Origin: a virus
Length of the DNA: 36,340 nucleotides
Direction: 5' to 3' (one strand)
IMG/VR virus record: IMGVR_UViG_3300017710_000017
Span: 1 to 36,340 of that record
Part shown: positions 1-36,340 of the stretch, piece by piece
Position numbering within the stretch: position 1 is the first letter of the stretch
Layout of the letters: each line of letters begins with the position of its first letter
Made by a program: the position numbers and the translations under genes
Notes under the pieces: model-generated
Databases searched by the model: none
Told to the model about the DNA's origin: nothing
The model's input: only the letters and a program-made list of their open reading frames with translations

Positions 1-222
1 AAAAACTACGCCGCTCCTACTATTACATTTAAGGGTAAAGAAAAAGCAAGACCTCAAAGTTTTAAAGAAGCTTTAGCGGCAGGTGAGGTTTATGAGTTTA
101 AATCAAAAAAAAGAGCCGAAAGATTTGCGGCTGGTTCTTGGAAGAAGGGTAAGGCTAAAAGAGAAGCTATGAAGGCTTATAGGAAAAAGAAAAAAGAGAG
201 AAGACAAGCCAAAAAAAATTAA
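1..222 (+). CDS. C-terminal end of an unknown basic protein (partial)
   Basis: An open frame runs in from the left edge in frame 1 and stops with TAA at 220-222, leaving 73 residues. The fragment is strongly basic: its last 25 residues are mostly Lys and Arg (AYRKKKKERRQAKKN end), after a segment with FKSKKRAERFAAGSWKKG. The start lies outside the window. It sits directly before the scaffold/capsid pair, where podoviruses usually carry portal or other head genes, but nothing in the fragment identifies a family. It could be the tail of a portal-proximal or internal virion protein; that is inference from position only. Confidence 0.7.
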   Translation, partial: KNYAAPTITFKGKEKARPQSFKEALAAGEVYEFKSKKRAERFAAGSWKKGKAKREAMKAYRKKKKERRQAKKN

Positions 223-233
223 TAAATAAATAT

Positions 234-241
234 TAACTTTG
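234..241 (+). promoter_or_regulatory. Bacteroidetes-type -7 promoter element (TAACTTTG)
   Basis: TAACTTTG fits the Bacteroidetes -7 consensus TAnnTTTG and lies 16 bases before the scaffold gene start, in the short gap after the partial gene. It is followed by GTA-like bases, as are the boxes at 3802 and 4733. No clear TTG -33 element is visible upstream. It probably drives the scaffold-capsid unit, which ends at the hairpin at 2932. Confidence 0.55.
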
Positions 242-257
242 TAAAAAATAAAATCAA

Positions 258-1400
258 ATGGAATTTAAAGTAAAAGAAGTATTAAAGGAGGAAAAATCTC
301 GTGTTGAAGTAGAAAATGAATTACTAAAAAAACACGAAGAAAAGTTTGAGGATTCTGATGTTAAAGAAGAAACTCAACCTGAAAAAATAGACTTAAACAA
401 AAGTGAAAATTCACCTTCCGAAGAAATATCGGTTGATGAAACAAAGACTCCCTCATCAGAGTTAAATGATGAAGACGTTCTTTCATATATAAAAAATAGA
501 TATGATAAAGATATAAATTCAGTTGACGATTTGTTTGCGGAAAAAGAGGCAAACCCTGATTTACCTGAAGATGTATCGGCGTATTTTAAGTATAAGCAGG
601 AAACCGGGCGTGGAATTGAAGACTTTTATAAATTACAAAAAGATCTTGATTCTATGGACGATAATGCTATACTGTCTGATTACTATGGCATGACAGAAGA
701 CGGTCTGGACGCTGTAGATATTCAAGATATTATTGAGGATAAATTTAGTTTTGACGAAGATTTAGATGATCCAAAAGATATTAAGAAAATAAAATTAGAC
801 AAAAAAAGAGAACTTGCGAAAGCAAAGAAGTTTTTAAATGAATACAAAGATAAATATAAAGCTCCTCTTGAGTCAAGTGGGGGTGGGTTATCTGAGGATC
901 AAGAGAAAAATCTTAATGCTTATAAGAGTTACATTGAGGAATCTAAAACCGCGGAAGAAAGGCAGAAAAAAACTTATAATTATTTTTTAGACAAAACAAA
1001 TAAATTGTTTAACAGCGAGTTCAAAGGTTTTGAATTTGATGTGTCGGAAAGTAAAATGGTTTTTAAGCCAGGTGCAAATGAAGAGCTGAAAAATATTCAA
1101 TCAAATATTAACAATTTCGTTAATAAATTTTTGGATAAAGACGGCTTGATGGCAGATGCAGAAGGATATCATAGAGCCTTATCGGTTGCTATGAATCCAG
1201 ATAAATTTGCTCAACATTTTTACGACCAAGGTGTGGCTAGCGCTGTAGATAATGTTTCTAGAAAATCTAAAAACATAAATATGGATGTTAGGCAGTCATC
1301 ACAAGCCGTAACTAAGGATGGAATGAAAATTCGTCCTATGAGCAATAATTCTAGAAACGATGGAAGGGGACTCAAAATTAGAAGTATTAAAAAAAGTTAA
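258..1400 (+). CDS. Putative capsid scaffolding protein
   Basis: This 380-residue protein is highly charged and predicted helical, with an acidic N-terminal half (many Glu/Asp between residues 10 and 190) and a more basic C-terminus rich in Lys, Arg and Asn. A Gly-rich hinge (SSGGG) lies near residue 208. Low complexity, acidity and coiled-coil character, together with its place immediately upstream of the major capsid gene (20 bases apart), are typical of scaffolding proteins of podoviruses, which guide procapsid assembly and then leave or are cleaved. No catalytic protease motif is seen. The start follows the -7 box at 234 and an A-rich leader. The scaffold role is inferred from position and composition, not from a recognised motif. 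Confidence 0.65.
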   Translation: MEFKVKEVLKEEKSRVEVENELLKKHEEKFEDSDVKEETQPEKIDLNKSENSPSEEISVDETKTPSSELNDEDVLSYIKNRYDKDINSVDDLFAEKEANPDLPEDVSAYFKYKQETGRGIEDFYKLQKDLDSMDDNAILSDYYGMTEDGLDAVDIQDIIEDKFSFDEDLDDPKDIKKIKLDKKRELAKAKKFLNEYKDKYKAPLESSGGGLSEDQEKNLNAYKSYIEESKTAEERQKKTYNYFLDKTNKLFNSEFKGFEFDVSESKMVFKPGANEELKNIQSNINNFVNKFLDKDGLMADAEGYHRALSVAMNPDKFAQHFYDQGVASAVDNVSRKSKNINMDVRQSSQAVTKDGMKIRPMSNNSRNDGRGLKIRSIKKS

Positions 1401-1420
1401 ACAATATTAAAAATTAAAAA

Positions 1421-2914
1421 ATGGCAGTAAATTTGACACCAGGATTTGACTTGCAGCCAAGTGCGCAGCAAACTCCACTATCAACAAACTACATAAACAA
1501 CTTTGATTTCTTGAATCAGTACCTACCGGATACTTACGAAAAGGAATTTGAGCGTTATGGAAACAGATCAGTAGCATCATTCTTAAGAATGGTAGGCGCT
1601 GAAATGCCTTCTAACTCTGACCTTATTAAATGGGCTGAGCAAGGAAGATTACACACTAAATATCAAAACTGTACTTCAGCATCAGCATTAAATGCTGTTG
1701 ACGGCGTATGGACTATTCCAGGAGTTGGAGTAGCGCCAGGCGCAGGAGCGAACAACCCAGCTAACTTTAACCCACAGTTAAATGCTAACTCTGGAATTTT
1801 AGCTTCACTGAGAGTTGGACAAACAGTTATGATTTCAGACAATACACCAGGTTCTACTTTACAAAACAAAGCAATTGTAAAAGTAGCTCCAACATCAGCT
1901 AACCCAGGTACTTTTACAGTAGCATATTACGAAGCAACAGGTCAAGCTATGGTAGCAGCAACATCATGTGATATATTTATCTATGGTTCTGAATTTGCAA
2001 AAGGAACTAATGGAATGGTAGGATCTAACGAGGCTGATGACTTTATTTTTGACAACAAGCCAATTATTATCAAAGACAAATACACTGTTTCTGGTTCTGA
2101 TATGGCTCAGATTGGATGGATTGAAGTTACAGGTGAGGATGGCGTAAGCGGATACCTATGGTATTTAAAGTCTGAACACGACACAAGATTAAGATTTGAA
2201 GATTACTTAGAAACAGCGATGGTTGAGGCAGTTCCTGCTGAAGCGGCATCAGGTGCAGCAGACTTCCTACAAGGAGTAGGAGTAGGTGCAGGTGTAGCTA
2301 ACCTTTCTGGTTCTGATGGTATTTTCTTTAGCGTATCAACAAGAGGAAATGTATTCGGTGGTGGAAACCCAGTTGCATTAGCTCAATTTGATAATGTTAT
2401 TCAAAGACTTGATAAGCAAGGAGCTATTGAAGAAAATGTAATTTTCGTAAACAGACAATTCTCGTTTGACATTGACGATATGTTAGCATCACAAAACTCT
2501 TACGGAGCAGGTGGTACTTCTTATGGTTTATTTGACAACGATAAGGACATGGCTCTTAATTTAGGATTTACAGGATTCCGTAGAGGATATGACTTTTATA
2601 AGTCTGACTGGAAATACTTAAACGACCCAACAATGCGTGGAGGTCTTGAAGCAGGTGCAATCAATGGACTTTTAGTTCCAGCTGGTTCTACAACTGTATA
2701 CGACCAAATTTTAGGTAAGAACGCTAAGCGACCTTTCCTTCATGTTCGTTACAGAGCTTCTGAGACTGAAGACAGACGTTACAAAACTTGGATTACCGGT
2801 TCTGCTGGTGGTGCAAGAACTAATGATCTTGATGCAATGGAGGTTAACTTCTTGAGCGAAAGAGCTGTATGTACTTTAGGTGCAAACAACTTCTTCTTAT
2901 TTCAAGATGCATAA
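1421..2914 (+). CDS. Major capsid protein
   Basis: The protein has 497 residues, with an N-terminal segment typical of podoviral and crAss-like capsid proteins (residues 25-85, including FERYGNRSVASFLRMVG and a KWAEQGRLH motif). Codon use is biased to few codons and A-rich spacing precedes the start, both consistent with high expression. Residues about 90-192 form a Gly/Ala/Thr-rich beta segment with an RVGQTVMISD core that looks like an inserted domain. After it come capsid-like stretches, including a C-terminal arginine-rich strand (HVRYRASETEDRRYKTW). An HK97-type fold is expected from the family but cannot be shown from sequence alone. The gene follows the scaffold-like gene and is closed by a hairpin terminator. 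Confidence 0.88.
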   Translation: MAVNLTPGFDLQPSAQQTPLSTNYINNFDFLNQYLPDTYEKEFERYGNRSVASFLRMVGAEMPSNSDLIKWAEQGRLHTKYQNCTSASALNAVDGVWTIPGVGVAPGAGANNPANFNPQLNANSGILASLRVGQTVMISDNTPGSTLQNKAIVKVAPTSANPGTFTVAYYEATGQAMVAATSCDIFIYGSEFAKGTNGMVGSNEADDFIFDNKPIIIKDKYTVSGSDMAQIGWIEVTGEDGVSGYLWYLKSEHDTRLRFEDYLETAMVEAVPAEAASGAADFLQGVGVGAGVANLSGSDGIFFSVSTRGNVFGGGNPVALAQFDNVIQRLDKQGAIEENVIFVNRQFSFDIDDMLASQNSYGAGGTSYGLFDNDKDMALNLGFTGFRRGYDFYKSDWKYLNDPTMRGGLEAGAINGLLVPAGSTTVYDQILGKNAKRPFLHVRYRASETEDRRYKTWITGSAGGARTNDLDAMEVNFLSERAVCTLGANNFFLFQDA

Positions 2915-2931
2915 CAATTAGTAGTATTAAT

Positions 2932-2957
2932 TAGGGGGATTAACTTCCCCCTTTTTA
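2932..2957 (+). terminator. Rho-independent terminator after the capsid gene
   Basis: A 7-bp stem, AGGGGGA pairing with TCCCCCT, encloses a 6-base loop and is followed by a run of T. It lies 17 bases after the capsid stop codon. It would end or attenuate the abundant capsid transcript before the next gene, for which no separate promoter box is seen, so partial read-through is likely. Confidence 0.8.
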
Positions 2958-2986
2958 TTTTTTAAATCAAATTAAATTATATTATA

Positions 2987-3751
2987 ATGAAAAATCAAAA
3001 AAAAACTTACCAGAATAAAGCCTATAGACTTTTAAAAGACCATCAGCCACTATCTTATATGTTGGCTTCTAGACATTCATCTAGATCTCCTTTACTATAC
3101 TTTGATGAAGAACAAGGAATAAACAGACCCTTACGATATGCGAGAAATCAAAAAAGCCCGTTTGAAGACGAGCAAGATGGAAACGCTATATTAGAGCCAA
3201 TAGTTTTTGAAGATGGAATGTTATTGGTAGAAAAACAAAATCAATCTTTACAGCAATTTCTACATTATCATCCAAGCAATGGAATGGTGTTTGAAGAAAT
3301 TAATTCTGAAAGAGATGCGGCTCAAGAACTTGAGTGGGTTGAGGCAGAGCTTGAGGCTCAGCTTGAAGCTAAAGCAATAACTAAAGATGTTCAAAAATTG
3401 ACTTCGGTATGCCGAGTGTTGATGGGTAATGGAGTTGATAAAATGACTATACCTGAATTAAAAAGAGACATCTTGCTTTATGCTAAATCTAGACCAGAGG
3501 ATTTTATGGATACCATAAATGATCCAATGTTAGAATTAATGGATACTGTCCATCAGTTTTTTATGGCAGGCTTTATATCTTACAGAAACGCAAACAAAGA
3601 TGTATATTACAACTTACCTAATAATAAGAAAAAAATGCTAACCATTCCTTATGGAGAAGACCCTAATTATATAATAGGTTCTTTCATGCAGTCGGATGAA
3701 GGTTTAGAAGTTTTTAAATTATTAAAAAATAAGTTAAAAAATAAAAAGTAA
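2987..3751 (+). CDS. Conserved head-region protein of unknown function
   Basis: The protein is 254 residues and soluble, with no membrane segment. The N-terminal third is basic (residues 1-35). A middle segment has LQQFLHYHPSNGMVFEEI around residues 87-104, and an acidic Glu/Ala-rich helix follows at about 112-131 (EWVEAELEAQLEAK). The C-terminal part, residues 150-250, is helical. I do not recognise a named family. Its place between the capsid gene and the small decoration-like genes suggests a head or head-completion role; this is inference. It lies between two terminators (2932 and 3773), so its own expression probably depends on read-through from the capsid transcript. Confidence 0.75.
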   Translation: MKNQKKTYQNKAYRLLKDHQPLSYMLASRHSSRSPLLYFDEEQGINRPLRYARNQKSPFEDEQDGNAILEPIVFEDGMLLVEKQNQSLQQFLHYHPSNGMVFEEINSERDAAQELEWVEAELEAQLEAKAITKDVQKLTSVCRVLMGNGVDKMTIPELKRDILLYAKSRPEDFMDTINDPMLELMDTVHQFFMAGFISYRNANKDVYYNLPNNKKKMLTIPYGEDPNYIIGSFMQSDEGLEVFKLLKNKLKNKK

Positions 3752-3772
3752 AACTTAACCAACTATAAATTA

Positions 3773-3799
3773 GCTGCCCAAAAGGGCGGCTTTTTTTTT
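3773..3799 (+). terminator. Rho-independent terminator
   Basis: GCTGCCC pairs with GGGCGGC (one T-G wobble) around a 4-base A loop and is followed by nine T. It ends the 254-residue gene's transcript and directly abuts the promoter box that starts at 3802. Confidence 0.88.
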
Positions 3800-3801
3800 A
3801 G

Positions 3802-3809
3802 TATCTTTG
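3802..3809 (+). promoter_or_regulatory. Bacteroidetes-type -7 promoter element (TATCTTTG)
   Basis: TATCTTTG matches TAnnTTTG exactly and lies two bases after the T-run of the preceding terminator and 30 bases before the next ATG. The same ten-base string TATCTTTGTA recurs at 4733. No -33 TTG is evident; that position is occupied by the terminator stem. Confidence 0.7.
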
Positions 3810-3839
3810 TACTTTATTAACTCATAAATTATTATTATT

Positions 3840-4121
3840 ATGGAAAAATTCTTACAAATTCCAGTTACAAATGAACAAAAACAAATTTTGTCAATTCTGG
3901 ATGTTAAATTAGTAGAACAAGCTTCTACTTCTACGGTTTCTTTGTCTTATGGCTCAGGAAAAGTTGCAACTATAACCTATACTGATGCTTTAGACGCAGG
4001 AGTAGAGACTTATAGAGATGAAGTTCAAAATGCTATCGTTAAAGCTCTTGCGACAGGGTGGACTAATGTGGCTGTGGACTACATTCCAAGCAATGCCGTT
4101 ACTGGTATATCTATAGCCTAA
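3840..4121 (+). CDS. Small virion-associated protein, paralogue of the next gene
   Basis: This 93-residue protein is beta-rich and begins MEKFLQIPV. It aligns along its whole length with the next gene product if that protein's inserted domain (about 75-80 residues) is removed: MEKFLQIPV with MQKYVEVPV, then the shared pattern of a beta half and a helix (VETYRDEVQNAIVKALATGW with DEAMRDGFEDSITESLLQHW). Small size, own promoter, own downstream terminator and a place among head/connector genes suggest a virion decoration or minor structural protein. That role is inferred. The start follows an AT-rich leader after the box at 3802. Confidence 0.75.
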   Translation: MEKFLQIPVTNEQKQILSILDVKLVEQASTSTVSLSYGSGKVATITYTDALDAGVETYRDEVQNAIVKALATGWTNVAVDYIPSNAVTGISIA

Positions 4122-4132
4122 TGTATAGTGCT

Positions 4133-4675
4133 ATGCAAAAGTATGTTGAAGTTCCAGTACAAAAATCAGTCGCAAGTGGAACGACAACAGTAGACGAATC
4201 AGGAAACCTTGAGCTACAGGATGGCGCTGCTACTTTTACAGGTGGCGTAGTTAATGTTGGCGATGTAGTGCATGATACTTCAGATGACAGAATGTATACT
4301 GTCGCAAGTGTTGTGGACGCAAACACACTCTCTTTAGTTGCTATTGGAGCAGCGCAAGGAAATGGTGTAGGTACTGGTAAAAATTATATTATCTATTCAG
4401 CTACAGTATCTTCTAAGCAATTAGTTGCTACTAACGGAGTAGTAGTTGTAGAAAATGCATCTGCTGACCCAATAAATAGTGAAGTTAATGTTCAGTATTG
4501 TGGGCCATCAGGCATCGTAATTAAAATTACTCATGCAGCAGTAGCAGCAGGTGATGAGGCTATGAGAGATGGATTTGAAGATTCAATAACAGAATCTTTA
4601 CTACAACATTGGCCTTATGTTAAATATGACGAATGGTTGCCTTCAAGTTTAATCTTAGATATTGCTAAAGTCTAA
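4133..4675 (+). CDS. Small virion-associated protein with inserted beta-rich domain
   Basis: This 180-residue protein is a paralogue of the preceding 93-residue gene product. The start at 4133 is chosen because MQKYVEVPV then aligns with the neighbour's MEKFLQIPV. An upstream ATG at 4121, coupled as TAATG to the previous stop, would add four residues and cannot be excluded. Residues about 12-90 are an insertion absent from the paralogue, with a GGVVNVGDVV core, a VASVVDANTLSLV strand pair and a GTGKNYIIYS end. Similar modules occur in the capsid protein and two other virion proteins here. The C-terminal 85 residues match the paralogue. It is probably a decoration or minor structural protein; the function is inferred. 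Confidence 0.75.
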   Translation: MQKYVEVPVQKSVASGTTTVDESGNLELQDGAATFTGGVVNVGDVVHDTSDDRMYTVASVVDANTLSLVAIGAAQGNGVGTGKNYIIYSATVSSKQLVATNGVVVVENASADPINSEVNVQYCGPSGIVIKITHAAVAAGDEAMRDGFEDSITESLLQHWPYVKYDEWLPSSLILDIAKV

Positions 4676-4696
4676 GACTAACTAATCAAAACTAAG

Positions 4697-4730
4697 AGAG
4701 GCTACAAAAAAAAGTAGCCTCTTTTTTTTT
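4697..4730 (+). terminator. Rho-independent terminator
   Basis: A perfect 9-bp stem, AGAGGCTAC with GTAGCCTCT, encloses an 8-A loop and is followed by nine T. It closes the two-gene paralogue unit and directly precedes the promoter box at 4733. Confidence 0.92.
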
Positions 4731-4732
4731 GC

Positions 4733-4740
4733 TATCTTTG
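4733..4740 (+). promoter_or_regulatory. Bacteroidetes-type -7 promoter element (TATCTTTG)
   Basis: TATCTTTG stands two bases after the T-run of the terminator and 15 bases before the start of the connector gene. Context and sequence copy the arrangement at 3773-3809. It likely drives the long tail unit that starts at 4756. Confidence 0.7.
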
Positions 4741-4755
4741 TAAAAAGAAGAAATT

Positions 4756-5727
4756 ATGCCTATTAATGATGTAAGAAATACCGTATTGGCAATCGCCAAC
4801 AAAAACAATTATGGATATATTTCGCCTCAAGATTTTAATCTCTACGCTAAGCAAGCTCAGCTTGATATGTTTGAGAATTATTTCTACCAATACAATAGTC
4901 AATTAACGCAAGAAAATATGCGTCAATCTGGCTCTGGATATGCGGATATAACAAAAGGAATAATAGAAGTTATAGATAGTTTTTCTGCTACTCAAGCCTT
5001 GATTAACAATGGCGTTAATTTATATTCTTTACCATCAAATTATTATTTAATAAATAAAATTAATTATTATCCAACTACAACTGCTACCGGAACAACTACT
5101 CAATCACAAGCATTTACTTTAACTGATGCTAACGCTACTTTTTTAACTACTGTATCGGTTGGGCAACTTGTATCTTCTACATCAGCCACTAGCGTAACAG
5201 CTGGTCAAAGTGCTTATGTGGTAAGCATAAATTCTGATACTCAGTTAGCTATTTCTGTTGATATATTTGGTTCAGCAGCTACAATTGGAAACTCTTATGT
5301 TGTTGTGTCAAGCGCTGGAATTGTAGAAGTAGAGAGAGTCACACAAAGTAAAATATTTTATCTCAACTCATCTCCACTAACCACACCATCATTAGGTTTT
5401 CCCGCTTATGTTTTAGGAAATGCAACAGTTGGGGCATTAGGAAATTCTATTAATGTATATCCAGAAACCATAACCACTCCTGGTCAAATATACTCTCAGT
5501 ACTTGAGATATCCCCTTGACCCTAACTGGACATATGCAACATTACAAGCGGGAGAGCCTTTATTTGATCCTACGCAGGCAGATTTTCAAGATTTTGAATT
5601 ACCCTTGTCAGATGAACCTACCTTGGTTTACAGAATATGTCAATTTATAGGAATTGAAATAAGAGAAGCAGATGTATACAATTTTGGAAAAGAGCAACTA
5701 GCAATGGAAAACATTGACGAACAATAA
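4756..5727 (+). CDS. Connector/ring-like tail protein
   Basis: The protein has 323 residues. Its N-terminal 75 residues are helical (MPINDVRNTVLAIANKNNYG, then DFNLYAKQAQLDMFENYF) and resemble the start of head-to-tail ring proteins in crAss-like and marine Bacteroidetes phages. Residues about 107-186 are a Thr/Ser/Ala-rich beta insertion with TTVSVGQLVS, a VSINSDTQLAISVDIF strand pair and an IGNSYVVVS end. The C-terminal part (residues 200-323) is again connector-like, ending in an acidic helix. It is followed 10 bases later by a second protein of similar type and then the tail stabilization protein, the expected order for ring, ring, muzzle. The family assignment is from remembered family pattern and context. 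Confidence 0.7.
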   Translation: MPINDVRNTVLAIANKNNYGYISPQDFNLYAKQAQLDMFENYFYQYNSQLTQENMRQSGSGYADITKGIIEVIDSFSATQALINNGVNLYSLPSNYYLINKINYYPTTTATGTTTQSQAFTLTDANATFLTTVSVGQLVSSTSATSVTAGQSAYVVSINSDTQLAISVDIFGSAATIGNSYVVVSSAGIVEVERVTQSKIFYLNSSPLTTPSLGFPAYVLGNATVGALGNSINVYPETITTPGQIYSQYLRYPLDPNWTYATLQAGEPLFDPTQADFQDFELPLSDEPTLVYRICQFIGIEIREADVYNFGKEQLAMENIDEQ

Positions 5728-5737
5728 AAAATAAATT

Positions 5738-6661
5738 ATGACTTATATTACAGATTATGCATATTACGAAAATTCAGGCACAGCTCCTACGGATTCAAAT
5801 TGGGGGTCGTACCAATATATTTCATTGAATGATATAGTTAATAATTTTATGTTAATGTATCAAGGAAACCACGAACTAATAAACAATATAGAAAGATATC
5901 AAGTTTTGTTTCATGCAAAAAGAGGAATACAAGAGCTAAATTATGACGCTATGAAGGAAATTAAAATTCTTCAATTAGATGTGTCAAATCAGTTACGCTT
6001 TATTTTGCCTCAAGACTATGTTAATTGGGTTCGTATATCTCAATTTGTGAATGGAATCTTACAACCATTAACTGAAAATATTCAAACTAATTGGAGTTCT
6101 GCCTATCTTCAGGACAACGACTCTAATATATTGTTTGACCAAGATGGAAATGTTTTAAGACCGCAGGATTCAGAGCTAGACTTGAATCAAATGTCGACAA
6201 CTGCTAGAAGTATATATTTAAACGAGAACAGCCCATACCATGGACAGGAAGGGTGTTGTATAGACGGGTGTTGGTACTTTGATTATGCTGTTGGTTCTAG
6301 GTTTGGATTAAACACAGAAACAGCAAATTCAAACCCTACATTTACTATTAACAAGCAAGGCGGAGTAATAAACTTTAGCAATATGATTGGTGGATCTTCA
6401 GTAGTTTTAGAATATGTTTCAGATGGTATGGAGAATGGAACAGATGGAGCAATTAATCTTAATAAATTATTTGAAGAATATATTTATGCTTACATTAAAT
6501 ATTCTATATTAAACGGAAGAATAGGTGTAACAGAATATGTGATTAATAGAGCAAGAAAAGATAAATCATCTTTGCTTAGAAATGCAAAAATTAGATTAAG
6601 CAATATACATCCTGGCCGATTATTAATGAATATGAGAGGACAGAATAAATGGATAAAATAA
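5738..6661 (+). CDS. Second connector/ring-like tail protein
   Basis: The protein has 307 residues. An N-terminal region with YISLNDIVNNFMLMYQGN and a helix FHAKRGIQELNYDAMKEIK (residues 67-85) leads to a beta stretch and IRF-like RFILPQDYVNWVRIS (residues 91-105), a pattern common in tail-tube/ring proteins of Bacteroidetes podoviruses. A Cys-rich EGCCIDGCWYF motif lies near residues 171-181. The C-terminal helices (EEYIYAYIKYSILNGRIGV and an Arg/Lys-rich end) resemble the shared tail of this group. It lies between the first connector-like gene and the large tail protein with very short gaps, so it is almost certainly cotranscribed. The exact place in the tail is inferred. Confidence 0.7.
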   Translation: MTYITDYAYYENSGTAPTDSNWGSYQYISLNDIVNNFMLMYQGNHELINNIERYQVLFHAKRGIQELNYDAMKEIKILQLDVSNQLRFILPQDYVNWVRISQFVNGILQPLTENIQTNWSSAYLQDNDSNILFDQDGNVLRPQDSELDLNQMSTTARSIYLNENSPYHGQEGCCIDGCWYFDYAVGSRFGLNTETANSNPTFTINKQGGVINFSNMIGGSSVVLEYVSDGMENGTDGAINLNKLFEEYIYAYIKYSILNGRIGVTEYVINRARKDKSSLLRNAKIRLSNIHPGRLLMNMRGQNKWIK

Positions 6662-6662
6662 T

Positions 6663-9600
6663 ATGCCAATAACTACTACAAATTTTGTGGCTGGAAGAAT
6701 GAATAAGTCTATTGACGAAAGACTTCTTCCGCCAGGAGAATACATAGACGCAATGAATGTCCGTTTAGGGGCTACTGAAACAACTGAGATTGGTGCGGTA
6801 GAAAACTCTAAAGGAAATGACCAGCTAACAACTTTGCAATTTCAAGGACAAGCGTTATCATCTGCGGCGCAGTGCATAGGCGCTTATGAGGATGGTCAAA
6901 GAGAAACCATTTACTGGTTTGTCCATGATAGTAATAATCCTGTAAAAACAGGAAAATTAGATTTGATAGTTTCTTTTAATACTACAAATTTAATTGTTCA
7001 ATATCATGTGATTTCTACTACTGTTTTAAATTTTGACCCGGAGTTTTTAATTACCGGTATTGATTTGGTAGATGGAAAATTTTTATATTTTACTGATGAC
7101 AAAAATCCTCCTCGAGTCATAGATGTGGTTCAGAGTTATCCTTATCCTATAGGGTTGGTTGATCAAATAGAAGAAGAGGATATAAGTGTTATTTTAAAAC
7201 CCCCTGGATTTGAAGACGCTGTTGGCTCAAATATTCCTTTGTCTGTCCCTGGCGTACAGCTAGTTAGTTTGCCAGGGCAAGAAAACTACATAAGAGAAAG
7301 ATTTATATGTTTTGCTTATAGGTATCGATATTTAAACGGCGGCTATAGCGCAACATCTCTTTTTACTGTTCCAGCCTTTGCTACATCTGATTTTGCATTT
7401 GACACTAGAAACTACTTAAACAGTGGTATGATTAACAGGTTTAATGGGGCTGTTATAACTTTTAGTACTGGAAGCAAAAGAGTTACTGAAATTGATTTGT
7501 TGTATAAAGACACAAACTCTAATGTTATCTATGTAATTGAAAGATTTAAAAAAGAAGATTATGGATGGGCTGATGATACTCAGAAAACATATACTTTTAC
7601 AAACAGCAAAATTTATACGGTAATAGGTAATGACGAGCTTTTAAGGCTTTATGACAATGTTCCTAGGATTGCAAAGGCTCAAACAATAATGGGCAATAGG
7701 TTGTTATATGGTAATTATGTAGATGGATACAATTTTACTAGAGGGTCGGCTGAAGGCTCAAACATATCTTTAGATTATAACACGAGCTATTTACCCCTTA
7801 GCGTAGAGTTTCTTGAATTACCAGGAGGACTACCAGGTAATGGAGATGCTTACACTTTATCTGGATCATCGGTAAGTATAACAAATTCTAAAATAACTAT
7901 TGATTTAGCAGAAATAGACGGAAAGTTAAAACAAGGCGCTGCGTTAGGTTTTAATTTTAGAATAGAACACGCTGAATTAGGCGGGGACACCGCTTTAGCT
8001 CCTTGCGGAACGGCAAATGATGAGTTTACTAATGGTGTTTTTGATATTCAGTTTAGTGTAACGCTAGACCAAGACTACCAAAACTCTTATGACTTTTTAT
8101 CTTCTTCTTTGTTTTTAGACGCAATAGGTACAGGGATTTTGGCTGACGGGAGATTTAACCCTTTGGCTACAGCTGATGCAGGAACTTCATTTACAGATTT
8201 ATTTAATAATTTTTTAAGCTCCCCTACAACTACTTGTACTTTTACCAAGTTTAATAGTAGTATAACAGACGCAACAGCTCAACAAGGTATTGCGTTGACA
8301 GGGGTTTCACCAGGTAGCACCACTTTTGAATTGCAAATTTTAGCAATGAATTTTCAAAATGTGGATCAAACTCAAACTCCTCCTGTTACCACAAACCTAT
8401 ATGAGTATTTTAGATTTGTACTGGGGGAAATACAGTTCACATCAGATATAGATACATCCAGTCTTCACAGTAACAGGGATTATGAAACAGGAATTGTTTA
8501 CATGGACGAGTACGCTAGAGCCTCTACGGTTTTGGTATCGGAATACAATACAGTTTATATAAATCCAGCCGACTCTGTGAATGCAAATAAAATTCAAGTT
8601 CAACTAAGCAGTACAGCTCCTTATTGGGCTAGCAAATATAAATTTGTAGTAAAGCCTAGTTTAGGGGAGTATAACACTGTTTTTAGTAATTTTTATTATG
8701 TTAGGCCTTCTGATAATATGATATTTTTTAAGATAGAAGGAGACAATGCCAATAAAGTTACAAAAGGGGAGACTTTAATAGTAAAGGCGGATGTAGACGG
8801 GCCTTTGTCAGTTGTGGAAAAATGCGAGGTATTAGATATAACAGCTGAAAGTAGTGATTTTTTAGACCAAGAAGAGGGTTTTACAGACGGGAAACAATTA
8901 GCGGGCCTATATATGCAAATTAAAAATCAGAATTTTAATGTTGTAATACCGGATGATTCTGTTATAGCATATGGAAAGCAAGAAGCTAGAAGCGGAAGTA
9001 CAAGCGGATGTAGCCAACAGGCATTTAGAAATGTTGGATACCCATGTTTTACAACAGACCCTGATACCGGGGCTACTACAAACTATGATATACCCGGAGG
9101 CTCAATTATAAGGTGGAGTATTACAAGCGGAAGACGAGCAGGCTCAAGAAGTTGTGAGCAAAAAAGATGGGAGTGGAGCGCTTCTTTTGTCGCTACAAGA
9201 GATTACGCTGATTTAAAAAGATGGTATGATGGCGATAATATAAATATAAATACTGCTGAGCCAGGGGGGTATGAAGGGTGGAATGAAGACGACAACATTG
9301 CTAATTATAACTCTCAATATTTTACTCCTAGTACGCCTATTAATCTTGGCCCTTTTATAGGAGGCAATCCTTTTGGATTTGCAACCAATTTACCCTGTTT
9401 AGGTTTTAGCGCTCAATTAGGGTTTTGTCAAGCAATTCCTGGAGATCCTAGTTCGCCATTATATTTTGGTACTGCTACTGGATTAAAAGGTTGTAACAGA
9501 ATTGGTAATAACAGAAAAGCTGGTGTAACAATGGATATAGTTGTTTTTAGGGCTAACACCTTAATGGTTTTTGAAACCGAACCTGAAGATGCAAACGCCG

Positions 9601-11477
9601 AACTTTACTTTGATGCTAGTGAAATGTATGATATAGATTCAAGTGGATTTCACCAATCAGGAACAGATATAGATAACGGAGACCAAAACCAAACAGCAAC
9701 TCAAGATGCTGTTATAACATTAAACTTTAGTGACTGTTACACCTTTGGTAATGGTGTAGAAAGCTACAGAATAAAAGATCAGCTGGCTGCAAAAAGTATG
9801 CAGTTAGGTGAAAGAACCTTAGCTGTATCTAACCAAGACTACAAAGAAGCTGATAGATTTGAAGGTATTACTTATAGTGGAGTTTTTAGTAGTAACTCTG
9901 GGACAAACAATCTAAATGAATTTAATTTAGGGTTAGTTAATTTTAAAGATTGCGAAACTTCGTTTGGGCCTATTCAGGTGCTACACGCCAGAAAAACAGA
10001 TATTTTAACTTTACAAGAAGATAGAATAACTTATGTTTTTGCTGGTAAAAATATTCTTACTGATGCTGTTGGCGGAGGTGTTGTAACTTCAGTTCCAGAG
10101 GTTTTAGGAGAACAAGTTGCTAGAATTGAAGAATATGGCATAAGTTTTAATCCTGAAAGTTTTGTTGCTTATGGTTACGATATGTATTTTACCGACACAA
10201 AAAGAGGTGCAGTACTTCAATTAAGCGGAAGAACCCCCGATACGGATAGGTTGACAGTGGTATCTGACCAAGGTATGCGTTCTTGGTTTAGAGATAGGTT
10301 TTTTGAAAATTTAAACACTCAAAAACTAGGTGGCTATGACCCTTATATGGATGAGTATGTTTTAGGTATGAACGGAACACCTGTTCCTATACCTCCACTT
10401 GTTATTAGTTGTGGAACTCAAATAAATAGAACAGGGCTTGCCGCTGGAACTAGTACAGTTAGTACGGTTGATTTTGGACAAGTAATTGGCGATGTGGTGT
10501 TTCCTTATTCTATTTCGAGTGGGTCTATTGTAATCAGTGTTTTATGGAATGGAACTACAACCACAAGTGGAACACTTACTGGGTCTGGAAACTTTACATG
10601 GAACAAAAGCCTTAACACTCCTGTTAATGCGGTTGTAACTATTACAGCTCAAACCGCTGCGTCTTTCTTTGTAACGCTATCTTGCCCTACTCAAGAAACC
10701 ATTACGGTTGTTAAGGTGGCTATTGCATCAACTCAAGATTCAAACAAATTTATTCATGCTGAATATTTCTGGGAAGATACTGTAAATATAAGCCCAGTAG
10801 ACAGCGATCAAGTTCAATTTTTAAATTCCCCACTTACAGCTTCGTTTTATGATGCTCAGGTAGGAATTAGGTCTTTAGGTGTTTTTCCTTATACAGGGGT
10901 CGACTTAACAATAAGGTCTAATAAAATAAACTTTGATGATTATGATTGGGGATACCCAGACGATAATTTTAAATATTTATCATCAAACACATTATATGCA
11001 AACACTCAGCCTGACATAGCATCTTTATTGGCTGCGGCAACAACTATACCTAATAGTAGTGTGGTAAGCCCATCAACTGGACTTTATCAAGCAACTGTAA
11101 CTAACTTGTCTTTACCAAGTGGGAATCAGTATTTATATTTAATATATGATTACAGAAAAACTTCTTGTCAGCAATTTTGTTATGACGCAACCAGCCCGGA
11201 AGATGCCTGTTGTTTATGTGAAATTCCATGTGTGGCGTTTAGTTGCAGCACACTGCAGAACAACCCTACTATAATTTGTAATCAACCTCTAACTCAAACT
11301 TATTACCACACTGGGTCTGGAACATTCCCAGCAGTAGGTGACTTTGTTTATAGTTCGACTAATTGCTTCAGCAGTACAGCTGTACCTTTAATTTCGGGAT
11401 ATTACAAATCAGAAACCAATAAATATATTAGATGTTCCTCAAACGGAATAGTAACAGAATTAGTAACTTGTACTTAA
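6663..11477 (+). CDS. Large tail stabilization (muzzle-like) protein
   Basis: The protein has 1604 residues. The N-terminus, FVAGRMNKSIDERLLPPGEY followed by DAMNVRLGATE, is the hallmark of the stabilization/tail-muzzle proteins of crAss-like and related phages. The bulk is beta-rich with long segments such as VFAGKNILTDAVGGG near residue 1130. Residues about 1245-1350 form a Thr/Ser/Gly-rich beta-sandwich-like (Ig-like) segment. The last 60 residues are a Cys-containing module (VGDFVY, GYYKSETNKYIRC, NGIVTELVTC) that also occurs in the next gene. At this size it is presumably the main tail barrel with added adhesive domains. It is coupled to the ring-like gene by a 1-base gap. The family call rests on the N-terminal motif; domain borders are estimates. 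Confidence 0.78.
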   Translation: MPITTTNFVAGRMNKSIDERLLPPGEYIDAMNVRLGATETTEIGAVENSKGNDQLTTLQFQGQALSSAAQCIGAYEDGQRETIYWFVHDSNNPVKTGKLDLIVSFNTTNLIVQYHVISTTVLNFDPEFLITGIDLVDGKFLYFTDDKNPPRVIDVVQSYPYPIGLVDQIEEEDISVILKPPGFEDAVGSNIPLSVPGVQLVSLPGQENYIRERFICFAYRYRYLNGGYSATSLFTVPAFATSDFAFDTRNYLNSGMINRFNGAVITFSTGSKRVTEIDLLYKDTNSNVIYVIERFKKEDYGWADDTQKTYTFTNSKIYTVIGNDELLRLYDNVPRIAKAQTIMGNRLLYGNYVDGYNFTRGSAEGSNISLDYNTSYLPLSVEFLELPGGLPGNGDAYTLSGSSVSITNSKITIDLAEIDGKLKQGAALGFNFRIEHAELGGDTALAPCGTANDEFTNGVFDIQFSVTLDQDYQNSYDFLSSSLFLDAIGTGILADGRFNPLATADAGTSFTDLFNNFLSSPTTTCTFTKFNSSITDATAQQGIALTGVSPGSTTFELQILAMNFQNVDQTQTPPVTTNLYEYFRFVLGEIQFTSDIDTSSLHSNRDYETGIVYMDEYARASTVLVSEYNTVYINPADSVNANKIQVQLSSTAPYWASKYKFVVKPSLGEYNTVFSNFYYVRPSDNMIFFKIEGDNANKVTKGETLIVKADVDGPLSVVEKCEVLDITAESSDFLDQEEGFTDGKQLAGLYMQIKNQNFNVVIPDDSVIAYGKQEARSGSTSGCSQQAFRNVGYPCFTTDPDTGATTNYDIPGGSIIRWSITSGRRAGSRSCEQKRWEWSASFVATRDYADLKRWYDGDNININTAEPGGYEGWNEDDNIANYNSQYFTPSTPINLGPFIGGNPFGFATNLPCLGFSAQLGFCQAIPGDPSSPLYFGTATGLKGCNRIGNNRKAGVTMDIVVFRANTLMVFETEPEDANAELYFDASEMYDIDSSGFHQSGTDIDNGDQNQTATQDAVITLNFSDCYTFGNGVESYRIKDQLAAKSMQLGERTLAVSNQDYKEADRFEGITYSGVFSSNSGTNNLNEFNLGLVNFKDCETSFGPIQVLHARKTDILTLQEDRITYVFAGKNILTDAVGGGVVTSVPEVLGEQVARIEEYGISFNPESFVAYGYDMYFTDTKRGAVLQLSGRTPDTDRLTVVSDQGMRSWFRDRFFENLNTQKLGGYDPYMDEYVLGMNGTPVPIPPLVISCGTQINRTGLAAGTSTVSTVDFGQVIGDVVFPYSISSGSIVISVLWNGTTTTSGTLTGSGNFTWNKSLNTPVNAVVTITAQTAASFFVTLSCPTQETITVVKVAIASTQDSNKFIHAEYFWEDTVNISPVDSDQVQFLNSPLTASFYDAQVGIRSLGVFPYTGVDLTIRSNKINFDDYDWGYPDDNFKYLSSNTLYANTQPDIASLLAAATTIPNSSVVSPSTGLYQATVTNLSLPSGNQYLYLIYDYRKTSCQQFCYDATSPEDACCLCEIPCVAFSCSTLQNNPTIICNQPLTQTYYHTGSGTFPAVGDFVYSSTNCFSSTAVPLISGYYKSETNKYIRCSSNGIVTELVTCT

Positions 11478-11487
11478 AATTTAATTT

Positions 11488-12507
11488 ATGGCAACAATAC
11501 AAACTCTTTGTTTTGATGGAGATACATTTGCACAAGCTTATGCATTATACACCAGTAGCGACTTAACAACACTAGCACCAGACGGATATTATAGTCAGGG
11601 GCAAATTGTTAGGCAACAGCTAAATGGTATACTACTTAATGCACAGCCTTGTTCGGCGTGTTTAGTTCCTTGTGGCTCTGGCTTAAATTTAAATATTAGC
11701 AATAGTGGAATTTTTAGCGTAGACATTGATGTGGCTAATGATGTTGGCGCGGTAGTTGTTTATTTTTACATGGGAGCTAGTATACCAGATGGAGTGGATA
11801 TGGTATGGAACGGAACTCACTATAACAGGTTAACTTGTCAAGGTAATGACGGAACTATTATCTTGGACGGCGCTGGAACTTCAGTAGATTATGCTGGATT
11901 CAATAATCAAGGTACAGGATTACCTACATATGTAGGAAATCAAAATGCTAACCTAATAAATTTCAGCCCTTATGATGGAACTGAGGTTTGCCCAACAAAC
12001 GGCGGCGCTCCATCAAACTTTTTATATGTTTCAGGTGCTTTTGTTGACCAAGGCACTACAACAAATACAAATGTGGTTAATAACCAAGTGGGTACTGTGG
12101 CAGCTACCAGCCCTTTGTTTACATTGGTTTTACCAAAAAACTCTGTTACCCCCACATCCTTAAATCTTCAAATTTTCGCACCTTTGTGCGGGACTCTTTG
12201 GAGACTTGAATTAGCGTGTCCAGTTGCGTTGCCTAGTTTTTTAGGTTCTCCCGCACAGACAGGCTTGGGTTGTTCTAACGCAACTGTAACATATTATTTT
12301 GCAAGAAACGCAACAGGAACTCAATTACCTTTTACTGTTGATACCAACACAAGGCCAGTTGTAGGTAATTTTGTTTTTACAGATTCTTCCGGAGCAACAT
12401 ATTTAAATGACACTGCTACACAGCAACGCTATGTCATGGATAACAATCAGGTCATTACTGTTAGAAACGGTGTTGTAATTAATGTTACATCTTGTGACCC
12501 AACTTAA
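11488..12507 (+). CDS. Adhesin-like tail protein (candidate receptor-binding protein)
   Basis: The protein has 339 residues and is beta-rich. Residues about 12-57 are a short module (SSDLTTLAPDGYYSQGQIV, NGILLNAQPC). A middle beta domain follows at about 60-250, with VGAVVVYFYMGASIPDGVDM and paired Cys residues, of a kind I associate with tail proteins of flavobacterial phages. Residues 266-339 repeat the terminal module (VVGNFVFTD, QRYVMDN, NGVVINVTSC). The same module closes the preceding tail protein. Cys residues recur at module ends and could form disulfides or a metal site. Its place after the tail barrel and its adhesive-type architecture suggest a receptor-binding or tail-fibre role; that is inference. 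Confidence 0.65.
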   Translation: MATIQTLCFDGDTFAQAYALYTSSDLTTLAPDGYYSQGQIVRQQLNGILLNAQPCSACLVPCGSGLNLNISNSGIFSVDIDVANDVGAVVVYFYMGASIPDGVDMVWNGTHYNRLTCQGNDGTIILDGAGTSVDYAGFNNQGTGLPTYVGNQNANLINFSPYDGTEVCPTNGGAPSNFLYVSGAFVDQGTTTNTNVVNNQVGTVAATSPLFTLVLPKNSVTPTSLNLQIFAPLCGTLWRLELACPVALPSFLGSPAQTGLGCSNATVTYYFARNATGTQLPFTVDTNTRPVVGNFVFTDSSGATYLNDTATQQRYVMDNNQVITVRNGVVINVTSCDPT

Positions 12508-12517
12508 AAAATAAACT

Positions 12518-13357
12518 ATGGCATCAGAATACACTTTATCGTACAACCAAGACTCAGCACCGCTAACCATTGACGCTCAAGGAAAGGGTGGGTGGCCTTC
12601 ATTTTATTCTTTTTTTCCTGAATATATGATAGGAATGAATAGTTATTTTTATTCTTTTAGTGGTGGCAATCTTTTTAGGCACAACACCAATGAGTCTCGA
12701 AACACTTACTATGGTCAATTTAGTCCATCTACAATTACAAGTGTATTTAATCCAGAGCCAACATTAAGTATCAAGCTCTTTAAAACTTTATCATACGAGT
12801 CAAATACTACAGTAGTAGATACCACTCAAGCGAGATGGGCATGTACTGAACTGGCTACAGATATAACGGATGGAACACCAGGTGGTATGCTTGAAACTTA
12901 TTTTGAGCAAAAAGAAGGAGAGTGGTTTAGCTTTATACGAACTAATGCAGCTGTGATAAACTGGCAAATGAGATCTGCCAATGGTTTAGGTTCTGCTACT
13001 GGAGTTACTGTAGTGGGTGCTGCAACTACTATAGATTTTGCTGTGCCAACAGGCTCAATAATATCCATAGGTGACTTCGTGTATTTTGTTACTTTAGCTG
13101 GAACACCTCCAACAGCTACAGGCGCTCCTCAGCTCGCCGGAATAGTTACAGCTATCAATGCCAATAGCATCGTTATAGACAACTCAACAGGGGTAGCAAC
13201 ACCTGTTGTGGGGCAATTTATTATGTACATAAAAAACGCTACGGCAGAATCGCATGGGGCTAGAGGTTATTTTCTTCAATTTAAATTAGAAAATGACTCA
13301 ACTAGCCCAGTAGAACTATTTTCAGTCGGGAGTAGTGTGATGAAAAGCAATCCATAG
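12518..13357 (+). CDS. Conserved tail structural protein with internal beta insertion
   Basis: The protein has 279 residues. The N-terminal 95 residues carry a pattern I recognise from structural proteins of crAss-like and other Bacteroidetes phages: GGWPSFYSFFPEYMIGMN, then FYSFSGGNLFRHN and a KLFKTLSYES end. Residues 105-150 include FEQKEGEWFSFIR. Residues about 158-240 form a beta-rich segment with IISIGDFVYF, an AGIVTAINANSIVIDNST strand pair and VVGQFIMYIKN, similar to modules in three other virion proteins here. The C-terminal 40 residues return to the conserved fold (RGYFLQFKLEN). It is the last gene before the promoter box at 13366. No enzymatic motif is seen; the precise tail location is unknown. 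Confidence 0.72.
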   Translation: MASEYTLSYNQDSAPLTIDAQGKGGWPSFYSFFPEYMIGMNSYFYSFSGGNLFRHNTNESRNTYYGQFSPSTITSVFNPEPTLSIKLFKTLSYESNTTVVDTTQARWACTELATDITDGTPGGMLETYFEQKEGEWFSFIRTNAAVINWQMRSANGLGSATGVTVVGAATTIDFAVPTGSIISIGDFVYFVTLAGTPPTATGAPQLAGIVTAINANSIVIDNSTGVATPVVGQFIMYIKNATAESHGARGYFLQFKLENDSTSPVELFSVGSSVMKSNP

Positions 13358-13365
13358 ATTTTTAC

Positions 13366-13373
13366 TATCTTTG
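13366..13373 (+). promoter_or_regulatory. Bacteroidetes-type -7 promoter element (TATCTTTG)
   Basis: TATCTTTG lies in the 23-base gap after the tail gene and only 7 bases before the ATG at 13381. Since transcription in this promoter class usually starts about 6-8 bases after the -7 box, the transcript may begin at or next to the start codon and be leaderless. It would drive the GNAT and internal virion genes. Confidence 0.65.
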
Positions 13374-13380
13374 TTACTAA

Positions 13381-13791
13381 ATGAAATTAAATGTACAGCC
13401 TTTAAAAGTAACTGACTACGATGCCGTATTAGTGGATTGGTGGAATGACTGGAGATGGACACCTCCTTCTAAAGATTTTTTACCCGAAAACGGAACAGGC
13501 GGATACATGGTGTACGATGGTAAGATACCTATTTGCGCTGGATTCATGTACACAACAAATTCAACGGCAGTTTGGTGTGATTGGATTATATCAAATATTC
13601 ATTACAAGGATAGGGCAAACAGAAAAAAAGCGTTAGCTTTATTAGTGCAAACAATTACTGAGCAAGCTCGTAATTTAAATAAAAAATATGTATATGCATT
13701 AATTAAAAATAAACCTTTAATTGATGTTTACAAAAAAGTGGGGTATGAAGAAGCTTCAAGTTATTCAACCGAAATGATTAAAAAATTATAA
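13381..13791 (+). CDS. GNAT-fold protein (acetyltransferase-like)
   Basis: The protein has 136 residues, the minimal size for a GNAT domain. The visible pattern is a central beta strand pair (GGYMVYDGKIPICAGFMYTT, then AVWCDWIIS), a following helix (RKKALALLVQTITEQARNL) in the place of the acetyl-CoA binding helix, strand YVYALIK, and the closing VYKKVGY, the typical GNAT motif B ending. The glycine-rich pyrophosphate loop is not canonical (HYKDRANRKK), so activity is uncertain. T7 gp13, an internal core protein of similar size and gene position, also appears related to the GNAT fold, so a structural role is possible as well as modification of a host target. It has its own promoter box. Confidence 0.72.
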   Translation: MKLNVQPLKVTDYDAVLVDWWNDWRWTPPSKDFLPENGTGGYMVYDGKIPICAGFMYTTNSTAVWCDWIISNIHYKDRANRKKALALLVQTITEQARNLNKKYVYALIKNKPLIDVYKKVGYEEASSYSTEMIKKL

Positions 13792-13792
13792 T

Positions 13793-14401
13793 ATGGCAGT
13801 TACAACAGCAGCAGTAGTAGGAGTGGCGTCTTCCGCGGCAGGAACGATAGGCTCATTTAGTCAAGCTCGTAAACAAGCAGACGCAGCGGCAAAAGCAGAA
13901 AGAGAGTCTAAGAAAGCCATGGCGGAGGCGAGAAAAAGAGCAGAAAAGAATTTTTACGAAGGGCTTCAAGTCTCAAGAGAAGCTTATGAATTTGCTAAGG
14001 AATCTAACTTAGCGGCTCAACAACAAAACATTCAAGCACTTCAAGAAGGTGACCCTAGAAATTTAGCTGCCGGCGTAGGCCTCGTTCAGCAAACGGCTGA
14101 TGCAAACACAGAGAAAACAAGGTTGTTAATGCAAAAAGATTTAGAAAAAAATGCCAAGATGAAGGCTGATGCTAAAGATGCTATTAATCAAGATTTAAAA
14201 GCAATGGATTTAGGTTATGCCAAAGACCAAGAGTTAAGGGCAAAAGAGGCAGCACAAGCCTCAGTTCTTGCTCAACAGCAAGGCATTCAAGGTGTAGCAG
14301 ACACTGCTATGGGTGTAGCTAATTTAGCTCCTTTGTTTGGTGCTAAAACTACAAAAGCGGATGACGTCTACCTAGACAGAATGAATAATTCTACAGTTTA
14401 A
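13793..14401 (+). CDS. Ala-rich coiled-coil internal virion protein
   Basis: The protein has 202 residues. The N-terminus is a small-residue stretch (residues 5-20, AAVVGVASSAAGTIGSF) that could insert in a membrane. Residues about 25-175 are an almost continuous Ala/Lys/Glu/Gln helix, predicted coiled coil, and a short Gly-rich end follows (ADTAMGVANLAPLFG). This architecture and its location before two larger internal-type proteins match the small core/ejection proteins of T7-like podoviruses, which leave the capsid and line a DNA translocation channel. It starts one base after the GNAT gene stop, so it is cotranslated. The call is by analogy, not by a specific motif. Confidence 0.65.
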   Translation: MAVTTAAVVGVASSAAGTIGSFSQARKQADAAAKAERESKKAMAEARKRAEKNFYEGLQVSREAYEFAKESNLAAQQQNIQALQEGDPRNLAAGVGLVQQTADANTEKTRLLMQKDLEKNAKMKADAKDAINQDLKAMDLGYAKDQELRAKEAAQASVLAQQQGIQGVADTAMGVANLAPLFGAKTTKADDVYLDRMNNSTV

Positions 14402-14410
14402 AAAAAAATT

Positions 14411-16672
14411 ATGGCAAACGAATTTAGTAGAAAAGAATCCGCATTAGATTATCAGATATACCAGGGTAGGGAAAATACCCAGGTAAACTGGAATCAAATG
14501 TCAAGAGGTATTAATGAAACTTTCAATAAAATAGCTGAAGACAGAGAGGCTCGAAAGAAAGAGATTGATGACGAAACAGATGCGGTATTAAATCAACTTG
14601 AAAAGGCAGATGCCTATAACTCTAAAACTTTAGGAGATCAAGTCAATATGCTTGCAACTCAAATGAGAGAGCAGGTTACCACACTAAATGGTATTGTTAA
14701 AAGAGGAGGTATGAAGCCTGCTGAATTTTTGCAATTTATACAAAAAGCAAAAGATAATATTGCTAACTGGGGTATCGCGTCTAAAGATTGGGATGCTTCA
14801 TTTGTTAAAGCCACAGAAAGACAGCAGCTTGGTGAAGATGGTGTTAAAATTGCTTCTGCAACTGAAACATTTATAAAGGATGAATTACAATCTTTTGGTA
14901 ATTTAAATAATGTAGTTCCTTGGGTGTCGCCAAAAGGAAATGTGTATAGCGTTAGGATGATTGATGACGGAAACGGTAATCAAATTATGCCCGACTATGA
15001 TACTCACCCTGAAAACTACCTTCCTTATAGCTCAATAAATAACAAAATAAATTATGAAGACAATGGCAATAAGTATGATGTTAAAACATTGGTGGCTAAT
15101 AATGTAGATGATATAGGTACTTTTATAACTTCCTACATAGAAGACTACACGCTGTTAGAAGGCGGTGGAGCTGTAGTGACCACAGAGGGGGCAAGACAAA
15201 TGAACTCTATTCTTAAAGATGAGAATGGAGAAGCTTATCAAGCTTTTGATACTCTAAGAGAAAGCATAGTAGACAGCATTGTTCTTACTGACGGCCTAGG
15301 GGCTGTTGGAGATAGTCAAATTCCAAATGTTGCAAATATTATAGAGCAACATGGTATTAAAGGTAAGGACGGAAATCTATATAAGTTTGCTCAAAGTGAA
15401 GAGCAGTTTAGACAGCTTTACCCAAACTCTTCTATCGATAATTTTATAAAAGTAGATGTTGGCACGACACCGCCCACTTACACATATACTGAAGACATGA
15501 TAGAGGCAGCAAGAGATTATGTTAGATTACAAGTTGAATCTCAAGTTGGATATAAACGAGAAAAAGCAGGATTTAAAACTGGACAACAAGAAAACGCAAG
15601 CTCTGCTGCGCAAACAGAAAAACTTGATATTATCGGTGGAGAAGCTGGTCAAATAGCGGATATACTTACAGCAGACCAAGCTAACGCTACTGCTATTATG
15701 CAAACACTTATAAGTGATCTTAACACTGACGTTGAGGGTGGTGCAGCTGGCAGAATTACTAATTTCGATATACAGCCAACCACTATAGATATATTTAGAG
15801 ACGGGATGCCGCCAGTGTCTATTGAGCGTGCAGCTCAATCTACTCAAGATGTTAATCAAGATGGCGTTGTAGATAGTAAAGATAAAGATCCAGTTAGTCT
15901 ACTAAATGAAATAACAAGTCTTTATAAAACATTAACTGGAAAAGACGCCACTAGAGTTCAGATAGAAAAAGCTTTAGAGCAACAAGGATATGATTTAGAT
16001 GTATTGAAAAAAAGCGGTATTGTTGTAAGCGGAAAAGGAACTCAAGAAGCAATTAGTGCAGACTACACAGATAGTACTAAAATAGATGCAGAGGGGAAAA
16101 CTCTATTTGACCTTGTTAAAGATGAGCTTGGAGGCGGTGGCCCTGGTAGCGAAACAGGCCTTGGAGGAATATTTACAACAGATACTACAGACAGAAATCA
16201 GCTTGCCACTATATTCCGTAAGGCAATGAAGAAAAGTTTAAAAACAAACCTTGCTAAGCTATTCCCTGACGAAAAAGTAAAAATGACTTTGATATCTGAT
16301 GAGAAAGCAGATGCTGCGGTATTAGAATATGTAAAAGATAGACTTCCATCTGGTGCTACATCAGAACAGATAGCGGCTGAAACAAATCGTTTATTCCCTA
16401 ATAGAGATGGTGATGATGAAGTTATTATGATTAGAATTGCAGGTAAAAATACTATTTTCCAATTAGACAATGACAATTACACAAATAGTGATGTAACTAA
16501 TGAAATAGCTAGAATATTAAATGAGGCAGCTAACAGAGTTAACACAGTTAGAGCGTCAAGTGGTAGATTAAGTGCAATGGAAATTAGAGCTGCCAACCCT
16601 CGAAGAGAAGGTGAATCCAGACAGGAATATAATCAAAGAATGAAAAAGTTGTTTACTGACCAAAATAATTAA
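14411..16672 (+). CDS. Internal virion protein with EF-hand-like calcium loop
   Basis: The protein has 753 residues, is mostly helical and strongly acidic, with no signal peptide or obvious membrane segment. The N-terminal 130 residues are helix-rich with NWNQMSRGINETFNKIAED. Residues 480-491 read DVNQDGVVDSKD, a full DxNxDGxxDxxD calcium loop as in EF-hand and dockerin repeats; only one copy is seen. A Gly-rich linker (GGGGPGSETGLGG) lies near residue 575. The C-terminal end is Arg/Glu rich. It sits between the Ala-rich protein and the 2441-residue protein, the usual place of T7 gp15/gp16-like core proteins. No lysozyme or transglycosylase motif is recognised. The function as an ejection protein is inferred from position. 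Confidence 0.65.
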   Translation: MANEFSRKESALDYQIYQGRENTQVNWNQMSRGINETFNKIAEDREARKKEIDDETDAVLNQLEKADAYNSKTLGDQVNMLATQMREQVTTLNGIVKRGGMKPAEFLQFIQKAKDNIANWGIASKDWDASFVKATERQQLGEDGVKIASATETFIKDELQSFGNLNNVVPWVSPKGNVYSVRMIDDGNGNQIMPDYDTHPENYLPYSSINNKINYEDNGNKYDVKTLVANNVDDIGTFITSYIEDYTLLEGGGAVVTTEGARQMNSILKDENGEAYQAFDTLRESIVDSIVLTDGLGAVGDSQIPNVANIIEQHGIKGKDGNLYKFAQSEEQFRQLYPNSSIDNFIKVDVGTTPPTYTYTEDMIEAARDYVRLQVESQVGYKREKAGFKTGQQENASSAAQTEKLDIIGGEAGQIADILTADQANATAIMQTLISDLNTDVEGGAAGRITNFDIQPTTIDIFRDGMPPVSIERAAQSTQDVNQDGVVDSKDKDPVSLLNEITSLYKTLTGKDATRVQIEKALEQQGYDLDVLKKSGIVVSGKGTQEAISADYTDSTKIDAEGKTLFDLVKDELGGGGPGSETGLGGIFTTDTTDRNQLATIFRKAMKKSLKTNLAKLFPDEKVKMTLISDEKADAAVLEYVKDRLPSGATSEQIAAETNRLFPNRDGDDEVIMIRIAGKNTIFQLDNDNYTNSDVTNEIARILNEAANRVNTVRASSGRLSAMEIRAANPRREGESRQEYNQRMKKLFTDQNN

Positions 16673-16680
16673 ATAAATAT

Positions 16681-19600
16681 ATGTTTGAATTAGAAGACTT
16701 ATATGACTATGCTATAGATGGAGCATTTAAAAGTTTAGAGGAGTTTTTAGAGATGGCTCCAACTCTAGGTTATGACGGGCTGTTTGATTATTTAGAAGAA
16801 GGAACTTTTAAAGATGTAGCTGAGCTAGAAGCGTCAAATGTTTTAGGCTTAAAAAAAAAAGAGGAAGAATTACCTGGCACTTCTCCAACGGAAGATACGG
16901 ATGCAGATACTACAATACCTCCGGTGGAGGATGGATCCTTGGATACTTCACCAGTCGAAACTCCTGACCCTTCATTAAACCAACCCCCTCCTGTTACACC
17001 AAACATAGAAGAGGATGTGGAAGTGGTAGAAGGTGTTGATGACCCAAACGAAATAGAGATTTTTGACACTGAGTTGTACCGATCTGGCACAGATGAGGCA
17101 ATAAACGAAGCTGAAGAATTTAATATTCCACAGATAGAAGACGAAACATGGCTTGAAGAAAGCTGGTTAGGTCAAGCTTTGGATTGGGCGTTTGATGACA
17201 AGCCTATTTTGGGCGTTCTTAGTGCTGATTTTTGGGGAGATATGTATCGTGCTATTGGCAATGGATTTACCAAAGGACAATCAGTAGATGATGCTATTGC
17301 TTTGTACGCCAAGGGCAAAAACATAACCGATGCAGAACTACAAGAATACATAGCGGCCGTAAAAAAATCTGAGGGTGTTGTGCAGTCAGATGAAATGAAA
17401 AGTTTTCAAAAAATATATGAGCAAAATGGTGGTGGATTTTTAGGATTTATGCTAGGCTTCGGCGCAAATTTATCTATTGCTCCAGAATTATTAATTGATT
17501 CTTTTTCATCTATGCTTAATCCTGCGTCAGCTGCGGCTGCCGGGGTAGGAGCATCGACAGGTGCAGCGGCAGGTGCTACTCTAACAGCCGTATCGGGGCC
17601 AGGTGCTTTATTTGGCGCAGGCGCAGGAGCGGTTGGTGGCGCATTTGGTGGTGCATCTTTAGCGTTAGAGTTCGGTATGTCTTATACTGAATTTATGAAA
17701 GAAGAAGTTGAGGCGAAAGGAGGTAAGTTTGATGCAGAAGGTATAAGACTGGTTCTTGAAGACCCAGAGGCATTACAGAGAATAAGAAACAAGGCGGCAA
17801 CCAGAGGTCTTGCTATAGGTATGATTGACGCAGTAACAGCTGGTGTTGCAGGTAAAATAGTAGGTACTACTGGTAAAGCAATAGCCAAAGGAACTGCTAA
17901 ACAGTTAGCTAAAGCTGGTAAAGGAGCTGTAACTAAAAACGCTGTTCAAAAAGGAATTGCAGTTGCAGCCAGATACGGAAAAAGAATAGCTCCAGTAGCC
18001 AGTGGTTTAGGTGTTGAGATTGGTGGGGGTAGCCTTGGTGAGGCAACCGCAAGACTTTTGGCTGGGCAGGAAATGGATATTGCTGAGATAGGTTTAGAGG
18101 GGTTTGCTGGTGCTGGTTCAGCTCCAATAACTTTGGCGCGTGGTGCATTTATTACACCACAGTACAGACTTGGTAAAGACTTTGTAACTAAGGATTATAT
18201 ATTAGCAACCATAGGAACAGCAACTCCTGACCAGATTGCTAAAATGGATATAGATATAACTAATGATCCAGACTTAAAGGCAGTTGTTACTGATATAAAA
18301 GCAGAGTCTCAATTTGCTTTAGAGATAGAAAAAACCTACCCTATGATACCACAGGGCGAGGCTAAAAGTGAAATAATTAAACTACAAATAGAAAGAAGTA
18401 AATTACCAGATAGTGCGTCTGAAACAACAAAGCTTAGAAAAAGACAGATAGACCAAAGGATATCTGAAATTGTAGACGACTATAGTCAAGTCATGACGGA
18501 GGAGGTTACGGTAGAGCAGGACGGAAATACTTTTAACGAAGTTATTACTGTAACAAAAGGTGATGCTAAAAAAGAACTCGCTAACAATGGTATTGAAGAC
18601 CCTACTCAACGTCAAATAAGTGATATGCAAAAAGCTCTCATGGATAGAGAAAAATCCAGAGATAGATCAGCAGAAACAGCTTTAGCAGAAGCTGAGGCAC
18701 AGGCACAAGCTGAAGCATCAGTAACTAACCAGGAGGTACTAGATAGAATAGATAAAGACACATATACAGACCAAGAGTTTGAGAATGTAAAAAAATTATT
18801 AATTAAAGAGAAAAAAGATGCCATTCAAAAGTCAAGCACAGAGAGCTTGGATGTACAAGAATCTACCCAAGATGGCGAAGGAGTGGGAGAAGGTAACATC
18901 CAGCAAGAAGCTGCCGAAACGGGTAGCCAAGAAGTTGAAACCCAAGAGGCAGTTCAAGCTACCGAGGAGGCGGAAACGCAAGTAGATAAAAAAGCTAGAA
19001 TAGATGCAGCTCCAAAAATATTTGGTAAAACCCATACTGATAAAAAACTACCTTATGGTAAAGCTGTTATCTCTGACATAACAAGTCCAGACTCTAAGGG
19101 TGTACAAACGGCTAAATATAATAATCCACAGACAGGCGAGTTAGATGTTATTATAAGTAGCAGTGGCGATTCCGCTAATTTTGTTGGCTTCACAAGAGTT
19201 TACGAAAACGGTAAACCCACAAATCAGTTTACCGCTAAAATGGAGTCTACCGGAGATGCTTTCAAGAACATGATTACTGAGGCGGAAAACGCTCTACCAG
19301 ACGGAGCAGAAGTAATAGAGGTAACCACTATATCTATAGGTGGTTTAAAAACATATAATAAGTCTAAAACCTTGAGTGAAAAGGTAGATGCTGATAGTAA
19401 TGTTGTTACAAAAACAACAAAGTATAGCGATGCAACGCAAAAATCTGTAAAAGAGAAGGGTAACGAAGCGGCTTTTAGTGCTTTTCAAACGGACGACAAA
19501 GCTAAGGCTGAAGCTGAGGTTGATAAAATAAAAAAAGCATATCCAGGGATTGACGTTAAAATAAAAAGGCGAGGATCTAAAAGGGGTAAAAAAACTTACA

Positions 19601-22600
19601 CTATAGATTTAGAGTTGCCAGTTTTAGTTAAAACTCCAACAACTCCTAAAAGTTTTCAAACCATACCTCCATCTCAACGTAAGGGAGGGCCTCAAGTATT
19701 TAGAGTTCCTGGCAGTAGAACTGTAGATGTTCAGCTAAATGAAGACGGAACTGTACAAGCTATTAACAGAAAAACAGGTAGACCCTTAAAAAAAATACCG
19801 AAGAAGGTTGAGAAGTTTATTTTAAAAACAGTAATAGATGTAAACGATGGTAAGCCGGCTGATTTACAGGGTTTAACAAACGAAAGCGAGGTTAATCAAC
19901 GAATAATAGAAACTTCCGAGAACGCCAAAGAGGTAGCGGACGCTATAACTCGTGTTAAAACTGAAGAGCAAACACAATTAGAATCTAGAGATGTAGAGTT
20001 TGGATTAGAAGGCTTAATATCTAGAGATAAAAAAAGTGCATCCCCTGTTGTAAAGTTTACTCCAGAAAGCTGGAAACGAGTAACCGGGTTGTCGCCTAGA
20101 GAAAGTGGTGTTTCAAGTATATGGATAGCATCTAAAGAAAGAGGAGGAGTGAGTCTAGAAGATGGGTATTTATCTTATATTGCTGACCCCGATCAGATTG
20201 ATGTAGATGTAGAAATTACTCCTGACCAGGTGGTAGAGTTTATTAAGCAAAATCCTAACAGAGATGCCATGAATGCTCTAAAGCTAGACGCAGAATCAAA
20301 CACATTAATTGGTTTAAGAGAAAAATTTACACAGCTGACAGGAATGCCAGCAACTGAAGCTAATATAAGTTTAGTAAATAAAATTGACCCAAACAGATCA
20401 CCTAATGTAGATGTTCAAAAACAATCTCAAACTCAACTTCAGAAACAAGCTTCAGAGCCTGGTGTATTTGGTAAAAAAAGAGGCCCCTCGGCTAAACGAA
20501 TTACCCAAGGCAAAAAGAAAAAAACAAGCCTAATTATAGATTCTGATGGATTAAAAACACAGATAAAACTAGAGGCTAAGGCAGCAAGGGAATCTGAAAA
20601 TGCTTACAAAGCTGCTCAAAAAAGTTTGTTAGATAAAATTACAGGTCTGAAGTCTAGAGGTATTATTAAATCTTCTCAAGCACTAGCAATGTCAAATAGA
20701 ATTTTAAGAACTGATTTTTCTAAAGATTCGCAAGTTGATAGCACAGTAGAATATGTTACTAAAGTAATGAATGACGCTACTATAAATACTAAGTTGGTTA
20801 GAATTAAAAACGCTATTAAGAATAAAAGAGGTCGAGGTGTTAAATATAATATTAAAAAGGGAAAATTTGGAGCTAACAATGATGCTTTAGTAAATACTCT
20901 TATAGCTTTAGCAAATACAGAGCTAAGTAATATTCCACTAAACAAACTGGATGCAGCTGTGCAGCTTCTTGAATTTTATGGTAAACCAGGGAAACTAGAG
21001 TTTACAAACATAGGTCGTGATACTGAAGTAGGCTTAGATATTTTAAATTCTATAGATGAATCTTTAAAGTTAGGCACAGAAATTAACATAAAAGATAAAA
21101 AAGCGAAAGACAAAAAGCCTAGAAAAACTAAGGAGTATGATGTTACAAAAGCCATAAAAGAAATTAAAAGCAAGAAGCCTGACTTAAGTAAGCTTAATGA
21201 TGATAATGATATAGAAATAGCCAAGCAGTTTGCTAAAATCACAAAGGAAGACATAGGCGCTCTAATTCAAGAAAAAGATGGTGTGTTTGATTATTCTAAA
21301 CTTGAAACTCTTAGAGTGGTTATGCAGAACTTAACTCAGGGTGTAGTAAATGTAGACACAAACAACATATTAAATGACATTTTAAGTACCAGAGATTCTA
21401 AGCCAGTTACAAGCGTGATGAAAAAAGTAACTAAAAATGGTATTTTAAAACACTTTAAAAACATAAGCTCATCAATAAAGATAGCTCTAACAAATTCTCG
21501 TTCTGGTAAAAATTTAATTTTAGATAAAATAAGATCATCAGTAGCCACAAGTGTCGATAACGCTTTTGGAAACTTAAACAGCACCACTATTTATGATAAC
21601 ACTTTTGGAAGACTGGCTAAAACATTTGAAAGCTACAATGTGTTTGTTGGTAAAATGAGAGCAAAGTCAGATTCAGCAAGAGCATTATTAGAAAAAGACG
21701 GCGTAAATAAAGTTAGAAAAATTTTAGGAGGCAGAAATACGGATAATAAAGTTGTAAAAAAAGGATATAAACTCAGGCTTATACAACTAACAAGGGAGTA
21801 TTTAAATAATATGGTGGATGGAGAAGCTAATCCTAAAGCCCCTAATCCAGTAGAATTTATTGAGGCCACTCTTAAAGATATAAATAGTAAAAAAGGTACG
21901 GGCAGACTAACAGCTTTAGATGGAAAAATAATTCAAGAATTATCTGACCAGTTTACAGTAGATGGAGAAATCAGTTTAGATAAACTAGAAAAAAGTTTAA
22001 CTAAAAACGAAAAGGCTGCTTTAAACATATTAGACACTGAAAACGCTAAGTTAGCGCCCTTGTCTAAATTTACTTCAGCCGTTTTGAGGGGTAATAGAGT
22101 TGAGCTTTATAACTCATACTCTCACCGAGTAGTTTTAATGTCAGACATTCAACAGACAAATGACTTAAACACAAGAGGTGAACAATATTCTCAAGCATCT
22201 ACTAAAGGTGGGGCTAACCAAGCTAGAACATCAGGAGCAAAGCCTATAAGTTTTGACCCTTTTTATTCATTAGAAAAGGGGGCGTCAGGTGTAGCTTTAG
22301 ATTATTTTATGACCAACGAGGTTAGAAGGGTCAAGAAAACAATTAACAAGGTCACTGCTGAAATACAGGCAGACCCTAATAGTACTGACGCACAGAAAGC
22401 AGCGGTATCAGCTTTAGATAAATCAGTTTCTGAAATCTTAGAAGTCACATTTGGAGAGACACAAAGAGATGTAAGTTTTTTAGGTTCGATAGGTAATAAA
22501 GTAAAAAGAATTGCGTATCAAGCCATCCTTGGTTCAGTTACAAGAATGGTGTCGGAGATTCAGTCAAATATGTCAATGATTATAGCTGACCCTAAAGCCG

Positions 22601-24006
22601 CCATGACAGGATTTACGAAATTTGGAAAATTATCTTTTTTAAGTAGAAAAGAAGGAACTGACATACTTAATAATTTAGGCTCTAGAATGACAACACGACT
22701 TTTTGAAACAAGAAGTTTGTCTTCTCGTTTTGCAGATGTAACCGGGTTTTTACAGAGTACACCTTCAGACGGAACTGCTCGTAGCCATGTCGCTAACATA
22801 ATGCAAGTGATATTAAGAATGGGGGTTAAACAAACCGCAGCTGTTGTAGATAAAATAGCATCAACAATTATATCTTCTCCAGATAAATCATTAAGTATAC
22901 CAATGTGGTATGGTAAGTTTGCTACAACATTTGAGGCTGAAACAGGCATCAAGCTAACTTCTAAAGATCTTAAAGATATAGGGAGAGGTGAGAGTAAATA
23001 CTTAGGGGATAAATATAAAGCTGCCGTAGAAAAAGCAACTAAAAAAGCTGACCAGACCGCTACCATGATAGGTACATCAAAAAATCCTTTTGATAGTGTA
23101 ATTAAAAATCAGTATCGAACAACAGGTAAAGGCGGCGGAGGCGCGGTTAATGCTTACAGGGCTGCTAATAAATTTATGGCAAACTTTAGTTTATTTGAGT
23201 ATGCCACCGCAAGAATGGCTGTAGGAGCTTTACAAAGAAAAGGAGAAATAAGTCGAACTCAAGCTTTAGGTATTTTAGCAGGTGTAGGTATGCGTATGAC
23301 TATGTATCCTATTCTGTATACAGTATTAAGTCAAGCATTTGATCAAGAACTATTTGGTGTTGATGATGAATCCGAGGATGAGTCTGATATTGAAGATATT
23401 ATAACACGACAAGTCGTAGGTACTATGCTTAGTCTTATGACTAGAAAAAGTATGGGTAATATTCCTAATTTAGTTCCATCTATGTTGATAGAGCAGTTTA
23501 ATGAAAAAGCATTGGATGGTTTAAGAGAGGGAGATTATGACGCTTATAAGCACTCAATAGTATATAACCAGCTAAGTTTAGATCAAATAGAAGATAAAGG
23601 CCTTACTAAGACGGCGGTAGGAGTTTTAGCTGGGCCGTTTGGGCCGATAATAAAAACTTTGGAACGAATGACTAGTCTGGGTTTTAGGTCGATTAATAAT
23701 GCAACAAAAGAAAGTAGAGAGAAAAATAAAGAAGAATTAACCAACAGAATGGTATTGGAGCTTTTAGGTAATTCCGGTTTAGTACCTTTTTATAAAGACA
23801 TAAGACGAGCTGTTGTTAAAGACTTCTTCGCAGATGATGTTAAAAATAGAAAAAGATCAAAAAGAGAAAAAGAGAGAAGAGAATATTTAGAGTATCTAAA
23901 AACAGAAGACCCCTCTGAATACAGAAGAGAGCTGAGAGAACAAGCAAACGATTCTTTTGAAGATGAATACTTTGAAGAAGATGACTTTGACCCAAGTGAA
24001 TACTAA
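16681..24006 (+). CDS. Giant internal virion (DNA-ejection) protein
   Basis: The protein has 2441 residues, the largest in the window. The N-terminus has two short related repeats (LYDYAIDGAFKSLEEFLEMA and LFDYLEEGTFKDVAELEAS), then an acidic Pro/Thr-rich linker. Residues about 281-334 are extremely Ala/Gly-rich and hydrophobic and could span a membrane. A long Ala/Glu/Gln coiled coil follows (about 640-770), then a Lys-rich region, and near 2190-2220 another hydrophobic helix (GILAGVGMRMTMYPILYTV). The C-terminus is acidic. I do not recognise a catalytic domain. Size, membrane-like segments and last position in the virion operon fit an ejected protein that helps move DNA through the cell envelope; such large phage proteins often carry several fused domains. 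That role is inference. Confidence 0.68.
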   Translation: MFELEDLYDYAIDGAFKSLEEFLEMAPTLGYDGLFDYLEEGTFKDVAELEASNVLGLKKKEEELPGTSPTEDTDADTTIPPVEDGSLDTSPVETPDPSLNQPPPVTPNIEEDVEVVEGVDDPNEIEIFDTELYRSGTDEAINEAEEFNIPQIEDETWLEESWLGQALDWAFDDKPILGVLSADFWGDMYRAIGNGFTKGQSVDDAIALYAKGKNITDAELQEYIAAVKKSEGVVQSDEMKSFQKIYEQNGGGFLGFMLGFGANLSIAPELLIDSFSSMLNPASAAAAGVGASTGAAAGATLTAVSGPGALFGAGAGAVGGAFGGASLALEFGMSYTEFMKEEVEAKGGKFDAEGIRLVLEDPEALQRIRNKAATRGLAIGMIDAVTAGVAGKIVGTTGKAIAKGTAKQLAKAGKGAVTKNAVQKGIAVAARYGKRIAPVASGLGVEIGGGSLGEATARLLAGQEMDIAEIGLEGFAGAGSAPITLARGAFITPQYRLGKDFVTKDYILATIGTATPDQIAKMDIDITNDPDLKAVVTDIKAESQFALEIEKTYPMIPQGEAKSEIIKLQIERSKLPDSASETTKLRKRQIDQRISEIVDDYSQVMTEEVTVEQDGNTFNEVITVTKGDAKKELANNGIEDPTQRQISDMQKALMDREKSRDRSAETALAEAEAQAQAEASVTNQEVLDRIDKDTYTDQEFENVKKLLIKEKKDAIQKSSTESLDVQESTQDGEGVGEGNIQQEAAETGSQEVETQEAVQATEEAETQVDKKARIDAAPKIFGKTHTDKKLPYGKAVISDITSPDSKGVQTAKYNNPQTGELDVIISSSGDSANFVGFTRVYENGKPTNQFTAKMESTGDAFKNMITEAENALPDGAEVIEVTTISIGGLKTYNKSKTLSEKVDADSNVVTKTTKYSDATQKSVKEKGNEAAFSAFQTDDKAKAEAEVDKIKKAYPGIDVKIKRRGSKRGKKTYTIDLELPVLVKTPTTPKSFQTIPPSQRKGGPQVFRVPGSRTVDVQLNEDGTVQAINRKTGRPLKKIPKKVEKFILKTVIDVNDGKPADLQGLTNESEVNQRIIETSENAKEVADAITRVKTEEQTQLESRDVEFGLEGLISRDKKSASPVVKFTPESWKRVTGLSPRESGVSSIWIASKERGGVSLEDGYLSYIADPDQIDVDVEITPDQVVEFIKQNPNRDAMNALKLDAESNTLIGLREKFTQLTGMPATEANISLVNKIDPNRSPNVDVQKQSQTQLQKQASEPGVFGKKRGPSAKRITQGKKKKTSLIIDSDGLKTQIKLEAKAARESENAYKAAQKSLLDKITGLKSRGIIKSSQALAMSNRILRTDFSKDSQVDSTVEYVTKVMNDATINTKLVRIKNAIKNKRGRGVKYNIKKGKFGANNDALVNTLIALANTELSNIPLNKLDAAVQLLEFYGKPGKLEFTNIGRDTEVGLDILNSIDESLKLGTEINIKDKKAKDKKPRKTKEYDVTKAIKEIKSKKPDLSKLNDDNDIEIAKQFAKITKEDIGALIQEKDGVFDYSKLETLRVVMQNLTQGVVNVDTNNILNDILSTRDSKPVTSVMKKVTKNGILKHFKNISSSIKIALTNSRSGKNLILDKIRSSVATSVDNAFGNLNSTTIYDNTFGRLAKTFESYNVFVGKMRAKSDSARALLEKDGVNKVRKILGGRNTDNKVVKKGYKLRLIQLTREYLNNMVDGEANPKAPNPVEFIEATLKDINSKKGTGRLTALDGKIIQELSDQFTVDGEISLDKLEKSLTKNEKAALNILDTENAKLAPLSKFTSAVLRGNRVELYNSYSHRVVLMSDIQQTNDLNTRGEQYSQASTKGGANQARTSGAKPISFDPFYSLEKGASGVALDYFMTNEVRRVKKTINKVTAEIQADPNSTDAQKAAVSALDKSVSEILEVTFGETQRDVSFLGSIGNKVKRIAYQAILGSVTRMVSEIQSNMSMIIADPKAAMTGFTKFGKLSFLSRKEGTDILNNLGSRMTTRLFETRSLSSRFADVTGFLQSTPSDGTARSHVANIMQVILRMGVKQTAAVVDKIASTIISSPDKSLSIPMWYGKFATTFEAETGIKLTSKDLKDIGRGESKYLGDKYKAAVEKATKKADQTATMIGTSKNPFDSVIKNQYRTTGKGGGGAVNAYRAANKFMANFSLFEYATARMAVGALQRKGEISRTQALGILAGVGMRMTMYPILYTVLSQAFDQELFGVDDESEDESDIEDIITRQVVGTMLSLMTRKSMGNIPNLVPSMLIEQFNEKALDGLREGDYDAYKHSIVYNQLSLDQIEDKGLTKTAVGVLAGPFGPIIKTLERMTSLGFRSINNATKESREKNKEELTNRMVLELLGNSGLVPFYKDIRRAVVKDFFADDVKNRKRSKREKERREYLEYLKTEDPSEYRRELREQANDSFEDEYFEEDDFDPSEY

Positions 24007-24251
24007 TGAATAGTTTTAACCAACATAAATGTATGATGAACAGTTATAAGATATTAACTGGGAAAGAGACTTTCCATCAAATGCTAGATAGGGATGAGGA
24101 GGTTCACTTTGTTTTTAATCCAACAATTCCAGTTGTGCCTATGGAAGACGGGGTTTATGATTATGTTAGGGAGTATTTTGAAAAATTAGAAGACTACAGC
24201 AAGTGTGCTGAAATTCATTGGGCAAAATGCAAGGCCCTTCACTTAATTTAA
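24006..24251 (+). CDS. Small conserved hypothetical protein at the end of the virion operon
   Basis: The protein has 81 residues. Its start overlaps the previous stop as TAATG; an alternative ATG at 24033 would give a 72-residue form beginning MMNSYKILTG. The visible pattern is HFVFNPTIPVVP, then an acidic helix YVREYFEKLEDYSKCAEIHW. I know no function for it. It is the last + strand gene and its 3' end overlaps the end of the oppositely transcribed phosphoesterase gene by 9 bases, with no terminator between them. Confidence 0.65.
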   Translation: MNSFNQHKCMMNSYKILTGKETFHQMLDRDEEVHFVFNPTIPVVPMEDGVYDYVREYFEKLEDYSKCAEIHWAKCKALHLI

Positions 24252-24971
24252 ATCCATCATGCAGTTTATAGCTGTATGCCCACCTATAACTACACCACAA
24301 GCTATAGCTTGTTTTTTAAAGTTGCGAGCGTAAGCTGCTGCATAACTTTTAGCATCAACGCCGCAGCCAATCTGCATTCCAAAAACTCGAAACTTTTTAC
24401 CCACAAACCAATGAACGTATGACTCAGTATGAGTATGCCCACATACACTAGACATCATATTGTTTTTTGCCTTAGTCTTTGCTTGACCACCTTCTCCATG
24501 CTCGTAAAGAACATTGTCGTAAACTATGGTTTCAATCCAATTCCACTTAGGTGTACCCAACACATCATTATAAGACTTAATCCAAGCTGAAGGCACACCA
24601 CCGGTCATAGCCTTCCTTGCAGCCATACGGTCATGATTTCCGATTAAAACATCTGCTACCGGGAAAGCTCTGTACCATTTTTTTACAAACTTTTTAGCTA
24701 GCTTAAGCTCATTCCCCGCCGAAAGCCCAGACGGATCTGGCTCATGGTATGAAAATGCGTGATTATCTAAAATGTCTCCAATGTAAATTACTTGATTACA
24801 ATTAAACTTAGCGTAAACTTCCTGGCAATGTTCTAGGTATCCCTCTAAAGTAAAAGGAGCGTGAAGATCTCCTATTACGAGTATCCTTCGCTCCTTTTTA
24901 TTTAAATTCTCAAACGCTTTGCGCTTGTTACCTGATAGCCTTGGTCTTATTTCGTCAAAATTATACTTCAT
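24243..24971 (-). CDS. Calcineurin-like metallophosphoesterase
   Basis: The protein has 242 residues with the full set of metallophosphoesterase motifs: GDLH (residues 34-37), GDILDNH (65-71), GNHD (111-114), an HGEGG motif with His158, and GHTH (178-181). These residues bind two metal ions and cleave phosphoesters in nucleic acids, nucleotides or phosphoproteins. The substrate cannot be told from sequence. It is the last gene of the - strand replication operon, overlaps its upstream neighbour's end by 11 bases, and converges with the + strand operon. Phage homologues are thought to act in nucleic-acid processing or in host interference; here the role is open. Confidence 0.88.
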   Translation of the reverse strand: MKYNFDEIRPRLSGNKRKAFENLNKKERRILVIGDLHAPFTLEGYLEHCQEVYAKFNCNQVIYIGDILDNHAFSYHEPDPSGLSAGNELKLAKKFVKKWYRAFPVADVLIGNHDRMAARKAMTGGVPSAWIKSYNDVLGTPKWNWIETIVYDNVLYEHGEGGQAKTKAKNNMMSSVCGHTHTESYVHWFVGKKFRVFGMQIGCGVDAKSYAAAYARNFKKQAIACGVVIGGHTAINCMMDLN

Positions 24972-25155
24972 CTGTTAATGCGTAAATTAACTCATTAAGT
25001 ATGGATATAATATTTGTGGCTTTTATTTTTGCTTCTTCATGGTCTCTTTCCATGAGGTCTTCGTAGAGTTCGTTAGTGAGGTCGTGCATTTCATCGGCAA
25101 CATAAGTTATGTGCTTTATAGCTTGAATGTCGTTCGGTGAAATTTTAGAAGCCAT
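24961..25155 (-). CDS. Small helical protein of unknown function
   Basis: The protein has 64 residues, all predicted helix, with acidic and hydrophobic heptad-like spacing (HITYVADEMHDLTNELYEDL and ATNIISILNELIYAL). No motif is recognised. Its stop overlaps the start of the phosphoesterase gene by 11 bases, which suggests translational coupling. It may be a small partner or regulator; there is no evidence for a particular role. Confidence 0.6.
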   Translation of the reverse strand: MASKISPNDIQAIKHITYVADEMHDLTNELYEDLMERDHEEAKIKATNIISILNELIYALTDEV

Positions 25156-25207
25156 TAATCCATTGAGCGTAATAGTATTGTCATTGTCATAAATATACTA
25201 AAAAAAA

Positions 25208-25555
25208 TCATATAAAAAAATTTTTTTTCTCGAACCCTATGTTTCTGCTAAGGTTTAAGCTAATATAAAGCTCTTCTAAAGGTGTTAATTCGTGCTGAGG
25301 GTACACGATATTGTTTTTAAATTTTAAAACCTTCTCAACGCCGTTATCACTAAATAAAAAATAAACATCAGGATCAGCTAGGCTGGGTGCTAAGCAAAAA
25401 TTATAATAAGAAACTTGGTCGATATGATAATTCCTTATGCATTGCGTTACATAGGTTTCGCTACAATCTGCCAACAGAGCAATTTGCTCATAAGCAATTT
25501 CTGGGTTTTCAGTATACAGTTTTAATATTTTTCTTCTTCTTGTCGCTTTTAACAT
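25208..25555 (-). CDS. Helix-turn-helix protein
   Basis: The protein has 115 residues. Residues 16-43 form a clear HTH (NPEIAYEQIALLADCSETYV), with the turn in LLADCSE and a recognition helix TYVTQCIRNYH. The N-terminal MLKATRRRKILKLY is basic and probably touches DNA. The C-terminal 60 residues are beta-like and unfamiliar. The HTH class resembles MarR/sigma-like initial segments used by phages in transcription control, but the target is unknown. Its start overlaps the end of the preceding gene by 47 bases. Confidence 0.62.
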   Translation of the reverse strand: MLKATRRRKILKLYTENPEIAYEQIALLADCSETYVTQCIRNYHIDQVSYYNFCLAPSLADPDVYFLFSDNGVEKVLKFKNNIVYPQHELTPLEELYISLNLSRNIGFEKKNFFI

Positions 25556-25871
25556 TTTGTTTTATGTATAAATTTAAATTAATTAAATCAAGGTACTCAT
25601 TTATTGTGATTAAACATATGTCTGATAGAATTAAAAACGAACCTCTTTCTTTTATTATTTCTAAGGCGAATGGCACAGACTCATTATTGTGCTTAACTAT
25701 TCCACCTATAACATGTGTAGTATGAATTGTTGGTTTTATATCTATAACATGTTTGTCTATATAATTTGATATTATTAATGACAACTCAAAATCCATATCA
25801 TCTAAAGCCTCCAGGTATTCGTCAGCCACATCATATCCATTATCCTTTATATACTTCGGTTTGAAATCCAT
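25509..25871 (-). CDS. Acidic protein of unknown function
   Basis: The protein has 120 residues. The first 40 residues are acidic (ADEYLEALDDMDFELSLIIS), and the central part has hydrophobic strands (IKPTIHTTHVIGGIV, SFLILSDICLITINEYL). The C-terminus is Lys-rich. No family is recognised. It overlaps the nuclease gene upstream by 32 bases and the HTH gene downstream by 47 bases, both unusually long for this operon, so the start may be different or the overlaps real. It is kept because codon composition and operon position match the neighbours. Confidence 0.5.
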   Translation of the reverse strand: MDFKPKYIKDNGYDVADEYLEALDDMDFELSLIISNYIDKHVIDIKPTIHTTHVIGGIVKHNNESVPFALEIIKERGSFLILSDICLITINEYLDLINLNLYIKQNVKSDKKKKNIKTVY

Positions 25872-26079
25872 ATTTTTTTAACTCTTTTATCCTGTACTTT
25901 TGAAGCTCTGAAAGCTTACCTCCTGGTTTTTTTATTTCTGAAAACAAAACATTACAATTTTTAGGCAAAGCAATTAAATCGGGTATACCATTTTTATTTG
26001 TTAGCTTGAGCTTTATAACATAGTAACCCTCTAACTCCAGCTCCTTGATTCTTTTGTTCTGTATTTGTTGTTCTGTCAT
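25840..26079 (-). CDS. VRR-NUC type nuclease domain protein
   Basis: The protein has 79 residues. The start at 26079 is chosen because it lies one base after the upstream stop and opens the family's N-terminal helix (MTEQQIQNKRIKELELEGYY). Catalytic PD-(D/E)XK residues are visible: GIPDL (Asp34), SEIK (Glu48, Lys50) and the following LSELQ (Gln60). This is the compact VRR-NUC fold, seen in phage Holliday-junction resolvase-like nucleases and restriction-type enzymes. It lies next to another PD-(D/E)XK protein and a helicase, which suggests a role in processing replication or recombination intermediates. Confidence 0.85.
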   Translation of the reverse strand: MTEQQIQNKRIKELELEGYYVIKLKLTNKNGIPDLIALPKNCNVLFSEIKKPGGKLSELQKYRIKELKKYGFQTEVYKG

Positions 26080-26080
26080 A

Positions 26081-26542
26081 TTAAAATTTATGAAGGTTGT
26101 ATCGGCTGAGAAAATATCCAGACCCATGACCTAAATTTTTAATATTTTTTTTATTAATGAGTTCTTCTTTAGTCGCCCATCCAATAAACTCAATTTTATT
26201 TTTATCCACATAAGCTAATACATATATATCAATATCTTGATTAGCTTTCAATGTAGATAATAAGTTACCATACCTATGGCTGGTAGATTTTATATCATAC
26301 CTACTTCCGTTTTTTGTTACTCCATCAGCACTACCACTTCTAGGGGATAAACCAAAGTCAGGAAATAAATTATTTTGTTTAGCAAACGCATACTCAGCCT
26401 TGAACCCCTGAATATCTGCGCTTACCCCATCATGGTCTCCTATTTTTGCATCCCTCACATTGTTTTGCCTGGCTATACTTGATCTAAGTTCTCCAATATA
26501 CTCGCAAAGCTCTACCTCTTTCGGGTCTAATTCTACTACCAT
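26081..26542 (-). CDS. PD-(D/E)XK endonuclease-like protein
   Basis: The protein has 153 residues. The probable catalytic core is GFKAEYAFAK (Glu50), SADGV (Asp73) and RYDIKST (Asp83, Lys85), followed by a strand DIYVLAYVD and GWATKEEL, a pattern common in small phage endonuclease-like proteins with the restriction-enzyme fold. It lies 6 bases after the helicase gene and one base before the VRR-NUC gene, so three DNA-processing genes are in a row. The cleavage preference is unknown. It could process recombination intermediates or degrade host DNA. Confidence 0.7.
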   Translation of the reverse strand: MVVELDPKEVELCEYIGELRSSIARQNNVRDAKIGDHDGVSADIQGFKAEYAFAKQNNLFPDFGLSPRSGSADGVTKNGSRYDIKSTSHRYGNLLSTLKANQDIDIYVLAYVDKNKIEFIGWATKEELINKKNIKNLGHGSGYFLSRYNLHKF

Positions 26543-26548
26543 AATATT

Positions 26549-27778
26549 TTATAAAGTTAATAAATCTCTTTTAAAATGTTTTAATGTATAATCTTTCTTT
26601 TTGGTAACAGCTTTATAAATTTCGCTTTCAATACCACCCCTTGCAAACACCCAATACACATCACTTTCTGTTCTCTCTTTGGTAGTCATTCTATCTCTAG
26701 ACTGCCAATAGCTGGTTGCTGAAAAATCTATATTGTAATACACTAAGCAGTCAGCATCCTTTAGTGATATTCCCTCTCTACCACTAACAATTTGTAGTGC
26801 TATACTTTTATTTGAGTTACAAAATTCTTCAAGTGTGTTACAAAGTTGTGTTCCATAAACTTCTTTCAACGCATTGTATTCTTCTTTAAATTTATAAAAT
26901 ATTCCTATTTTTTTATGCTTAAATTTTTTATAAATATACTCTGCCTTAGAGTAGTCTAGCACCATTGATTCACCCGACTCAAACTTTACTGTACCTGAAT
27001 ACATTTGGTGAAGCTTCATCATAAGTTTTACGGGAGTGTCTGCTAAAATTATATTTGGGTTGCCTTCAACCACCAAATGTTTTTTTAATTTATTAGTTAA
27101 CTTATAAGTTAGCTCAGACATTTCAACTACAAGGGTGTGTTCTTTTGTTTTTATTTTAAACCCAGCCTCTTTTTGAGTGTAAGAAATTGTGTGAGGTTTC
27201 ATTTGGTCTATAATAGAGTCTAAGCCTTGACTATAATCATTTATAAGAAGGCTATTAATTTTACGTTGCTTTATGTTTACAAATTTTTTAGCAAACTTAT
27301 AAAATGTTTTATACTCCGAGAAAGGATTTTTGTTTAATACAGAAACTTGATGATACATTTGAGAATAAGATTCTGGCGTAGGTGTGCCAGACAAAAAAAT
27401 TACATAAGGATTGTTCTCAGATATTAAAGACTTGACCGTTTTTGATCTTTTGTTTCTTTTGGGAAACGCCCCTAGGCCATGAGCCTCATCACACACAACC
27501 ATATCCCATCCCCTTGGGTCTACCTTATGTAGGGATTCATAATTTATAGTCGTAAGATTATATGATGGGTTTAATAGTTTGTAGTCGTCTTGAACACTAC
27601 TAATTGCTTTTTTTTTGGTAATAAACAAGAGGTTCTGAACCGGCAGAAGCATACTAACACCCAAGCTCGTAAGCGTCTTTCCGGTTCTAACCTCCATCGC
27701 AAGATAAACAAATTTATCTTTTTTCAACAGAGGCAATGCTTTATTTATTATTTCTTTTTGATATTCCCTAAACTGCAT
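26549..27778 (-). CDS. SF2 (SNF2-like) DNA helicase
   Basis: The protein has 409 residues. Motif Q/I begins FREYQKEI and MEVRTGKT (Walker A, residues 28-35), motif II is CDEAH (96-100), motif III is LSGTPTPES (129-137), and the C-terminal lobe has VSGREGISL (331-339) and QSRDR (359-363), the motif V and VI equivalents. It is shorter than full SNF2 proteins and resembles the compact phage helicases of this class. It starts with TAATG overlap to the primase-helicase stop, so the two are translationally coupled. It likely remodels replication forks or recombination intermediates. Confidence 0.88.
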   Translation of the reverse strand: MQFREYQKEIINKALPLLKKDKFVYLAMEVRTGKTLTSLGVSMLLPVQNLLFITKKKAISSVQDDYKLLNPSYNLTTINYESLHKVDPRGWDMVVCDEAHGLGAFPKRNKRSKTVKSLISENNPYVIFLSGTPTPESYSQMYHQVSVLNKNPFSEYKTFYKFAKKFVNIKQRKINSLLINDYSQGLDSIIDQMKPHTISYTQKEAGFKIKTKEHTLVVEMSELTYKLTNKLKKHLVVEGNPNIILADTPVKLMMKLHQMYSGTVKFESGESMVLDYSKAEYIYKKFKHKKIGIFYKFKEEYNALKEVYGTQLCNTLEEFCNSNKSIALQIVSGREGISLKDADCLVYYNIDFSATSYWQSRDRMTTKERTESDVYWVFARGGIESEIYKAVTKKKDYTLKHFKRDLLTL

Positions 27779-30189
27779 TAAAATTCAAGTGAGCCGTTTG
27801 TTTCTAATTCGTGTTTATTTCTAAATCTCACCCATCTTCCTCCAGCATCACGCCCTTCTTCGGGGTTACAATTATATTTGTATACCGAGTATGCAACCAA
27901 CCATTTATAATATCTTGTTCTTGATACGGTAAATTTTGACTTAGGCGCAAAGTCAGGATTGTCATCGCAAAAGTCTAAATACAAATCGTTTTTATAAATT
28001 TTACCACCTGGCTTTAGTTTCTCGTTTTGTCCGCCTTCGCCAATCAATCCGCTCCACTCTAAAAACTCGTGGCAAGTTTCTGCCGAAAGTTGTCTGATTC
28101 GTAAGTTTACAAATTCACTTTTAATCAAACCAAACTTCATATACATTTGTAGGCACTCTATCATATAGTTGTCAAACCTACACCACTCTAAGTCATCCCA
28201 CTCTCCAAACATAAGTTTGCCAAATTCTTTCAAAGGTGTAAAGTCCTTAGTATAGAACTGTGTTAATTCTAACTCCCACTTTCTTCTTTCAAATGATGAG
28301 CCTTTACCTTTTATGGCATAATTTGTGGTTATAGTTACTTTAGGGCTTTTACTAAATGGTATCTTGATTGCATCTTTATTTTTCTTTTCTAAAGTTAATC
28401 CCTCAGTTACTACACTAAATAATCTTTCAAAGTCAAAATGTTTTTTTACATCATCAAAACATAATATTTGTGTATCCGCAGATACCAGCTGGTATGCAAA
28501 ACTCTTTTCAAAATTAAATGACTTGCCATCTATGACAACTAATTTTTTCATATGAGATAGAGCGTTCATAAACAAACCTTTGCCCGTCCCTCCCTCTGGA
28601 TTATCTGATATTACTTCATCATTGAGTATTGTAGCTGGACAATATGATAAATTTTTCCAAGCGTGTAATAGATAGCCAATAGTAGAACGCATAGAATTTG
28701 TTCTGCTTTCTATTTTTCCGCAAATGTTTGAAACAAATTGTTTATAGTCGCAATCTCCACTATCACAACTACTAAACTCTCTGTCTATTACATGATCTTT
28801 CCATACATAACCACCTAAATCTAAGTAGTCTATTTGCACAACCTCATCGTGTGTTACCTTAACGGCACAATTTTTATAATATAAATAGGCGCTAGATTTG
28901 GTGTCTTCAATAAAGTACACTGCGATTGATGATAAAAGTGTTAAAAACTCCTCTCTGAAATACCTAGTATGTTCAGCAAAATAATTGTAAACACTTAAGT
29001 CGTCTATTTCTAAAAGATAGTTTAAAATAAAATCTTTTATTTCCTTTTCAGAAGTATGGTCAATAAGGTTGTTAGTTACTTTTACAAACACATAATTTTT
29101 ACTTCCTTCAGGATTAAATTTGTAGAATCCGTTTTCTTCTAAAAACTGTTTAAATAAAATATGTACAATTTTTATTACACCTTTATCGTTCTTAGTCCAA
29201 AATTGATTGTTGGCATTCTCTTCATCTAAACGAGCCAATACATTGTCAACTGTGCTGACCTCAATATCTGACTCGACTAATTGAGATCTAATTTCTTTTT
29301 TTGGTACGCCTCGTTTTAATTTAATCTTTATGTTATTGACTCTATCAGCATCTTCATAGTATTTCGTGCCAAAGTTTTGCTTTTGAGCGTATGCTGATTG
29401 TATAGTTCTTTTTATTTCTGTTTGATTAAATGACTTAGTTTGGTAATTACCTAAAACAAATTCAGCTAAAGATTGATTAATACCAAAATCATTAAATGCA
29501 GATGCTAAAACATAAACATTATTATTTCGCTCTCCCTCCATCATTGGGTATTTTTTTTGCCACCATTTAACTAAAATATCTACTATTTTGTTTTCATCCG
29601 TTACGGGAATAGTAGGTATGTCTGAGTGCTTTGTAACCTCAGTAAACTCTTGCTCTTGAATTTTATCCCATAAACTCGACTGAGCGTTAACATAAATTAA
29701 GGGGTCATATGATTCATAGCAAACTCTTGATATGTTTTTGCAAGTCTTATCAAAGTATTCGCTATTAAAATAAGTTTGAAGGCTGAGAAAATAATTTTTA
29801 TGATTTTCAGTTGAAGTAGGTATTTTAACCAAGGCCTTAAGACCATTACCGCTGGGAGATATAAATACAGAATAAATAAACTTATCCTTTGATAGTTTTT
29901 CTTTTTCTTGCAACATATCACGATTAGTTTTGTAACCATCAAAATCTAAACAAATTAATCCGCTATGCTCTTTAATAGCTTTATCGCTCCTTTTGGTAAA
30001 TTTACCGCTGAAGCAAATGGCTGGAAGTTTTTGCTTTAATATGTTTCTATTGCTCTTATCTTTTTCTGCTCTAATTTTTTTAACTATATCTTTAGATGCC
30101 CCATCTTGTATTCTTTTAAGCACTAGGTTTACACTTCTATAGAAAGGTTGGGATGTTTTTTTTATATCCTGGAATATGGTTATGTCCAT
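27778..30189 (-). CDS. Primase (AEP-like, BT4734-type) fused to SF3-type helicase
   Basis: The protein has 803 residues. The N-terminal domain (about 1-190) matches the BT4734-like primase-polymerase class: LDFD metal motif at 81-84, SPSGNGLK at 111-118, and a later YDPLIYVN segment. A PriCT-like helical linker lies near 218-270. The C-terminal half is an SF3/D5-like ATPase with Walker A GGTGKGLF (533-540), Walker B ILCFDD (575-580) and KVTITTNY (617-624). Such fusions prime and unwind DNA during phage replication. No separate DNA polymerase lies in this window. The gene starts a new - strand unit after the AT-rich gap 30190-30421. Confidence 0.85.
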   Translation of the reverse strand: MDITIFQDIKKTSQPFYRSVNLVLKRIQDGASKDIVKKIRAEKDKSNRNILKQKLPAICFSGKFTKRSDKAIKEHSGLICLDFDGYKTNRDMLQEKEKLSKDKFIYSVFISPSGNGLKALVKIPTSTENHKNYFLSLQTYFNSEYFDKTCKNISRVCYESYDPLIYVNAQSSLWDKIQEQEFTEVTKHSDIPTIPVTDENKIVDILVKWWQKKYPMMEGERNNNVYVLASAFNDFGINQSLAEFVLGNYQTKSFNQTEIKRTIQSAYAQKQNFGTKYYEDADRVNNIKIKLKRGVPKKEIRSQLVESDIEVSTVDNVLARLDEENANNQFWTKNDKGVIKIVHILFKQFLEENGFYKFNPEGSKNYVFVKVTNNLIDHTSEKEIKDFILNYLLEIDDLSVYNYFAEHTRYFREEFLTLLSSIAVYFIEDTKSSAYLYYKNCAVKVTHDEVVQIDYLDLGGYVWKDHVIDREFSSCDSGDCDYKQFVSNICGKIESRTNSMRSTIGYLLHAWKNLSYCPATILNDEVISDNPEGGTGKGLFMNALSHMKKLVVIDGKSFNFEKSFAYQLVSADTQILCFDDVKKHFDFERLFSVVTEGLTLEKKNKDAIKIPFSKSPKVTITTNYAIKGKGSSFERRKWELELTQFYTKDFTPLKEFGKLMFGEWDDLEWCRFDNYMIECLQMYMKFGLIKSEFVNLRIRQLSAETCHEFLEWSGLIGEGGQNEKLKPGGKIYKNDLYLDFCDDNPDFAPKSKFTVSRTRYYKWLVAYSVYKYNCNPEEGRDAGGRWVRFRNKHELETNGSLEF

Positions 30190-30243
30190 TTTATGTTGAT
30201 TTAATGTTGATTTTATTAAATATAATTTACTGATAATTAGTTA

Positions 30244-30272
30244 TTTATATATTATTATGTCGATAATGTCAA
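30244..30272 (-). promoter_or_regulatory. Candidate sigma70-like promoter upstream of the primase-helicase
   Basis: On the - strand TTGACA (30267-30272) and TATAAA (30244-30249) are separated by exactly 17 bases, 54 bases before the primase-helicase start. This differs from the TAnnTTTG boxes of the + strand arm. The region is about 80% AT, so a chance match is possible. Confidence 0.4.
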
Positions 30273-30332
30273 TAATATAATAGAATATATATATAAATAA
30301 AAAATAATTGAAGCATATTGCTATGCCTTGAC

Positions 30333-30347
30333 TAATATAGTATATTA
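30333..30347. promoter_or_regulatory. Palindrome in the AT-rich intergenic region (operator/origin candidate)
   Basis: TAATATA-G-TATATTA is a perfect palindrome with 7-base arms around one base. Just beside it (30311-30329) AAGCATA and TATGCCTT form a second imperfect inverted repeat. Both lie between the terminator at 30363 and the candidate promoter at 30244, a place suited to an operator or replication origin element. Confidence 0.4.
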
Positions 30348-30362
30348 ATCGTCATTTGACAC

Positions 30363-30401
30363 AAAAAAAAAGCTAAAGAAAGGGAGCAATGACTCCCTTT
30401 C
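30363..30401 (-). terminator. Rho-independent terminator of the recombination operon
   Basis: On the - strand a perfect 9-bp stem, GAAAGGGAG with CTCCCTTTC around a 6-base loop (30378-30401), is followed by TTTAGC and then nine T. The T-run begins 6 bases after the stem rather than directly at it. It lies 20 bases past the stop of the SSB-like gene. Confidence 0.72.
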
Positions 30402-30421
30402 AATAACTTCAGGTTGGGTGG

Positions 30422-30694
30422 TTAAAACGGTAAACCGGTGTCCTCTTTACTATCAACGGAGACAGGATCGTTTGTTTTTGCTGGTGCTTTGTTTTCGTTA
30501 TTGTATGGCTCTTGCATTTTACAAGAGAAATACTTTACACCATTTTTACTTGTAGTCAACCACGCAGAAACTTGAAAGTCATTTCCATTAATGTCTTTCC
30601 CATTTCCTTTGTAGTGTGGCTGGTTGTTATCATCATTTTTGTTTTCGTTTTTAAATAATGAAAAACTCCCAGGCTTTGTTTCGTAATTACTCAT
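30422..30694 (-). CDS. Small ssDNA-binding-like protein (DUF736-like) with SSB-type acidic tip
   Basis: The protein has 90 residues. The middle (residues 6-62) resembles DUF736-type small proteins: KPGSFSLFKNE near the start, HYKGNGKDINGNDFQVSAWL, then SKNGVKYFSCKM, a beta pattern like an OB-fold core. The C-terminus after a Pro/Asp/Ser linker ends EDTGLPF, like the acidic DxxPF tip with which bacterial SSB proteins recruit partners. It lies directly downstream of an exonuclease and an annealing protein, which supports a ssDNA-binding role. It ends the operon before the terminator. The role is inferred; no direct SSB homology is shown. Confidence 0.6.
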   Translation of the reverse strand: MSNYETKPGSFSLFKNENKNDDNNQPHYKGNGKDINGNDFQVSAWLTTSKNGVKYFSCKMQEPYNNENKAPAKTNDPVSVDSKEDTGLPF

Positions 30695-30696
30695 AG

Positions 30697-30870
30697 TTAC
30701 TTTATTTTAATGTTTTGCTCCAAATGTTCAATCATAGTCATGATAATTTCATCTTTATCACGCCTAGTTTTACAGATGCTTGGAACTTGCATCCATAAAT
30801 TTTTTTGATTATTAGCTAAGCTATAATGTTTCTTTAAAAATGTAAGAATTAATGTCTTCAGTTTTTTCAT
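30697..30870 (-). CDS. Small basic protein of unknown function
   Basis: The frame gives 57 residues from ATG at 30870, beginning MKKLKTLILTFLKKHYSL and continuing with LWMQVPSICKTRRDKDEIIM. It overlaps the end of the exonuclease gene by 50 bases; a shorter form could start at MQVPSIC inside the gap. The gap between the exonuclease and the SSB-like gene would otherwise be 126 bases long in a tightly packed operon, so a small gene is plausible. No motif is recognised. Confidence 0.42.
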   Translation of the reverse strand: MKKLKTLILTFLKKHYSLANNQKNLWMQVPSICKTRRDKDEIIMTMIEHLEQNIKIK

Positions 30871-31558
30871 CACTAAAAAATTTATGATAAACATCAATCG
30901 CTTTTTCAACTTTTTCTTTACCCGACTCAATAAATGAAGGAGAGCAGTCTGCTATTTTTAATCTTCCGTTGCGTTTATCTATTACTATAAAAATTAAGGG
31001 TCTATTAAACATACGCTGGTATATATATGCTTGTGAATCATAATTATATGATTTTGCACTGTACAAAAATTTATCGATATCAGAACTTGTTTTGATGTCA
31101 ATAATTAAATCATCAACTTTATTTATAATATCAGCTTTACCTTTCCATTTTTCGCTCATAATTTCACAAAGTCCTGGAACTTCAAACTCATTGTTTTCTG
31201 CGTAAATTAAATCACACAACTCCATATTTGATGACATCTTGTTTACTAAAAAATCTAAATGATCTTTTTCTTTTTGTAGTAATACATTAGGTTTTACGTC
31301 TTCATCAAGTTCTTTAAAAATCTTTGTAGTTCTTGAAGATACATCTAAAATTGTAAACTCATCTAATTTGTCAGGCTCAAGCATTTTTGTGTGAAAATAT
31401 CTCCCCTCAAGCATTGGCTTTGTCTGTTCTTGTGGTTGTCTAAAAGACGATGGGTCTTTTAGTAGCTTTATTATGTCCGAATTAGATAAGAATTGTTTAC
31501 CAAAATCTCCATAATAATTTTTATCATCCTTTAATTTATCTAAAATATCTTTACTCAT
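30821..31558 (-). CDS. RecB/lambda-exonuclease-like PD-(D/E)XK exonuclease
   Basis: The protein has 245 residues. Motifs of the Cas4/RecB/RecE-type nuclease fold are present: GRYFHTKMLEP (His56), KGKAD (Asp143), IDIKTS (Asp154, Lys156) and the following QAYIYQ (Gln176). The Asp-x-Lys core and the downstream Gln are the metal-binding and catalytic positions. It lies next to a Sak-type annealing protein with an 8-base overlap, as in phage recombination pairs that resect double-strand ends and anneal the strands. The substrate polarity is not visible. Confidence 0.82.
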   Translation of the reverse strand: MSKDILDKLKDDKNYYGDFGKQFLSNSDIIKLLKDPSSFRQPQEQTKPMLEGRYFHTKMLEPDKLDEFTILDVSSRTTKIFKELDEDVKPNVLLQKEKDHLDFLVNKMSSNMELCDLIYAENNEFEVPGLCEIMSEKWKGKADIINKVDDLIIDIKTSSDIDKFLYSAKSYNYDSQAYIYQRMFNRPLIFIVIDKRNGRLKIADCSPSFIESGKEKVEKAIDVYHKFFSDEKTEDINSYIFKETL

Positions 31559-32141
31559 TTATTTTTTTATTAATAGCATCCTTAACCGATTTAGTTACTT
31601 TGTATTTTGTAGATAGGTTTTTGACAATTTGCTCTAAACCTATTTTTTTGTTTTTAGAAACATAAGTCAATACTTTTGTCCAATTATCATCTCCTATTTT
31701 TAAAGTATATGTAGTGCTGGTTTTTTTAATGATTGGAGCGCTGGGCGTGATGACTTGTGTTATATCCTCTCCTACCCATAGAGATAAGCCTAAACCATGC
31801 ATAGCAACTGCCTTAGCAGTAGATCTTTGTATTGCAGTGTTTACGTCCATAGACGTAATCTTATCAATAGTTATGCTTTTGTTTCTATAGTCCATAATCG
31901 GTAAATAATCAATATGCTCAATTCCATTCACAGTTACCCCAACCTTAACATATGCAGTAGTGCCGTCAGTAAAAAAATTTAAACCCGTATGCTCTGATTC
32001 ATAAACTATTCGCTGAGTATTTGGGTATTTCATTTTAATCATTGCCCAGGCGTTTGCCCAAGACAAATAATTAAAGTTTCCTTTTTTTTCGATTTTGTCC
32101 TTAACATTGACTTTTGCCAATTCTTCAAAGTAGTTTTTCAT
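31551..32141 (-). CDS. Single-strand annealing protein, Sak/DUF1071-like
   Basis: The protein has 196 residues. The N-terminal 130 residues carry the DUF1071/Sak-type pattern: NYLSWANAWAMIKMKYPN, then FFTDGTTAYVKVGVTVNG, YLPIMDYRNKSI and TAIQRSTAKAVAMHGLGLSLW with GEDI. The C-terminal 60 residues are Lys-rich and helical, as expected for a DNA- or partner-binding tail. Proteins of this family anneal complementary strands in phage recombination. It is followed at once by the exonuclease with an 8-base overlap, so both act together in end resection and annealing. The family call is confident; the mechanism is from family knowledge. Confidence 0.82.
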   Translation of the reverse strand: MKNYFEELAKVNVKDKIEKKGNFNYLSWANAWAMIKMKYPNTQRIVYESEHTGLNFFTDGTTAYVKVGVTVNGIEHIDYLPIMDYRNKSITIDKITSMDVNTAIQRSTAKAVAMHGLGLSLWVGEDITQVITPSAPIIKKTSTTYTLKIGDDNWTKVLTYVSKNKKIGLEQIVKNLSTKYKVTKSVKDAINKKINE

Positions 32142-32553
32142 TTTGTTTTTGTATTTGATTTAATTTATTATTGTATGCGTAATGTTTTTGTAAAAGTTTT
32201 TCTCTTTTGTTTTTTAAATTCTGTATATGCTTGTCATTTTTTCTAGTATTGACTTCAGTTTTTATTCTTTCTTCAACCAGCTCTAGCTTGTAAACACAAT
32301 TATAGATAGCCATTCTCAAACAACCAATTTTCCAGCCATAATCATAAAAAACTTGATAATGAGCTGGGTCAATTAACTTATAGTAGCTTCCGCCTTTATT
32401 TAAATCTAATATTTGAATTTGATCTTCAAACTTTTGAATCTTAATACCTAAGTATATAGCATTTATGCCAAGGGGCATATTGGTAACAACTGCATTAGTC
32501 TTGTTGATTGCTTGATTAAATATTTCGTTTAAAGAAAATTTTTTTTTAATCAT
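32125..32553 (-). CDS. Hypothetical protein with C-terminal coiled coil
   Basis: The protein has 142 residues. The start at 32553 is preferred because ATG overlaps the upstream stop as ATGATTAA; an in-frame start 7 codons upstream lies inside the previous gene. The N-terminal half is mixed (NAVVTNMPLGINAIYLGI) and the C-terminal half is a Lys/Asn/Gln-rich coiled coil (residues 95-140). No family is recognised. It overlaps the annealing protein's start by 17 bases and follows the DnaA-like gene, so it belongs to the replication/recombination operon and may be a partner of one of these proteins. Confidence 0.62.
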   Translation of the reverse strand: MIKKKFSLNEIFNQAINKTNAVVTNMPLGINAIYLGIKIQKFEDQIQILDLNKGGSYYKLIDPAHYQVFYDYGWKIGCLRMAIYNCVYKLELVEERIKTEVNTRKNDKHIQNLKNKREKLLQKHYAYNNKLNQIQKQNEKLL

Positions 32554-32842
32554 TATTAAGGAGTTCAGAAACAAGTTCTTTTACATCTATGTCTTGCTGG
32601 ATTAATTCTTTCGCTTTGTTGTATCCATGAATTATAGTCGAATGCGTAACGCTAAAGCCATATTGCTCTAAAAATCTTTTTATATAGGAAATTCTTATTG
32701 GCCTTTCCATACAAAGATAATAAAGCATCTGCCTGGCATCTACCACATCTCTACGCCTTGTTGTTGTGAACATTTCATCTAAAGTTAGGTGAAATTGTTT
32801 GGCTACTTTTTTTGCGTAGCTATCGAATATTTCTTTTTTCAT
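32546..32842 (-). CDS. Stand-alone DnaA domain IV-like DNA-binding protein
   Basis: The protein has 98 residues and corresponds to the C-terminal DNA-binding domain of DnaA. The basic loop/helix is TTTRRRDVVDARQMLYYLC (residues 26-44), and the signature helix follows as SVTHSTIIHGYNKAKELI, in which THST (66-69) occupies the position of the DHST/HSTV residues that contact the DnaA box. The ATPase domain III is absent. It probably binds DnaA-box-like sequences, either at a phage origin or as a competitor of host DnaA. The gene starts with ATGA overlap to the upstream DUF3310-like gene. Confidence 0.82.
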   Translation of the reverse strand: MKKEIFDSYAKKVAKQFHLTLDEMFTTTRRRDVVDARQMLYYLCMERPIRISYIKRFLEQYGFSVTHSTIIHGYNKAKELIQQDIDVKELVSELLNND

Positions 32843-33081
32843 TTCTTGTTTAGTTTATTTAATTCAAATTGTAAGTGATTAATTGCTTTCTGTAAGTCTT
32901 CGTTTGGAGATGAGTGCTTTCGGTACGCTCTTAAAATGTAAGTACAAGCAGTTCCTAAGTTATAATTAAGATCAAAGTTTTCTACAACTTCACGAGCAGT
33001 ATAGTTATTGTCCCCGTTATAATATTCAGGTGTTTCCACAAATACAATACCTCCCGTATTGTTTTCTTTCCAATCCATCAT
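32839..33081 (-). CDS. DUF3310-type protein
   Basis: The protein has 80 residues. The start at 33081 is chosen because its ATG overlaps the stop of the upstream membrane peptide gene (ATGA). The body matches the DUF3310 pattern: YTAREVVENFDLNYNLGTAC, then YILRAYRKHSSPNEDLQKAI and NHLQFELNKL. Members are common in phages next to replication genes; a nucleotide-metabolism (MazG-like) helper role has been suggested for related proteins but is not shown. It is followed immediately by the DnaA-like gene with ATGA overlap. Confidence 0.72.
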   Translation of the reverse strand: MMDWKENNTGGIVFVETPEYYNGDNNYTAREVVENFDLNYNLGTACTYILRAYRKHSSPNEDLQKAINHLQFELNKLNKK

Positions 33082-33185
33082 AACAACCACAATATAAATT
33101 CATAAACTAAATGTGCAAAAAAAAGAGATATTAAAAATATCCCCGCCCAAGCACACCCTTTAAGGTTTTTTTCGTATTTACTCAT
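33078..33185 (-). CDS. 35-residue single-span membrane peptide
   Basis: This gene is short (ATG at 33183-33185, TGA at 33078-33080) and fits between its neighbours by overlaps: its start overlaps the previous stop as ATGAGTAA and its stop overlaps the next ATG as ATGA. The peptide has a positive N-terminus (MSKYEKNLKG) and then one hydrophobic segment (CAWAGIFLISLFFAHLVYEF and a short hydrophobic end), a clear single transmembrane helix with N-in topology. Possible roles are holin, inhibitor of a membrane target, or membrane anchor for replication; none is shown. Confidence 0.6.
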   Translation of the reverse strand: MSKYEKNLKGCAWAGIFLISLFFAHLVYEFILWLL

Positions 33186-33288
33186 TCTCTTGGTGGCTTT
33201 GGTTAATAATTAAAGTGCATTTTTCCATATGAATTAGCTCTAATTCGCTGGGTTTTTGATTAAGATGATTTAATAGATTGTAGTACAT
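33178..33288 (-). CDS. Small hypothetical protein
   Basis: The ORF encodes 36 residues (MYYNLLNHLNQKPSELELIH, then MEKCTLIINQSHQENE), with no motif or membrane segment. It is supported by an AT-rich 44-base leader upstream and by the 8-base stop/start overlap with the membrane peptide gene that follows. Its coding status rests only on this arrangement. Confidence 0.42.
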   Translation of the reverse strand: MYYNLLNHLNQKPSELELIHMEKCTLIINQSHQENE

Positions 33289-33332
33289 AACTTTATTATA
33301 TTTTATTTAATTTTAGTTTGTAAACTTAGTAA

Positions 33333-33560
33333 TTAATTACGGAAATACCTAATAACTTTAAAATTTTTTGCATTTAAAGTGTGGGGGAAATCTTGTTGTA
33401 GATTGTCTTTTACCTTTCTGATAGCAGATGATGAGCTAATAGCATTAACTTCAACTTGCTCAAAATCATAACCCATATCTTCGCCGTCAATAAATACTAA
33501 AAACCAATATTCAACAACATAGGTTTTTAGTTTGATTTTCTTTTCTTTAATTATTTTCAT
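33333..33560 (-). CDS. Small hypothetical protein
   Basis: The protein has 75 residues, with the start at 33560 chosen because its ATG overlaps the upstream stop (ATGA); a longer in-frame version would run 36 bases into the upstream gene. The N-terminus is Lys-rich (MKIIKEKKIKLKTYVVEYW), followed by a strand FLVFIDGEDMG and a Ser-rich helix. This strand-strand-helix pattern resembles small phage proteins of the 'arm/integrase-like SH3' type, but no family is certain. Cotranslated with the MGYRSEV gene. Confidence 0.6.
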   Translation of the reverse strand: MKIIKEKKIKLKTYVVEYWFLVFIDGEDMGYDFEQVEVNAISSSSAIRKVKDNLQQDFPHTLNAKNFKVIRYFRN

Positions 33561-33868
33561 ATATCTATATTTATTTCCAAACGAATATCTACCCACTCCT
33601 CGTAATCCCCCACAGCGCTATGTATTGCCCCATCTTCGCCAAGAGCCACAATAAATGCATCATCCTCGATAGCTACTAAGTTCTCAATCAAATCAATAAT
33701 TTGATCTACCTCTTTATAGTTGCCTTTGTACCATTTAAGCCAATCTCCATAATAGATGGCTATATCTTTGTTTTCTTTTTCTAACTGCAACATACCATCA
33801 ATTAACTCTTCCAGCTCTTGCTTTCTGTCGGCTGGTACGCCAATAAATACTTCACTTCTATATCCCAT
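33557..33868 (-). CDS. Conserved phage protein of the MGYRSEV type
   Basis: The protein has 103 residues and opens with MGYRSEVFIGVP, a start shared by a family of small phage proteins of unknown function. An acidic helix (ELEELIDGMLQLEKENKDI) is followed by aromatic WLKWYKGNYKEVDQI and a strand FIVALGEDG. No catalytic motif is seen. It starts one base after the preceding small gene's stop and overlaps the next by ATGA. Confidence 0.68.
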   Translation of the reverse strand: MGYRSEVFIGVPADRKQELEELIDGMLQLEKENKDIAIYYGDWLKWYKGNYKEVDQIIDLIENLVAIEDDAFIVALGEDGAIHSAVGDYEEWVDIRLEINIDI

Positions 33869-33869
33869 T

Positions 33870-33992
33870 TTATAATTTTTGTTGTAACTCCTTAATCTGT
33901 TTAATTATTGAAGGAGTTTGTTTGACTTTAGATTTTAAGTGCAGAATTGTGCTTATAATCACTTTTCTACGTTCTCTTTCGTTAATATTCAT
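33870..33992 (-). CDS. 40-residue basic helical peptide
   Basis: This short ORF (ATG 33990-33992, TAA 33870-33872) encodes a strongly basic helical peptide: MNINERERRKVIISTILHLK, then SKVKQTPSIIKQIKELQQKL. Its ATG overlaps the stop of the upstream gene (ATGA) and its stop is one base before the next ATG. Both junctions match the coupling used by the neighbours, which supports it as a real gene. Function unknown. Confidence 0.55.
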   Translation of the reverse strand: MNINERERRKVIISTILHLKSKVKQTPSIIKQIKELQQKL

Positions 33993-34372
33993 CTTTCCAA
34001 ATTATTTTCGTTAGCACATTCTATCCAATCTGCATTTGTGTAAGATGTATAAGGCTCTTCCTCGTATTCTGGAAAGCCAGAATTTAAATAGTATTCCCTC
34101 ACTTCCTCAGCACTTAATCCATTATCAGTCAATAAACCCATTTGTTCGTCTGCATATTGACATGCAAAATTATCAGCATTAGGTTTGTTAGTGGACACAC
34201 ACGCTCCGTAAAGCGACCACCATTCTAACGAGCCGTTACTTTTTTTAACAAATGCTTTTAGCTTAGCATTTTCTTTTTTAATTTTATCATTCTCACTAAT
34301 TAGTGCTTCGATTCTTGCATCTTTGAAATCTACAAGAGATACAAATTGTTGATTGGATAATTTATGATTCAT
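33989..34372 (-). CDS. Hypothetical protein with N-terminal coiled coil
   Basis: The protein has 127 residues. Residues 15-45 are a coiled coil (DARIEALISENDKIKKENAK), followed by a Trp/Cys/Tyr-rich acidic region (LEWWSLYGACVS, CQYADEQMG) and an acidic C-terminus (EYEEEPYTSYTNADWIECAN). No family is recognised. Its start overlaps the end of the preceding Api92-like gene by 11 bases. Confidence 0.65.
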   Translation of the reverse strand: MNHKLSNQQFVSLVDFKDARIEALISENDKIKKENAKLKAFVKKSNGSLEWWSLYGACVSTNKPNADNFACQYADEQMGLLTDNGLSAEEVREYYLNSGFPEYEEEPYTSYTNADWIECANENNLER

Positions 34373-35006
34373 TTTGTTGTTCTTTTAAGGTTTCAGCGTT
34401 CATATCAAGTATTAATTCTCTTAGTTCTTTAATGTCTGATTCAGAAGCGTAGGAATGATCCTTTGTTAATTGCTCTATGGTGCAATCTTCATCATCACAA
34501 CCCTCGTAGCCATAACGCACATCTTCAAACCAATATCTTCTATCGTCTATGTAACGCCATTCGTGATAGGTTACATCTATATTTTCAATTAGTATGCCTT
34601 TATCATTAAACGCTTGGCGACCAGCAAAGTCGCATCCTGGCTCTTCATATTCAATTTCTCCGCTTAAGCCGTAATGCTTACATATCTCTCCCACAAGTGG
34701 ACACATAGGCGACCAAGCAGAATCCCCTAATATTGTAATGATAGGGTGTTCTCCTTGTATATCGTCATCAATATTGAAATCAAACCACCTTGAGCCATAT
34801 ACATATCCACAATCATTGTCGTGCCTTTTGTTTAAAATTTCAATAGAATCTCCTATCTTACCCTTGTCGAGTATATAATCTCCCCATTCTGCTAAATAAT
34901 CTGTTTCTTCATAGGTTTTCATCCTATCAACTAATTTGTTAAGAGATTTACACCCCTTTTTTCCTTTTCCTGAGAATTGTATCCAATTCCAACAATGATT
35001 TGCCAT
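34362..35006 (-). CDS. Api92/YubB-like (DUF1281-type) ferredoxin-like-fold protein
   Basis: The protein has 214 residues. The start at 35006 is chosen because MANHCWNWIQFSG is the classical opening of this group, in which a short conserved N-terminus with MxNxC leads a ferredoxin-like fold. Later SAWSPMCPLVGEI and the EYEEPGCDFAGR motif (about residues 125-160) also match it. The C-terminus is acidic. Members occur widely on phages and plasmids with unknown function. The longer frame that begins at 35096 overlaps the preceding gene and is probably not used. Its leader is one copy of a 37-base repeat. Confidence 0.68.
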   Translation of the reverse strand: MANHCWNWIQFSGKGKKGCKSLNKLVDRMKTYEETDYLAEWGDYILDKGKIGDSIEILNKRHDNDCGYVYGSRWFDFNIDDDIQGEHPIITILGDSAWSPMCPLVGEICKHYGLSGEIEYEEPGCDFAGRQAFNDKGILIENIDVTYHEWRYIDDRRYWFEDVRYGYEGCDDEDCTIEQLTKDHSYASESDIKELRELILDMNAETLKEQQNES

Positions 35007-35040
35007 ATTATATAGTTTTAAAGTTTTTATTATTAAATTC
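35004..35040. repeat. Copy 1 of a 37-base direct repeat (gene end plus leader)
   Basis: This stretch matches 35224-35260 with one mismatch in 37 bases. On the - strand it encodes the last residues of the upstream gene (EFNNKNFKTI), its stop, and the leader and ATG of the next gene. See copy 2. Confidence 0.88.
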
Positions 35041-35226
35041 TTCGCAGAAATCCTCTGCTTCTTTTTCGGTTTTAAAATAAGACCAATCCGTCCCACATTC
35101 TAAAAATTCTCCACATTGACAATATACATCTAAACAAACTCCATAAGGTACATCCCCATAATGTTCATCGCCTACCATATCAAAATCAGAAACTCTTGTT
35201 GCTTTTAGTTGAAAATTGTTTTTCAT
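35008..35226 (-). CDS. Small Cys-containing hypothetical protein
   Basis: The protein has 72 residues. The start at 35226 is preferred because it lies just after the upstream stop with the same leader as the next gene; the longer frame to 35271 overlaps the upstream coding region. A CQCG and CGTDWSYF pair (about residues 36-49) could form a small zinc-binding knuckle, and FKTEKEAEDFCEEF follows. The last ten residues (EFNNKNFKTI) match the end of the neighbouring gene's protein. Function unknown. Confidence 0.65.
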   Translation of the reverse strand: MKNNFQLKATRVSDFDMVGDEHYGDVPYGVCLDVYCQCGEFLECGTDWSYFKTEKEAEDFCEEFNNKNFKTI

Positions 35227-35260
35227 ATTATATAGTTTTAAATTTTTTATTATTAAATTC
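35224..35260. repeat. Copy 2 of the 37-base direct repeat
   Basis: It differs from copy 1 by one base. On the - strand it contains the C-terminal codons of the 82-residue gene (EFNNKKFKTI), its stop, the TATATAATATG leader and the next start codon. The spacing between copies (220 bases) equals one gene. Confidence 0.88.
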
Positions 35261-35476
35261 GTAGTTGTCAATTAGATTTTCCAGCTGGGAATCGGTCAAA
35301 TCTCTGAACGGAAATATACCTTTATTAGGCTCAATGAACGTCCCACCACCATTGCCGTCATTCCAAATGACAACACTTTTGTAATTGGTTTTGCATTCAT
35401 AACCCAAACCCCTGCGAGTTTCAAAGTACCTTATGCTGGTAACTTTTAGTTTTTGATCTATTCTTTTTTCTTTCAT
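35228..35476 (-). CDS. Conserved hypothetical phage protein
   Basis: The protein has 82 residues. The central part (TSIRYFETRRGLGYECKT, then SVVIWNDGNGGGTFIEP) is a beta-rich pattern found in small proteins of unrelated phages whose function is not known. A short acidic helix (LTDSQLENLIDNYEF) and the ending EFNNKKFKTI follow. The ATG overlaps the upstream stop (ATGA), so it is cotranslated with the 92-residue gene. Confidence 0.68.
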   Translation of the reverse strand: MKEKRIDQKLKVTSIRYFETRRGLGYECKTNYKSVVIWNDGNGGGTFIEPNKGIFPFRDLTDSQLENLIDNYEFNNKKFKTI

Positions 35477-35751
35477 ATTAAATCTAGTTTTTTGATTAAT
35501 TCTTTTGATTTTACCTCTACCATTGCCTCTAAATGTCTTTTTTTCAACATACAGATTAACATTGTTTCAAATTTTTGAATACTTTGAGAATACACAGAGT
35601 CATTAAGTTTTAAATGTACATAATCACTTGCACCCCCATATTTGTCTAATAAATTAGTGTCAATGTCATTCATAAAATTTTCTACAATTTCTTTAATTTC
35701 TGTTTCAGCGTGTAGCTGGAGTCGTTTTTCAATTTTATTTAAGTTCATCAT
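35473..35751 (-). CDS. Helical hypothetical protein
   Basis: The protein has 92 residues, all predicted helix (LQLHAETEIKEIVENFMND, QKFETMLICMLKKRHLEAMV and a Lys-rich end). No motif is recognised. It starts one base after the stop of the 57-residue gene and its own stop overlaps the next ATG (ATGA). It may be a dimerising coiled-coil protein; no evidence for a specific role. Confidence 0.65.
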   Translation of the reverse strand: MMNLNKIEKRLQLHAETEIKEIVENFMNDIDTNLLDKYGGASDYVHLKLNDSVYSQSIQKFETMLICMLKKRHLEAMVEVKSKELIKKLDLI

Positions 35752-35752
35752 T

Positions 35753-35926
35753 TTAGTTATTATTTAAGTTTACACTTTCGGTAAAATCTTTTATGATTTC
35801 TGTTTTATTATTTTTAGTGTCAAGTATTTGTTGCACTAACCATTCTATCTCAGAAATTGGGTCATCACATTCGTTATAGACCCACTTCGCATAATCAACA
35901 ATTTGTTTCTCTGTTAAGTATTTCAT
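35753..35926 (-). CDS. 57-residue acidic hypothetical protein
   Basis: This ORF (ATG 35924-35926, TAA 35753-35755) fills the gap between two genes exactly, with a 2-base gap upstream and a 1-base gap downstream. It encodes a helical, acidic peptide (MKYLTEKQIVDYAKWVYNEC, then DDPISEIEWLVQQILDTKNN) with no recognised domain. Packing alone supports it strongly. Confidence 0.62.
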   Translation of the reverse strand: MKYLTEKQIVDYAKWVYNECDDPISEIEWLVQQILDTKNNKTEIIKDFTESVNLNNN

Positions 35927-35928
35927 AG

Positions 35929-36201
35929 TTATTTATTTAAGTTTTTTAGTTTTATTTTTTTGTTCTTTATTTGGTTTTTTCTCTCTTGTGTGTTCAAGCC
36001 TAAAAATTTTGTTAGATATTTGCTTTTCGTTCTTGTATAGTCGTGATAATATTCATCTAAAATAATATTACGCTTATTATCTACAAGAGCAATTATACTA
36101 TCGTAGGATTGAAAATAAACGCCTTTAGGGGTGTAAATTTTAAATTGATTTGCGACAGGGTTTCCACTTGCTGGACTTGTCATTTGTTTGATTTTATACA
36201 T
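35929..36201 (-). CDS. Conserved hypothetical phage protein (DUF8033-like)
   Basis: The protein has 90 residues. The motif string SGNPVANQFKIYTPKG, then YFQSYDSIIA and DYTRTKSKYLTKFLG (residues 12-68) matches a family of small phage proteins that I recall as DUF8033; the family name is from memory. The C-terminal 20 residues are Lys/Asn-rich. Function unknown. It is the first complete - strand gene in the window, and a weak promoter candidate lies upstream. Confidence 0.62.
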   Translation of the reverse strand: MYKIKQMTSPASGNPVANQFKIYTPKGVYFQSYDSIIALVDNKRNIILDEYYHDYTRTKSKYLTKFLGLNTQERKNQIKNKKIKLKNLNK

Positions 36202-36222
36202 AGTTTCTTAATTAATTTTTAA

Positions 36223-36253
36223 CGAATATACATAATATAAACAAATTATGCAA
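36223..36253 (-). promoter_or_regulatory. Weak promoter candidate upstream of the small-gene operon
   Basis: On the - strand TATATTCG (36223-36230) differs from TAnnTTTG at one position, and a TTG (36251-36253) lies 20 bases upstream, near the Bacteroidetes -33 spacing. It is 21 bases before the ATG at 36201. AT richness makes a chance match likely. Confidence 0.25.
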
Positions 36254-36265
36254 TTCTTATAAACT

Positions 36266-36340
36266 TTATTTTATTAATTCTTGAATGGAACAAATGTCTA
36301 TTGTTCCGTATTGCTTATGCACTTTATTAAGGTGCTTTCT
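36266..36340 (-). CDS. C-terminal end of a gene running off the right edge (partial)
   Basis: A - strand frame enters from the right edge and stops with TAA at 36266-36268, giving 24 residues: RKHLNKVHKQYGTIDICSIQ and a short end. The peptide is helical and basic. Its start is outside the window, and too little is present to classify it. It is consistent with the small-gene operon continuing to the right. Confidence 0.5.
   Translation of the reverse strand, partial: RKHLNKVHKQYGTIDICSIQELIK

Follow-up and report, generated by a model that had tools for sequence, protein, structure and literature searches.

Genes and features of the window

The window, the whole stretch of 36,340 nucleotides that was analysed, comes from an uncultured crAss-like phage, two of whose virion proteins carry inserted copies of a domain that we call module A. 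The first copy (4160–4405, plus strand) spans amino acids 14–95 of a 184-amino-acid protein (4121–4675, plus strand) that contains the motif NVGDVVHDT and consists of the module, predicted to be a small beta-barrel, and a core of the type found in a 93-amino-acid paralogue next to it. This paralogue (3840–4121, plus strand) lacks the module and was used as the empty-site comparison. The second copy (5065–5325, plus strand; amino acids 104–190) is an insertion in a ring-like protein of 323 amino acids (4756–5727, plus strand), which contains SVGQLVSST and is assigned to phrog_14543, virion structural protein. Its identity as a ring protein is tentative, drawn from gene order and from a weak profile match to the crAss001 ring protein gp34 (Prob 13.8, E 0.002); it had no profile match to crAss001 gp35, gp40 or gp43 (Prob ≤0.33), and a profile search of the PDB with it found no ring protein. 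The profiles of the capsid, ring-like and second-ring proteins, together with two single proteins, had no convincing relative in the PDB.

An earlier note on this DNA had proposed that one beta-rich module recurs in four virion proteins, and the motifs it listed were all found in the open reading frames it named. Besides the two hosts above, these are the capsid protein (1421–2914; RVGQTVMISD), with a segment at 1793–1996 (plus strand; amino acids 125–192) that is fixed and is probably an E-loop I-domain rather than a recent insertion, and a tail protein (12518–13357, plus strand; SIGDFVYF), with a predicted fixed barrel at 12980–13237 (plus strand; amino acids 155–240). The tail protein carries the Crassvirus muzzle C-terminal domain PF25729 at amino acids 60–142 (Pfam E 1.4e-11, 45.1 bits against a curated cut-off of 27), a stretch that does not include the segment, and is referred to here as muzzle-C.

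Two virion proteins share one inserted domain

Profile alignment of the module of the 184-amino-acid protein with that of the ring-like protein gave a probability of 98.2 (hhalign, E 5.2e-14, 75 columns). A hidden Markov model (HMM) built from ring modules only found the 184-amino-acid protein of the window at E 1.8e-8, as well as 32 of 33 proteins of the same type, and the reverse HMM, built from modules of the 184-amino-acid type, found 55 of 128 ring-like proteins, missing the window's own. These clean HMMs took the place of an early HMM of the 184-amino-acid protein, with ring-like matches at ~1e-32, which was discarded since its phmmer seed (E 1e-3) may have included ring-like proteins. 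Across 41 modules from different contexts D22 was invariant, and F27, G34 and Y79 were conserved in at least 90%. At the level of sequence, then, the segments of the two proteins are copies of one domain of ~80–90 residues. The claim that they share a module is thereby upheld for this pair and not for the capsid and tail segments, which are not secure homologues (see below).

The segment in the 184-amino-acid protein had also been described as a clean insertion and it is one, as the 93-amino-acid paralogue lacks it and aligns on both of its flanks. The ring-like homologues of six annotated relatives likewise lack the module, making the window's copy a clean insertion. Two relatives with two module copies, L030 and L010, retain the core of the 93-amino-acid type (E 1.7e-6 and 0.0019, respectively). 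Among three-copy proteins the best match to this type was a protein of 402 amino acids (L300; E 0.016), and those of 316–321 amino acids had no significant match to it. Joined matches of 790 nucleotides were considered as tandem modules and rejected; they consist of the 93-amino-acid neighbour joined onto the match.

Predicted fold of the module

An AlphaFold2 model of the 184-amino-acid protein had a mean pLDDT of 87.3, with values of 88–96 per ten-residue block in the module except for two blocks at 76 and 84. It predicts a small beta-barrel for module A, with the first and last strands continuing into the host protein, so that the module could enter a beta-hairpin and leave the host fold intact. 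The best PDB match was a capsid chain of Vibrio phage VP1 (residues 64–146; Z 8.3, rmsd 2.5, 75 residues aligned), and further matches at Z 6–8 included a tailspike, the lambda tail tip and F1/V1-ATPase barrels. The N-terminal type of F1/V1-ATPase barrel was matched at Z 6–7 by this module and at 7–8.2 by the tail segment, although values below 8 may reflect a common arrangement. Eleven viral models matched at E ≤0.001, the best covering both domains (TM 0.84–0.88). A Foldseek match to an endosialidase (E 7e-4) superposes poorly (rmsd 14.7). The absence, by title, of any crAss001 chain among the best 50 PDB matches carries no weight.

The muzzle-C model was confident only at residues 161–240 (pLDDT 80–95 by blocks) and poor elsewhere (mean 52.6). 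The segment modelled there matches the same fold class as the module of the 184-amino-acid protein.

Gain and loss of module A among related phages

We examined a motif-selected set of at least 120 viral loci. The scan found 134 module-containing open reading frames in 112 of 120 viral loci, among the matches listed, and 25 of the 134 contained arrays of two or three copies. None of 16 bacterial loci encodes the module. A longer motif had no matches in bacterial genomes, and the same motif matches only 32 of the 417 loci of the collection. The capsid or ring-like protein of this crAss-like family was absent from 41 loci; being fragments, these may still come from such phages.

Presence of the module varied within single protein families. 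It was found in 118 of 212 complete ring-like homologues and was absent from the other 94 (100 and 76 distinct sequences, respectively, as some loci share one contig). For 114 capsid proteins, those of the loci that remained of 202 after thinning, a quick tree and parsimony gave 11 changes in module presence, at least five of them forced by well-supported branches. Two loci, L179 and L197, are 91% identical in DNA over 3.7 kb upstream, yet differ in module presence. The residues flanking the module also differ between them, and thus this pair can be explained by local gene replacement instead of by an insertion of the module only. The module diverges faster than the core of its host, with a mean identity of 0.37 versus 0.66 and 0.55 (6903 pairs among the 118 ring-like proteins), a difference possibly inflated by indels in the module.

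Other kinds of virion protein are hosts as well. Muzzle proteins with module A as a clean insertion occur in L086, L105 and L106, whereas those of the window and six other relatives lack it; the empty site of the window lies at 9665–9666 (plus strand; alignment H.SG^...DQNQT). A 262-amino-acid protein of L049, with a weak tail-fibre match, carries the module as a clean insertion relative to eight homologues of 174–181 amino acids. This copy is closest to the ring copies of L049 itself and of L050 (45/87 identities; next 36/83), a grouping with tree support of 100/92, to be read with the long branch (1.18) and odd composition of the L049 copy. The spike base of MW202828 (156 amino acids, with module) likewise has a clean insertion compared with the 88-amino-acid gp41 of elemo, which has none. 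With the NCBIfam model NF048002 (cut-off 28), the 156-amino-acid protein of L109 scored 52.2 bits, elemo gp41 66.9, L373 41.2 and L326 38.5, while L295 (26.4) and L317 (23.4) fell below the cut-off. A baseplate-wedge-like protein is also among the hosts.

Judged from these sequence comparisons, close relatives have or lack module A at clean sites, its hosts are virion proteins of several kinds, and it is swapped through local recombination. The portable barrel that had been proposed is thus real, has more hosts and, by the same comparisons, is more mobile than was suggested; the capsid and tail-tip segments, however, are fixed.

Capsid and muzzle-C segments

The capsid segment was present, with at least 59 residues, in all 217 capsid proteins in which both flanks aligned, and the muzzle-C segment, with at least 68 residues, in all 67 such proteins. 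This flank test could be applied to 217 of 266 capsid open reading frames and, among the short muzzle-C ones, to 67 of 76, the window included; the others lacked a flank, and 11 fused long muzzle-C proteins were left out. The position of the capsid segment (amino acids ~91–192) is equivalent to that of the crassvirus E-loop I-domain, as described in the accessible part of PMC10172136, although the window capsid had no direct sequence match to crAss001 gp32 (Prob 1.3). Given this presence in all proteins judged and, for the capsid, the I-domain position, the two segments are integral to conserved homologues, the very observation that the earlier note had named as evidence against its proposal. 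Their distribution marks them as old fixed parts, not recent insertions.

Are they nonetheless related to module A? With close alignments, pairwise hhalign probabilities for the capsid and tail segments against module A were below 4. With wider alignments the tail segment reached 38–58, in windows holding most of the segment, and the capsid segment 6–10, rising to 15 when all 225 distinct capsid proteins were used and to 36 for one 77-member clade. The resemblance, at best 36% for the capsid and 58% for the muzzle-C segment, is weak and in register, and the register is the one that the earlier note had proposed for their strands. When the module HMM was run against 9010 module-free open reading frames, 17 of the best 20 matches were capsid proteins matched in the segment (domain E 4.5e-4 to 0.2); these are mutually related and hence not 17 independent events. 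Controls counted against the likeness: in a sliding-window comparison the score of the capsid window (20.0) was little above that of the next one (18.0), and a query with the muzzle-C segment scored nearly as high on a muzzle N-terminal window (20.1) as on the capsid (20.7) and the ring (20.5). When the capsid segment was the query, the best matches among 133 windows were muzzle windows at amino acids 476–625, outside any module. The two segments thus appear to be fixed barrels of a similar kind, now core structure, and are possibly ancient relatives of module A.

Searches for known families

Pfam searches with the 41 modules at E 0.1 matched seven families with one member each, the best being DUF4577 (E 0.0012). 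Ig-like and BACON models had no match among the 41 modules or 10 further proteins, and CBM_X2 matched one of the 41, not significantly (E 0.044), and none of the 10; these searches support no carbohydrate-binding family. Three of the 41 modules weakly matched a tail-fibre PHROG (best E 5.4e-5). Against PDB sequences, the module profile had the peptidoglycan hydrolase PcsB as its top match (E 9.6e-4, 52 profile positions), which we take as unproven, and weaker matches that included an F2-pyocin side fibre (E 0.09). Among seven annotated records it found MW202828 (E 4e-20) and Gundel_1 (E 0.001; three internal stops, not trusted), and nothing in the remaining five. In tblastn searches of a phage collection with single modules, the low-complexity filter being on, three modules had no match and a fourth matched eight records (best E 0.1, in MW202828 and cyanophage P-SSM3). 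Module A did not come up in literature searches, and is a poorly catalogued domain. A family model for it would annotate unnamed phage proteins.

Possible roles of module A

Module A is best read as a mainly viral, portable accessory barrel on virions, its exposure being suggested by the types of protein that carry it. It would splice into a beta-hairpin of the host protein, the host fold being kept, and would project from the tail barrel, the base of a head spike, the muzzle or a small head or neck protein. Spike bases of RcGTA, for instance, are placed on the capsid surface in the accessible part of PMC7296036. By analogy with Ig-like and BACON domains, the module would most likely make contact with polysaccharide or other surfaces, and its adhesion would probably be weak and multivalent. 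Taking together the mobility seen in sequence, the predicted fold, the likely exposure and the adhesion, we consider it somewhat probable that module A is an interchangeable accessory barrel of the virion. A wider version is rather doubtful: a mainly viral barrel family, not yet a curated domain, would serve as an interchangeable adhesion unit that phages shuffle between head spikes, rings, muzzles and baseplates, and the muzzle-C barrel and the capsid I-domain of crassviruses would be its ancient, now fixed copies.

The module may instead be a cement or spacer, widening or stabilising the tail barrel and head vertices, and not an adhesin. Several hosts (ring-like, muzzle and 93-amino-acid type) do resemble assembly proteins rather than fibres, and the I-domain of crassvirus capsids, itself a beta-barrel, is credited with added wall thickness and stability in the accessible part of PMC10172136. 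Repeated changes of module presence inside one capsid clade, and divergence faster than that of the core, nevertheless argue against an essential structural role, and we regard this explanation as unlikely. Patchy presence, rapid divergence and many hosts would also suit a neutral hitch-hiker, a short, self-folding module spread by recombination with no selected function; the invariant D22, the conservation of F27, G34 and Y79 in at least 90% of 41 modules and the in-frame position in 118 complete ring-like proteins make this quite improbable.

It is equally improbable that all four segments derive from one module through a recent spread within this phage. The weak, in-register likeness that the capsid and tail segments bear to module A and the fold class shared by the tail segment and the 184-amino-acid protein's module favour such a spread, yet both segments occur in all proteins judged (217/217 and 67/67), which contradicts recent spread, their pairwise probabilities on close alignments stay below 4, and the capsid query's top matches are module-free muzzle windows. 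That the modules of the 184-amino-acid and ring-like proteins are themselves unrelated, alike by chance or convergence, is hardly credible: the fold matches are common small barrels and the HMM of the 184-amino-acid type misses the window's ring-like protein, but this reading is already contradicted by E 5.2e-14 over 75 columns and by the 32 of 33 proteins found with ring modules only. Pairs with and without the module, such as L179 and L197, offer natural tests of what such domains do.

Comparison with known systems

Portable accessory domains of virions are known mainly as Ig-like and BACON domains. Like these domains of tailed phages, crAss-like phages included, module A is small, all-beta, portable and found on virion proteins. 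It differs from them in having no Pfam match to either and small barrels as its best PDB matches, and in its location inside ring-like, muzzle and spike-base proteins. According to the accessible part of PMC13370021, gut-phage proteins with Ig-like domains confer epithelial binding once displayed on another phage. The I-domain of crAss001 gp32 (residues 79–180) is, like module A, a small beta-barrel inserted in a core virion protein, and the window's capsid segment occupies the equivalent place; unlike module A, the capsid I-domain is fixed in this family, not mobile, and homology between the two is not secure. Spike bases of the Rcc01079 family (NF048002) are module A hosts in MW202828 and viral contigs, whereas the RcGTA spike base is described as a jellyroll, for which the accessible part of PMC7296036 mentions no inserted barrel, and the 88-amino-acid elemo version is module-free. 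Compared with the shuffling of fragments among phage proteins (PMC10684548), here one module occurs in ring-like, muzzle and head-associated proteins, and near-identical phages differ in its presence. Module A adds a further small barrel to the known accessory domains, one that enters ring-like, muzzle and head-spike-base proteins and is gained and lost between close relatives.

A predicted beta-barrel module inserted in virion proteins

The window, a 36.3-kb virus record, carries a crAss-like virion gene block. An earlier note proposed that one beta-barrel had been inserted in four of its virion proteins, and the four motifs on which this was based were all present where it had placed them. 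However, profile-profile comparison united only two of the segments (Prob 98.2, E 5.2e-14, 75 columns), those in a 184-aa protein (4160-4405 in ORF 4121-4675) and in a ring-like protein (5065-5325 in ORF 4756-5727), both on the + strand, leaving those in the capsid protein (1793-1996 in ORF 1421-2914) and the muzzle C-terminal protein (12980-13237 in ORF 12518-13357) outside the grouping. We call the shared domain module A. The 184-aa protein equals its 93-aa paralogue (3840-4121) plus ~82 residues, placed between a common N-terminal strand and the remainder, and ~85 residues of the ring-like protein are absent from its homologues in six annotated relatives. The capsid and muzzle-C segments align throughout relatives. 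Where both flanks aligned (217 of 266 capsid ORFs and 67 of 76 short muzzle-C ORFs, the rest being left out for a missing flank), no homologue lacking the segment was found (0/217 and 0/67).

An HMM built solely from ring modules matched 32 of 33 184-aa-type proteins, all four muzzle copies and proteins of viral contigs L049 and L109, with no match to the window capsid or muzzle-C protein. Its sole match beyond the module-bearing groups, the L190 capsid protein (E 8e-4), fell inside the capsid segment. The capsid and muzzle-C segments may thus be weakly related to module A. When 146 non-self windows were compared with the module profile, two from muzzle-C and one from the capsid ranked highest (Prob 17, 14 and 8), in the register proposed in the earlier note. 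With deeper alignments the muzzle-C segment reached Prob up to 58 and the capsid segment 15 with all 225 distinct proteins or 36 with one clade, for which windows clear of the segment scored ~11 or less. Capsid proteins made up 17 of the 20 best-scoring module-free ORFs, versus 272 of 9010 in the population. We consider the capsid signal suggestive only, because these 17 proteins are close relatives of one another and the capsid segment, used as query, found its best windows in unrelated muzzle windows.

The phage and its virion block

The window capsid protein belongs to phrog_13704; Cellulophaga phage Calle_1 has a relative of it that carries the annotation 'structural protein /major capsid protein'. 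The block also encodes ring-like proteins, a muzzle protein (PF25731, 29 bits against a cut-off of 27) and a separate muzzle C-terminal protein (PF25729). The name 'ring-like' is tentative, being based on the order of the genes and on weak similarity to crAss001 gp34 (Prob 13.8). We infer a Flavobacteriia host because the annotated relatives are Flavobacterium elemo phages, Cellulophaga phages, Maribacter phage Panino, Tenacibaculum phage Gundel_1 and Manatee Spring contig MW202828.

The muzzle C-terminal domain (12518-13357) has an ORF of its own in L109 and L113, as it does in the window, and in L110 it is located within a separate 320-aa ORF. In L111, L112 and L114, by contrast, it and the long muzzle protein are fused. 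A second repeat, distinct from module A, ends the muzzle protein (11220-11474) and a 339-aa protein (12250-12504); it is cysteine-bounded, includes a strand resembling VGdFVy, and occurs in 2, 3 or 5 copies in proteins of relatives. The two window copies match each other at Prob 98.7, E 2.2e-16. Outside the block, ORF 24243-24971 (-) has a GD.H / GNHD / GH.H pattern, which we take to be metallophosphoesterase-like, and the product of 27778-30189 (-) is probably a primase-helicase: BT4734-like_N and DUF5906 exceed their cut-offs in it, and a primase C-terminal model matches weakly.

Distribution and mobility of the module

Module A was also found in muzzle proteins (L086, L105, L106, L119), in Rcc01079-family spike-base proteins of MW202828 and viral contigs, in two-copy proteins of the 93-aa type (L030, L010) and, in three copies, in 316-321-aa proteins of tentative type. 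In the 93-aa-type family, adjacent paralogous genes occur, one with two modules (L010:4911-6284, L030:2780-3942). A baseplate-wedge-like protein (phrog_219, E 2.1e-14; L375:208-2199) has a C-terminal array of three modules, with short, incomplete copies of the module start ahead of the array; this protein points to contractile-tailed phages as further carriers. A motif scan of viral contigs gave at least 120 loci; the module was encoded, by HMM, in 112 of the 120 matches listed, 41 of these 112 being without this family's capsid or ring-like protein in the stretch examined. The same motif gave 16 loci in bacterial and archaeal genomes, none encoding the module at E 0.01, so that, as judged by one motif, the sequences suggest a mainly viral domain.

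A ring-like protein was present at 239 loci and complete at 212; of the complete ones, 118 carried the module and 94 lacked it. Mapped on a quick tree built from 114 capsid proteins, module presence required 11 changes by parsimony, at least 5 across well-supported branches, compared with 37 for shuffled labels. L179 and L197 share 91% identity in 3.7 kb of upstream sequence and 86% in 1.5 kb of downstream sequence, with the module in L197 only; since module-adjacent residues also differ, this points to local recombination. In ring-like proteins the module changes faster (mean identity 0.37) than the host parts (0.66 and 0.55). On a module tree of 88 rows, every non-ring context represented by two or more rows formed one group, and ring rows required 3 changes. 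The module of an L049 262-aa protein, which has a weak tail-fibre match (E 0.049), grouped beside the same phage's ring copy (100/92, long branch) and was likely copied within one phage lineage.

Predicted fold, possible function and known systems

The AF2 model of the 184-aa protein, built on a 45-row alignment, had a mean pLDDT of 87.3 and placed the module between long strands 8-21 and 88-103. PDB comparison (matched region ~ residues 17-97) gave residues 64-146 of a Vibrio phage VP1 capsid chain (Z 8.3, rmsd 2.5, 75 aligned), a tailspike C-terminal domain (Z 7.9), lambda tail-tip protein 490-567 (Z 7.1) and F1/V1-ATPase barrels (Z 6-7), among others. Foldseek ranked phage endosialidases first (phi92, E 7e-4, yet rmsd 14.7); among predicted viral structures, 11 models matched at E 0.001 or better, led by an unnamed 174-residue protein that covered both domains (E 8e-14). 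The muzzle-C model, confident at ~ residues 154-240 only, matched barrels of the same V1/F1-ATPase kind there, with Z up to 8.2, as well as the lambda tail tip, with Z 7.0-7.2. The models would thus put the 184-aa module and the muzzle-C segment in one fold class, and such Z scores may reflect a common arrangement.

No Pfam family matched more than one of 41 modules (best DUF4577, E 0.0012; CBM_X2, E 0.044), ten further proteins had no Pfam match over the module, and NCBIfam gave nothing over it in ten contig proteins and the window 184-aa and ring-like proteins. In PHROGs, 3/41 modules weakly matched tail-fibre family phrog_1980 (best E 5.4e-5) and 1/41 matched major-head-protein family phrog_283 (E 0.003); the module may therefore be present in parts of these families.

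We favour an exposed accessory barrel with a weak adhesive function, a binding role suggested by context, over the main rival, a structural spacer. This preference follows from published precedents: RcGTA spike bases are described as lying on the capsid surface and bearing the head fibres by which RcGTA attaches to the polysaccharide capsule (PMC7296036); the crassvirus muzzle is described as lying at the tail tip and varying through insertions that can alter surface properties (PMC10172136); and displayed gut-phage Ig-like domain proteins are reported to confer epithelial binding (PMC13370021). Sequence comparison gave no confirmation that the window capsid segment is an E-loop insertion of the crAss001 type. 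It does lie at the place matching the beta-barrel E-loop insertion of the crAss001 capsid, at residues 79-180, which is described as widespread among crassviruses (PMC10172136).
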